Positions 1 to 64,000 of a stretch of 64,000 nt of DNA are shown piece by piece; within the stretch, counting starts at the first letter, position 1, and each line of letters opens with the position of its first letter. A program made the translations under genes and the position numbers. Under the pieces are notes generated by a model that saw only the letters and a list, made by a program, of their open reading frames with translations, ran no database searches and had not been told where the DNA came from. The stretch is from Ceratodon purpureus (Eukaryota > Streptophyta > Bryopsida > Pseudoditrichales > Ditrichaceae): contig CM026422.1 in the NCBI GenBank assembly GCA_014871385.1, positions 10,602,896 through 10,666,895 on the forward strand, read 5' to 3'.

Positions 1-800
1 TTCCTTGCCGATGTCCCTTGTCTTCCTTGCCTTGCTTTCTCCCTACTTACTGCATGCTGGTTGCCTGCCCCCGCTTGCTAGAGTCTCCCCTCAGTTATCC
101 CTCCCGATGTCCCCCCACTCCCCCCACCAATCTGCTCTCACTGTTGAAAATGTTGTCGGCTGCAGGTTTGCCCTCGCTCTCCTCACCGAATGGCTGTGCT
201 AAGGATCCCCTCCCGGATCTGCTATTTTTTTTTCACTCTCACCTTCTGTCGTCACCTCACCCTGTCCCCCTACCTCTCACTAACTGCCGCAGTCACTACC
301 TCTCCGAATCCTTCTCTCCCCCTCTCAATTTTTTTTCTTTCTGTTTTGTATGCTAGTTACCTTGCTCCTCCCCGACTCCCCTGCTCACTGCCTTGCAGTC
401 ACTGCCTCTCCGAATCTCTCTCTCCCCTTTCAATTTTTCTTTTTCTTTTTTGTGATGGCACCTCACCCTGTCCCTTGCCGACTCCTCACTCCCCTACTGT
501 CGCCTGTCTCTCTCCCCCTTGCCGCTCTCCACCACTGCAATCTCTCTCCCGACTCCCACCCCCCGCCCCCTGTCTATTACGCCCCCCCCCCCCCTGCCGT
601 CCCCCTCTCTCTCCGTTTGCTCACCCTTCCCTCTCTCGAATCCCAATCTCTACTCTCACCCTCCCGATCAATTCCGCCCTCGCCCTCCCGATCAGCTCTA
701 CTCCTCCCTGCAGCAACTCTCGGCCTCTCAGACTCCAATCCCCGACCTCTCACTAGCACACAGCAACTACTGCCGCACCTGAAGCACTCCTCTCGCCCAA
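1..800. repeat. Pyrimidine-rich low-complexity tract
   Basis: The + strand is almost entirely C and T. A block at about 291-342 recurs about 106 bases later at 397-447: each begins CAGTCACT, runs through CCTCTCCGAATC and ends in a T-run. This points to a decayed tandem repeat. The open frames here (5-202, 350-1000 and others) are Pro/Ser/Leu strings that such composition always produces. No domain, splice pattern or start context supports a gene. Confidence 0.6.
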
Positions 801-1868
801 GCTCCCAGTCACTGCAGATTGTTCCACATCTAGCTTGTCTCTCTAGCTGCGAGTGTTTGCTTTTATGGTGTAAATCTCCACCTTGCCAAACAATCCTTTC
901 ATTGTTTACATCTCCCTCTCTATGCCGCCCATTTGGAAGTGACGGCCTGCTTTACTTCCTCTTCAATTGCATTTGTCAGAATCCGTTTTTTGGAGGCTGA
1001 ATCTGTGAATAGAATCCTAGCCTTCTTTCTCTTCATTGCAAATTGAAATGGTGGCTATGTGATTTCACTTTGATTGTGCCATTACTCCCTTGTTGCCTTG
1101 GATTCCTAGGTCTAGGCTGTGCAAAGTGTGAGCTTGCTCTTGTTGTTCTCAAGCTTCATGCCTCTTCATTTGAATTGATTTTAGTTTGAATGTGGGTGTG
1201 CCATGTGGAAGAGAGTTGTGGGGAACTTGTTCCCTCCTCCACCGTGGCTGCATACATGGATTCACTTTTTCAACATCCCATAGCTGCCCCCACATCCCCA
1301 AACCGCCCACCGCACAATCATTCCAACTTCCGGGCACTTGTAAAAAAAAATTCCTAACACAGTTTTTGCACTCAGAATTCACTGCCCATGAGCACCAAGC
1401 AACTCAACTTAGAAAAAGTTGAGTGTGCGGTATTGCTAATTTGCACTTTGAACCCCCCTCAAAATTCACCAACAAAGAATTTTCAGTCAAATAAAAGCAT
1501 TTTGGAAAATTTACACCATCTAAAAGTTAAAATAAATTACGCGGATGAAAAACTGTTCACAGAATGACGGTGGCGAACGGTCAAAGAATGAGATCGACCA
1601 GTTTTTGGTCGTTTAGGCGTTTAGGGGTTAACCACCCAACCATATAGAAAAGGCCACATAAGAAGTGTCTTTATCTTTGCACCCCATGCCTTATATCTTG
1701 GTTCTTTCGCAAAACGAACTAAAGTATAAGGAACACCAATTATTGATGAAGATGCAATGTGGTTACTATGAGGTTTGTCATGAGCGGCCTTCGTTGATGA
1801 ATTATTCTTGTTGTATTCTTAAGTGGTAATCGTTATAGTTGGTGCTGCACCATTGGAACATTTTACCA
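801..1868. other. Intergenic; holds one end of a TTAA-type element
   Basis: No gene seen. Bases about 1540-1627 resemble the right end of the element at 44095-44849: both carry GATCGACCAG, then GGTCGTTTAGGCG, then GGGG directly before TTAA (here 1628-1631). No matching left end was found upstream, so this is a truncated relic. Confidence 0.5.
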
Positions 1869-3139
1869 CACTAGTAGAAAACAATGACGAAAACACCCAG
1901 GAGAACACCAAAATAAAGCTAAAATCAGCACCAAGCAAATGGTGTTCTCAGTGAACAGTTCGGTGTAATTGGACACCTCTATTTGCTATTGGAGTCGTAA
2001 TGGAAAGGTGTCTTGAATCCAACCTGGCCCTACCATGCTCTGGATGTCAGACCACGAGATCCGTGCTTCCAGTTTAAAATACTAATTTTAATAATAGTAT
2101 CAATTTTGTGAGTTACATGATTGTAAATATGTATCTGTTATATATAGCGCTGCAGCATGTTGTTTTGATCTTCCCGATGATGCTGAAAGTGGCTAGGATC
2201 TGCAGACAAGAGACCAATCTGCTGGGTGGTAACTAGAGGTGATCGACGGGGGTCACGGTACGTCAAGACTGCAGACACACCAAAACAACAACTTAGAATC
2301 AATCAGAAACCCAAAGCTCATAACCTTTTCACCTCGATCCCTTCACTTCCAGCGAATTTTCAGATCTGAACGTTTCCACCCAAGAGAACGTTTAAAAAGC
2401 AGAACGTTTTCACCCAAGAGTCCTCCGAAGCAGAAAGAAAGCCCAAATCGTTAGCACACAAAACTCAAAGTCCTCAGAAGCAAAAAGTTAGCACCCACAT
2501 CCCGGAGTCCTCTAAGGCAGAAACGTATAAAATTCACATCTATCGACGAATCCAACACAAACTTCAGGAACACATTTCAAAGCTGAACACACAAGTCGGA
2601 AACTTAGAGGGCGAGGGAGAGGGCGTGAGGATCTTCGAGGCGTCCTGAGAGTTGAGGTGAAGTGACCGGAGACTTGGTGCAAGAGTATGTGAGGGTGAGG
2701 CTGCGGAGGGTGACGGTGAGGCTGGGAGGAGCTTCGGCGAGGGGTGAGGGTGAGGCTACGCCAGGGGTCATGGTGAGCGGATGGTCAGAGATGATGATGA
2801 TGTAGTGGAGAGGCGAGCGGGCCCGGGAGAAATTGCTAAGTTTAAAATAATACCAAGATTGCCCAAATTGGAGGATTATGAGGACACTGATCACTGCACA
2901 GGATGAGGCCCTCACTGCTCAGTCGCACGAGATTAAGTTATTTCGAGAAGGTGATTTACCAAGGGCCCCACAAAGAGAGAGATATATCGCCTAAATTTAT
3001 AATCACATTAGAGGTGAACAAGGCATAAACACCGAAATGAACAAGGAGCCAATCAGAGTCTCAGTCCCAAAATACTTCTACATCATTTGCCAGTTTCGGT
3101 GTTTTCGTTTGGTGTTCTTGTACCTCATTTCTACTACTG
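1869..3139. mobile_element. Degraded CACTA-like DNA element
   Basis: The left end reads CACTAGTAGAAAAC, a typical CACTA (En/Spm) terminus. The right end, read inward on the other strand, is CAGTAGTAGAAATGAGG. Both ends hold subterminal GAACACCAAA and AAAACACC motifs in opposite orientation. The interior (2590-2830) is GC-rich with repeated GTGAGG. No transposase frame is visible and the 3-bp flanks (CCA, TTA) do not match, so this is an old or rearranged non-autonomous copy. Confidence 0.4.
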
Positions 3140-4805
3140 TTAGTTCACTGCAAACACTAACTTTCGAAGTTATCAATTGGTCTAAACCTCCCATCATCTT
3201 TATCAAAACTTGAAGGACCGCAAATAGAACATGGACATCCAGTTTGCTTCCAGTTTCAGGACTAGTACATCTTGGTTACATGACCATATGCAATATTGTC
3301 TTTTCCATGCTTTTCTTAATCAATGCTAAACGAATACAACACCAAATGTTTTTCCTCCATACATTACATCCGATATTGGTTGATGATTTTATCCCATCTT
3401 TTGTAGAACTAATAATGATCGCCTATTTTAGTGCATAGTATACAACACTTCACTACCAATGTTCAGAATTATCCCTCATCCAAAAAACCTTTGGAAAAAA
3501 TCCTAAAAGCCGATGCACAGACTGTATGCTAAAGCTACACTAGTATATATCTACACCTCAATAGTGTAAAAAGATTAATGTCTTCACCCCACACTTCATC
3601 TTTAAACTCAAGGTATAGGTATTTAAAGTGACAATAATTTATGTCATTTTTAGCCTTAATTTTGTGGAGGCTTTCCATCTCTCTCGGACCTCTCTTCTAA
3701 TCACACAAGTAGTCAAGCTCCTTTTAACTTATAAATGAAGTAATTTCACCTTTAAAGACCTTAAAAAATCTCATAAAATCAATCACAAATTCACCTTTAC
3801 AGGCGCTGAATTCCTGACACAAACAGGGAGTTTCAATCACCTCCTTGTGGGCCCAACTTACTGCATGAATGCGGCGCAACTGTAGGCTCCCTGACACCCT
3901 CCACTCTGACATGCCACGTAGACGAGGTGCGGAATCAGACGCCTTTCCAGCGTGGCAACCAAAACCACTCCCACCAACCCTCCACCCAACTGCCTTAATC
4001 TACCAAAACCACAAAAACAAAAACACAATCGTAGATGTACACTCTATCACACACCTTAAACCGGCACTGTTTCCAAAACCAACATACCCACATTCCGTAG
4101 ATCCCCTACACCTACATCTACATATACTCACAGATATCTGTACAGCAATTGCATCTCCAAGTGGCATGTATGAAGCAATTCCATTGGAATTATCAGTCAT
4201 GCATTCCTCACTTGGTTGAGTCCCTGGTTATGTTTTTGGCATACACCAAGTTATTTTTCCCAGAGAAGGTATGTACGTATTATAACTCTTGTTGTTTTGT
4301 TGTTTTCATTTCCCCTTTTTTTTGTAAAAATTTTTCTGTTTGATTGGGGATTGAGGATTTGAAGCAGGATCAGGTGGAGTGATCTGTGATGTGGGTTAGA
4401 TTGAAATAAGTGATTTCGATTTTGTTATGTGTGTTGTCTAGAGTTGGATTTTTATGAAAAAAAATTCCTGAGATTTGGTGCTTAGGGTTGTGGACTAGTT
4501 TGAGAGCTGGGTTTTGAGTTTTGTTTGTTGTTTTGATGGGGATGGTGAGTTTTGTGTTGGTTGGATATGAATTCTGAGCTTTTAGAGGTTCAAGGTTTGG
4601 TGTTCTGTGGAGACTTTGAGTGACTCTGATATGGTGTTTAGAATCATTGTTGTGTGCTTGTATTTAGCACTCTTTTAAGTTTTGAATTTGGATTCTGGGA
4701 GAGTGTGATGAGTGAGCCATAGGTTTGATGGTGTTTTGTTGGATTTGGATGTGCAGAGTTTGAGTTTCTTTTGGGTGGTGTCGAGGATTTGCAGCGAACG
4801 TCAAC
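3140..4805. other. Intergenic and likely 5' leader of the GST gene
   Basis: 3140-4250 is AT-rich with only short unsupported frames. A donor-like GAAG/GTATGT near 4265 and an acceptor-like GTGCAG near 4753-4758, about 50 bases before the GST start, suggest a 5' untranslated exon and an intron of about 490 bases. This is inference; no transcript data were used. Confidence 0.3.
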
Positions 4806-6921
4806 ATGTCTAAGGCTAGGGAGCCGACGGTGAGTGTTTAGAATTGCGTTTCATGTGCAGTGTTTGAGTGGATTGTTCGTCTTTTGGAGATGGTTGTGGT
4901 GGCTAGGAAATTGCAGCATTTCATTGTAGTGGACGGAATTTTGCAGAAAGGAACGGAGGTGGGTGCAGTCACGCTGTGGGGTTTCTACGCAAGCTCTTGT
5001 ACATGGCGGGTGCGTCTGGCGCTTGGACTCAAAGGTTTGACAGCTTTTTTTTGGTGTGATTCAAGGGTTTGGATTGTTGTTTTGGTGTAATCGCTGGCTA
5101 GTTTTCTCATGGGTGCGGTCTCAGCGAGTATTTCGAACTCCTAGATTAGCTTTTTCCCCATGATATCTTGTTGACCCCAGTTTATCTTTGAAAAGAATAG
5201 GTTTGTAGAAAAATCAGATAAGGACTCCTGATGATTTGAGCTATAGCATATAGTTTGACGTTTAACGTGAATGTACAGGCATTCCTTATGAGTACAAGGC
5301 ACTCAATATTTCAAACGGGGAGCATAAATCCGAGGGTATGTGTTCTGTACTTTTGGACAACAATCTGTTTCTTATTTTCTTTCGTGAAAAGATCAGTTAC
5401 TTTGTGTGATAAGCTTCAGTTAACCTGCTCACAAGTTGGTGCAATTTGTTGGTCACAGAGTTCAAAAAAGTAAGTCCTCTGCAATACGTCCCAGCTGTGG
5501 AGGTCGATGGGGCTGCGATTGCGGATTCGATGGCGATTGTAATGGTAAATCCGTTATCGAAGACTTTGTACTAATGTGTGCTATTAGTTGCTCTCAAAGA
5601 CAGATTCCTGCACATGCATTTGAAATACTGGTTCTCATATTGAGGATAACCCATCTAAGCTACCTGGGTTTTATTGATTGATGCAGTATTTTGAAGAGAA
5701 ATTTCCTGACAAAAGACCCTTGCTACCTGTGGACCTTCTGGCGAGAGCAACTGTGCGTCAGGTAAAGATTCAATCTTGCATTGGACACCAGCAACGTGCA
5801 GTGTTTGTTCCTGATGTATTTGATAATTTGATAGTTGTCACTCATACAATATTTTTGAATACCTTTCTTATACTGGGAGTTGTGGTTGTGAGGATTGTTC
5901 TTGACGAGCATGTGACTCCGTGAATCTGAATGGATTTCTTTCATCAAGTTCTGTGGGCTCTAGAGTTTCTGACGCTCAGCTGTATGGCAGGTGATGTACC
6001 TGATTGGAGCGAATATTCAGCCGCTTCAGAACCTGGGATGCTTGGTATCTCTACTTTCAAGCCCTTAACATTCAAGTATTTGTGTGAGCCGTCTGTTTAC
6101 GTTTATGTCGGTGACGACGCAGTAAGCTTTCTGGTAATATTTCTGATGTTTTGAAACAGAAAGAGATTGAGGCTCTAGCGGGCCCGGAGGAGCGATTCAA
6201 GTGGGCTCAGGACCATATCAACATAGGATTTACGGGTTAGTGGTCTAGACACTGCACATTTCGATTTTTCAGGGTGTTTCTGCAGCAGCAACTTTATTGA
6301 TTCTTTCACCTATTAACAGATTATAACGACTTGGTTACTAAAAACACTGTTGCTTTGTGATGTCTAACTGCAGCGCTGGAGCAGCTTTTGAAGAAAGCTG
6401 CTGGCAAATATACAGTTGGCGATGAGCTGACATTGGTACGAACAAATCTGCCATCCTTTTCAATTGCCTGTAAATTTTCACGCTAATTCATAGCTAAAAC
6501 GATGGTATCTGGATTTTGAATTGTGCAGGCTGATGTTTTTCTGGTACCGCAAATTGGTAATGCGCACCGTTTTAAGGTTGACTTGGTAAGTACAAAATTT
6601 CCTAAAGCTGCAATAGATTTCGCTTCGACAGGGTATCAAAGAATTTAGTATAGAGACTACATTGAGAGTGTGCCTCGTGTCTAAGCTGGTCAGATTAGAC
6701 TCTTTTGCTGGTGTTATCTATCAAGGAAGTTTTCGAACTCCTGTTCTGTGGTAAATCGGAATGTCAGAAAACCCGAACTGTAGACTGTCATAAAGATGAC
6801 TTTGCACTTTGTGGGCTTTCAGACACCATATCCAACAATTGATCGCCTTGGCAAGGCATTGTTGGAGCTGCCCGAAGTCCAGGCTTCTTTACCAGTCAAT
6901 CAACCGGATGCACCCAAGTGA
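4806..6921 (+). CDS. Zeta-class glutathione S-transferase / maleylacetoacetate isomerase
   Basis: Ten exons: 4806-4829, 4947-5034, 5279-5335, 5459-5544, 5687-5761, 5991-6044, 6160-6235, 6374-6435, 6529-6585 and 6823-6921. They join in frame to 225 residues; the family is usually about 220. The N-terminal thioredoxin-fold domain has the zeta signature SSCTWRVR (residues 24-31), whose Ser/Cys contact glutathione. IADSMAIVM (77-85) matches the glutathione-binding DS(x)AI turn. The helical C-terminal domain holds IQPLQNL, YTVGDELTLADVFLVPQI and the ending LPVNQPDAPK. Zeta GSTs isomerise maleylacetoacetate to fumarylacetoacetate in cytosolic tyrosine breakdown and can act on dichloroacetate. The start is the only ATG in a small first exon that keeps frame. 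The gene looks intact and is recognised from family motifs alone. Confidence 0.93.
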
Positions 6922-8182
6922 CGTTCTGTTTCATTTTTGTAACAAGGCGAAGCGTTTGTGCTCTACATGTGAAGACCTATCGTGTATATTTTAGGCCGAC
7001 TGTATGAAGTTGTTGAAATGAGCACCTCACGCTCATTTCTACCCTAATGTGTGATTTGCTGTGTAATAATGGTGCTGTGTAAGAATCGATTTATTTCTTG
7101 CTGACACGTTTTTTGATCTCATTTTGATTATGAATTCTGAATTGATCATTTCGTCCTTTCCACATCACTCTTTTGCAACATTTAGCCACAGGAAGCCCGG
7201 ATATTTGGCCTCTCTTTTTGGACTTGAGTACTCTGGGGTTTTACATTCTTGGAAACCATGATCTGTGTCGCTAATTTGCATCTTAGGCTTGTTCGAAAAA
7301 TGACCATGCGCATCATATCATCCTTGAATGCAGGGTACATGATATTGCTAAAGTCTGTAACTGCTATAGTTTGGAATCCAAACCAAAATGTCGAGATTCA
7401 TATGTATAACATTTGTGCATGGAATAGATATTTCAAGCAGTGCTCAACGCTGTACGTTTGACTAGCGGGTGTGGAATGTGCATTTCCTCTATCCAAGTTT
7501 ATTTAATTCTGTCAGTTGTACTCGAATATCTGCTGAGCTTCTGCTGCTTCGACGTCTGGACTCTACTGAACTACTGAGCATTAATGATTCAATTCGCAGA
7601 AACACCTGAATCATGAATTGTTGTCTTAAAATCCAGGAAACTACTCAGTACATCTGAAGTTCCAGACAGTTGGCATTCATGACGTTTGCTGCTAAACTGT
7701 GCAAATCGCATTTGGGTGCAGTGCTGAACAATGCTCATTGCTCATTCATCACCAACCCAGCCAACGAATACAACCAAATGGATATCTTAGCAGCTACTCT
7801 ACAGTGCCCGAATGAACACTATGCTGCACGGTCATTCACGAAGCTCAGAAGTTTCTTCACAACATCAGCCGTAAAGTTCAGTTTATCCTTATATCAGCAC
7901 ATGAGAAACCGCAAAGCCATTGCTACACATGAACCGATACAGAGTTGAGTTGTCGATATTATCGGCAAAATATTTCAACAAGCTTCAACCGAGGCATCCA
8001 CTTACAAGACATAACAACAAAGGCCACTAAAAGCAGCGCCATGTGAACTGGGTATCTGCAATCTTAAACGTCACATGCAAAACTATCTGTCTGCAGGACT
8101 AGTGGCTATATACTTAAACCTGAGTAGTGTCCATAAACCAAAGAAGAAACTCCATAGCCAAACAACTAATGACAACAGCTCT
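6922..8182. other. Intergenic, 3' side of the GST and DUF538 genes
   Basis: The two genes converge here. Short frames at 7249-7461 and 7670-7948 have no domain, no homology I recognise and no splice pattern. I see no repeat or RNA gene. Confidence 0.5.
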
Positions 8183-8650
8183 TCACTTCGTATCTGCACC
8201 TCTGAGGAAGGCTTTGGTAGGAAATGTCTTCCCAAGGCCACTGAAGCTCTTGAAGAAGATGTTGTTCTTGTCGGCCTCCTCCACAGTGATCTCCACAATG
8301 GACACCCACAGCATCTCCTTGGCCTTGACGCCTGTCAGCTTCTTCAGACGGCCTTTCTCCAAGTACGCTGTGACCTTATCCCCATAGCTCACCTGCTTCC
8401 CTATCTGCTTGAACTGGTGCACGATGGCCTTCTTCTGGGTGATCCACACATAGCCCGTCTCTCGGTTGAAGCCGCACTCTACCACGTCCTTGAGGGGGAG
8501 CAGCCCATCTGGAAGGCCGAACTCTGAAATGAGGTCCACCGCATGCTGCAGAGACTCCGGCCCTGTGGCCACATGTGTAACGACGCCCTCGGGGAGCTGG
8601 GCCAGGATGGAAGGCCGAGCAGGGGTGGGCTCTACATCCACTGTCGACAT
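8183..8650 (-). CDS. DUF538 family protein
   Basis: Intronless, 155 residues. It matches the plant DUF538 fold (Pfam PF04398): GLPDGLLPLKDVVECGFNRE, then TGYVWI, VSYGDKVTAYLEKGRLKKL, TGVKAKEMLWVSIVEITV, and a C-terminal segment ending FPTKAF. The family is small, soluble and plant-specific, and stress-linked or chlorophyll-related roles have been proposed; the exact biochemical function is not settled. I chose the ATG at 8650 (MSTVDVEP). An in-frame ATG at 8689 would add 13 residues that are too short for a signal peptide and unlike the family. Only about 155 residues are present, so no second domain is fused. Confidence 0.9.
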   Translation of the reverse strand: MSTVDVEPTPARPSILAQLPEGVVTHVATGPESLQHAVDLISEFGLPDGLLPLKDVVECGFNRETGYVWITQKKAIVHQFKQIGKQVSYGDKVTAYLEKGRLKKLTGVKAKEMLWVSIVEITVEEADKNNIFFKSFSGLGKTFPTKAFLRGADTK

Positions 8651-10567
8651 TGCTACAAACAAAAGAGAAACAGCACGCTTGATACACAACTAGATCACAC
8701 TAAACCAAAACTAAAGGCCGCAAAGTCACTGACGAGCTCTCAAACTGGATCACTCCAAACCACATCCGAAGCAGCAAGCTCAAGAGCTCTCAAAGACATG
8801 TGCATTGGTCTCTCCCGGAGTTGCAGCTGCATTTAAGCTAAGTCAAAGACGAGAGAGGCGGTGCTTGCAAGGGACCAGCTTGAATGTAGTTGAGCATCAA
8901 CATGATTATAGCTGCGACACCTGACATGGCTCTGCACCTTTGAGTTTAATCAGACCAGTACCTGAGACATGGAATTGATGGATTGATGTCCACCTTTCGA
9001 CATTTGATGAATGGCCGCTGATCTTGAGGAGCAATGTACTGAGTCATGTCGCTTTGACACCATGATGTCAGATTGATCACCAGTTGCAGTGCCTGGTGTG
9101 TGTACCTGGTACTAGCCTGACTCGTCCCAAGTTTTGGCCCATAATGCACGGTAGAAATTTTGATCTTCACTTGGTATAGATATCAGTTATAAATACCACG
9201 GAGCAATCTATCTACTTGTTCTAGGTGGTGTCTGTCTGTGGTCCTGTCTGAGTCTCTGAGACATTGGTTTGTTCTCACACTTCGGAAACTGTGAATTGGT
9301 CCAATCCTGTGGCAACAGCACTTTTTACTTAGTACCCAGTTACCTGTGACAGCCCAACGACCTCCATAAAGATAAATAAGTGCTTCATTCAAAGGGTCTG
9401 GCCTGGACCTATCATATCTGTGGTTGCCGATTTCTTTTCTAAATTGTGAGGCAATGGAAATACTTTCCTTTTGTTTGGTAGATGGTAGTTTTCAGCCCTG
9501 GCTTCGTGCCGATGGGGGCTTTGTACACTATTCTTTGCAATGAAATTCCTTTCTTGCTTCAAAAAAATAAATAAAAAAATACTTTCCTTTTATTATGAGT
9601 TGCACCAGTAAACTGTACTACATTACCAGCTTAGAGATATCATGAATTGTATCAAGCCTCCAGGATGAAGTACACATATAATTCTACTTATGATCACTGT
9701 GCATGATCAAGGAGGATGGTCCCGGGTCATAATGCATCTTCAAATAATGTGGGTTTCTCAATTGAAGTGTCACACATTGTTAGGGGTTTTTAAATGATGT
9801 AGATAGCTACAAGGAATGTGGTCACACTCAGTAGAATTAAAATGTAGCAGTCCAGTTTGAACCATTATTAACCCTAGTTGCATTTAAAAACGAAGGTACA
9901 ACTTGTAACCATAGTTCCATGTATGGTAGTAGAGAAGGTTTGGCAATTTGTCACCTGGTACTCCTGGCATACCTTATGACAAATATGCTACAGAAAATAG
10001 AATTGAACTCCTTTATAGGCTTGCACTTGGGCAAGCATGATTAAATGCTAGTTTCAGCTTAATTTTTGTTTTTCGTTTTTAAAAAATAAAATTCAATATG
10101 GACAAATGGAGAAACTTCATTGCAGAGAGAAGAAACAAACCCCATCGGATCTTTCTACTTAAATTTCAAGGCCAGTGTCCAGGTTCTTGAAGGATCACAA
10201 ATTCTGCAGCTTGACCCTTCAGACTTACGATTCAAGCATAATTGCAACATTTAAACTCGTAACATGAGACCATAATTGAGAAGAGGTGCAACATGTCCAG
10301 GATACTAACTGCATCATTATGCTACACAGGTAAATGACACTTGGCGTTCCATTCAATGTCATTTTTACACCTTTTTTTTAAATATAAACTATTTCCTTCT
10401 TACTGAGTGCCACAAACAAGCAAGTGTCTACACGCGGATCTGGGTGGTTCTGACGTTCCAACCGAGCCACCGTAATGGGTCCTAGAACCAACTAATAATC
10501 TCGTGGAAATCATGCTAATGAAAGCGGATGCACTTGCGGAAGAATTACCATGAACTACCATGTGAAA
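8651..10567. other. Intergenic with retroposon-like tails
   Basis: No gene seen. Around 9480-9590 the + strand reads like the 3' tail of a LINE or SINE: GGGGCTTTGTACACTATTC, then TTGCAATGAAATTCC, then an A-rich run. A similar CTGCAATGAAG tail in the opposite orientation lies near 10075-10140, and another near 45935-45965. These are short, have no coding part and are weakly supported. Confidence 0.3.
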
Positions 10568-12643
10568 TCACGAGAAATCAAGCAAGAAGGAAGCCTGCTC
10601 CTGCTGTTTCGCAAGCTCTTCTTTGAGCTGTGCTATGCTTGCGTCCTTGATCTTCACTGCTGCTCGTACACGTTCAGAAACTTGGTCTATCTCCCTTGCC
10701 TGCTCAACAGCACCAATGTAAGGAACAGAAGTAGGCAGATAACAATTTGGAATGGCGCAAGCGTTGTGACTGCAAAAGCATTACCTATTCATGCTCATAT
10801 ATCTATTACCTTCTGCATCTTGTAGCTTTGCAACTCCAGGGTATGTTGCTTGGTTAGGTCCTCTTTCACTCGTTCTAGCTCAACCTTCTCTTTTTTGAGT
10901 CTTGATCCTGGATTCAAAGAATTAAGTCAGCATCCCTGTCACCATCTATTAATTAGAACCACCCTACCTAATTCATTCAATCACACGAAGACATGCGTGC
11001 AGGTTTATACTGAGATCTTGTACTTGGTCCTCATACACAGCTTTCATTCTATCCATCTTCATACTACACTCCTCATCCTGCAGTTGCACAACTACATCAT
11101 AATTAACTTAAACATATCTGCACGCACAAACATAATAGAACTCAATTTAGAAAACCAGACTGGAGCGTGGTTTTCTATATCACAAAATTACAACATGATG
11201 AAACATGACTAAAGCATTGAGTGTTAGCTCCTGATTCCTGTGATCAAATCAACAAAGCATATAAAAGTAAAGGAAATTTGCATGCCTTCTTCATAATCAA
11301 TTCTTGGGTATCTGTGAAGCGTTGTTTCAACGCCACAACCTCCGCTTCCAACGCCTTCGCCTTCGCTTCTGCATCCTCCGCTCTCTTGAGACTCAGGACA
11401 TAGATCACCTGGGCCTGGACTAGTTTTTGGTATAGTTAGGCACCTGCCTCAAGGTCAAGACAGGAACGCACCCATTTGCATCGCCCTCGGCACTCTTCTC
11501 AAATGATTTGGGCTTACTTGGCTGAGTTCTGCACGGTGATGGTCCTCAGTGGACGCCAAAGTGGCAGCATGTTCCATCCTGACAGCCACCAGCTGCTGGC
11601 ACTTCTCGTTCTCACATTTCCGAAGCTGGGCAGCAAATGCATACGCTTGTGCCTGCAGCTCCTGCACTACATACGTTCCAGAGCAAAAATTACACCTCGA
11701 TCTCATCAACCATGCACAATGTCGATTAATTTTATAAAAATATTATGACAACAGAGTACAATTATTGTCCTATGCCCTGTTGACAGATACTCTGTTTCAA
11801 TAACTTTATTTACAGCCATCACTCATGCCTTGTAGACTCCCGAATTCTCTTCGTAACCCAAGCAAACACTCTGTTTCAGTAAATCAGTCTTACGGTTGGA
11901 GCTCCGGGGTAGAAGCCCAAACCCTAATAATTGCGGTTGTTGCATTCTGAGGCCTTTTCACCTCTATAAATGATAGTATCTTCTCCAACCAATTCAATCA
12001 GAAAACTGAGAGTGGTGGAATTACCTGTTGATGGAGAGTGATCCGATTGGAAAGCTGAGCCTCAAGCGCACAAATCTTCTCCGACTGGTGCTCAATACGA
12101 GCCTCCAGCTTCCGTCGCTGCACCTTGTGCTCATTCTCCAGATTCTCAATCTGCTGCGACTTCCCTCTCTGATTTGCAATCAGCTTCTTAATCTCCTCCC
12201 TCTTTTCCTGCACACTCAACACAACATATCACACCATCCCAACCCAACAGCGCCCACACCGGGGCCCATCACATCCGTAAAACAACTAACCTTAATCACA
12301 CACATACATACATCCATACCTGGAGCTCAATCTTAAACTGGAGGCGCAAGTGCTGCATGGAGAAGCTCTCCTCCGGATCGATGACATCAAATCCATCACG
12401 CGGCGTCATGGAGCCATCACAGGGGATGCAGTACCCGGTCTCATCCCCCTCATGAGGTGCGGATGCCGGGGTCACAAGCGCCGAACAACCATTATGAAGC
12501 GATTTCTGAGACTTGCGAGACGCACCGCGGCATGAGCCGCGGACTTGCTGGCGCAGCACGCGCACTGATTCCTTGAGTTGGTCGTAGCGACTGATCTGGG
12601 ACTCTTGCGGCGTGACCATGACGATGGTCGCCTTCAGATCATC
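10568..12643 (-). CDS. Coiled-coil protein, possibly centrosomal (CEP131/AZI1-like tail)
   Basis: Seven exons on the minus strand: 12643-12320, 12207-12025, 11661-11518, 11408-11286, 11077-11011, 10907-10810 and 10699-10568. All join in frame to about 356 residues. After a Ser-rich segment (SRKSQKSLHNG) with a conserved-looking DGFDVIDPEESFSMQHL, almost everything is heptad coiled coil rich in K, E, Q and A, with blocks EKREEIKKLIANQRGK, RRKLEARIEHQSEKI and REIDQVSERVRAAVKIKD. The last block recalls the end of centrosomal CEP131/AZI1 proteins, a weak resemblance from memory. The intron after the fourth exon has a GC donor. The true start is uncertain. An ATG lies at 12619, but the frame stays open upstream to an acceptor-like AG at 12645-12644, so a further 5' exon may exist. 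Confidence 0.7.
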
Positions 12644-13481
12644 CTGTCTTTACATTATATTCACGTCAAATAATCACGTACGCCATGCACTTAAAACTGA
12701 TTCAGAATCAGTGCATGCAGCAGATCAATTGTGACGCTATTGATTCAGAAATAGTTTGATGAGAGATTACTCACAACTTGTGTATCAGTCCATGCTTGTG
12801 ATATCCATGTGTAAGTGTAATCCGTCTGGCCTCACAGACTCAATGGGAAAACACTTAAGATTTAGTTTTGAGTGAACCCTAAGACTTAACGGGGCAACGG
12901 GTCCGGTAAGACTTGTTGCCCTTAGTAAAACCCTTCTCGCTTATTCAATGGGTTTAAAAAGCCTTATGTTGCTCACATATTTTTATAATAAATATATAAT
13001 TTATTTAAAAAACATAATCTAATTAATTGATTAATTATCCTAATCTTTCCCTCAAAATAGCAGTGACAATACACAATCTGAAAATGTATTTTTCATTAAA
13101 GTTTGGACGAATATCCGTCTTCATCTCTTTCAATCTCTTTTCAATGTTTTCTGTTTTTCAACATGTTTCTTGACAAGCCTACAGGCACTGCAAATGACGC
13201 ACTCCCACAGGTTGTCCTTCTGTGCATCAAGGGTCTGACAATTGCATCTCCTTCAGCTTACTTGCAAGTGCACTTGTGGAATAAAATTGCCTTTCACAAT
13301 ACTTTCTAAATCCACATGAATGAATTTTTAAAAGCTTATTTGATGATTCAACACAAAGACATTATTCATTTATATACAACAAAGTATACATATTTAAAGT
13401 GGTGATCATTAGATTCTCAAGATATTTCTTAATTCATGCATATAGACTTTTCAAATTATAATTAAAAATCAAATTTTACTT
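12644..13481. other. Intergenic, partly shared with the 45.2-kb region
   Basis: Bases about 12768-12860 (CTTGTGATATCCATGTGTAA, then CTCACAGACTCAATGGGAAA) closely resemble 45228-45290 (TTTTGATATCCATGTGTAAA, then CACAGGCTCAATGGGAAA). This links the DNA to the repeated kinase-cluster module. The rest is AT-rich and I see no gene. Confidence 0.45.
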
Positions 13482-13674
13482 CACTACCACAAAAGCTGTC
13501 GTTTTTCATTCCTTCAACTGCGGACAAGCAATTTTTTGGCCAATAGTGGCCAAGTGAGCAGGCCCCACTATTTGTCTGTAATGTCGCCTTTCACTCACTT
13601 CTGAACTGCTCAGTGAAAACCATGTCGCCGGGTCTTATTTTTAGGAATGAGAAACGATAGCTTCTGTTGTAGTG
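13482..13674. mobile_element. 193-bp CACTA-type MITE
   Basis: The termini CACTACCACAAAAGCT and, on the opposite strand, CACTACAACAGAAGCT form inverted repeats of about 30 bases with few mismatches. The flanks carry a perfect 3-bp duplication, CTT, at 13479-13481 and 13675-13677, as CACTA elements make. There is no coding capacity, so it depends on a transposase from elsewhere. Confidence 0.8.
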
Positions 13675-13689
13675 CTTCCATGGTACCAT

Positions 13690-14009
13690 CTTAATATCAT
13701 AAGTAATATCAATAATTTAAAGACCTAATTGTGTATATGATTTTGATATTAAGTAAAAGTTAAGCGTGCAAATTTTCTAATTACCAAGATTTTAGCTCAA
13801 ATCAAATGCAACCTTCAAACAAATTGCATCTACAATCATCAATATGTCTTCGTTATGTTCTTAGTATCACCATGCATTTCTCCCTTAAAAAATTATAATC
13901 CTGTACAAGCTCTCTAGGATATGATGTTATGATTTTAGGACAATGTAATCTTCACTTAAGTAATAAAAACATATGTAATAGAATACTAGACAATGTCCAC
14001 AAATCACTA
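13690..14009. repeat. Kinase 3' flank shared with the pseudogene copy
   Basis: This stretch aligns by eye with 37350-37640, the 3' flank of the kinase pseudogene. Shared blocks include GATTTTAGCTCAAA, TATGATG and TCACTTAAGTA. The kinase duplication therefore extended about 600-900 bases past the stop codon before later elements inserted. Confidence 0.6.
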
Positions 14010-14400
14010 GGTGCAAAACGGGGTCTGGAAAAGGCCGTGTAAGCAGCACGTGAGAGAAAAAAATGGACGCTGCCCACGTGCTTTTTGACGTGGCACGTGA
14101 TGTGCCACCGTGGTGCCAGCAACCGCCACGGGGGCTCGAATCAATGACTTCCCCGCGAGGCGTGTGGAGGGCACAAGCTACAGTGCCGGGCTGACACCAT
14201 CTGCCCACTTGGGACCAAACCCCGAGACAAGTCATTCATGTCTCAACTATTATTCATCGGAGGATTGTTCACAGTGCGCCACGCAGTTCTGTGCGGGCAG
14301 CAACTCTGGCACCCGCTGCCAGCGACAGTGCGAGGGGCAGTAGGGGGTTCACCTAGAAAGGGCAGGCTTACACGGCCTTTTCCAGACCCCGTTTTGCACC
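14010..14400. mobile_element. 391-bp terminal-inverted-repeat element, copy A
   Basis: The ends are perfect inverted repeats: GGTGCAAAACGGGGTCTGG inward at the left, and the same on the opposite strand at the right, continuing to GGCCGTGTAAGC. TA lies on both sides (14008-14009 and 14401-14402). A second copy of the same length lies at 40890-41280. The interior is GC-rich with CACGTG motifs and a GGGGCTCGAATCAATGAC segment, like a tRNA B-box. There is no reading frame of note. It sits inside the shared kinase 3' flank that the pseudogene copy lacks, so it inserted after that duplication. Confidence 0.8.
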
Positions 14401-14460
14401 TAATACTATGTGAACTTAACTCATGAAATCCACTTACTTTTGTCACAATCTTAACAAATA

Positions 14461-14561
14461 CTCTTGTGTCCCATAATGACTTTCTCATAGGTTCTCTCAA
14501 ATCTACTTGTAGAGGTAGATTTTAGAAAACTTATGAGAAAGTCATTATGGGACAGAGGGAG
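14461..14561. mobile_element. Stowaway-like MITE (about 101 bp)
   Basis: The right terminus, read inward, is CTCCCTCTGTCCCATAATG, the Stowaway consensus of plant Tc1/mariner MITEs. The left terminus is CTCTTGTGTCCCATAATG. The inverted repeats continue through ACTTTCTCATA with few mismatches. TA dinucleotides flank both ends (14459-14460 and 14562-14563). It lies about 30 bases downstream of the stop codon of kinase copy 1, likely in its 3' untranslated region. Confidence 0.85.
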
Positions 14562-14593
14562 TATAAATTAAATACTAACTACTAAATTACTAC

Positions 14594-15880
14594 TTATTCA
14601 TCCTCTTTTCTTAGATCCTCTAACATCTCCATCACCCTCTGCTCTTCTCTGTTATCTCTATCTCTAACTATGGCTGAATGATTAGTAAGTATATTCAAAA
14701 TATCTTTAAACAAAGGTCTTTTTGAAGGATTGTCATCCCAACACCTTGTAACAAGCTCATGCATCCAATCTTCCACATACTCCGGCAAATCTGGTCGTCC
14801 ACCATTGAGAACAATGCTATAGTCCCTAAGTGGATGATTCTCAAATGGAAGTTTACCTGTCAATATCTCATAACAAGTCATTCCATAGGCATACACATCC
14901 GCTTCTCTTGAAAAGACCTCTGGTCTCTCATGGATCTTCTTATCCTTGATGGCTTGCAATATCTCTGGTGCCCTCCAAAATCCCGTGCCAATTACTCCAA
15001 TCGAGCACTCAAAGTCTGCTACATAAATGCCTCCCTTTCTATACAACACATTAGACGATTTGAGGTCTCGGTGAACTATGTTGTGTTCGTGCAACCAATG
15101 CATCCCCTTTGCAATTTTATACATGATCATTTCACCGCCCTCTTTTGTAAAAGGTCCTCTATCTCGACCAATTTCCAACATTCGTCGCTCAATATCACAA
15201 CGAAGATCTTCATGTTCTTTTTGCATTAGAAAAGCAAACCTCCCATCCTTCAATAGTACACCACACTCTACGTCACAAAAATATCTTCTGTTCCTAGGAT
15301 AATTTGGTTTTGAATACGCCTCTCCTTGATATTGTAAGTATCCATGGGGCCACTGCACCTGCAATTGGCGCAAGGAAGTGCCCTTCTTAAACACCTTCAC
15401 CACCCACTCTATTCCCTCTTTCAGATCATTGTCATTGTGATATGGATTTGCCCAAATAACACGGGCATGATAGAGCTCTGCCTGCCCGCCCTCGGCAAAC
15501 TTCTCCCCCATAACCAACTCACCCGAACTTCCATATATATATCCAGGCCTTCCAGGATACGGTACTCCCAAGTGATAACCAAAGGTTTGGAAGAATTGAC
15601 CCCAAATGGGATGCGATTGCAGTTCCCTGAACACCTTCCTGTTGTCCGCCTTTTCCTTATCGTAAAAGTTCTTGAAGAGTTTGTGAAAGATGCTGCGATC
15701 CAACTTCACCACCTCACTCCAGTGGCTCTTGGATCGCTCGATGCTCTCCTCAACACTCCTGTCCCTCTCCGTCGAGCTTCCACTGGGTGCAGGATCCGAT
15801 AACTGCGACGCAGAGGTAGTTGCATACTCACCTAAGGTTGTGGAAGCGGTGACATTCTGTGAGCTGCTGGAGGCATCCAT
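14594..15880 (-). CDS. TKL (Raf-like) protein kinase, copy 1
   Basis: Intronless, 428 residues, and about the same length as copy 3 at 50544-51833. A Ser/Thr-rich leader (about 1-50) and a helical segment (KLFKNFYDKEKADNRKVF) precede the kinase domain. The glycine loop is atypical (FAEGGQAELYHA). The lysine is in WVVKVFKKG, the catalytic loop is HRDLKSSN, and the activation segment runs from VADFECSIG to FWRAPEIL. DVYAYGMTCYEILTG and RCWDDNPSKRP complete the C lobe. The usual DFG is DFE: the metal-binding Asp is kept but the Gly is lost. I chose the ATG at 15880 because copy 3 starts at the matching codon (MEASSSSQNV); an in-frame ATG 30 bases upstream also exists. Substrates are unknown. Likely soluble, with no membrane segment. 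Confidence 0.9.
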   Translation of the reverse strand: MDASSSSQNVTASTTLGEYATTSASQLSDPAPSGSSTERDRSVEESIERSKSHWSEVVKLDRSIFHKLFKNFYDKEKADNRKVFRELQSHPIWGQFFQTFGYHLGVPYPGRPGYIYGSSGELVMGEKFAEGGQAELYHARVIWANPYHNDNDLKEGIEWVVKVFKKGTSLRQLQVQWPHGYLQYQGEAYSKPNYPRNRRYFCDVECGVLLKDGRFAFLMQKEHEDLRCDIERRMLEIGRDRGPFTKEGGEMIMYKIAKGMHWLHEHNIVHRDLKSSNVLYRKGGIYVADFECSIGVIGTGFWRAPEILQAIKDKKIHERPEVFSREADVYAYGMTCYEILTGKLPFENHPLRDYSIVLNGGRPDLPEYVEDWMHELVTRCWDDNPSKRPLFKDILNILTNHSAIVRDRDNREEQRVMEMLEDLRKEDE

Positions 15881-16686
15881 CCTGCAACGTCTCGAGCCTG
15901 ACAGTTGCACTTCCTTGAAAGTGGTGGCTGTATATTGCCTGGATTCGCGCTGGTGCTGGAACTCGCGAGCTATTCCTGCCGACCTTTAAGTGCTTAAAAG
16001 CCCAAGGCGTTATGGAAAGACGGTGTTAACTTTGCGGAATGTAGGAATCAAACCGACCAAACCTGAGTTTATTCCGATGATCTACTCACCTCAACTTATG
16101 CCGACTAAAACTGAAAAACAGAAACCTAGAATTTCAACTACCCTAGGTGCAATAATCTTCACACTTGACGCAAATCTCTGCGCATGGATGCTTCCTCGCA
16201 GGGATCGTGGCTAGCACGAGTATACGATGAACTAGAGCTCAAGAACCAGAGATAGAGAAAGCAGGAAAGTTTAAAGGAAATCTGAGAAACGGACGAGAAG
16301 GGCAATACCGAAGTCTTTAGCAGAGGCACTCCTCGCGGCGACGGCGTAGCCCACGACTGGTATATTGCGGTGAATCACAAACTCTTCTCAGTCAAGTCTG
16401 GGCAGGTAGGGTTTGAGAAACTAAGGTCGAGTTGCTGTTGCGGCACACTACTGAATGAAACCCAGAGTAGGGCGGAGCTAGCTTGTGCGAGCGGGGAAGT
16501 TGGGACAGGCCAGCCGTAGCAACAGTGCAATATATTCTATGTAGATAATACAGAACCAGAATCCGAATATGCCAAATTGTACCCCACCCCCAGTCGCCGA
16601 CTGATTCTACGTAGATGCGGATCATGAACAATACCACAATTACATATGTTTCTAGATTGCACTACCCTTTGGCTGGTAGCAGCTAG
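15881..16686. repeat. Kinase 5' flank, shared with 51834-52610
   Basis: About 700 bases upstream of kinase copy 1 are nearly the same as the DNA upstream of copy 3. Shared blocks include GCGTTATGGAAAGACGGTG, CTTCCTCGCAGGGATCGTGG and CAAGAACCAGAGATAGAG. The kinase promoter and 5' leader therefore lie inside the duplicated unit. The pseudogene at 37756-39017 lacks it: homology stops at about 39074. Confidence 0.75.
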
Positions 16687-17345
16687 AATATGGTACATGA
16701 TTTACAACTGCAGATCAGAAGCGAAGTGAGAATATGGTACATGATTTACAACTGCAGATCAGAAGCGAAGTGAGATCTCTGAAACAGGGTCGAGTTTAAT
16801 GACTGCTGGCAACTTGACATTCATGCTTGTAAATCTTGTGAAAGGGTTAAAACATTCATCTCCAGGCTGCACCTTAGAGGTAGAGCTGTCAAATAATGAG
16901 TTCGAGGTCAAAATGGGAAGCACTGAAGAAACGGAGGCATAACAGCATGGAAAAGTATGGTAGTGCAGTATCTGCAGACAGACCATGTATCGAATTATTA
17001 ATTGATCAAACTGAGAGGCAAGTCGAGTACAATGAGGCAGGACATGCCTATAAAGAGGTAGTACGAGGAGGATGCTTTCATCAGCAATCATACTGCTGTT
17101 AAGGGTTCAATGTAGGAAAGCAAGTGTTCCTCAGCAAGGATACAAAGTGTTGCAAGCAATCTACAAGAGTTTGTTCAGGCCAAGCTGGAATTGAAGCTTC
17201 TGGAACTTCTGCTGAGTTGATGCGAGCCAATATCGAATGGAATGAAGCTCTTGAAGAGCAATCCGCTGATAACGTAAAGAGAAAACTTGCGAGTTGGGGT
17301 AAGGAGGTGACTGATGTAAATGGTGTTTGATGAGAAGACAGGAGG
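16687..17345. repeat. Kinase-cluster spacer module, copy 1
   Basis: A module of about 650 bases repeats at about 43467-45130 (interrupted), 48590-49265 and 52620-53065. It starts with a perfect 44-bp tandem duplication (16687-16730 and 16731-16774, beginning AATATGGTACATG), seen only in this copy. Two frames stay mostly open across copies on the + strand: one from 16896 (MSSRSKWEALKKRR) and one ending at 17330 (EEQSADNVKRKLASWGKEV). I do not recognise either and cannot say whether the module is a gene or a repeat. Confidence 0.7.
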
Positions 17346-18819
17346 GTGAGAGATTACAAGAAAAGAAAGATGAGAGGAAGAGCAAGTAAAATGTACCATG
17401 ATTGCGCCGTCTCGGCGATGGCGAATGCTCCCATGGTCTCTCCCCATCTCTCACGTACAGCCCAATTGATCCCCTCAATCATCACCATCACCCCGGTTGT
17501 CAAATACACCACCCACAACTCCTCTCTCCACATCAGCTGCCCATATTCAGTCCTGCAACATCCCACCACCATGCTCCAAACCTCGATCAGAAACCTCTTC
17601 TGTGAATTGCACTATAAACTCCCATTTTGGGCCGGATCCACTCAATTATTGATAGATCTTGGAATGCAATGCTTGTCATGGATCTGGCATGTATCGAGAA
17701 TGATGCGCAAGTTGGGAATGGGAGGGAGGTACATGTCGTGCTTGCAAGGCGTGCATTCCAATCTCATGGTCTAAAAAGAGATTCGGGGATGTTGGTCCTG
17801 CAGGGCAGCGGCCATGCCCATTCAGCAGGTGGTGTATGGGTGCGGTGGTCATATGTTTGAGATGCACGGTGGTGTAATTTGTAATCTGCTGCTCAAGCCT
17901 TTCATTCTGTGCCGTCACAGAAATTAGTGCACAGGTTATGGTGATTATTGCTTCGCTTTGCTTGCTGAGATGATGAATTCATTCAGTGTATGGTTTTATG
18001 ATTAAGCTCCATGTACTTGATCGGAGTGGTAGGATTCGGATGTGACGTGATTCGGAGGTCATGAGTGAACCAGCTTGTGGTGTTTTGAGGAGGACACTCA
18101 AGCATATTATCTGCATTCTAGTGGATATTCACAATTGGATGTGAATACAGTAACTTGCCAAGTACTCATCGTTACCACTCCGTCTAGTTTCTTTGATAAG
18201 GCAGTGACTACTTGATTCACTCCAATGAGTTAGGCATTTATTTTGTATCATGAATTGGTGTCATATTGTGGTACGAGCGGTAACTACAGAGACATGTATG
18301 GAAAGCCTCTTTGGAGAATTCCATGCATCCCTCAGAGTGCTTAGGATGTTATCCGTTTGTTTCGCAGAGTATGGATGGGTCAAGACTTGGTGGAAGTTTG
18401 GAGACTGTGTGTTGGTGAACACAGCAGGAAGGTGGGATGTTGCAGCATTGACCGATCATATTTGAACAGATTTCAATCATTGCTCTCACTCAAACGTACC
18501 TTAGTACGTTCACAAGAATGGAGACTCACATTCATAAAAATGGAGGCCTTACATTCAGCCTTCAGGTATTGTATGTTTGGCCAAAATACTATAGCAACAA
18601 TCAGGCCCATTATTCGGTAATGTACATAGTAAACAGAATGTACAAAGCATGTCGACTTCGTTGTCACCAATACATATGATATTAGACCCCTGCATGGAAA
18701 GTGTTTTACAAACCTCCAACCTCCATTCATGTAAATCGAAAACCATGGTCGGGTTTCTTTCAAAGAGTGTCTTCAAAAACATGACTTAGATATTCTAATT
18801 TATTGATGCTCAGCAACAT
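17346..18819. other. Intergenic
   Basis: No gene supported. A + frame at 17627-17860 contains WNAMLV and GREVHVV, which faintly recall a PPR repeat, but the match is too short to call. No inverted-repeat element was seen. Confidence 0.4.
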
Positions 18820-21800
18820 CTACCTCCTTCTTAGTGAGCCATCTTGTTCACCTCTGTCTCTATGTTTGTCACAAACCCATGCTATCCCACCTTTCTGGTC
18901 AGACTTAGTTGTGTGCACCATCTGAGTCAACTTGAACATTCTCTGTATGCCACCTGGTGGGCATTTCTTACCCAAAATCTGAACCAACCAAGCTCTAGCT
19001 TCTTCATTATCCTGAAGGTTGATATATGGCTGCTTCTTCAGTTCCTCAGGAAGACACTCAAGTATGTCACCTCTTGGTTGGGCCAGATCGAGTAGCCCGG
19101 GAGTGTCGAGAATGGTTGCAAACTCTCTCGTCAGATCGGGCACCATACTCCCCATTCCAGCAGTTACATGAGCTCCCACCTTCAGCAGCATGACTGATAT
19201 GGTAATCCCCCAGTACATCACAATTCCAAATCTCCTCGTTTGATCATTGCCAATGTCAACTTCACAGCCAGATTGATTCTCAACGATGTGAAAACCATCC
19301 CTGTGCTCGCACATGAAGTGAAGCTGGTAAGACTTCAAGCCCGGTACCATTTTGAGAAGGATGCGTTTCCCACTCATCCCAGCAGATTCCATGATATAGG
19401 GCAACTTGGGTATGTTGGAATTGTCCAAATGCGACAAACACTCCATCAAGCTGTCAATGTTGGAACACACCCTTGAAGTTAATTTTTCCTGGAAACCTAT
19501 GATGTTGCTCTCCAAGTCATCAAATCTCTTCATCACCTCCTTGTGATTGTCTTGCATTTCCTTGTGATTGTGTTGCATCAAACGCTTCATTGAGTCAAAT
19601 CCATCGGCCATGAACCTCTTCATGGAGTCTTTGCGAACCAGGTCACTGTTAGAGTGTTCCCTTGCAGCAGGTGCATTTGAATTTTTAATGTCACTTCTTG
19701 CCTGAAGTTCCAGATTCAAAACCTTGTCCAACTCCATCACCATTTGTCTTCGCCTTTGCAAAAACTCCAGCCACTCTTCATCTCCCAAAAGCTCTTTGGC
19801 AGAGATAGATCTGCATATACCCTCTTCATCCACCCAAGATGGTGAATATTTGAAGTCACCAGCCCGCAATACTTTCTCCACAAGTCTCTTCCTAGATATA
19901 CATTGTAACTTGTTGGTGTCCAAAGCATTTGCCACAGAAGACGGGAATATGATGTGTTCTTCAAAAATCACTCCAGGACACCCCAATGTTGGTGTCTGTC
20001 GAAGATCATTCACACAGTCGAAGATCATCTTCTGCACACGACGATTCTCAGAATCTCCACCTCCACAGCATCGTGAGATAATGTTGATCGAATCTTCTAT
20101 GTCCTGTAAAATGAAAAGCTGAACACCATTGACAATAAACGATATACCCGTGCAAAACAGCTTGAACGTTTTTGTATTTGAATAAAGCCTGTATGTTTTG
20201 GTGCGGAACTTGTTGCGCAAATACACCTGCACGTGGACATTGCAAAGAATGAGCAACTGAACATTGGACAATAGTTTAGAGGATTCAAAGAATATACCAA
20301 TAACAAACTTCAGCTATCCATATAATCTTATGAAACATGCATATGAAAACCTACAAGAACAGAAGCAAACATTCAAATCAAAAGACGGAAAATTTATGAA
20401 CCTGTAAGCGTGGGAAGAATCCCCGTGTTAGTTTGGTGATGCTCTCATCTGCTGTTTTCAATTGCAAGCCTACATATGTGAATTTTTCAGCTGATGAGCC
20501 AAAAATCTCCTCCCAATTTGTTGGAATTGGATTACCATCCAACAACGATGGTATCATGATGTTCTTGTCACCATCTTCGTAACAAATCTGTAGCCTTGTC
20601 ATCATCATCAATATCTCCTCAAAATGAGCTGCATACACTGTTTCCCCATCCACAACTAGTTCCTTGAAGTCTTGTTGAGATACAATTCCATTTGTTGCAA
20701 TGGCACCTTTGTGATTCAACTCGGAGCAGTTGAATAAAATGTGGCCTATGATGTTTTGGCAAAACCAATGGGGATCAAGGATCACCATATCAATCTCCTC
20801 AAAATACATGATGTGACCACCATTGTGTAGGGACATAGCTACATGCTTCTTGATCTTCTCCAATATTCCATTGCCAACATCCTTTAAAGATCCAAGACTA
20901 GTGGCCTCTTTAGAGAGAGATTGGGAGAAAACATCCCATTTCACAAAGGGCTTCCTGGAAGAATCTTCACTCCATTTCATCATATTGGATTGAAAATCTA
21001 CACATGCCTTTAAGATTTTGGGCAAGTCCGATGACATCCTCTTCAAATATTGATGTACATGTCGCTTCAGCTCAATGGCATCATTGTAAGACGCTCTTGT
21101 ATTCTCCATCTCAAAAAACTCCAAATCTTTGTCAAACTCAAGGAATAGTTTGAACTTACCTTTGAGTTTATTGATAATGTGCTTCATTTTTTGCCTGAAA
21201 AGCTTTTCCTTACCTTTATCAACTCCCCACAAATCATGATGTGTCATGATGATGGTAACATGGGGAAGGTAAGATTTTGACCTTCTTGTGTTAGAAGCAA
21301 TAAAAACCAACCAATAAGAAATGTCTCTCTTCAATTGACTCATTTGCTCTTTCTCATGGAGGCATTGGACAGCATCACTTGGATTGCAAACAATGAAGTA
21401 GAAGCAAGAGTCTCCACTTGAAGATCGATTTGGAAGCATCATATCATGGAAGGTATGATATTCTTCTTGGCCAGCCATATCCCACAAACTGATGCTCATC
21501 TCATCCCATAGTATTTTGTGGACTTCAATTCCCCGCGTTCGCTCTTCTACACTTGACAATGGAGCTCGTTTTATTGGCAAAGAAGATTTTAACATTATAT
21601 TTCTCAACCTTTTGGGAACGAAAGAGCCCATTCTATTCTTAGTCCTTACTTGATTTGAAAGTGAATATTGATGATCATTAGTCACTCCGCTCTTGATTCC
21701 ACTTGTGCTCAATTGTTGAACATCCTTCCACCTCTGGCAAAGAGTCGTTTTACCTACATCAAATAAGTTTGTTACCACACATAAGTTAGACCATCTAATT

Positions 21801-23604
21801 TAAAAAATTCCAAAAGCCCACTCATCGATGTCTCGAATATGGATCAATGAACTTCTACTTCACAATTGTAATTCTTCAATATCAACCATTTTTTACTCAT
21901 ATATGTACTTCAATTAATCTAAATACCAAAATCCTCTTTATAATCATGAAATAGCAATTTCAACTTCTAGATATTTTTTCTTTCAAATTTCTCAATAGTC
22001 TAACTTTTCAATATTCTTCATCAAATAATAGATATTTTTGCTACTTTAGTAGTTCATAGAAATAATATTTAAAACAATAACCATTATCCATTTCATGAAA
22101 TTTTAACACTAAGATCAAAGTGATTGTAATTGCCTGCTTTGGGGTTGCCACAAAGATAGACTCGAGCAGAATTTGGAGGCACATGCTCCATACTTCGAAT
22201 TGCCTTTTCCAACTCTTGATCAATCGTTTTGTCTCTTCCACGCAATTCAGCATACACAACCTCTGCATCCCCATCTTTTTCCAAACCAGTTTCTTGCAAT
22301 TTAATCTCCCTCAAGGAATGATTATGCAAGAGCATGTCCATAATCATCCCCAACACATCTTTCCCTCCAAGTCTCTCACAATGTGTCAAATCCAAGGACT
22401 CCAAGGATGTATTGGACCGCAGTGCACTGAAGAGCATTTCAGCATACTCAACATCATTCTCACTGCCTCTTTCCAAAATTCTCAAGTTGCGTAGACCTAA
22501 GTGGAGCAAGGTGGTGTTAGACCGTAGCAAAGTGGTCAACTGTTCCATAATCTCTTTTCCCTGATAATTGGAGAAGCCTAAGGTGTGGAGGTGGGTATTG
22601 GGTTGTAGTCCACTGGCAGCATCCGGAACCAAAGCTCTTACTAACGCTTCCATCTCCTCCACTCCCAACCTTGTATATCCATCGCACACAAGCTTTTCAA
22701 GGACGGTGTTGGTGCGCAGTGCTTCACCAATCCTGCCAAAACCTTCACTGTGGGGGGAATTATCCAATCTCGATATATGCAATACTTGGAGTTTCTTGTT
22801 GTGACCAAGTGTGTCTGCCAGCTCTATAACTTCATTGTCTACTCCAGATGTATATAACTCTGTGAGGACATTGGTCGGAGTCTTCAAATACCTATTCAAC
22901 TCCCTCATTTCACTTTCCTCGTGGCCCGCCCCCTCCGTCCTTGACGGAACTCCGAGATAATTGAGCTGGAACTCACGGAGGACTTGATTTTGGAGCAAAG
23001 CATCCACCAACACTTTTACAATTGCTGCATTTGCTGGCTGACGATATCCAAATATTTTAACGCCGCCCGTTTGCAAAGTACTGTTTGGACCAAACGCGCT
23101 GAAAATGGCTTCTGCATCCGAGACTGAGAGTTCAGATAAGCGGATTTGCCGAAGGAGCAAAGACTTGAGAGATGAAATGGTCTTCATACACTCGCCTATG
23201 GCCCTCAAAGTCTCCTGTGAAGCATACTTAAAATTAACATGAACATCCTCCACCTGTGAACTGGTCGAAATTGTGCGCACAAAATTACTCAAGGAGAGTG
23301 AAAAACCCTCCCCCATGATGCCATCCTTGTCTGTCACCTCTAGATAATCATTATTTTTTATAACCTCGTCAGAAGTTGAGAGAGTGTTCTTATCCTTATC
23401 CTCCACCTCCTCATTCCTTCCGTTCTTCATTTTCTCTACCTCGTGCTGCCTTACAGTGATAACAATTGATTTGGGCAACTCGAAAGTGCACTCGAGCGGT
23501 ACACATCCCCGGTTGCAGGGAGAAGGACATGCTTCACGTGCACCGCTCACCTCCCCACCGGGAGAGGAGGGCGTCATAAAGGTGCCTGGAGATGACCCCG
23601 CCAT
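18820..23604 (-). CDS. LRR-Roc-COR protein, TORNADO1-like
   Basis: Three exons, 23604-22134, 21753-20402 and 20226-18820, join in frame to 1,409 residues (Arabidopsis TRN1/LOP1 is about 1,380). Residues about 120-480 hold ribonuclease-inhibitor-type leucine-rich repeats (SLESLDLTHCERLGGKD and similar). The Roc GTPase follows: P-loop GNPKAGKTT at about 485, switch region WDMAGQEEY, and THHD in place of NKxD. A COR region follows (LDPHWFCQNIIGHILFN), then a C-terminal domain with a coiled-coil-like KRLMQHNHKEMQDNHKE and FMCEHRDGFHI. TRN1 controls leaf symmetry, venation and cell fate in angiosperms; the role here is inference. The ATG at 23604 (MAGSSPGTF) is used; the frame is open upstream but with only a TTG. 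The first intron splits the P-loop and has a GC donor (CAG/GCAATT). No break is seen. Confidence 0.88.
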
Positions 23605-25491
23605 GACGTCGCAGTCCTGCTCAAGTAGTTTGTCAGATATCTTGCTGGAAACGAATTCCAATCACCTCCTCAACGTCCACATCAATCCCTCAGCACCTAG
23701 CTTTGATCTGCACCTGCTTACCTGATGCCGATCTCCTATGTATTTCCAGCAGTATTGCAAGATTAAACTTCCTCCTTGATCTAGTTTCTCAGTAATGTGG
23801 CCACGGTAGACTGCACCTGCACCTTGGAATTAGCCCTTCGACAAAGATTATACTCTTCCGCCAGCTTGCAGCCTACGAAGAAGCTGCAACTGATAAAGTG
23901 GCATAAATTGTTAGAGGTTTCAAAATTCACATGCATCCAATTGCCGCCCTCATCACCCCACCCTATAAGTCAAAAGCGCCCACGTTATAAACTGAAACGG
24001 GAAACAAATTTCACATTAAATATGAGTAATTATCATAACCACCATGTTGACACAGGTTTACTTCGGACTGTATACCAAGAGTATTCACGAGCTCCACTTA
24101 AGGGATCAGATTGTGGAGTCACCTGCGAAGTACACGATAAACCCTCGCACCGAACAGAAAACGATTTCGCTGTGGTACTGCACACCAGCACACATGGCCT
24201 GATTCATCAAGACGCATATGCAGGAATAATATTAAAAATCAATATTCGAAGACCAGCTTCATCATGCTCTGTTTCCAAAACCCTCGCTCATCTCTCCGAG
24301 ATCCAAATTTTGATCCCAAAATAGGTGCACATGTTGGAGGCCGCATCATACAAGGCTTCGTCAACCTCATTTTCAGAGTTACATGTTACTAACTGAGATC
24401 TGAAACAAAGCCAGCACAGTCCTTTTGAGTCCTCGGTGCAAGTAACACATGTCAGCCAATAGTTTCGCAATGTTGTAAGATCTCAGAAGCACTTGAACCA
24501 CACTTCGGCACCCTCAGCAAAAGCTCAAAACAACCGGCTTGTGGAATATCATTCTGGCTGATCAACTAATGATCCCCAAACAACAGTTTCGCAGGACAGA
24601 GAAAACTTTAACTACAGCATGGTTAGGAATGGGTTAGAATAATAATCATGGTGAAATCACGGTAGTCAGCTTCTATATTGATCGGTACTTGCTACACTGC
24701 ACCAAGCATGCTATGAGCAGATGCTAGGTTCCTCTCCAGTAAATGGGGCAAGGTTCCCTGTGAGAAAATAGAATTATCTCAATAGCGCTGCTCTGATCTT
24801 CACATCAGAAAGCTCAAAAATCTTCAAAGACGTCTCGCACGTTAAAAAAACAATACAAGAGCAATCAGCACAAGACGTCTAACAATGAACTGCCAATGAA
24901 CTGGCATCAAGATGAACAACCCTTGTATCTCCGTATCAGATGCCAAGCCTAACCTAAAAAAATCCATCCAGCCTGAATCTTGAAAAGATAGACCAAAATC
25001 TCAGCAAGAGAGGAAGAGTGCAGACGAGAACGCTTCAAGCCATTCAACAAGTGTACAGACCTCTGGGGAGCATTAAACGTAGTTAGCTGGCTGTCTCGAC
25101 CAAACATTTAGCTATGGCGTCGACTAGGTCCCAAACGAGACACTGACGTTTCCTGAAGAAGAGGATGTCGATACCTGCAGAATTGATCCGGCGTTGCTGA
25201 AGCTGAGAGCGACGCCCCAAGAGAGATCCGAGCATGCAGTGCAGAAAATGGGCCAGACTCAGTCCACCACCAAATGAAACATTATTACAGAAAAACTCTC
25301 GCACTACCTTCCCTTTGCAATATCGCAACCCAACTTGGTGTGCACCGTGTACTACTGTACAGTACTGTACAGACCGAGTGGTAATGTGCAGAGAAGTCAG
25401 GGGGGCCCATGTGACCGAGCACCTGCACTAAATAATTTAGAGTATTCATCATGGCTTTGCAGCAATCCAGAGGCAATGAGTGGAGATGTGA
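23605..25491. other. Intergenic, upstream of the Roc-COR gene
   Basis: This is probably the promoter and 5' leader of the Roc-COR gene followed by about 1.5 kb without a supportable gene. Short minus-strand frames at 25083-25328 have acceptor-like sequences near them but no recognisable protein. A GTACTGTACAG repeat lies at about 25354-25374. Confidence 0.35.
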
Positions 25492-25500
25492 CTTTGTTAG
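25492..25500. repeat. 9-bp target-site duplication, left
   Basis: CTTTGTTAG abuts the left terminus and recurs exactly at 35502-35510. Nine bases is the usual duplication length of Mutator-like elements. Confidence 0.97.
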
Positions 25501-25809
25501 GGGTCTCTCTATCTACCCCTTACGAGCGTTGCACCCAGCCCCTCTCCGGGCAGGGGCAGCGTCTCGCGGGGGCAACTCTCCCCGACCCTCCCCGGACCCC
25601 GACCCACCCCGATCCCCGACCACGGGCGACCCCGCCCGACCCCGCCCGACCCCGCCCGACCCCGTGCAGCCCCCCCCCGCCCGCGCCAGCCCGGTCTCCC
25701 CCGCCCGCCCGGTCCATCCACCGCGCTGGGTTTGTCATCCCCCGCCTCGTCGTCGTCGTCTTCCCATCCACCGCGAGACGCCCCCCGTCGTCGTCTCCGC
25801 CGGGGCGTA
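25501..25809 (+). repeat. Left 309-bp terminal inverted repeat
   Basis: Begins GGGTCTCTCTATCTACCCC. Very GC-rich, with four 10-base units of the form CCCGCCCGAC at about 25628-25665, then C-rich runs and a CGTCGTCGTCGTC tract. Compared with the right terminus it differs at TIR positions 13 and 20 and in two C-run lengths. Confidence 0.96.
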
Positions 25810-26248
25810 GTGGCTGTGCTGCGGGAGCTGTGTCCCGAGCAATTGATGGGGGATCACAGGGCGATGGAGGTCTGAAGAAGTTAGGCTTTCAGGGGAGGGC
25901 AGGGGTTACGTTGTAGGCGACGTGGTGTAGCGTGGGGAGGGTAGAAGGCGCAGCGTGTTTTTTCTGAGAGGAACTAGAGTTCAGGGGTCCGTAGTTGGGG
26001 GATGTGTGGGGTTTAGGGTGATCGAAGTGCGTGGGGTTTAGTACATGGCGGTGCAGCGTGAGGGAGAAGGGGATCGTAGCGAGGGGGTGGTTGTGGCGAC
26101 TCTGCGGAAACTGCCGGTCTAGGGTTTCGGGTGTGGGGGCACAATTACCTTGGACGGCAGAATCGACCTAGAGAAGCGGGGCGAGGGCAGCTGCGGCGCT
26201 TGGGGGGAGGCGTCCATATCGGTCAGAGCTTTCGGAGGAGACGCTGCG
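25810..26248. promoter_or_regulatory. Left subterminal region, likely promoter and leader of the + strand gene
   Basis: A G-rich, gene-free stretch of 440 bases between the left terminus and the first ATG. It is unique in the window and not repeated at the right end. A promoter here or in the terminus is inferred from gene orientation and from MuDR; no TATA box is obvious. Confidence 0.4.
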
Positions 26249-29200
26249 ATGGCATCGTTGTCGGCGCTGGTAAGTGGAAACCTCGGAGCCATTTTCTCTC
26301 CTGTCCTATTGGGTGTCCTGGGTTACTGTGTCCTACTTCCCCCTATGCTTGATTGTGTTTTCTCTTTCTTTGCCGTCGTTTGGGGAGTTCTGCTAGAAGC
26401 TTAGGGTTACTTTTTCTGTGGCTGGGTTGGGGTGGTGATGCCTGTAGATCGCCTCGCCCGAGCCACCGGACCTCTCCCGCTTAACTCCGCAGGACGCCTG
26501 CAAGGTGTTGAAGGCGCGCTCCACTGTCCTGGTAGTGAAGGAGCTGTCGGAGGAGCAGCAGGACGCCATCGCCACTGCCGAGGCCGGCATAGTGCCAGGG
26601 GTAAGTGCTCGAACCCTCTCTCTACACTGAAATCATAATTTGTACCTAGTACTTTTTCAATCCACCTTCGACATCCTCTACTGCCTCTAATCTCCGTGCT
26701 TCATTTCTTGGGATTCTGCAGGTGCAAATCAAGGGGAAGTTCGGCATGGAAGACGTCATACTGTGCTAGAGCACATGGACCGGGAACGACCCAAACCGTG
26801 ACGCCTTCAGCCGGAGCAAACACGACTACCTCATTGTCGAAGTGAACACGCTCTGGAGAAGGCAGAATGCTGGTGCACAAGGGACTGGGAAAGCAAGGAT
26901 GAAGATACCCTTTTTTTGCAGGTACTGTAATACAGATATGGTAGACAAAGCTCACCTGGGCTTCCACCGGCAGAAGGACCTCTGTCCATACTACAACTCC
27001 CGAGTCCACGGCCCGCTCAAGATATTCCCAAGCCGAGGTACTGCTGGAAACGGGGAAGCCAGGGCGGTCTTCCGAAAATACAACATCAAGGTCCCCTGGC
27101 AGATGCTGGGACCGCATGCAAAGCCACGGGGACCGTATGGGAGGGAGCCAGGAGACGATGAGGATGGCGGCTTTTCTTCGGGCGAGGAAGGTGGTGACGC
27201 AACGGGGGAGGAAGGGGAGGGGGAGCAGCAGCAAGCGATGGAGGAGGGCGGGGGCAGCGGCGGCCAAGAAGACGAGGGGCAGGAGGAAGAAGTTCGAGAG
27301 GAACGGGAGACGATCGACTTGTCCAGCCCTGATACACCAGGGCCACGATGGAGGGACACGGAGCCGATTGCCACTCCCTCGGCTGGGAAGAGGAAACGCT
27401 GCGAGGAGGGGCCCACTGTTGATGAGCTTCTCCAGATGAGTCGGGAAGAGCGGGAGGCGATAAGGAGGGAGGGGGAAGAGGCGCTGCGGCAAGCACAGTG
27501 GGCGGGAGCTGGTGGAGATGGAGGTTCGGGGAGCAGGGGACAGGCGGGGCGGGGGCTAAGACCGAGGGGGAAGTCTCCTGCAGGAGGAGGTGATGGATCG
27601 GCAGGGAAGAAGAAGACCGTCCGTCGCCGTTTGGGGGAAAAGCTTGGGGGTACGCCCACGTCGGGGACAGGGGCCGCTGGGGGGGTTAGCCAGAGGACGC
27701 GGGGCGCGACTGCAAACGCTGCAGGAGGATCCGGGGCAAGGCCGCGAGTTCAGGTGGTTGGGAGCCGGTCTGTGGGGGGGAAGGGTCAGGGAGAAGCGGG
27801 CGGGAGCTCGAGCCGGCAGCGTGGTCAGTCGGGAGGGAGCAATGCAGGCGGTGGTAGTGCGGGAGGCGCTGCGGCTACGCCCTTGGGGAAACTCGGCAAA
27901 CGACCTGGGCACCAAGCAGCGACGGGAGTGGAACGGATGAGCGCCGCCGGCTTCAGAGTGGACACAGCGAAGCGGGGGGGAGTTGGCTCACAGCCCGCGG
28001 ACCCGGAAGCACATGCGAGGCAACAAAAGAAATACGAGGCAATCGACGAGGCCGTGAAGCTGTTTCCCGACGTAGATTGGAGGACGGAGCCAAAGCCACC
28101 TACACAAGTGCCGGGACTGTATGCTCTACAGGAGTACACTCCTGAGATATTACCCCCGGAGTCCATGCTCGACCAGGGCCGTGCGTCTGCCGAGCTTCGT
28201 CGGCTGCTCGCCGAGGGGAAGCTGCACAGGAGGGTAGCGGGTGCGTGGGGATTCCTCAGTTTCGACCCCGAGCTCACGGTGAGTTGGAGGGGCTCGGCAC
28301 ATTTTTTTATTTTTTTTTTTCCGCTTAGTTCAATCAATTTTCTTCCTGCATCGTGCTGTTCTTCTTCTCCGATCGTCAATTCTGTGGTTTTCTTCCTTTT
28401 TGTCCTGCAATGTTAATCGGCCCTTCTCCTCTCTTCCTGTTATCTTCTATTTTCCCCCTTCGATCCTCCTCGGCTGTTCTCTTCTTCCTTCATTCTTTCT
28501 AATTGATTTTTTTTTTTTTTTTTTTTTTTTTTCTTCTTTTAAATTTTCCCTTTTGTTTCATTTGGTTTTCCTCTTTCATTTCACATTCTGAATGTCTTCT
28601 GCGCTGCACTTTGATCTCGGTCAGTCATGTCCTCCCATTTTCCATTTTTAATATTTTTTTAATTTTTTTTTCGCTGTATGAGCAGGACTCCATTCCCATC
28701 GCCGTGCTGGATGCCGTGGAGAACTGCAGGGAGGTCTTCGTGAGCAGGTCCGCTGACGGGATCGAGGAGGAGCTGGAGGCCTTCAGTGAGCACCATGGGC
28801 TGTATTTGGCGTACTTGGCAAAGAAGAAGGCGTGGGAGGACTCACGGCTGCAGGTGGAGCGTAATCGGAAGGCTCACATCGCAAAGGAGATGGCCGCCTA
28901 CGACCTAGAGTTGAGTCTTCAGGCCGAGCAGAAGGAATGGGCGTGGAGTCCGCTCTTCTCGGAGTTCATACTCGTGCCCCTCCCGCCCTGCCTCCATCGT
29001 CCATTTGAACATAGTGAGGAGGAGTTCCAGGGGCTCATTACCTGGCTACAGAGGGAAGGCTACGCCATGGGAGACCGTAACTCTCCGCCGCACATGGCCC
29101 GAGCTCTTAAGCTCTTTGCCAAGAGTGAGTTCGGAGCTCGCACCCCTATGCTTTGCCCTGTCCGTGGCTTGAGCGACAAGACCCTCAGAGACCGAACTCA

Positions 29201-29912
29201 GCAGGTCCTATTCGCCATGGAGGAATTAATCCGGGTGGGGAAAATATATTTCCCGACCCTAGACACAGGCGGTGAGGACTTTGAAAAATTCAGAGAGGTT
29301 CTTGACTGTGGGGATAACATTGGGGACCAGGTTGAGAAGTTTCGGGCGTGGCGCAGAAATTCCTTCATTCGGGCCTGGTGCGACTCTTTGAGGAGGGAGG
29401 AGTCCCACATTCTCCGTGATTTGTGGGTGAAGGGGGAAGGGGTGGATCGGGAGGGATGTGCATCGGTTTTCACGAGTGTGCTACTGCTGCGGGAGAACAT
29501 AGATCTCGGCTATGTCTTCGGGTCCATTGAGGCGACGGGGTTATGGCCGAGGGGAGGTGATGCGTTTTTTGATGCAGCGAAGGTACTGCGCCGGGAGAGC
29601 GTGAGTGCGTGCTACACTAAGCTCGCTTATTGGAATGTGAAGGACGGCCTGGAGGATTTGGACGACATCAGAGCTTCGCAAGTCCTCTGTACGTTCGACG
29701 CTAGCAGGTTCAGTGGAGAGACGTCGGGATCACCAAGCAGATTCAGCGCCGAGGGAGGATCACCTCTACGAATGGGGTTGCTTACGGATGGTCAGGCCGA
29801 GCAGGAGACTACATCTGCATTGGGAGGGGGGGGCTGGGGTCAGGTGGAGGATGGGGAGCCAGAGGCGGTGTCCGTGAGTCCCGTCGTTGTTATGCCAGGG
29901 CAGCCAGTGTGA
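26249..29912 (+). CDS. Unrecognised zinc-finger protein encoded by the Mutator-like element (helper-gene position)
   Basis: Four exons, 26249-26269, 26448-26600, 26722-28278 and 28686-29912, have canonical GT-AG junctions and every intron is in phase 0. The joined frame has 985 codons, broken once by TAG at 26767-26769 (codon 74; CAG would differ by one transition). An ATG at 26899 just after it would still give a protein with the zinc-knuckle-like CRYC-x12-H-x5-C (residues about 124-146). A low-complexity middle follows, acidic (about 165-215) then Gly/Arg/Ser-rich (about 250-400). Then comes a folded-looking helical C-terminal region of about 400 residues (CLHRPFEHSEEEFQGLITWL; SFIRAWCDSLRREESHILR). 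I do not recognise the family. By position it corresponds to mudrB of MuDR, but there is no visible similarity; capture of a host gene is another possibility. Intron 3 contains a 30-base T-run. Confidence 0.75.
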
Positions 29913-30240
29913 CAGGGATTAGGACAGACAGGAGGACAGACGTTCATAGAGTTCGGAGATAGAGAGTGTAAGTTAGACAGAAAGACAGATTGTAATACAG
30001 ACTGTAAGGCTACACACTAACTCAGAATTGACGATCAGAGTTGCTACACTTGTGGTGCATAACGCTTTCGTTGTTTCCCCCTATTGTGAAGGGTATCGTT
30101 TTTTGGAATGAATGCAGCAACCTCTTGTGTAGAAACTCGTTCGTGTAGTTCGTTCTTGTGGAACTTGCTGATTCAGGTGGAACGGCCAAAGGAGCAGAAC
30201 CATCGGGCTCAGAATTCCGGAGTACAGTCCTGAAAAAATT
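29913..30240. other. 3' region of the + strand gene with clustered GACAG motifs
   Basis: Directly after the stop codon, GACAG occurs repeatedly (GACAGGGATTAGGACAGACA, then GGACAGACG, AGACAGAAAGACAGATTG). The same motif clusters elsewhere in the element, at 31333-31378 and in the transposase introns. Confidence 0.5.
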
Positions 30241-30753
30241 AAGAAACAATGAGGTGAAGAGTAATAAGAAAAAAAGAAAGGAAAAAGGGGTTGGGGAAAA
30301 AAAGAAGAAAGAAAAAATTAAGATAAAGAAAGAAAAAATAATGGAAAGGAATAAGTAAAGAAGAAATTAAAGAGAAAAGGATAAAAAAAAATAAAAATGA
30401 GAGAGGAATAAGGAAACCAGAAAAAAATAAATAAATAAAAAAAATAAAAACATTCGGAAGGGTATGGTGGACGGAAAAGAAAAAGGGGGGGATAAATAAG
30501 AGAAAATGAGTGGGAAAGGAAAGGGGAAGGGGACTAAATCAAAAGATTAAGAGAAATAAGAAAATAAGAATGGGAAAGGAGTGGTGAAAACATTCAAATG
30601 AAAAAATGAAGATAAATAAAAAAGATAGAGGAGGAAGAACTGGAAAACAAAAAAACAAAATAAAAAAGCCAAAAAATGAAAAAAAAGGAACGGAGCGGAA
30701 ATAAGAGTTGGGGAAGAGGATGCATGGGAGGGGAGGGTATTGGAGGAGAAAAG

Positions 30754-30790
<37 letters not shown>

Positions 30791-30868
30791 TATATAAAGG
30801 AAGGGAAGAGAGTGGAAATAAGAGTGGGGGAAGGGACCATGGGAGGGGAGGGTATTGGAGGAGAGAAG

Positions 30869-30911
<43 letters not shown>

Positions 30912-31212
30912 AAAGGAAGGGAAGAGAGTGGAAATAAGAGTGGGGGAAGGGACCATGGGAGAGGAGGGTATTGGAGGAGAGAAGGAAAAAAAAAAAAAAA
31001 AAATAAAATAAAAAAAAAAAATAATGGAAAGGAAGGGAAGAGAGTGGAAATAAGAGTGGGGGAAGGGACCATGGGAGGGGAGGGTATTGGAGGAGAGAAG
31101 AAAAAAAAAAAAAAAATAAAATAAAATAAAAAAATGGAAAGGAAGGGAAGAGAGTGGAAATAAGAGTGGGGGAAGGGAGCACGGGGGAAGGGAGGAAAGG
31201 AAGGGAAAAGAA
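30241..31212. repeat. Homopurine minisatellite between the two convergent genes
   Basis: About 1 kb of nearly pure A/G on the + strand. From about 30680 it is organised as five units of roughly 105-115 bases. Each has a G-rich core (GGGAAGAGAGTGGAAATAAG, then GTGGGGGAAGGGACCATGGG, then GGGTATTGGAGGAG) followed by an A-run of about 15-35. The Lys-rich and Phe-rich open frames here come from the repeat and are not genes. Confidence 0.9.
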
Positions 31213-31495
31213 TACAACTACGCAGAGACGATTGAGACTGTCTTGTTCCTACAGAGGAAAGTAAAGAACATGTTCGAACACATGCCTTTGGCATTAGGTA
31301 AGACCATCAATATCCAGAGCAAGGATGTCGCCACCAAAGGACAGACAGAAAGACACACAGTAAGACAGAAAGGATGACAGAGAACTTCACCGCGTGAGGT
31401 TTTTGAAATAAATTATATAGAAAACTGGCTTAGTTACATGGATCCCGCAAATAAAACAGGGTTTCAGTCTGTCCTGGAGAACAATAACCCTAAGC
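31213..31495. other. 3' region of the transposase gene
   Basis: Gene-free. Holds another GACAG cluster at about 31340-31378 (GGACAGACAGAAAGACACAC, then TAAGACAGAAAGGATGACAG). Likely contains the 3' untranslated end of the minus-strand transposase. Confidence 0.4.
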
Positions 31496-34400
31496 TCATC
31501 GACCTCTACCTCTACCTCTACCACTTGCACCACCTCTTCTCCTCCCTGTTTCAGAGCAAGCTTTGAATCTTCGTAGATTTTTCGGACCAGGCCCAACTTG
31601 GAATGAAGGCTGGGAAAGAGGATGCATGAGTCCAGCATCGGACTTCACCTTGAGTGAGGCTATCCTCCCCTTAGTCTCATGTAATGCTGCTAGAACATGA
31701 TGTCGTAGGTTTACGTTGTCCACAGCTAAAGCTTCAATCTCCTCCCACACTGCTCTGATGTCTGATAGCATCTTCACAGGGTCCTCAGCCTTCACCACCT
31801 GAGTCTGCCTGTCCTGCTGTCTGTCCTCCGGGACATCTGCAATGGCAACCAACCCTGCAGGAGCATAGCCAACTTGGATAGTTCCCCTCAAAGAACCTGC
31901 ATACCTGATAATGTCACCAGGGTGCACCTCCTGGTGAATCATTCGAAACACTTTGATAACGTGCTTGCAGATGTTCCCTCTCATTCCCAAAGGGCAGCTG
32001 CACTGGGCCCAGTCTGAATTTGGACTTGTCACTAACCAAATTGAAGGGAAATTAGTCTGCGACACAACATAAGCAATATCCTCCTCTTCGTAGATCATCA
32101 CATGCTCATCCGGTATCTCTTCAGCCCTGATGACAGCATTAGCTACCACTCCTTCAGCTTTGCCATTTTTAATGAAGCCATACAGCTTGCACTGGACAGC
32201 ATACCAGTAATGAATTAAGACATCCTTCACCAGATGGTATATTAACCAGTCCACTCGACGTCCATCAAATTTAGCCCTGGAAGACCTTAGAATACCCTTC
32301 AGGTTGGCATGGTAGCTTTCCACAGCAGCATTTGTATCCTGGTTCGCATGGGGGATATTCCTGTACCCCTTAACCCACATCTCAATCTTTGGAATCCAGG
32401 TTTTCTCAAAGTAATTGAAGAATGCCTTGGCCTGGGGATACTTAGCTTTCAAGAACTCGAAGCGTTCCTCTGCAGCCTTCACAGCCAGCTCTCCCTGCAG
32501 AACTCCATTCCCATACATAAGATCTGCACAAGCAGCCAGAATCTCCGCCCTAAGGTAGTTAGCCTTAATCTTTTGTGTTGCATTCTCCAACCAGGCCTTC
32601 CTTGTATGCCAAAGACACAGCAGAATCCTGACGTCGTCGTTCTCCTTTCCCTCTATTGGATCAGCTTCAGGCCAAACCTTCCTGGAAATTTTACACGAAG
32701 TCAGTGCTTGCAACTATACCGTGACCTCCTGTGTGTCCTAGAGCCTGTCCTATGAGAGTAATACTTATTGAACCTTGAAGAGAAGAAATTGTTTACTCAC
32801 CGAATCGCATTGAGTTCAGCCTGGTCATTGTCAACAAGGAAGGATGTCGGCTTCCAGTCAGGCTTCACAGCAATGCAACGTTCTTTCAACTCCTGCAGCC
32901 AGGGTACGATGTCCACTTCTCTGGATTTTCCTTGAATCGTGAATGCAACTGGTATGCCCTGTTCCCACTCGTCGAAGACCATTACTGTATACAATGGGTA
33001 CTGCCAATGGGAAAAAAGGAAATGAAGTGAGGGATAATGTGGACAGCCTATAGCAAGTAATAAGACAGGCACTAGGTCAGACAGTAAGACAGGTCACAGT
33101 ATGGAGGGAGTACCTTAGAGGAGTCAGTCGAAAAGGTTGCATCCATAGACAACGCCTTGCGATGACCATGTCTAACCATCATTTCGAGCTGCCATTCAGT
33201 TTGAATGGCCAAGCAGAAGGGGTCTTCCTCTGCTGGTGGTGGCTCATTCAGCTCTATGTTCCCATACTCCTGGTAATGATACCAGTCCTTGGGATTCTCA
33301 TCTGTCCACATCCTCACACTCATGGCATCTTTTGGATGCTTCTCCCACAACTCTTTAGCAAGTTTATTTGCAAGATTGTAAACATCAGATGGCATGATGA
33401 AAGTATCTCTAGTTGGTGGTATGTTATTCTGAGCACATCTCATCACTTCAGCTTTATGATCAGCCATTACCTGGGCTGCTGACTTCCCTGACCTCAATGT
33501 GTCTACAATCCACTGCTTTGTGGCATGAGAGAGATGTCCGGACAGGCCTGCACGCTGGCTTCCAAACTGTGCACCATGACAGGCCTTCCCTTCCTTGTTA
33601 GTATGGTCCATACAGTGAAATTGAATTGTACACAGAGTTTCATCTACTAGGAGCTGCTTTGCAACGAAATTGCATTGGCAACCCCTCTTCATAGACATCC
33701 CAGCTTGAACTTTCCCAACCCTGGTCTTCCTTTTTGGCTTCACAGCAGCATCCAGGAGAGCCTGAGCCTGTCTTAAGCTATTTTTTGCCTCCTCCAGCCT
33801 CTTCTGTTCCTCTAGGTCCTCCTCCGCAGCTGCCACGTTTAGGTCAGGCAACGGTGCTTGCTTCGCCTTCTTCCTCGGTTTGTGGATGGTTGCTGCATCC
33901 TTGGCAGCCTTGTCTACGATCTTCTGAGCCCGTTGGAGGGCCTTCCGCTGGTTTGTTGAATTTTTTTTCTGTGTCCTCACATGGGCGAATACCTTCTGCA
34001 CTTCTGCCTTGTACTTCTTGGTGTAGTCCTCGGGCCCATACTGGCACCAGTACCTGGTAAGACAGACATTAGGACAGACAGTAGTACACGGAAGTCAGTG
34101 ATCGTAGCCAGCACTGAAACTATCATAGCGATGTAGAATAGGTCTGAAGTGAAGGAGAGCACGAATAAGACAGACAGGGAGAGTTTGGATATGGTCACGT
34201 ACCTGACTTCCTGAAGAGCTGACTCTGCTCTGATCTGTTTTCTATCATCTTTCTTGATGCACTTCCGTGACTCCTCCCAGAATACACAAGGGTGTTGCCG
34301 ACTTGACATCTCTCCATCCAAGAAATCATCAAGGCGGTTCCATGGAATGGTGGCCTTATTAGAGACACGACGTTTCCCCTTACCCTGATTTGTGATTTTC

Positions 34401-34972
34401 TCCCACTTCAGATCTGTCCGGTTGAAGGGCCCAGCCGGTGGGGTCTGCACAGATGCTTGCACTTTGTGCAGCATCTTCCTCCAGGAAGGTCGTTTTTTCT
34501 TCTCTGCAACTTCAGCATCGAAAGCCTTGATGTCTTCCACACTACACTTCTGCTCTTCATCTTCTGACTGTAATCGATGATCATTGTCTGTCCTGGCCTG
34601 TCCTAGAGAACCAGAGGTATCACCTCCTCCACAGCCCTCCACGTCTGTCCTGGCCTGTCTTGGAGCAGCAGGAGTATCACCTGCCCCACGGCCTCCAGCG
34701 TCCCCAGACCAGTCCGGACTGAGGCAAACAAAATCCCAAGGGAGATCGTCATCCCCACCCGCTAGGTTCACTGCAAAGCTCTCACCACCGTGATCTGCAG
34801 GAGCATGACAAACATCGGCTACCCTCTCAATGCCGTCGTCCTTCCCTCCATGTGATAGACCGATCTGCTCAACAGCCCTGCCCTCTCTCAGATCACCAAT
34901 GCCATCACACCCACCCTCGACCTCTAATCTGCAGCCACTGGAAAGCACTCCGGAACCTGCCCCCGCCATCAT
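31496..34972 (-). CDS. Mutator-like transposase (MuDRA type) with SWIM zinc finger
   Basis: Four exons on the minus strand, 34972-34203, 34053-33114, 33000-32801 and 32681-31496, with GT-AG introns of 149, 113 and 119 bases. They join to 1,031 residues with no stop. The first 280 residues are acidic and low complexity. A conserved region (CQCNFVAKQLLVDE, then IQFHCMDHT) precedes the RNase H-like DDE core. The first Asp is in SMDATFSTDSSK (about 561), the second in LVDNDQAELNAI (about 627), C-x2-H is in CLWH (659-662), and the Glu is in TNAAVESYHANLK (about 758). The SWIM finger is CSCPLGMRGNICKH (about 864-877). The C-terminus is Arg/Gly-rich (GRGRGRGR). It would cut and paste the element in the nucleus by binding the termini. 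All key residues are present. Confidence 0.92.
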
Positions 34973-35192
34973 TCAACCCCCTAAACCATGAAACCAGAAA
35001 TACAAGAAGCAAACAACCACATAATCATCTCCACCAACACCGTCGACATTGCACTCATGCACCTTCTTCTCCCCTCCAGCAGCACAATCCGTAGAGGAAC
35101 TCCACGCACAACCGAAGCGATGGACGTCGCTTCACTGCTCTTCATGGCGCCGGCACAGTAGCCGTCGCAGCCGACGCCGGAATAATGAGGGG
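34973..35192. promoter_or_regulatory. Right subterminal region, likely transposase leader
   Basis: A gene-free stretch of 220 bases between the transposase ATG and the right terminus. It would hold the 5' leader, and perhaps the promoter, of the minus-strand gene. No clear TATA box was seen. Confidence 0.4.
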
Positions 35193-35501
35193 TACGCCCC
35201 GGCGGAGACGACGACGGGGGGCGTCTCGCGGTGGATGGGAAGACGACGACGACGAGGCGGGGATGACAAACCCAGCGCGGTGGATGGACCGGGCGGGCGG
35301 GGGAGACCGGGCTGGCGCGGGCGGGGGGGGGGCTGCACGGGGTCGGGCGGGGTCGGGCGGGGTCGGGCGGGGTCGCCCGTGGTCGGGGATCGGGGTGGGT
35401 CGGGGTCCGGGGAGGGTCGGGGAGAGTTGCCCCCGCGAGACGCTGCCCCTGCCCGGAGAGGGGCTGGGTGCAACGCTCGTAGGGGGTAAATAGAGAGACC
35501 C
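35193..35501 (-). repeat. Right 309-bp terminal inverted repeat
   Basis: Reverse complement of 25501-25809. Read inward it begins GGGTCTCTCTATTTACCCCC. It has the same four GC-rich 10-base units, and a C-run of ten where the left has nine. Open frames across it are composition artefacts. Confidence 0.96.
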
Positions 35502-35510
35502 CTTTGTTAG
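35502..35510. repeat. 9-bp target-site duplication, right
   Basis: CTTTGTTAG, identical to 25492-25500. The flanks joined without the element give a continuous unique sequence in which I recognise no gene. Confidence 0.97.
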
Positions 35511-37755
35511 TGGTTGCTACTGGCAAATGCTGCGGTGATGTCCTGTGTCCCTCAGCACTGTTGCTTACCTTACTTTGTCAAGGGTCGAGTTTTTTATGTT
35601 TGTGTACCCTGCGTGGAAGGTAGGCAGGTGGATTAACTAAGTAATTTTGATTAATGTATAGTACATTGTTAAATCAAAATTTGGGAGCCTCCCATATTCA
35701 TGACTAGTATTCCTAAGTTGGGAAATTTTGAAGAATTTAGAAGGTTATGGTCCGCCCACTTCCGAAGATATTGTATCTTATTTTGACCAAATGCTTCTGA
35801 TAATGGTATTTATTGATAATAGTGTGCCCTCTTCAGATTTATTTTACATTATTTTATCATTTTTGATACAAATAAAGGAGCACTCTGGATTTAGGACACA
35901 AAGTGGTGGCCAAGTTTTCCCTCTACGAGGTGTTTGACGGAGGTGTGGAAGGCCCCCAAGCTTTGAATGTTTTGCTATTGAGAAAATTATTTCAGAAACT
36001 CAAGTCGTGTTCGCAATGGATCTGTGGAGATCGGTTCATCACAAGCAGCGCCCTCACTGCTGGCCACTGTCACACATCCAGCCTCTACGGTGCAACTGGG
36101 GAAAAGTTGTATGCGTCGACTACATTTCTTGATTAGTTGTAGGAATTGGCTTACACTACAAGAAAAACACCTTGCTGGTCGACTGCTGCCGAAGATAATT
36201 CTCTTAAAGTCGCATGTTGAATCAGACATCTTGTTTATGACACCAGGGAGAGCAATCTGTTGATTTTGAGGTCCCTTGTACACGTAAGTATTCCACCGTA
36301 GCGAGCAGGATGACTAGGTTCCACGTAAGCTAGACAGTGCGGCGACCACGCAGATAGAGATTACACGTCGGATTGTACAACGTGTCATTAATGAAAGTAT
36401 TTAGTCGATTCGATGAATGTTGATTTGGACAAGTGGAGTTTTCAGTTACTCTGTAAGCAAGTTTCAGAGGAAATTTAGACCAGCACCAAAGGTTCAGGTG
36501 ACCTCTCTGTTAATGACGCGTATCTGTTTATACGGAGGTAAGAAAACTACGGCGGTCTAGTATTGAGCACACACGTGGCAATGTAATCCAAAAACGTGAG
36601 CTTTGGATCGTGATTTGAATGGAATTTTTATATCAGTATTGGTGGTGCAAATTAAATGATATCCGTGTCCGTATGAGCCTAGGAGGTCCTAGACTCCTAG
36701 GTTTTAGTTTTTGTAGTCCGGAATTACATTACATAGCTTCAGAGTGACTTACTTCGGCCTATGCCTGCTGTACTAATCAGATATGTTTTTCATAAAAGTT
36801 CCAACTGTTTTCAAAGCATTTAAGCATTTCCCATATGAAACCACAGATAAAATCAAAAAACACTTGTTGGAAAATTACACAGAGCATGAGTATGAAGGGA
36901 ATTGGAGAAGAATCACGTAATCGCCACGCTCATCTGTTGAAAATGAATTAGTGCCTTACATTGACGAAAGAAGAGCCAAAATCTGTAAGTTCAGATTACA
37001 AAAAACAGACTAGGGCACTGTATGTGATTCACACGCACACCATGCGTGAAATGCCTATGCTAAATTTCCTCTTTATGTTGAAGACAATTCTCTCAATGAA
37101 TCCAAGTTTGATGGCATTGAAAATGTTATACAAAGCCCTTGTTCATACAATAACTTTTAAGTGTCTACTTTGCACGAAACTTTTCCAAGTTTTAGATAAA
37201 TAAGTTGAGAATCTATAATAGCAAAAAGAAGATGACTTCAATTACATCTTTCCATTATTTTAGTGCAATTTTTGCAAAAAGGCTGAAATTGACAAATAGA
37301 TAAGCACTATTTTGGTCCACTTTATTGTGCTTCTCCTTACTTTCACAGTATCATATCACGTCATATCAATTATTTTAAAGACGTAATTCTCGAAATGGTC
37401 TTCTTAGTAAATACGAGTCAAGTGTGCAAATTTCTATTTCCTATTACCTAGATTTTAGCTCAAACCAGTTGTAACCTTTCAACAAATTACATCTCCTAGT
37501 TATATTCCAATGTGTCAATGTGCATATCTTCCTTAAATAATTATCATCCTCTACGTGCTCTTGAAGATATGATGCTATGAATATAGGTCAATCTAACCAT
37601 CACTTAAGTATTAAAAATGCATGAAATAAGACTGTGAATGTCATCAACTCTACCTCAACTTAAACCATGAAATTTACTAATCTTTGCCACAAGCTTACAC
37701 ATCTAAAAAATAAACACAAAATCCAAAATTACTATTTATTCATTTACCTTGCCTT
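35511..37755. other. Intergenic with a solo CACTA-like terminus
   Basis: No gene seen. At about 36155 the + strand reads CACTACAAGAAAAACACC, a typical CACTA end, but no partner end was found. 37350-37750 is the kinase 3' flank, shared with 13690-14009. Confidence 0.4.
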
Positions 37756-39017
37756 TCAATCCACCAAAGATCTCTTGTCCTTTTCTATAACACTTCGAAC
37801 ATTAGGTGAATGAGTAGCAAGTATGCCCAAAATATCTCTAAATGAAGGTCTCTTTGAAGGATTGTCTTCCCAACACCTCCTAACAACCTCACGCATCCAA
37901 TCTTCCACATACTCCGGCAAATCTGGTCGTCCGCCATTGAGAACAATATCATAATCTCGAAGTGGATGATTTTCAAATGGAAGTTTCCCTGTCAATATTT
38001 CATAACAAGTCATTCCATAGGCATACACATCCGCTTCTCTTGAAAAGACCTCCACTCTTTCATGGACTTTCTTCTCCTTGATGGCTTGCAATATCTCTGG
38101 TGCCCTCCAAAATCCTGTACCTATTACCCCAACTGAGCACTCAAAGTCCGCCACACAAATGGCACCTTTTTTGCTTATTAAAACATTCGATGCTTTGAGG
38201 TCTCGGTGAACAATGTTGTGTTCATGCAACCATTGCATCCCCTTGGCAATTCTATACACAATCACTTCACCCTCTACTTTTGTAAAAGGTCCTCTCCCTT
38301 TACCAATTTCCAACATTCGCCGCTCGATATTACAACGAAGATCTTCCTGTTCCCTTACCATTAGAAAAGCAAACCGCCCATCCTCCAATAATACACCATA
38401 CCTTACATCACAAAAATATCTTATTCCCCTAGGATAATTAAGCGTTGAATACATCTCTCCTTTAAATTGCAAGTATCCATGCGGCCACTGCACCTACAAT
38501 TGGCGCAAAGAAGTGCCCTTCTTAAACACCTTCACCACCCACTCTATTCCCGCTTCAGATACTTCTCATTGTCCTTTGGATGCGTCCAAATAACACGGGC
38601 ATTATAGAGCTCCGCCCGCCCACCCTCCGCAAATGGCTTCTTCCCCATAATCAACTCACCCATACTTCCATACACATGTCCAGGCATTTCACGTGACGGT
38701 GTTCCCAAGTTATAACCAAATGTTTTGAAGAATTGACCCCGGGTGGGATGCGATTGCAGTTCCCTGAACACCTTCCTGTTGTCCGCCTTTTCCTTATCGT
38801 AAAAGTACTTGGAGAGTTTGTGAAAGATGTTGCGATCCAACTTCACCACCTCACTCTAGTGCCTCTTGGATCGCTCAATGCTCTCTTCAACACTCACGAT
38901 CCTCTCCGTCGACCTTCTAGTGGGTGTAGGATCCGACAACGGCGACGCAGAGGTAGTTGCGTAGTCGCCGAAGGTTGTGGGAGCGGTGACATTCTGTGAG
39001 GTGCTGGAGGCTTCCAT
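37756..39017 (-). pseudogene. TKL kinase pseudogene, copy 2
   Basis: Homologous along its whole length to the kinases at 14594-15880 and 50544-51833. The ATG survives at 39017, and most motifs survive: HRDLKASN, VADFECSVG, FWRAPEIL, DVYAYGMTCYEILTG. Three lesions are visible. A TAG replaces TGG in the KSHWSEVV region (about 38857-38859). Two bases are lost near 38548 where copy 1 reads CCCTCTTTCAG. A TAG replaces CAG in the RQLQVQW segment (about 38494). The upstream flank shared by copies 1 and 3 ends at about 39074, so the promoter may be missing too. The DFE in place of DFG is already present, so it predates the duplications. Confidence 0.85.
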
Positions 39018-39074
39018 CCTGCAACGTCAAGGGCCTGACAGTTGCACTTCCTTGAAAGTGGTGGCCGTATAGAC

Positions 39075-39560
39075 AAAATGATACTCCCTTCTTTGTAAAT
39101 TTGACTCTAATAATAATAACAACTCAAGTCCAACCATAATATGGATGATAAAAATACACATCGAGTTACATTCCTTTCTCTCTACACATTATTTGATATT
39201 GAATAAAGTTTTGATTAGATTTGCAATTTTATGAATGGTATTCTCTCACAAGGACCATTCACAATTGCTTATAAATGTTAAGATTTGTATATTGCTCAAA
39301 AAAGTAATTTTATAATTGTTAACTATTAACACCTCTATAAATGTTAACCTTGATCGACTCCCAAGGGTTAACATTTATACAGGGTAGACTGTATACTCTT
39401 CTCACTTTGTTCTTGTCCTTTTACTTTTTGCCAAATTTACCAGAATTTTACAAATGCTGATATCAGTTGATGCTTGAAGATTACTATTACAATTTTTACT
39501 GATTCACCGATTTGTATTCTTTTTCTTTGAGGTGGCTATCTAGTATGGATGCATGGCCCA
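39075..39560. other. Intergenic, AT-rich
   Basis: Breakpoint DNA beyond the truncated kinase flank. Includes ACTCCCTTCTTTG at about 39084, weakly like a Stowaway end, and several GTTAAC(A/C)TTTATA repeats at about 39330-39380. No gene seen. Confidence 0.4.
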
Positions 39561-39564
39561 TTAA

Positions 39565-40412
39565 CCCCTAATTGGCCAAAGTCCTAGAATGGGCGTTTTT
39601 GAAATTTGGGCAAGTTCCTAAAAATTCAAATATACTTGAAATTTTTTGAAATTTTTTCTGGAAAAAGTTTTTTTCAAAAGGTTTATGGGGATATTTTTTT
39701 TATTTTTTTTGGATGAATTGAGCAAAAGTTATGCTCCTCTAAGCATAAAAAGCCCTTCCACGGGCAGGCTCTCAACCACTGTGAATGCAGCAATTTCTGC
39801 TCGAAACTGCCCAAAACTGCCAAAATCTGCCCAAATCTGCCTAAAGACGAAACTTTGAAATTCCACCAAAAATCGAGATTTTATTTTTTCTAAAAATAAA
39901 AATTCCTACATATAGAAGAGCCACTAGAGCATGTTTCCACTGTTTGGATTTTCAATCCAAGAATTTTTCATATGCTATTTTTATTGTACAGAAACGGCCT
40001 TTGTATGTGAATTTCAGCATACCCCCTTGTGGAAATTGATGATTTTCTCAAGGTTCTACACCTTGCGTGGGTATGAGATTTTGTGGACATGTACCTAACT
40101 CACCTAGGAACAAGAATCTAAAGAAACGCCATCCAAATCTACTCAAAAAAATGGTTTTTTGGACCTCAAAATACTGATGTCCTCTTTTTGCACGGTTAAA
40201 AAAACTTTTTTTTCAACTTAGAATGTTACGATCTCTCAAATGGTAAGGAATGAGAGTGTGAGATTTGACATGCACATAGACATAGAAGTTAGATACAAGA
40301 TCTTACGGTTGGAAATACCAAAATCGGTTTCAATTTTGCACTATTCAGCTTGCTTTCAAAAGGGACTATTTGGTGGCTGTTTCGAGCAAAAACATCCTTG
40401 GCCAATTAGGGG
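39565..40412. mobile_element. 848-bp TTAA-type inverted-repeat element (piggyBac-like MITE)
   Basis: Flanked by TTAA at 39561-39564 and 40413-40416. The ends are perfect inverted repeats, CCCCTAATTGGCCAA inward from both sides. The interior is AT-rich and non-coding. Its 40030-40190 section is clearly related to 41760-41890 (shared CCTCAAGGTTCTA, CTCACCTAGGAACAAGAAT, CAAATCTACT). TTAA duplication is the hallmark of piggyBac-type transposition; the family assignment is inference. Confidence 0.7.
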
Positions 40413-40416
40413 TTAA

Positions 40417-40889
40417 CCCGTAAACGAGAATTCATGGCTTAGGCAGCCAGCCCAAAATTGGATCACGGCATTTTTGTGCTTGGGCATCATGAATAGAGCA
40501 TTTTTTAACTTGGGCATTATGAATGAGCGTGCAACCTCCTTTAAGGTTATGTGCAACCCCAACCAACCTACCACAATCCTTTGAAAGTACAAATCACTCA
40601 TACAAATTTTAAATTGAATTGTAAAATTTCACTTTGTGAATACATCATAAGAAGATGATCAAATGATATTATAAAAAAAGTGAAAAGTTGAGTACAAGAA
40701 GAGCTACAAAAAAGATTCTGTAGAAACCCAACCTTTTGGGCACATTTAACGTTTAAGGATTAAAGAATATTGTCTATTCATCAAGTAGAAATACCCCCCT
40801 ACCAGATGGAGGCCTAGCTACAAAGTCAATGAGGAAAAGGAAAATTCTGCCTATGCAAATCATGTGAGGTCCATTTAAAACCTCCATTA
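40417..40889. other. Intergenic
   Basis: No gene or repeat structure recognised; AT-rich. Confidence 0.4.
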
Positions 40890-41280
40890 GGTGCAAAATG
40901 GGGTCATAAAAAGGCCGTGTAAGCGGCACGTGAGAGAAAAAAATGGCCACTGCCCGCGTACTTTTTGACAGGACACCGAAGGTGCCACCGTGGTGCCAGC
41001 AAACGCCACGGGGGGTCGAACCAATGACCTTCCCGCAAGACGGGTGGAGGGCGCTGCTACAATTGCGGGCTGACAGCATTCTGCCCACTTGGGACCAAAC
41101 CCCGAACCGACCCGATCATGTCAGCACACATATTCCGAGGACCTTTGTTCACAGTGCGCCACCGAGGACCCTACGGGCAGCAATTCTGGCATCCGCTGCC
41201 AGCAGCAGAGGGGCTTTGGGCAGGAAGTTCACCTAATTTGGGCACGCTTACACGGCCTTTTCATGACCCCATTTTGCACC
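40890..41280. mobile_element. 391-bp terminal-inverted-repeat element, copy B
   Basis: Same family and exactly the same length as 14010-14400. Ends are GGTGCAAAATGGGGTCAT, with TA on both sides (40888-40889 and 41281-41282). The interior again carries CGTGGTGCCAGCAA, GGGGGTCGAACCAATGACC and CTGCCCACTTGGGACCAAAC. The two copies differ at many positions, so each is older than the duplications around it or arrived independently. Confidence 0.8.
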
Positions 41281-41282
41281 TA

Positions 41283-42328
41283 ATGATTAACCCCCGTAGC
41301 ATCAGCTCAACAAAAATGGCTTGATTTAGGGTTTATTGAGGTTCATGGTAAATCAATTTTTATACAATGAAGCTATAATTTTGGCACAATATAGACAATC
41401 ATCATATGTTTTTAACAAGACAATCTATGCTTTAAAATCCTCATAATTTAGAAGATATTCATTTTCAAATTTTGAAGTTACTATTAGAGCATGTTGAAAT
41501 GTGCCCAAAACTACAGTATATGCTCATTGATCCTCAAAATTTGCCCAAAATTAATTAGATCACATAAACTTCAAAAATTCACAAAAATTTGGGATTTTAC
41601 TTTTTTTCAACTCTGTTTTTTTTACATGTGAAATTTGTCCAAGGTGTGTTTTCACCATTTGGAGTTTCCCTACAATGTTTTTTTACGTGCCTTTTTCATT
41701 GTCAAAAATTGGCCTTTGTATTTGAATTTCAATATATCCCCCGTGAAAAATAATGTTTTCCTCAAGGTTCTATATGTCTAACGAAGGTGAAATTTTGAGG
41801 GCATGCATCTAATTCACCTAGGAACAAGAATTCACCTCCGTTCAAATCTACTTGAAAACATGGTTTTTTTGGCCCCCAAAACACTATTGTCCCCTTGTAC
41901 TATAAAGGCAATTTTTTTTATTTTTTTTTATTTTTTTTCTAACTTCAAACTTTATCGTCTCACAAACGATGTAATGTTTGTATCTATGATTTGGGTTCAC
42001 ATGTACATATACAAGTTAGGTACCAAATCCTACGGTTACGCTCTTCAAAATATGTCACAAATTAATTTTTTTTACCTTGCAAGCAACATTGAAAGAAGGT
42101 AGTTTTAAGGAAATTTGCAGAATTTCAGGCTAAAAACTTTAGAGGATAATGCTTTCTTTTTGCTCTGAAAGAGGTCTGTTCAATATTAGTTTCACTGTTA
42201 TACGGTTTTCACTATCCAATACCATGCTATTGAGGAATCATAGTATTGGATTAGGTAGTTACAAACACATGATCAATTTGAGAAAATACTTAAGATTACA
42301 AAATCTCATTTCGAGGGTCCACCCCTTA
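41283..42328. repeat. AT-rich DNA related to the TTAA element
   Basis: TTAACCCCC at 41287 looks like a left end of the TTAA family. 41590-42080 is related to the interior of 39565-40412. No right end was found, so this is a truncated or diverged copy. No gene. Confidence 0.45.
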
Positions 42329-42581
42329 CTACCGTAACACCATAGCAGGTTCGGTCCTTAGCAAACGAATATTTAATTTTAAAAAAAAAAATTAAGGTTC
42401 AGTCTCTTACAAATTGAATTTCTCAAAAAATCAATAAAATGACCTTAAATGGCTAGAAATAACAGAACACTTCAAAAACTAATTTATTCTATTTTTGTTT
42501 TCATATCTACATAATTTTCTAAAATTTTCATTTTTTTATTTAGAATTATTCAAGAACAAACATGCTATAGTGTTACGGTAG
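42329..42581. mobile_element. 253-bp inverted-repeat element
   Basis: Terminal repeats CTACCGTAACACCATAGCA at the left, and at the right the complement with one mismatch (TGCTATAGTGTTACGGTAG). AT-rich interior, no coding. No clear target duplication, so the superfamily is unknown. Confidence 0.65.
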
Positions 42582-42649
42582 ATGTTGCTGGTAGAGATCA
42601 TCCTCATGACCATCTTACACTGGTCTTTGTCCTATTTTTCTTTCTAGTT

Positions 42650-42835
42650 GTGGATCCAGCTCGGATGATTGGAATGAAGGTGCAGGGCGCGATCAAAGGC
42701 AAGTTTGAGCAAGGTTACCTCGTCACGGTCGCTGTTGGTACCGAAATGCTGCAAGGGGTGCTTTACCATGTGCCACCTGCCCAAAGGACCCCACAACATG
42801 TGAATGTGCCGAATCTGGAAGCTAGAGCTGTTTAG
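42650..42835 (+). pseudogene. Exon relic of an ARID-HMG box protein
   Basis: A frame of about 60 residues preceded by an acceptor-like TTTCTAG. It contains VQGAIKGKFEQGYLVTVAVG and EMLQGVLYHVP. This matches the conserved segment after the ARID domain in plant ARID-HMG proteins (HMGB9/10/15 type), where G-x-I-(x)-G-x-F-(x)-GYLVTV and KGVLYH are typical. No ARID or HMG-box exon was found nearby, and the surrounding DNA is transposon-rich. It is most likely a captured or stranded exon; an exon of a very long gene is less likely. Confidence 0.6.
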
Positions 42836-42878
42836 TACACAAATGGCTAAGGTTGACACACCTATAGTCGACACATGA

Positions 42879-42956
42879 CCAATAGCCGATATCTTCTAAT
42901 TCCTAGATTATGAAAGAACAGATGTACCTCATTTGTATATATCGGCTATTGGTTCG
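42879..42956. repeat. Short inverted repeat (hairpin)
   Basis: GACCAATAGCCGATAT and ATATCGGCTATTGGTTC face each other across about 45 bases, enough for a 14-15 bp stem. Possibly a very small MITE. Confidence 0.5.
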
Positions 42957-43563
42957 GAAGTACTTTTCACTTTGAAAATTGTACAAATTTTAATATTGGG
43001 AGATAATTAATGAAAAAATGCTCATTCTTCATGAACCTTATTTTCCTATGAACCAAAAATATCTCCTTGTCCATAACCCAAGCTTTGATATGCTAAACTG
43101 CTTTAAGTTGTCGGTTATAGGTGTTTCTACCTTATCTCTCGAGGCGATCCTGGCTGCGACGACGCAGAGACGAAACGGTGAAGAAGGACCAGCTATCGGA
43201 GAGATTTTGGACTCAACCCAGCTAATATCCTCTCTTCGCTTAACTCATTCGGTTAAGGGAGATGATACCTGGATGATAATTTGACAATATCTGGGTGATA
43301 CTTGTCTGATACTCATGTAATATATAGATGATTTTTAGTTTTTTCAACTGGAAATTTGCCTAAGATATTCAAGTTCAACCGGCTGAACCTCAATTCTGGT
43401 CGGCTGATCTGTAACTAGCTGCCGGATCTCCCCGTACATTGAGAAGGACCCAATAAAACGGTGAAGAGGTCAAAGTGGGAAGCACTGAAGAAACGGAGGC
43501 TGAACAACATGGAAAAGTATGGTAATGGGTATCTGCAGAGAGACCACCCCTAAGGAATTACTA

Positions 43564-43996
43564 AGGTAGTAATACCATAAACCAAGACCCCCAGAACCCG
43601 TGTATTAGACTTGAGCTGAAACTGCACCTACAGGAATCAAGATCCATGATTTTTGGTACCACCAGTTGATATACCTAACATGCGTTGAGATTTTTGAGAA
43701 GCGTTGATTTACCTGACAAGCATAGAGATTTTATTTTAGTTTTGGGTAGAGCTGCTTTTGGAATTGTGCCTCTGCTCGTAGCAGACTTTATGAAGTCTAC
43801 AACACAAGAAATGGGATGGACAAACTTTTCAGCTAAAATATTTCTAGGAAATTGTATTTTCATCGGAAAATTATGAAAACAACTTCTATCATTCTGTTTT
43901 CAATTTGTCTATGTACTTGCAACAATTTCCTGAAAAAAATGATAGTTCAAATTGCTCAAAAACTCCTTATTCTATCGGTTTATGGTATTACTACCT
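43564..43996. mobile_element. 433-bp inverted-repeat element with TA duplication
   Basis: Ends AGGTAGTAATACCATAAACC and its complement form a near-perfect 20-bp inverted repeat. TA lies at both sides (43562-43563 and 43997-43998). Related modules read ATTATTAATTG or ATCACTAATTG at this point, with one TA, so TA is the target duplication. That fits a Tc1/mariner-type MITE. Non-coding interior. Confidence 0.85.
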
Positions 43997-44094
43997 TAAT
44001 TGATCATACTGAGAGGTAAGTCGAGTATATTGAGGCAGGACGCACCTACGATGTAGTACGAGGATGCTTTCATCAGCAATCATGCTGCTGTTAA

Positions 44095-44849
44095 CCCCCA
44101 AATGCCTGAGCCTATGACCACTGAAATAGACTTTGATTTTGGATGCTCTATTTTTCCACTATAAATAATTTAAAATATGAATTTTTAATTTTTCTTTGAT
44201 AGATACACATGTAATCTACAAGCAATAATTTTTTCAAAATTAATGATTTCATTACGTAATTATTATAAATTTTCAAATCAAAACAAACAAAGAAAATTCA
44301 TATCAAATATGGATTATATCAAAAAATTACAAAATATTTACCATAGATGTATATGACAACCAAAAACCTTATATTGGTTACCGTGCTCAAAAATTATGTT
44401 TTAATCCAAAAATATGATGAAAAAACCTAAAACCGTGAAAAATCAAGTAATAGCCACGGTTATACCCCTTCATCTTATACCAGCTATAAATCACTCAATT
44501 TTAGGTATTTTTTAAAATTTAAAATTGGACTGGAAAGTAGACTTGTAAAGCTACATTTCATTAGTTCACCTCAAATGCAAAAAAGATCATCACGATAGTC
44601 AAAATTGCGTTTCAGCTGTCTGTTTTAAGGAATTTTTGAATACACACACGGTATTGATGTTTTGGACTTTAGGGAGGCACCAAAATTCATGAAATCATCA
44701 TTTTGAGGATTCATCAATGAGGTTAGATAGATCTCCACAACTTTTAAACATGAAAAAAAAAAATGGATGAAAAACTGTCATTTGGATGAGAGTTATGGAA
44801 CTTGGAAAAATGAGATCGACCAGTTTTTGGTCGTTTAGGCGTTTAGGGG
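44095..44849. mobile_element. 755-bp TTAA-type element (piggyBac-like MITE)
   Basis: TTAA at 44091-44094 and 44850-44853. The module copy at about 17090 has a single TTAA (CTGCTGTTAAGGGTTCA), which proves the duplication. Ends are imperfect inverted repeats: CCCCCAAATGCCTGAGCC at the left and, read inward from the right, CCCCTAAACGCCTAAACG. AT-rich, non-coding. Confidence 0.85.
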
Positions 44850-45135
44850 TTAAGGGTTCATTGTAGGAAAGCAAGTGTTACTCGGTAAGGATACAAGTGT
44901 TGCAAGCAATCTACAAGGAAGAGTTATTGTTCAGGCCAAGCTGGAACTGAAGCTGCTGAAGCTTCTGCTGAGTTGATGCGAGCCAATATCAAATGGAAGG
45001 AAGCTCTTGAAGAGCAATCCGTTGATAACGTGAAGAGAAAACTTGCGAGTTGGGGTAAGGAGGTGACTGATATAAATGGTGTTTGATGAGAAGAAAGGAG
45101 GGTAGAGATTACAAGAAAAGAAAGATGAGAGGAAG

Positions 45136-45409
45136 GGCAAGTACAATGTAACTTACGCTACGATGGCATTCACGAAGAACTGGAGGTTGATGAGAGCAGA
45201 TTACTTACAAGTGCATCAGTTTGTGCTTTTGATATCCATGTGTAAAAATCCTGCTTTCCTCACAGGCTCAATGGGAAAACATAGAAGATTAGTGCTAGAG
45301 CAGAAGAACATAAAAGTTGTCCTCAAGGTTCAATTCCATTAAATTTACAAACATAGTACAATGTAGTTCAATTTGTTTCTATTTGTTTTCTACACTCCTT
45401 GTACATTCT
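45136..45409. repeat. Extension of the duplicated unit
   Basis: 45151-45180 (GCTACGATGGCATTCACGAA) matches 53080-53100 and, inverted, 49271-49303. 45228-45290 matches 12790-12860. No gene is called. Confidence 0.45.
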
Positions 45410-45585
45410 ATATGTTCTCTAACTTTGATTGAATTAACCGCAAAGAAATCCAATATTTCTCTAAAAGTGGGCCTTCTGGTTGGATTTTGATAACAACATC
45501 GGATTAGTAGCTCATGTATCCATCCCTCCACATACTTAGGTACCTCTTCAAAAGTATTCAGTATTCTTTGTGCAGTACTCTTTAC
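45410..45585 (-). pseudogene. C-terminal relic of a diverged TKL kinase
   Basis: On the minus strand the DNA reads VPKYVEGWIHELLIRC, then NPTRRPTFREILDF, then FAVNS. It aligns with LPEYVEDWMHELVTRC, NPSKRPLFKDILNI and LTNHS of kinase copy 1. Only the last part of the C lobe is left. It is far more diverged than copies 1-3, so it records an older duplication in the same cluster. Confidence 0.7.
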
Positions 45586-46365
45586 TATATGTACATATGA
45601 AACTTAATTAGCCCCCCAGAAAGATGAGTGAAACCCCGCAAAAGAATGAGAAAAGATAAATGAAAATGACCCAACGTGGCCGTCAGCAGGGCGGGGAGCT
45701 GGCCTCGAGGCCAGGGGAGCTGAAGTGAAGGCGGGGGAGCTGCCCTGAAGGGCAGCGGAGCTGACAGGAAGTGCATAAGCACATATGGTATTCCATATAT
45801 GGTACATGATTTACAACTGCAGATCAGAAGCAAAGTGAGATCTGAGAAACAGAGTAGAGTTCAACGACTGCAGACAACTTAACAATCATGCTTGTAAAGC
45901 ATGTGAAAGGGTCAAAACATTCTATTTTTTTATTTGGGGCAAATGAATGAACTTCATTGCAGAAAGAAAAGTGATACCAATTCCTGCATGTTCATGAAGA
46001 CTGTTGCAGTGATCAGAAATATATGGTTTTTGGCATGTTGCGATCCCATTCTTCTTCCTTGAGTAGAATTTGGAAGCTATGCAACCTGATAGTAGCTCTT
46101 GGCTGTTAGAGGTGCATTACGTAAATAGAAGTTCTTGACTCTGCACAGGGGAATTTAGAAGTGCATCCTCGATGACCAACAAGTCTTCCGAAACATCCAA
46201 AATCACAATTCACTGCCAGGTGCAACACCTTCTAAAAATTATAGGAGTTGAAAATTTTGACAAACGCGACGTCCGTTTTCCTGATCTGACCATTGTGCCC
46301 TCAGTCAAAATGTTGAGCCCACGTCATCAAGCGATTGTCTGTAAGGCAGACTTCGCTGCTTTAAG
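45586..46365. other. Intergenic, with module fragment and retroposon-like tail
   Basis: 45795-45925 (TGGTACATGATTTACAACTG and onward) matches the first 130 bases of the spacer module at 16691 and 48600. It is followed at about 45930-45965 by an A/T run and ACTTCATTGCAGAAAG, like a reversed LINE/SINE tail. 45680-45775 has GC-rich repeated GGGGAGCTG motifs. Confidence 0.45.
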
Positions 46366-46374
46366 TATAAATAG
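46366..46374 (+). promoter_or_regulatory. TATA box of the thaumatin-like gene
   Basis: TATAAATAG, a full plant TATA consensus, 170 bases upstream of the ATG at 46544. This spacing would give a leader of roughly 140 bases. Confidence 0.6.
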
Positions 46375-46543
46375 ATGCTCTGAAACACCATATCCCATCT
46401 CCTTCTGTATCAATCTCATTCACAATACTGGCTAGGTTGTGAGCTTTCAAATTCAGTCTACGAGTACTTCCCCCCAAAGATTAGGCCAACATTGCTTGCT
46501 CTTTCCGTTGCAACATTGCGGAGCTGCATTTCCGGGGCCCGAG

Positions 46544-47712
46544 ATGGCAAACGTTCAACTGGCTGCTGTGGTGCTCTCGCTGTTGGCGATAACCAGCTGT
46601 GTCTGTGGTAAGTGTATTCCATTCAAGGCATTTTCGTTCGTGTCATACGTGTTATTGAACTTGTTTACGTTGCACTTGGTAAATTCCGGAAGTATTTTTC
46701 CATTGATTTATCACGTACTCATGGACTTTGTATTCAATATCAGAGATCTGGTTCTGTAAATATTGTGTGCAGCACCTAACAGAGGTTGTTAATGTTGCAA
46801 GTCTGATATGCTTGACACCGTTCAAGATGATTTGTACGTTAGCCTATACACTACATCCCTGATCAAGACAATAACATCAATTGTGCAATTGGCATTTGCT
46901 TTTTGCAGCCACCAAAATCAACGTCCGCAATCAGTGTTCATTTGCGGTGACGGCTTGCGATCAAGGCCAAGGCTCCGGTGTAACTTGTTACGCTCTCCAA
47001 AACGGTGGACAACAGCAGAAAGATGTGGGTGCTTCCTGGCCAGGAGGTTTGTTTTGGGGTTTCCCAAGTGGCAGCGGCGACGCCGGTCAAGGAAATGCTG
47101 CCAAGCCTCAGGCTAACCTCGCTGAGTTCACCATCGGATCAAATGGCCAGGATTATTACGACCTGAGCAATGTGGTAAGTGTCATGACTGGGTCTTACCT
47201 GCGCATTTGCATATTCACTATGTCAAGTGCTTGCAACTGATTCCCTTGGTTCTGTAATGATTCATATCAATCAACCTGATTCATATCATATCAATCAATC
47301 AGCAGATCACTAGATACATATCTGGTCATAGCAGAAATGTGATTTTGTTCAAATGATAAAATGTTCTAACAACGATGCACAATAATGGTTGCAGAACGCT
47401 TACAATCTGCCTCTCATGATCAACCCCACCAACACCAACGGAGACACGATAAGCGGATCGCACTGTGGGACTCTCAGCTGCACCATCAACAATCTGAACA
47501 GCTTCTGCCAGGCGCCCAACCGCCTCACTGGCACACCAGGAAATGGTTGCTACAACGTAGACGGACCTGGAAACAACCCCACCGCCGGAACTCAGGCCTT
47601 CAAAAATGCCTGCCCAAGCTCCTACGCCTACTCCAAGGACGATACGGGCAACCCACCTGTGGTGTACGCCTGCAAGGCTGGCAGCGACTACGAAGTCGTG
47701 TTCTGCCCATGA
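46544..47712 (+). CDS. Small thaumatin-like protein (PR-5 family)
   Basis: Three exons, 46544-46607, 46909-47174 and 47395-47712, join in frame to 215 residues. Residues 1-22 form a clear signal peptide (MANVQLAAVVLSLLAITS, then CVCA), so the protein is secreted. The mature part opens TKINVRNQCSFAV, as thaumatin-like proteins do, and ends YACKAGSDYEVVFCP. It has ten cysteines instead of the usual sixteen, the pattern of small thaumatin-like proteins with a reduced domain II. PR-5 proteins bind cell-wall glucans or fungal membranes, and many are defence-induced; that role here is inference. The promoter has a TATA box at 46366. No lesion seen. The 3' flank carries a TG repeat at about 47932-47951. 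Confidence 0.92.
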
Positions 47713-48589
47713 AGAGAGAATTGCTTGTGAAACAAGCAAGTCCTGCCAATATCGAGATTATTGCAGGATGTGGTTCTTTGAGAACACAACAATCGAGAGT
47801 CTACCTTTGTTGTTCATGCATGGTTTTTCATGTCCATGCATACTCGTACCGTATACAGGGCAGTATATAGGAGGTTGGCTCTACGTGTATATATCTAACA
47901 AATAAGACAGCTATGAGCTGCTAGAGAGTTTGTGTGTGTGTATATGTGTGTCTTCAAGTTTAAGTGTTTTCAACTCGGTGCTGGCATGGACATTTCCATT
48001 CTGGGTGCCTACATGGTTCTAATGGTGAAATGGAAAATTAATGCTTCACCAAGTTAATATGAAATAAGGAATAAAGTTGGGCTTTCAAGGTTCACATAAG
48101 ACACTGTTGTCTAAAAGCTCGGAATGTCATTCCGCTTTAAAAGAAAGATTATTTCCAATCTTTGTGTTTGGCAACAACATGAACCTCCATCATAAGAGCA
48201 CAGAGCCGTGATTCTGTAATGTGACCACACTCTCATCAGTCTGCTCTCTCCTGACCAATGCAAATGGCCATCCACCATCTGGCTACATCTCATACATAAT
48301 GTTCTAAAACTGGAAAGGCCCTTGTCCGAAGAAAGTTTCAGCTTCAGAGTTTCAGAGTTCTTAAACAATTAACTGTGACTCGTCGTTTCCTCCCGAACTT
48401 CCGGTTTATAGTTTAGGATGCAGTACCGGCTTTGGGTGTGTCTTTCTCAGAACAGACTCGAGAGGGGCTTTGAAGATATAAGGCTTTGCAGCTTTTGTCA
48501 GAAGTTGTTGTGTGGTGCAGTGTTGCAGAAGAGAATTCATGTGTCTCTGGTGGTAGAGTAAGTTAGATTGCACTACGCTTTGGCTGGTA
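47713..48589. other. 3' flank of the thaumatin-like gene and intergenic DNA
   Basis: Likely 3' untranslated region at first, with GTGTGTGTGTATATGTGTG at about 47933. No further gene supported. Confidence 0.4.
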
Positions 48590-49265
48590 GCCGGAATGTG
48601 GTACATGATTTACAACTGCAGATCAGAAGCGAAGTGAGATCTCTGAAACAGGGAAGAGTTCAATGACTGCAGAAATCTTAACATTCATGCTTGTAAAGCC
48701 TGTGAAACGGTCAAAAACATTCATCTCCAGGCTACACCCGCAGAGGCAGAGCTGTCAAACAATGAGTTCGAGGTCAAAATGGGAAGCACTGAAGGAACGG
48801 TGGCATGACAGCATGGAAAAGTATGGTAATGCAGTATCTGCAGACAGACAACCTCTGAGGAATCACTAATTGGTCATACTGAGAGGCAAGTCGAGTGTAT
48901 AATAAGGCAGGACATGCCGAAGAGCTAGTACGAGGAGGATGCTTTCATCAATGCTTTCATACTGCTATTGAGGATTCATTGTAGGAAAGCAAGTGTTACT
49001 CAGTAGGGATACAAGTGTTGCAAGCAATCTACAAGAGTCCTTGTTCCGGCCAAGCAGGAATTGAAGCTGCTGGAGCTTCTGCTGAGTTGATGCGAGCCAG
49101 TATCGAATGGAAGGAAGCTCTTGAAGAGCAATCCGTTGCTAACGTTAAGAGAAATCTCGCGAGTAGGGTTTTGGAGGAGACTGATATAACTGGTGCTTGA
49201 TGAGAAGAAAGAAGGATGAGAGATTACAAGGAAAGAAAAACGAGAGGAAGAGCGAGTACAACGTA
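48590..49265. repeat. Spacer module, copy 3
   Basis: Uninterrupted copy matching 16687-17345 and 52620-53065. The frames MSSRSKWEALKERW (from 48762) and ending at 49200 (EEQSVANVKRNLASRV) are kept. Immediately after it, 49271-49303 is inverted relative to the other copies. Confidence 0.75.
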
Positions 49266-49534
49266 ACTTAAAGTTTCCAGTTCTTCGTGAGTGACATCGT
49301 AGCTGTAAGGATGAAGAAGGTTCACCACGATGACCCCATGAAAGGCTTCCTCAAGAATGGAATATTCCCCCTAGACGAGTTGAATGGTTTGGTCATTGTC
49401 GGATTAGACTTTAATCTAGCAAAACATACTTTGGTCTAGCAACATATACTTCATATGTCACCACAGTAAATTACTATTTGCAAGAACCAGAACTCTTGAA
49501 CGCCAATACATGATCCCAATTGGGGAGCAATTAT

Positions 49535-50328
49535 CTAATCTACCTCGGTCTTATCGCCAAAATATAACCAGTCCCAATTTGCAATAGCTCTTCTCCGTCC
49601 CACTAAATCAGCATTGTCAATATTGCTGTCTGGAGTGGATTCGGACTGCTTACGCTCGTAAGTTTTCGCAATTTCAGCAGCAATTCTCTCCGCCTCTTGA
49701 AATACCGCCTGAGTTCATCAAAATCAAGAGATCTAGTTAAAAAACAAATCTACACCTAAGTATTTAATTAAAAAAGTTGATGAATAAGATGTTGCTTTGT
49801 CCCAATCACACAAAGAGCCTGAACGATCTAGAACAATCCTACATATGCAAAAATGATATTCGGCATACCTCTTTGTCTCTAAGAATTAATCCATGTTCAC
49901 TCTCCAGCTCAACCGTACTGCAACACAACCACATTCCAAAGTCAACTTTTCCACTTCAAACAATGGAAAGAGAAATATCAAAACAGACTCTCCCAACGGA
50001 ACGGGCTTCGGCAACATTTTCTCCCCCTCTACATACCCTAGTTCTTTCAGCACAATTTTGTATTCAAGTTTCTAAAGAGAGTTGAAAGACGGGCGAAAAT
50101 AAGCAGCAATCACAACATCGTCTATCCCATTGCCTTGAGGCCGTGCATTAGACATGAGCGGATCTGGCATTCAAAATCACTAAGGAAGAAGCAAACTAGT
50201 ACCTGAAAGATAACCTATTGTTTTTACTTGAGGGAACAACCATCACTTTAACTTCTTCCTCAATAGAAAATACACTTGCAATATTGTTGACCTTAGCCCG
50301 TGATATGTTGCTAATGTGAAGTACTCCA
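49535..50328 (-). pseudogene. Duplicated 3' end (last three exons) of the S1-domain gene
   Basis: 50328-50203, 49917-49869 and 49708-49535 match exons 5, 6 and 7 of the gene at 53294-56573 in length (126, 49 and 174), phase and splice sites, and differ at only a few bases. All three remain open. The homology extends from about 49385 to 50344 and stops exactly after TGTTAACCCGGCAT, inside the intron, where the real gene continues differently. With no promoter and no upstream exons it cannot make the full protein; it is a by-product of the segmental duplication that also carries kinase copy 3. Confidence 0.85.
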
Positions 50329-50344
50329 CTGCCAACACAAGCAA

Positions 50345-50543
50345 CAATACTGTTAACCCGGCATTAAAATGCATGAGATAAGACTGTGTTCATCTTGTTT
50401 ATTCTATACAACTTGAAATAGTATTAAAAGTGCAAAAATAAGACTGTAAATGTCATCAACTCTACCTCAACTTAAAACATGAAATTTACTAATCTTTGCT
50501 ACAACCTAACACATCAAAAAAATAAACACAAAATCCAAAATTA
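50345..50543. repeat. Kinase copy 3, 3' flank
   Basis: Shares ATGCATGAGATAAGACTGTG and the sequence around CATCAACTCTACCTCAACTT with the pseudogene flank at about 37616-37665. The junction with the S1-gene fragment is at about 50344. Confidence 0.6.
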
Positions 50544-51833
50544 CTATTTATTCCTTTGCCTTGCCTTGTAATCCACCAAAGCTGTCTCCTCCATTTCTAT
50601 AAAATGTCCAACACTAGGTAAATGAGTATCAAGTATGTCCAAAATATCTCTAAATGAAGGTCTCTTTGAAGGATTGTCTTCCCAACACCTCCTAACAAGC
50701 TCACGCATCCAATCTTCCACATACTCCGGCAAATCTGGTCGTGCGCCATTGAGAACAATATCATAATCTCGAAGTGGATGATTTTCAAATGGAAGTTTCC
50801 CTGTCAATATTTCATAACAAGTCATTCCATAGGCATACACGTCCGCTTCTCTTGAAAAAACCTCCACTCTTTCATGGACTTTCTTGTCCTTGATGGCTTG
50901 CAATATCTCTGGTGCCCTCCAAAATCCTATACCTATTACCCCAATCGAGCACTCAAAATCTGCTACAAAAATGCCACCATTTCTACATACTAAAATATTG
51001 GATGCTTTGAGGTCTCGGTGAACAATGTTGTGTTCATGCAACCATTGCATCCCCTTGGCAATTCTACACACAATCACTTCACCCTCATCTTTTGTAAAAG
51101 GTCCTCTCTCTTGACCAATTTCCAACATTCGCCGTTCAATATGACAACGAAGATCTTCCTCTTCCCTTATCATTAGAAAAGCAAACCTCCCGTCCTTCAA
51201 TAATATGCCATTCATTACCTGACAAATATATCTTATGGATTGAGGATTATTAGGTGTCGAATACCACTCTCCTTTAAATTGCAAGTATCCATGCGGCCAC
51301 TGCACCTGCAATTGGCGCAAGCAAGTGCCCTTCTTAAACACCTTCACCACCCACTCTATTCCATCTTTCACGTCCCTCTCATTGTACTCCGAATTCCACC
51401 AAATAACACGGGCATGAAAGAGCTCCGCCTGCCCGCCCTCCGCAAATGGCTTCTCCCCCATAACCAACTCACCCATACTTCCAATTACGTATCCAGGTCT
51501 TCCAGGATACGGTGTTCCCAAGTGATAACCAAATGTTGTGAAGAATTCACCCCAGGTGGGATGCGATTGCAGTTCCCTGAACACCTTCCTGTTGTCCGCC
51601 TTTTCCTTATCGTAAAAGTACTTGGAGAGTTTGTGAAAGTTTCTGCGATCTAACTTCACCACCTCACTCCAGTGGCTCTTGGATCGCTCGATGCTCTCCT
51701 CAACACTCCCGTTCCTCTCCATCGAGCTTCCACTGTTTGCAGGATCCGACAACGGCGATGCAGATTCAGTAATTGCGTGCTCACCTAAGGTTGTGGGAGC
51801 GGTGACATTCTGTGAGCTGCTGGAGGCTTCCAT
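50544..51833 (-). CDS. TKL (Raf-like) protein kinase, copy 3
   Basis: Intronless, 429 residues, full length and open. The leader MEASSSSQNVTAPTT is followed by a helical region (KYFYDKEKADNRKVF) and the kinase domain. Positions: atypical glycine loop FAEGGQAELFHA (about 130-141), Lys164 in WVVKVFKKG, HRDLKASN (272-279), DFE (292-294) in place of DFG, and FWRAPE (304-309). Then come DVYAYGMTCYEILTGKLPFE and RCWEDNPSKRPSFRDIL. The FWRAPE and GMxxYEI(L)TG motifs place it in the TKL/Raf-like group. About 80% or more of residues match copy 1 by eye. The 5' flank, spacer module and an S1-gene fragment were duplicated with it. Substrate unknown; retained catalytic Lys, HRD and metal-binding Asp suggest possible activity, but the missing DFG glycine leaves this open. 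Confidence 0.9.
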   Translation of the reverse strand: MEASSSSQNVTAPTTLGEHAITESASPLSDPANSGSSMERNGSVEESIERSKSHWSEVVKLDRRNFHKLSKYFYDKEKADNRKVFRELQSHPTWGEFFTTFGYHLGTPYPGRPGYVIGSMGELVMGEKPFAEGGQAELFHARVIWWNSEYNERDVKDGIEWVVKVFKKGTCLRQLQVQWPHGYLQFKGEWYSTPNNPQSIRYICQVMNGILLKDGRFAFLMIREEEDLRCHIERRMLEIGQERGPFTKDEGEVIVCRIAKGMQWLHEHNIVHRDLKASNILVCRNGGIFVADFECSIGVIGIGFWRAPEILQAIKDKKVHERVEVFSREADVYAYGMTCYEILTGKLPFENHPLRDYDIVLNGARPDLPEYVEDWMRELVRRCWEDNPSKRPSFRDILDILDTHLPSVGHFIEMEETALVDYKARQRNK

Positions 51834-52610
51834 CCTGCAACGTCAAGGGCCTGACAGATGCACTTCCTTGAAAGTGGTGGCCGTATAGACGAATTACGGC
51901 GCTGGTGCTGGAACTCGCGAGCTATTCCTGCCGACCCTTAAGCACAGTCGAGCCCAAGGCGTTATGGAAAGACGGTGTTAACTTTGCGGAATGTAGGAAT
52001 CAAACCGACCAAACCTGAGTTTATTCCGATGACCTACTCTCCTCAACTTATGCCGACTAAAACTGAAAAACAGAAACCTAGAATTTCAACTACCCTAGGT
52101 GCACATAATCTTCACACTTGACGCAAATCTCTGCGCATGGATGCTTCCTCGCAGGGATCGTGGCTAGCACGAGTATACGATGAACTAGAGCTCAAGAACC
52201 AGAGATAGAGAAAGCAGGAAAGTTTAAAGGAAATCTGAGAAACGGACAGGAAGAGCAATACCGAAGTCTTCAGCGGAGGCACTCCTCGCGGCGACGGCGT
52301 AGCCCGCGACTGGTATATTGCGGTGAATCACAAACTCTTCTCAGTCAAGTCTGAGCGGGTAGGGTTACTCTCCTCAACCAAGTCGGAGCGGGTAGGGTTT
52401 GAGAAACTAAGGTCAAGTTGCTGTTCCGGCACACTACTGAGCCATACAGAATGAAACGCAAAGTAGGGCGAGCTAGCTTGTGCGAGCGGGGAAGTTGGGC
52501 AGGCCAGCTGTAGGCAAAAATCAATATATTCTGTGTAGATAATACAGAACCAGAATCCGAATATGCCAAACTGTAGCCCACCGCCAATCGTTGCGGAGTC
52601 CTACAGATTC
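51834..52610. repeat. Kinase copy 3, 5' flank and promoter region
   Basis: Nearly the same as 15881-16640, with one extra tandem-like segment at about 52350-52395 (CAAGTC(T/G)GAGCGGGTAGGGTT appears twice). This is the shared upstream region of the two intact kinases. Confidence 0.7.
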
Positions 52611-52619
52611 TACGTAGGT

Positions 52620-53065
52620 AGCATGACGGTGGCATGACAGCATGGAGAAGTATGGTAATGCAGTATCTGCAGACAGACCACCTTTGAGGAATTACTAAAT
52701 TTTCATACTGCGACACAAATCGAGTACAATGAGGAAGAACGTGCCTAAGAGGTAGAAGGAGGAGGATGCTTTCATCAGCAATCATATTGCTGCTCAGAGC
52801 TCATTGTAGGAAAGCAAGTGTTACTCAGTAGGGATACAAGTGTTGCAAGCAATCCACAAGAGTTATTGTTCAGGCCTTGAAGCTGCTGGAGCTTCTGCTG
52901 AGTTGATGCGAGCCAATATCGAATGGAAGGAAGCCCTTGAAGAGCAATCCGTTGATAATATGACGGAAACCTTGCGAGTTGGGGTAAGGAGGTGACTGAT
53001 GCAAATGGTGTTTGATGAGAAGACAGGAGGGTGAGAGATTACAAGAAAAGAAAGATGAGAGGAAG
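52620..53065. repeat. Spacer module, copy 4 (shorter)
   Basis: Matches the module from GGTGGCATGACAGCATGG onward but lacks its first 150 bases, and the first frame is broken here. It lies between the S1 gene and kinase copy 3, the arrangement also seen for module copy 3. Confidence 0.7.
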
Positions 53066-53293
53066 AGCATGTAACTTAAGGCTACGATGGCACTCACGAA
53101 CAACTGGAAGTTTACAGGGATAAATTTTCCCGGGACGAGTTGAATGGTTTGGTCATTGTCGGATTAGACTTTAATCTGGCAAAACATACTTCAGTCTGGC
53201 AACAACACTCCGTATGTCACCACAGTAACTTACTATTTGCAAGAACCAAAATTCTTGAACGCGAATACATGATCCCAATTGGGGAGCAATTAT

Positions 53294-56200
53294 CTAATCT
53301 ACCTCGGTCTTATCGCCAAAATCTAACCAGTCCCAATTTGCAATAGCTCTTCTCCGTCCCACTAAATCAGCATTGTCAATATTGCTGTCTGGAGTGGATT
53401 CGGACTGCTTACGCTCGTAAGTTTTCGCAATTTCAGCGGCAATTCTCTCCGCGTCTTGAAATACCGCCTGAGTTCATCAAAATCAAGAGATCTAGTTAAA
53501 AAACAAATCTACACCTTGGCATTCGATTAAAAAAGTGGATGAATAAGACGTTGCTTTGTCCAAATCACACAAAGAGCCTGAACGATCTAGAACAATCTTA
53601 AAATTCCAAAAGTGAAATTCGGCATACCTCTTTGTCTCTAAGAATTAATCCATGTTCACTCTCCAGCTCAACCGTACTGCAACACAACCACATTCCAAAA
53701 TCAACTTTTCCACTTCAAACAATGGAAAGAGAAATATCAAAACAGACTCTCCCGACGGAACGGGCTTCGGCAACATTTTCTCCCCCTCTACATACCCTAG
53801 TTCTTTCAGCACAATTTTGTATTCAAGTTTCTAAAGAGAGTTGAAAGACGGGCGAAATTAAGCAGCAATCACAACATCGTCTATCCCATTGCCTTGAGGC
53901 CGTGCATTAGACATGAGCGGATCTGGCATTCAAAATCACTAAGGAAGAAGCAAACTAGTACCTGAAAGATAACCTATTATTTTTACTTGAGGGAACAACC
54001 ATCACTTTAACTTCTTCCCCAATATAAAATACACTTGCAATATTGTTGACCTTAGCCCGTGATATGTTGCTAATGTGAAGTACTCCACTGCCAACACAAG
54101 CAACAATACTGTTAACCCGGCATGAAAAACCTTCCCTAGAGGTTCACCACTCCAACCACGAGCATAGAAAGTGCTTCGTGTAAGTAGAACTTCCTAAATT
54201 AATATACGCTCAAAAAAACATCGTTGCAAATTAACTGAGATGTAGTTGATAGAAGTATGGCTTTGGAGGTAAATTACCTCATGTCTGTATTCTTCATGCG
54301 AATGTGTACACCATAGGGTTGAATCTCCGTGACAATTCCTTCTACTAGAGCGCCAAAGTACGCATTTTTTGTCATCTGAGTGAAGCATATAAACTCTATC
54401 AGATACAAAGGACGAGACAGCAATTTGTTTGAGGAGGCAACTCACGAACAATACTTCATTGAACGACAGTAAGTACTCATCGATAAAAACCTTTCAGTCG
54501 TGAACGGAATAAGTAGACATTTTCGATTCCTTCACTTTAGATAAAGCCGTGACTTTCAGAATCCCATCACCTCAAACAGAGAAAATTAGTTTCACATCGA
54601 CTTACAATCATCTAGTTCAACGCAGACTAATTGTCAATCCCGTGAGTCACGACTTTGAAACTTACCCAAGCTTTCTTTTCACTTATAACCACATTGCTCC
54701 TAGCCTTATCCACACTGCTGATCATTATGGATATTTTTTGCCCTACCTGCTCACAATGGCATGAATCGCTCATAAGAATTCTTTGAAGAACAAAAACATA
54801 AGCATGTAACAACAGCACCCAACCATGATAGCAATATCACACTTGAAATTGCAAAAAGTACACTCACGTATTCTTTATAAGAGACCGATCCAGAGGTTGC
54901 AGTATCTGGAGCGCGATTAACTAGGTAATAAATTGGTAGAAAAGCCCGTAGACCCTGCATAATCACAACATGTACAAGTTAGTTTTAAATCATTGATTGT
55001 ATGGATCCAGGGAAACCCAACCATGATAGCTAGTTCACCTTGGTGCTTGGTAATCATTTTTAAAAAAATGAGTAGAACCATAGAATTCTTCACGTTGACC
55101 TCAACTAAGTAACATGCATACTAATAACTCAGGAATGTCTGAAATCCTGCATAAAAGCTGCCAAGTGCAGAATCTTTTCGCTTCAACTAAGCATGTCTAA
55201 CACACATGTGGACTAGTTAAACAAATCATTTCCAATAGTTCATATGGAGTTGAAAGAAAACACGACTAAAATCGTCCAGAAAAACACACTTAGCACACGG
55301 AAGAACAACTCTCACCTCAATTCTAGAAACAAGTCCTGCTGTCGTCCACTCCATGATCTCGACCTCCAATACAGCATTGTATTCAAATAACTGCAATACA
55401 TGCACAAACATCAGAATAAAGAGAATGCAGGCTATCCACTCTGCAATGCGATTCCTGGGCCATAGCTCACAAAGGCATTTCCTACTCCAAACACATTCTC
55501 CGACCGTTCATGTAGCACAGCACCTAGGATTTGCACCATCAACGTCCACACAAAACCATAACAAAATCTAGCAGAAAGATAACCTGGCGGACGCGCTGCC
55601 AGGCATATTCTCGGGCGACAGACCGCGCTGACAGCAATGCCCGCCCACTGGGAGTCATCCCCTTCACCTCCATAGTCAACACAGTACCCAATTCCACTGC
55701 CATGGGAGCCTCAATTGCCATGTTCAACACATCCTCATCGCGCACGAAACGAAGTCCCCGCCGCGGACCCGCCACACCACTGCTCTCAGCCGAATTACCA
55801 TCTGAAAACTCCCACGACATCTCCCGGATACTACAACTGTCAAGTGGCATCACATCCTTCCGAAACAAGTGCCCCAAATTCTTCGCACCGATATTCACAT
55901 CCAATTTGCTGAAATTCCCCGACGCCACAACGCCCATCACATAATCCCCAACCCGAGGCTTGTAGAAAACCCCTTCCTCATTCGCAACACCTAATCCCGC
56001 CGCCCCCTTATTCCTCTCCACGAGCTCCCTCCCCGCCGCTCGCGCCCTCGCAAACCTCTCAAACGACGTCGTCTCCTTCTTCCCCTTATCCTGCAGAATC
56101 GGCTGCGCTACCACCCCCCTCCCTCCTCCATTCCCTCCCACCCCCCGACCATAATCCGCCGACCCCCCATCCGACCCAATCCCACCCTCAGACGCATCAC

Positions 56201-56573
56201 CATCACCAAAACCATCACCTTCACCATCACCATCATCACCTCCGCCGTCCGGCACAGGCACAGGCGGCCGCAACGACACTCGCGCCAGCCGCCCGACGAG
56301 CCCAGGACCACCTGCACCACCATCCCGAGACGCGACTCCGACATCATCCCCATCCAACCGCAGCTGGCTCCTCGCGCTCCCACAGCTCCGCTCCACCGGC
56401 GCAGCCTGAACTCCCTGCGAACACACCACAGCGCCGCCCGTCACCCCGCCGCGCCCCCGCCCCGGCAAGCACAGAGCTCTCCATTCCGGAGCGGCAGCCG
56501 CAGCCGAACCAGAACCCACCCGGGTCTGATCCACATGACTGCACCCCACTCCCCCTCCCGCCTGCGACAGCAT
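53294..56573 (-). CDS. Plastid-type S1 RNA-binding domain protein
   Basis: Seven exons, 56573-55584, 55390-55316, 54954-54868, 54375-54278, 54087-53962, 53676-53628 and 53467-53294, join in frame to 532 residues. The first 150 residues are Ala/Gly/Arg/Ser-rich with an acidic repeat (GDGEGDGFGDGDASEG), plausible as a transit peptide and linker. Three S1-like OB-fold segments follow. One starts at PRVGDYVMGVVASGN (about 206), one at YNAVLEVEIMEWT (about 334), and one is LVEGIVTEIQPYGVHIRM joined to SGVLHISNISRAKV (about 393-432). The family ending is LSFSTVELESEHGLILRDKE, then AVFQDAERIAAEIAKTYERK. It resembles Arabidopsis S1 proteins of the At1g12800/At3g23700 type, which bind chloroplast RNA; this is from memory of the motifs. 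The exact start is uncertain because the leader is low complexity. Its last three exons are duplicated at 49535-50328. Confidence 0.88.
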
Positions 56574-58039
56574 GGATCCAGCCCACCGATGCGCTCAGCT
56601 CCGAACTCCCATGCTCCTCCCAATTACGCTCAAGCTCCGACACGACTCCGACGCGACTGGTGGCGCTCGCGGTGGAGTGTCTAGATGTCGGTAGTTGGTT
56701 GCGAAGCTCGGGTCCACGTCGGCTGCGGATAAGCCTGCGGTTGCGTTGTCGATCGGTGGGCTCGCTGGAGACATGGAATTCAGTGAGGTCGGGTCCGTGG
56801 CTGCGTCCGCGGGCGTGATCGTGGGCAGTTTCGGGGCCTGCAGCTCTGGCGATGTGATTCCGGCGTCGCGTTCTTCTCGACGGTGTGATCTTGTTTGTTC
56901 GGATTCGGCGTCGAGCTCGGTTTTGGGTTCACTTCTGTGCGCATGGAGTCGCTTGGTTTTGGGGCTCCTTTTGGTGAGGTTTGGGGTTTTTGTTTCTGTT
57001 ATTTTTTTTTTTTGGTGGCTTTTAAACCGGGTGTCCGGGTATATAAGGCGGGGACAGACTCTGCACCATTTGGAACCCGAATCCTGTGAGAGGTTTCTCC
57101 ACCTCGGAGCTCTCAACGAATCAGAGTGGTAGTTCAAGATCTTTTGACTCCGATGTTTGAAAGAAGGAGGTAACCTCATGAATGAGTGGGGGACTACCGG
57201 TTTAATGTGGGTTTAAAGTTGTTGGAACTCATTTGGATTTGTTAGGAATTTCTTATAGGTGGATGAGTTTGTTGTTTATGGAGTATTGGACAATAGTGTC
57301 AATTGTGGATGAAGTTTCTCTAATAATGTGGATGTAATAGTTATCTTTGTAGGTGAATCTTTTGCATGGCAAAGGTATTTAGAAACTCCGATTGCATTAG
57401 GTTCCTAGGAGGATCTCAGCGACTCATCGATCCCAGGTTGGTGCTAGAGATGTATGAATAAGAAACCCTAACTGAGTTGCACTTATTCAGAACACGAGTT
57501 GTTTTTATTCACAAGTTCATAAAACGTTTACCTAAAGTGGTGGCCATATGCAAGGTATAGAGTTTAACAAATCATGTATCATGCTCTCACACAGGCTTTT
57601 ATACATACATTAAGCAGCAACACTACAATTTCGTAATGGTTGGTTAGTGCTCAAGCTTATGCAACTGGATTTCACTACATGAGCCTACAGATGAGCACGA
57701 CCAAATTCCATTACAGGTGGGCAACAATCTGAACTAACCGGAATGCAGCTGACAAGGTCGAAGCTCTTTCCGTCTACCATTAACCCCATTCAGGGTCCTG
57801 TGTTTTGCTAAATTGAGCTCTGAATCTCACTTCAGGGATTTGCATCTTTGCAAATATCATCCCTGAAATTCACCTGTACTGTACAAATGGAATTCTTCAT
57901 TTGAAGATATGGAATCTCTAGAGAAACGAGCCATCTACTGGTAACAAATGACTTCCACTACAAAAATGCTCTGACAAAACCTGGAGAAGTTGATCTTGCT
58001 ACAGAGACTCCTTTAAGCGTAAAAATTGAATAACGAAGG
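56574..58039. other. Intergenic between the S1 gene 5' end and the EER5 gene 3' end
   Basis: 56600-57180 is likely the S1-gene promoter and leader. It holds overlapping open frames on both strands that look like GC-rich shadows. 57400-58039 is probably the 3' untranslated region of the downstream minus-strand gene. No extra gene supported. Confidence 0.45.
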
Positions 58040-61000
58040 TCATGTCGGATTGACCCTAGTGGTGAGTGATGGAAATGGATCCTGCTTGCTAAGGACAACC
58101 ACCTTGCTCTTGTGTGAAAAATATCCCTTGACGTAATTCCGATAAATGAGGATTGCCATTACGCACTCCACCTGAAGGAACAGCCACTTTGGTCAGCTCA
58201 AAGTACAAGATTTATGTTGGCAATATACCACGACGTCTAGATGATCCCAAAATAAAATCCTGCAGTTGGCTAGTGAAGATGTACAATTTAACTAAAGCAA
58301 GAAAATTCCTGTTGGATTAACACATAATGAACTTGCTGACCCAAAGGGTTATCTAACTAGTATGACCTGGATTCTCAGTCATACCTCATCGGCATCCATC
58401 TCAATGTTGAGCCACTTAAGTGCCTTCATGACAGAATCCAATTTCACTTGGTGCGCCCTTCCTGGATCCTTCTGCTTTTGGATATTGTATCTGCAAGAAT
58501 GGATTTCAAGAGCTTAAGATGCAAACAAATTTAAAAGTAACAAATTCAGAGTTTATAAGCAAAAAGATAAGCGACAGAATTAGACAGCTGTTCGTAATCA
58601 CTGAAGAGATCACTCATGCGATCTCTTAGACTCGGTACACGTGAGGCAACATGAAGCGACAACTTACATCTTTCTCAACAACCTTCGATAACATTGGAGC
58701 TCAAGTTTCTCCAATACAAGATACACTCCCGACCGCAGAAACCTTCAAACACAGTTGTAAAAGTCAGGGAAGAAATTGCATACTGTAACATGAATTATCA
58801 CAGGATGATACCGTAACATAGAGCTATAATCCAACAGCATTTTGCTTCAAAAGAGAGCCCTTTAAGAACTCTACATACTGAAAGGGACAACGATGTGCAC
58901 CAAATTCAGTCGTTTCTTATATAATGCTACAGGGCCAAAGAGAACATACTGATCTTCGTTCGTTTGGAGTGCTTGCCGCAGCAACCTGATATCTCCAGTA
59001 AGAAGTGATTGAATAACTTCCTTATACTGATTTTAAAGCAAACATGTAGGTTAGCATTAGTATCCAAGATGAGAAGGTCCTGCAGAACAACTTCTGTCAC
59101 CAAATTCGTATAACGAAGTGGGCACTCAGTCTACTACTCAAAAAAGAAATGACTTTGACAAATTTCTTGCTGGCATACCTCTAGTAAATTATACTCCTCC
59201 AATAACGACTTGGAGGGCATTATACCTAGTGAGAGCTTCACAGGAATCAAGTACTTCAACACCATCCTGCGAATAGAAAACAATTCATCATTATAATGTT
59301 GCCTGCTAAATAAAAGTCTCGAAGAGGATCATGCACATACAGAAGCGACATACACAAACAATAGCTGTTTAATTCCCCACTAACACCGACTTTATTAACG
59401 ATGGCTGTAATGAATAGCTGTCATTATGTCTGTATTGAAATTAATTATGTTAACCTTCCCAACCGATAATCTACCCGATATCTCACCTGATATTGTTCCT
59501 CTTCAAAGGGTCACAATGCACCAGAGAATACATGAGTTTTTCGTCAGCCTGCTTAAATTGGTCGTTGAAGACTTCCAAACGTCCAGTATAGTACATGTAA
59601 GTTACCTGCAAAAGTAGCGATACAAGATAACCATTCAGAGCAGAAATCAAAATCATCCTTCAGGACTGATAGACAGAGAAGATCTAAAACTGACCTAAAT
59701 TAAATCAAAACTCGACGAATTTGTGTAGACAAAATATTTAGAAAAATATCATCAAAACTCTTTGCGATGCTCAATCCACTCCTTGGATTTCCAGTTTGCT
59801 TCAGTTATAGCAGCCCTACCCGATCCCGCACAGGAAATTCCTCGAAGTCAAAAACGCGGGCCGTCTCTATGCTCCGAATCACACTTCTGCACAAGTGCAC
59901 TGTTCCCAGCTGCATCGACCAGATAAAACATCATCAAGAGCATCCCTTGAAAAATAGTAAATAAGCTCTTGGCATATTCTACAGTACCTCCTACCTACAC
60001 TGAAGACAATATAATTTGTTGAATCTACTTTCTGAACAGAATACACTACCGCTGTACACATAACAATCGATTACAAAGTCGACTCGCAATTCTTTTTGTA
60101 ATAACATATATGTGCAGTTGAAGAATCGGTTGTACCTTGAAGTATATTTTAAACAGTTGACAAGTCACAAACAAGGCACCCACCCTTTTGGGTCCTTTAC
60201 CCTGCAAGGAGGAGACGAGTGGAACACAATTGATAACAAAATTCCTCCTCGGCAGTTTGAAAATACCAGCACAAGTTCGCAGCAATAGACAAGCACATGA
60301 CATCAATCAAAATGTAGAGTGCAATAAAAGTGAGTTACAATGCCCAGCAACTTCTGAATGTGGAAATTTTGAAAAATTCAGTGCATCCATATCTTCAAGT
60401 TTAACAACATACCGCAAGCGCTCCAAAGACCTTCATCAAGAATGAGCCAGCTCCTTTCAGCTTGTCCGGTATCTTCCCACTCGCTGCCATCTCCCGGTCG
60501 GCCTGAAGGCAACGGATAGCAGGTTTCATTTTTTAAATCTTGATGAAGTAAAGATGAATGTAGTAAGAAAATTAAAAATAAATTAAATTAAATACAAAAT
60601 ATAATAAAAACTACTAGTACTTTAGAAATGGTGGGAACCGCAGGGCGAAGAAGAACCCATAGAAATGGCTTGTGTCATTTTATTTCTGCTAGTTCAAGGG
60701 CTTAGCATTCTGAGTAAGGAAATTACCATCTCAGCAATAGTCCGCAGCTCGTAGGCAACGCTGTGTAGAGCTTCCATAGCCCAAGCTGACTCCCAATTAC
60801 GAAATTCCTGAAGGAAAGCGCTGTGATCGGCCAACATCAAAGGATGAACAACTTCATCTTCAGCCAACTCAAAAGCAGACCCAACACAAATTGAGGAGAT
60901 TCAAATGAACTTCCAAATCAGAATTATTCCAACACCAAATCAACTCTCAGTCAATCCTCTAGCGCACATACTTAGCGGACTTCTCCAAAGCGGCGTAGGA

Positions 61001-61683
61001 ATCACTGTAACGCCGATTAGCGTAACACTGCATGCACCGCATATGCTGCCCCAGCATCTCTGCAAGCGGAGCCGCCCTCTCCAACTGCCTCGCCAACCTG
61101 TTCACATCCTGACCCCGCATGCATCCACAAAAATAGACAAATCATCAAAAAGAATACCAGAGCCCTACCAGAACCATGTCCCTAAATCTACCGAACCACA
61201 GAAGAATCCAAAACCCCCTTATCATCGAGGAACAATAATACACTCCACATAAAATAACACTCTGACCAACACAAAATGCAAACATAATCCATGCACTAAC
61301 ACCAATCAACTTCAGCCATAACACGGATTCCTCCACGACTCAAATATTAATCATCTAAGATAAGCACCACCAATTCACAGCCCCTCAGATACGAAATCCA
61401 ATCATCCAACCATTCTTCTCACATCAAAAACATGAAATAATCCTAAAATCCTAAAAAAATGACCAAAAAAATCAGGGCAAAAAATTCAAAAATCCTGTGA
61501 ATCAAGAAAAACGAATCTCACCTTGTTCTGATCAAGCCCCGAGGCGACGACATTGCAATACGAGCCCCGGGAGACGGACAGCAAGGCGGAGAGCTGGGCG
61601 CCATTCTGCGCGCTGATAGCGTCCGCAACGGAGGAGATGTAGTCGCCCAGCCTGCGAGTCGCGTCGTAGCCCCCATACGCCAT
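58040..61683 (-). CDS. EER5: EER5/THP1-like PCI-domain protein, TREX-2 subunit
   Basis: Twelve exons, 61683-61522, 61108-60972, 60820-60727, 60502-60413, 60201-60136, 59909-59820, 59605-59487, 59266-59179, 59026-58950, 58742-58668, 58490-58385 and 58171-58040. They join in frame to 411 residues (Arabidopsis EER5 is about 413). Diagnostic segments are NAFLQEFRNWESAWAMEAL, GKGPKRVGALFVTCQLFKIY, VTYMYYTGRLEVFN, LKYLIPVKLSLG, FLRSGVYLVLEKLELQCY, MKALKWLNIEMDADEVEC and VKGYFSHKSKVVVLSKQDPF. The C-terminal half is a PCI domain. THP1/PCID2 proteins are part of TREX-2, which couples transcription to mRNA export at nuclear pores. The Arabidopsis gene was named for enhanced ethylene response. The start ATG heads a typical first exon (MAYGGYDATRRLGDYISSVA). 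All splice sites are canonical and the gene looks intact. Confidence 0.95.
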
Positions 61684-61779
61684 GGCTGGTGGGAGACAGA
61701 ACGTGCGAGGTATGTGGGAGAGCTTTCCAGTGCGGCACCGACGCGAATCGTGGCAACCGAATCCACAATCGCTTGCTCT

Positions 61780-61862
61780 CTCTGTCTGTCGGTCTCCCTC
61801 TCTCGCTCTTGCGCTCTCGCGCTCTCGCGCGCTCTCTCTCTCTCTCTCGCTCTCTCTCCTTC
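61780..61862. repeat. CT/GA microsatellite in the EER5 promoter or leader
   Basis: CTCTCTCT runs mixed with CGCTCTCG begin about 100 bases upstream of the start codon, read as GAGA on the coding strand. GA-rich leaders are common in plant promoters. The Arg/Glu-rich frames across it are artefacts. Confidence 0.6.
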
Positions 61863-64000
61863 GTCCTCGTCCTTCGTCTTCTCCAACTCCGACGCAAAAT
61901 TAGGGTTCCAGAGCTTTCTTCTCCCTTCGGATGAAGGATCGTCGTGCGTTGTTGGAGTGACGGATGGATGGTGTTTTCTATCACTTTTCATTCATCTATG
62001 TGATGTGGGGTCTTCATGAGGATCTTCTTAGTCTTCTATTAATAATTAGTATATTATGCAAAACAAAACAAGGCATGGGGACCTCAAGGTTCACCCACAA
62101 ATACAAAACTTGGAGAAAGTCAAAACTAAAGTATAGGGTTTAAGGTAAGAGTATGAGCATATACAAGAAGATAAAAAACTACATCAAACCAACAACTTAC
62201 CGTTTTGCATTTCTAAAGTTTCATGGTCCCAAAATTTTGTGTCAATTTTAAAATATGAATTCAAGTTTCATCATCAATGTATGTTGTGATACCTTATCTT
62301 TATAGTTGTTCAGTTGTGAATTTATAGTAGTATGCATTTTAACAATTTTATCTTTGTTAAATAATCTTGTTAATAAGTTTGTAAAGATAGATATTCCAGT
62401 AGTGTGTTGATAATTCAAAGCTATTGATGAGTGTGTGTTGCTTCTGTTGTAGTTATCAAGCTCACGATATAGAAAAATAATATTAAAAAATGAAATTAAT
62501 ATTGAACTCCGTATCATATGAACTGCAATTTGTGATTACCTTGTATATTATTCCTATGAAGATGCTGCACCTCCCATTTTTAAATCGAAATTAAAAGGTT
62601 GACCAATATCCACATCTTTTCCAAACATAATCATTCAAATACTTTACACTTTTTATCAAGCATTTATCTTACCTATTCTTTCAAAACTTGTACAAATTTT
62701 ACCAATTATTTGTGTCAACCATTATGTTAAACGACTATTTTTATGAACCAGAAAGTAATGTATTGTAATGAAAAACAACTTAATTAGCTGAATATTGAGA
62801 TGGATTTCTCTAGTGGTATATCTGATGCATAACCAAGCTAAATGTTAAATGAACACTTTTTCCGTATCTTTGAATAGATTTAGTGTTTTCAATCACACTA
62901 TTCTACAATTTCGCACAAGAAAATTGCATCAGGGTCGTCCAAAATGATAATGATTTGATACATCTCAACATTTTTCGCTCCAAATGGGAAGTTCTTTCCA
63001 CACTCCAATGTTGATATCCCAAAATCACATATTAGCACAAGATAAAACAGCCTACTATATGCAAAATGATTAATGTGTCTTGTTAACATTCTTGAAATTT
63101 TTATATGATTCCACATAAAGACAAATATTAGAAATGGGGAGTAGAAATGAATTATTATTTTTTATTAGACAAAGTATGAATTTGTTATGAATTTTTGAAG
63201 TGTGTGCTCTCCAATTGATCCAAAAGAATCTCTTTACTATTGCCAAACCAAGAATAATCGTATCTATAAAGGCCATCTAATTCACATATAATGGTCAATA
63301 CATGTAACAAATCCCAACTTGTTTGAACTATATTAAAAAATCCATTTTGACTGAATATGAGTAATTACCTTAGTAATTTTCACTGCAATGGAACGGTACA
63401 CAACAATCCTTACTTTCCCTTGGAGGTCCCATATTAACAAAAAAATATCACTAAACTAATTTTATTACAACATTTCATGAAACCAAACTTTAGTTATTGA
63501 CCCTCGTCGGTGGTTTTGGGCGTCTGTTTGGAGGTTGTTATTGCTCGCTGATGAAATATGACTTCTTTGTTCCAAAAAAATTTTAAAAAATAAATTTTTT
63601 TGGTTATCAGAGTTATAAAAATTAGCATTACTAAAACTGACGAATGAAAATGAAACTATAAAGTGGATGAAACACATCCCATAGACATAAGTAATATTTC
63701 AAACGGATAATATTTTATTCAATGAATGATAATCACCACTCCCAACAGCAAGGTCATTCCAGTATATTATTGCAACATTAATTCCAATAATTATTGTTTC
63801 AACTTCCCCAAAACCAGGCACACCCAAAACCAACAGAAGTTAATATCAAGCATCGCAACCAATGAGTACCCGCTGAGAAAATCCTTTCGACACGAAGCAT
63901 AGAACCCAATGCACCCGACATGTTGCTGATACCCGTTAATAAGTTTCCGTAGCCGCTGGGAATCAAACTCAGGGCTTTAGCTAAGACTTTTGCCGTTCCC
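61863..64000. other. AT-rich intergenic DNA
   Basis: No gene seen in 2.1 kb. 63485-63600 ends in GCTCGCTGATGAAATATGAC followed by a T/A-rich run, similar in style to a retroposon tail, with no coding part. Confidence 0.4.

Follow-up and report, generated by a model that had tools for sequence, protein, structure and literature searches.

A probable long-lived two-gene Mutator-like lineage in the moss Ceratodon purpureus and a candidate motif for its second gene

The window analysed here, a stretch of 64,000 nucleotides of DNA from Ceratodon purpureus, contains a 10-kb segment with two genes that face each other as in the maize element MuDR, which raises the question of what such a second gene may do in a moss. 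A first-pass annotation, made from the sequence, had described the segment as a complete and young Mutator-like element of a bryophyte-like genome with MuDR-style convergent genes. The host is a moss and, kinship apart, the MuDR-style layout was borne out. We consider it very likely that positions 25501-35501 are one member of a two-gene Mutator-like lineage that moves by cut and paste and has long persisted in C. purpureus.

Both ends of the element (25501-35501) read as 309-bp inverted repeats (TIRs). The left TIR (25501-25809, plus strand) starts with GGGTCTCTCTAT and contains CCCGACCCCG-type 10-bp repeats; it pairs with the right TIR (35193-35501, minus strand) at 98.7% identity over 310 columns, with two mismatches and two one-base gaps. 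The 9-bp duplication (TSD) CTTTGTTAG is present in perfect match on the left (25492-25500) and right (35502-35510) flanks. The inverted termini and the duplication are thus as first described and, since the flanking duplications match, both termini come from one copy rather than from different ones. A GGGTCTC start with a 9-bp duplication was found in all nine elements inspected, three of which, the diverged ones, were read by eye; the duplication was perfect in eight, C6_0.82 being the sole case with one mismatch. TIRs with a TSD of about 9 bp, as expected of the MULE superfamily, were present in 9 of 9. The near-identical ends had been taken to imply recent movement, which may hold. In seven of the nine elements, including that of the window, 0-3 of about 255 bases distinguish the two halves, and in two stop-rich elements 8 and 12 do, a trend that favours the claim. 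On the other side, C4_19.37 is among the seven with similar ends despite a stop in its transposase ahead of the SWIM finger, and the window element is only 97% identical to its nearest copies. An A-rich minisatellite (30644-31185; 4.7 copies of a 116-bp unit) lies between the facing genes, and neither an Rfam match nor a tRNA was found.

The transposase gene T lies on the minus strand. Its four exons give an open reading frame of 1030 aa, the 1,031 residues first reported including the stop. Exon 1 (34203-34969) is followed by exon 2 (33114-34053), encoding an N-terminal part rich in Cys and His and the first catalytic D, exon 3 (32801-33000) with the second catalytic D, and exon 4 (31496-32681; at least 106 genome matches) with the C-x2-H, the catalytic E and the SWIM finger. 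As the annotation stated, all of these residues are in place (D560, D626, C658-x2-H661, E757 and the SWIM CxC/CxH), and T shows the D, D, E with C-x2-H of a MULE, the CxxH being characteristic of MULE-type transposases. The MULE domain PF10551 was detected with an E-value of 2.3e-10 and 41.2 bits against a Pfam cut-off of 27.6. The four Pfam families found in T were MULE, ZSWIM1-3 RNaseH-like, DUF5575_C and SWIM, with no MuDR- or FAR1-type DNA-binding domain among them, and a sequence search of the PDB with T gave no relative at E ≤ 1. D626, CxxH, E757 and the SWIM residues are kept in all three diverged elements and D560 in two; the alignment of the third, C3_9.93, has a different residue at D560, perhaps because an intron was read through. 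As a DDE transposase, T would bind the long TIRs and cut, and the 9-bp duplications at the element ends are seen directly.

The second gene, H, is on the plus strand and consists of exon 1 (26249-26269), exon 2 (26448-26600), exon 3 (26722-28278), which holds a putative zinc finger (CxxC...H) named by eye, and exon 4 (28686-29912), the conserved C-terminal region with at least 103 genome matches. The two multi-exon genes had been described as reading inward and ending about 1.6 kb apart, and their stop codons were confirmed to do so. H had also been taken for a helper different from that of MuDR; no named family was found for it, and none of its pieces from the window matched a Pfam family. 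Among 17 H rows, N1221 was matched in two (best E 0.0081) and WH_RGF3 in one (0.091); these matches were treated as chance. A search with exon 4 returned 16 relatives at E ≤ 1, and the five with a named source were all from Ceratodon. A search of 7991 candidates with residues 480-969 found no relative, which is probably due to the selection of candidates by the length of the whole protein. The best PDB match to exon 4 had an E-value of only 0.14. The structural model of exon 4 is mostly helical and of low confidence (pLDDT 60.5; 55.6 for a second H model), and none of the 92 matches in a fold search with the first model reached E ≤ 0.001. Scans of viral and prokaryote contigs gave no relative.

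The non-coding and coding DNA of the element share a short motif. AGGACAG occurs at 13 sites on both strands between 26301 and 34651, seven non-coding and six coding, which start at 26301, 26524, 29921, 29933, 31338, 31469, 31809, 31821, 32745, 34071, 34588, 34598 and 34645. Among the enriched 7-mers of four diverged elements it ranks first in three and fourth in one, with counts of 13, 11, 29 and 16 against shuffle means of 1.5-2.1 and maxima of 6-10. The non-coding DNA of these four elements can be aligned in the TIRs only, or nowhere. The sites in close copies are common by descent. Of 151 motif pairs in the genome, 100 were listed; 59 of the listed pairs lie no more than 8 kb from a T or H locus, a zone that makes up 0.66% of the genome, and 41 lie elsewhere. 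The reversed motif gave 61 hits versus 151.

We propose that H may bind DNA as an accessory or anti-silencing factor and would recognise the AGGACAG sites spread through the element. By analogy with VANC this is the single likeliest role, and a tentative one. Arabidopsis VANDAL elements are likewise of Mutator type with extra genes, and VANC acts on short motifs in the non-coding DNA of its own elements (PMC10398659). The moss element has such a repeated motif in its own non-coding DNA; AGGACAG is found in coding DNA too, with a density in C3_9.93 of 1.43 per kb outside and 1.27 inside coding blocks. VANDAL TIRs are degenerate, whereas the moss TIRs are long and near-identical, and VANC target repeats diverge fast (PMC10398659), whereas AGGACAG is enriched in all four moss elements. 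A more far-reaching form of this proposal is doubtful as a whole: the moss would have a Mutator system of its own in which a helper without detected named kin reads an AGGACAG code to shield or activate the element, the code would have been kept while the other non-coding DNA of the families stopped aligning, and T would be a living relative of the source of AT1G60560-type genes.

The main rival to an AGGACAG-binding factor is that H works as maize MURB does and is needed for reinsertion, AGGACAG being unrelated to it; we regard this as possible but somewhat unlikely. The inward layout is that of MuDR, in which long TIRs drive a transposase and a second protein, and integration of Mu in maize depends on mudrB (PMC8224964). 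This reading leaves AGGACAG unexplained. MuDR also differs in being 4.9 kb long (PMC2725143) versus 10 kb for the moss element, and T lacks a listed MuDR-type domain. It is similarly questionable that AGGACAG marks sites for the transposase or for a host transcription factor while H acts elsewhere. The presence of the motif on both strands and within coding DNA would fit this, as would the presence of T in the elements where it was counted, but the TIRs of the window element, the expected place of transposase binding, hold no AGGACAG site.

The window copy itself was called complete, which probably does not hold, since its H is very probably stopped at codon 74. With the exon 3 acceptor placed before 26722, a TAG within that exon (26767-26769, plus strand) is in frame and a probable nonsense codon; codon 74 is CAG in four and CAC in one of five close copies. 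Two diverged families can be aligned at the protein level over H residues 59-74 and a third over 61-74, so that this segment most likely encodes protein and the H of the window is most likely broken. It is very unlikely, in our view, that the TAG is instead intronic, its own AG serving as the acceptor and the window copy being fully intact. An open H of 969 aa is obtained only with that acceptor, and codon 74 ends in AG in four of the five other copies too. However, the 45 bases before the TAG score 0.72 bits per codon (0.70 in another frame as well), whereas intron windows score -0.5 to -1.3; these 45 bases also show no differences among all six copies, in addition to the protein alignment in three diverged elements. 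Of seven close loci compared, C6:86.60 and C6:51.27 matched one end only and were excluded from gene-status counts; three of the other five are open in both genes. Since its own H is very probably dead, the window copy would rely on H from other copies.

The partnership of T and H recurs in most copies of the lineage. The search with the terminus that the annotation had suggested yielded copies: among 40 scored TIR matches of 75 candidates, judged by eye, there were at least 16 pairs 8.7-13 kb apart and at least 8 singles, and no short derivatives. The 16 end pairs were chosen by eye and their gene content was tested afterwards; all 16 contain both genes, so H is not missing from these full-length relatives. 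Genome searches, in which 102 of 431 and 105 of 799 candidates were scored, gave 105 T loci and 101 H loci. In each set 82 face a partner at a distance of up to 10 kb, compared to a shuffle mean of 0.84 and a maximum of 4 in 500. The nearest H was in tandem orientation for one T locus, and 22 T and 19 H loci had no partner within 10 kb, which may reflect decay, nesting or unscored partners. H is about 50% diverged between families and still alignable through its exons, from exon 1 or 2 through exon 4 in three diverged elements. Against three close copies, dN/dS was 0.19-0.25 for T and 0.14-0.16 for H; as these copies share about 99% identity among themselves, the test is close to one comparison. 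The synonymous distances in the same elements are threefold apart (T, 0.021-0.024; H, 0.062-0.066). H as a chance ORF was rejected by dN/dS and conservation. The constant facing partnership and the purifying selection indicate that the lineage needs H in the long run. The annotation had also offered capture of the helper, but a host gene recently taken up by one element as a Pack-MULE-style passenger is highly improbable and was rejected, for although the window H has no Pfam family or fold match and its exon-4 relatives of named source (5 of 16) are all from Ceratodon, both genes recur in all 16 elements with paired ends and face each other in 82 pairs, H keeps alignable exons between families, and its dN/dS is low; an ancient capture may have occurred.

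The helper was said to have been found solely in close relatives of maize. This stands for mudrB, reported as restricted to Zea (PMC2725143), and not for Mutator elements at large, as second genes unrelated to mudrB have been described: ORFR of Abermu (PMC9168764), MutB of the fungal Mutyl (PMC6446971) and VANB/VANC of VANDAL (PMC10398659). Mutator elements that carry a second, unrelated gene are therefore already known, and the moss pair is a variant of that kind. Abermu is likewise a large MULE with an opposite-direction second gene lacking similarity to MURB (PMC9168764). According to its authors (PMC9168764), ORFRs of distant plants are dissimilar and maybe unimportant for transposition, whereas H can be aligned from family to family and shows purifying selection. 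No such two-gene element of a moss appeared in the titles and abstracts listed, which came from literature with few subscription journals and in part covered the best 10-15 of 25 to 1,391 papers. Since the moss lineage has some copies in which both genes are open, a helper that is under selection and a candidate word for recognition, it makes the purpose of the second gene testable outside maize and Arabidopsis.

T may in addition hint at where a family of plant SWIM genes came from. A search by candidate length, with shorter moss fragments outside its reach, covered 7964 candidates and recovered 24 relatives at E ≤ 0.001; the nearest found resemble AT1G60560-type plant SWIM genes, a label that comes from one source name (P0016). 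They are 28-33% identical to T, in most cases along about 91% of the query part (40% of it in one case). Of the 25 rows scanned, T counted, all matched SWIM and 19 matched MULE. The relatives mostly differ from T at the CxxH, where both C and H are kept in two of the 24; none of the other 22 has both, two being wholly or partly gapped there. Within the literature searched, AT1G60560 occurs in a single paper, one on fusion transcripts.

The transposase gene on the minus strand (T) and the second gene facing it on the plus strand (H) belong together in the genome of the moss Ceratodon purpureus (Bryopsida; 362 Mb). The first-pass annotation was right about the ends of 309 bp, the duplication of 9 bp and the pair of inward-facing genes in the window element (25501-35501; 10,001 bp). 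Nine of nine inspected elements start with GGGTCTC and have 9-bp duplications, perfect in eight of the nine. Genome searches returned at least 106 matches to T exon 4, merged to 105 loci, and at least 103 to H exon 4, merged to 101; these are lower bounds because only part of the candidates was scored (105 of 799 and 102 of 431, respectively). The nearest H faces T within 10 kb at 82 T loci and is in tandem at 1, and 22 have no H within that distance; over 500 shuffles of the T positions, facing pairs averaged 0.84 and never exceeded 4. A search with the terminal inverted repeat (TIR) found both genes, facing, in 16 of 16 end-paired elements; the pairs were picked by eye and account for 32 of the 40 scored TIR matches.

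Both proteins are under selection, with dN/dS of 0.19-0.25 (T) and 0.14-0.16 (H) in comparisons with three close copies, which are about 99% alike among themselves. Against diverged elements synonymous change was saturated, and non-synonymous distance was 0.16-0.22 for T exon 4 and 0.46-0.50 for H exon 4. Synonymous distance to the three sister copies was 0.062-0.066 in H (26249-29912) and 0.021-0.024 in T (31496-34969), about threefold higher in H, a pattern that would fit separate histories for the two halves of the element, for example through conversion between copies.

T is open, as first described, and has the D, D, CxxH, E and SWIM residues; its four exons encode 1030 aa. The MULE domain of T scores above the Pfam cut-off, and segments alignable to plant relatives span two of the three splice junctions. 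The 24 relatives found for T (28-33% identity) include one named 'like AT1G60560' by its source, and in two the C and the H of CxxH are both conserved. In a tree of 25 rows, T and these two share one side of a 100/99 branch. This suggests that T lies near the source of the AT1G60560-type gene family; it is only suggestive because the T branch is long and the tree is midpoint-rooted, without other MULE reference.

H has four exons, with the exon 3/4 junction matched in the predicted Ceratodon protein P0032. The window copy, previously called complete, is probably not so: H reads TAG at codon 74 if the acceptor precedes 26722, where four of the five other close copies have CAG and one CAC. The 45 bases upstream of the TAG score as coding-like, though not in one frame only, and are identical across all six close copies; a similar peptide recurs in this region in three diverged elements. 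Judged on the projected exons, both genes are open in three of the other five copies, and the remaining two, on contig C6, have many stops. With the longer exon 3, H of one sister copy reaches 985 residues without a stop. P0025 (402 aa, ENA) is 99% identical to H exon 4 and matches the sister rather than the window copy at several residues.

C6 (110,524,308 bases) is the inferred V, a sex chromosome, the label coming from the locus tag of C. purpureus protein KC19_VG164600. T exon 4 is stop-free at 16 of 55 scored loci there and at 39 of the 50 on other contigs (Fisher test, p 6.5e-7); C6 has the look of a graveyard of the lineage.

AGGACAG is the top-enriched 7-mer of the window element, with 13 sites there and 1 in the 54 kb that flank it in the window; shuffling gave a mean of 2.0 and at most 6. 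With the same flanks as reference, it came first in two further elements (11 and 29 sites) and fourth in a third (16 sites), where the overlapping word GGACAGA and two homopolymers outranked it; the shuffle maxima were 6, 10 and 8, respectively. Outside matched coding blocks the four elements align in the TIRs only or not at all, so inheritance alone does not explain their non-coding sites (7, 8, 22 and 9). Flanking bases vary by family; the invariance of the core is a product of how the sites were selected. Several results speak against taking the word for a binding site: 6 of the 13 window-element sites are coding, one element shows hardly any non-coding preference, and a paired-motif pattern matches 151 times in the genome vs 61 for the reversed control (of the 100 pairs listed, 59 lie close to T or H loci and 41 elsewhere). 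A DNA-binding role, favoured by analogy with the Arabidopsis VANDAL protein VANC (PMC10398659), is the single likeliest function of H, though at less than even odds.

Maize mudrB is required for integration (PMC8224964) and, by report, occurs in Zea only (PMC2725143). Antisense second genes are present in Abermu (PMC9168764) and several MULE groups (PMC9168764; PMC6446971); the two-gene layout is therefore not new. This moss lineage adds a conserved helper, selection on that helper and the shared AGGACAG word.

Between the stop codons of H and T lies an A-rich minisatellite (116-bp unit; 30644-31185), within a stretch of 87% purine (30230-31215). The minus strand of the window also carries a Roc-COR type gene (18820-23661; COR-A above the Pfam cut-off, Roc and LRR matches below), three related protein-kinase ORFs (14594-15985, 37756-38493 and 50544-51842) and a DUF538 protein ORF (8183-8689; E 2.4e-30). 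The element sits about 1.8 kb past the 5' end of the Roc-COR gene's ORF at 22093-23661.
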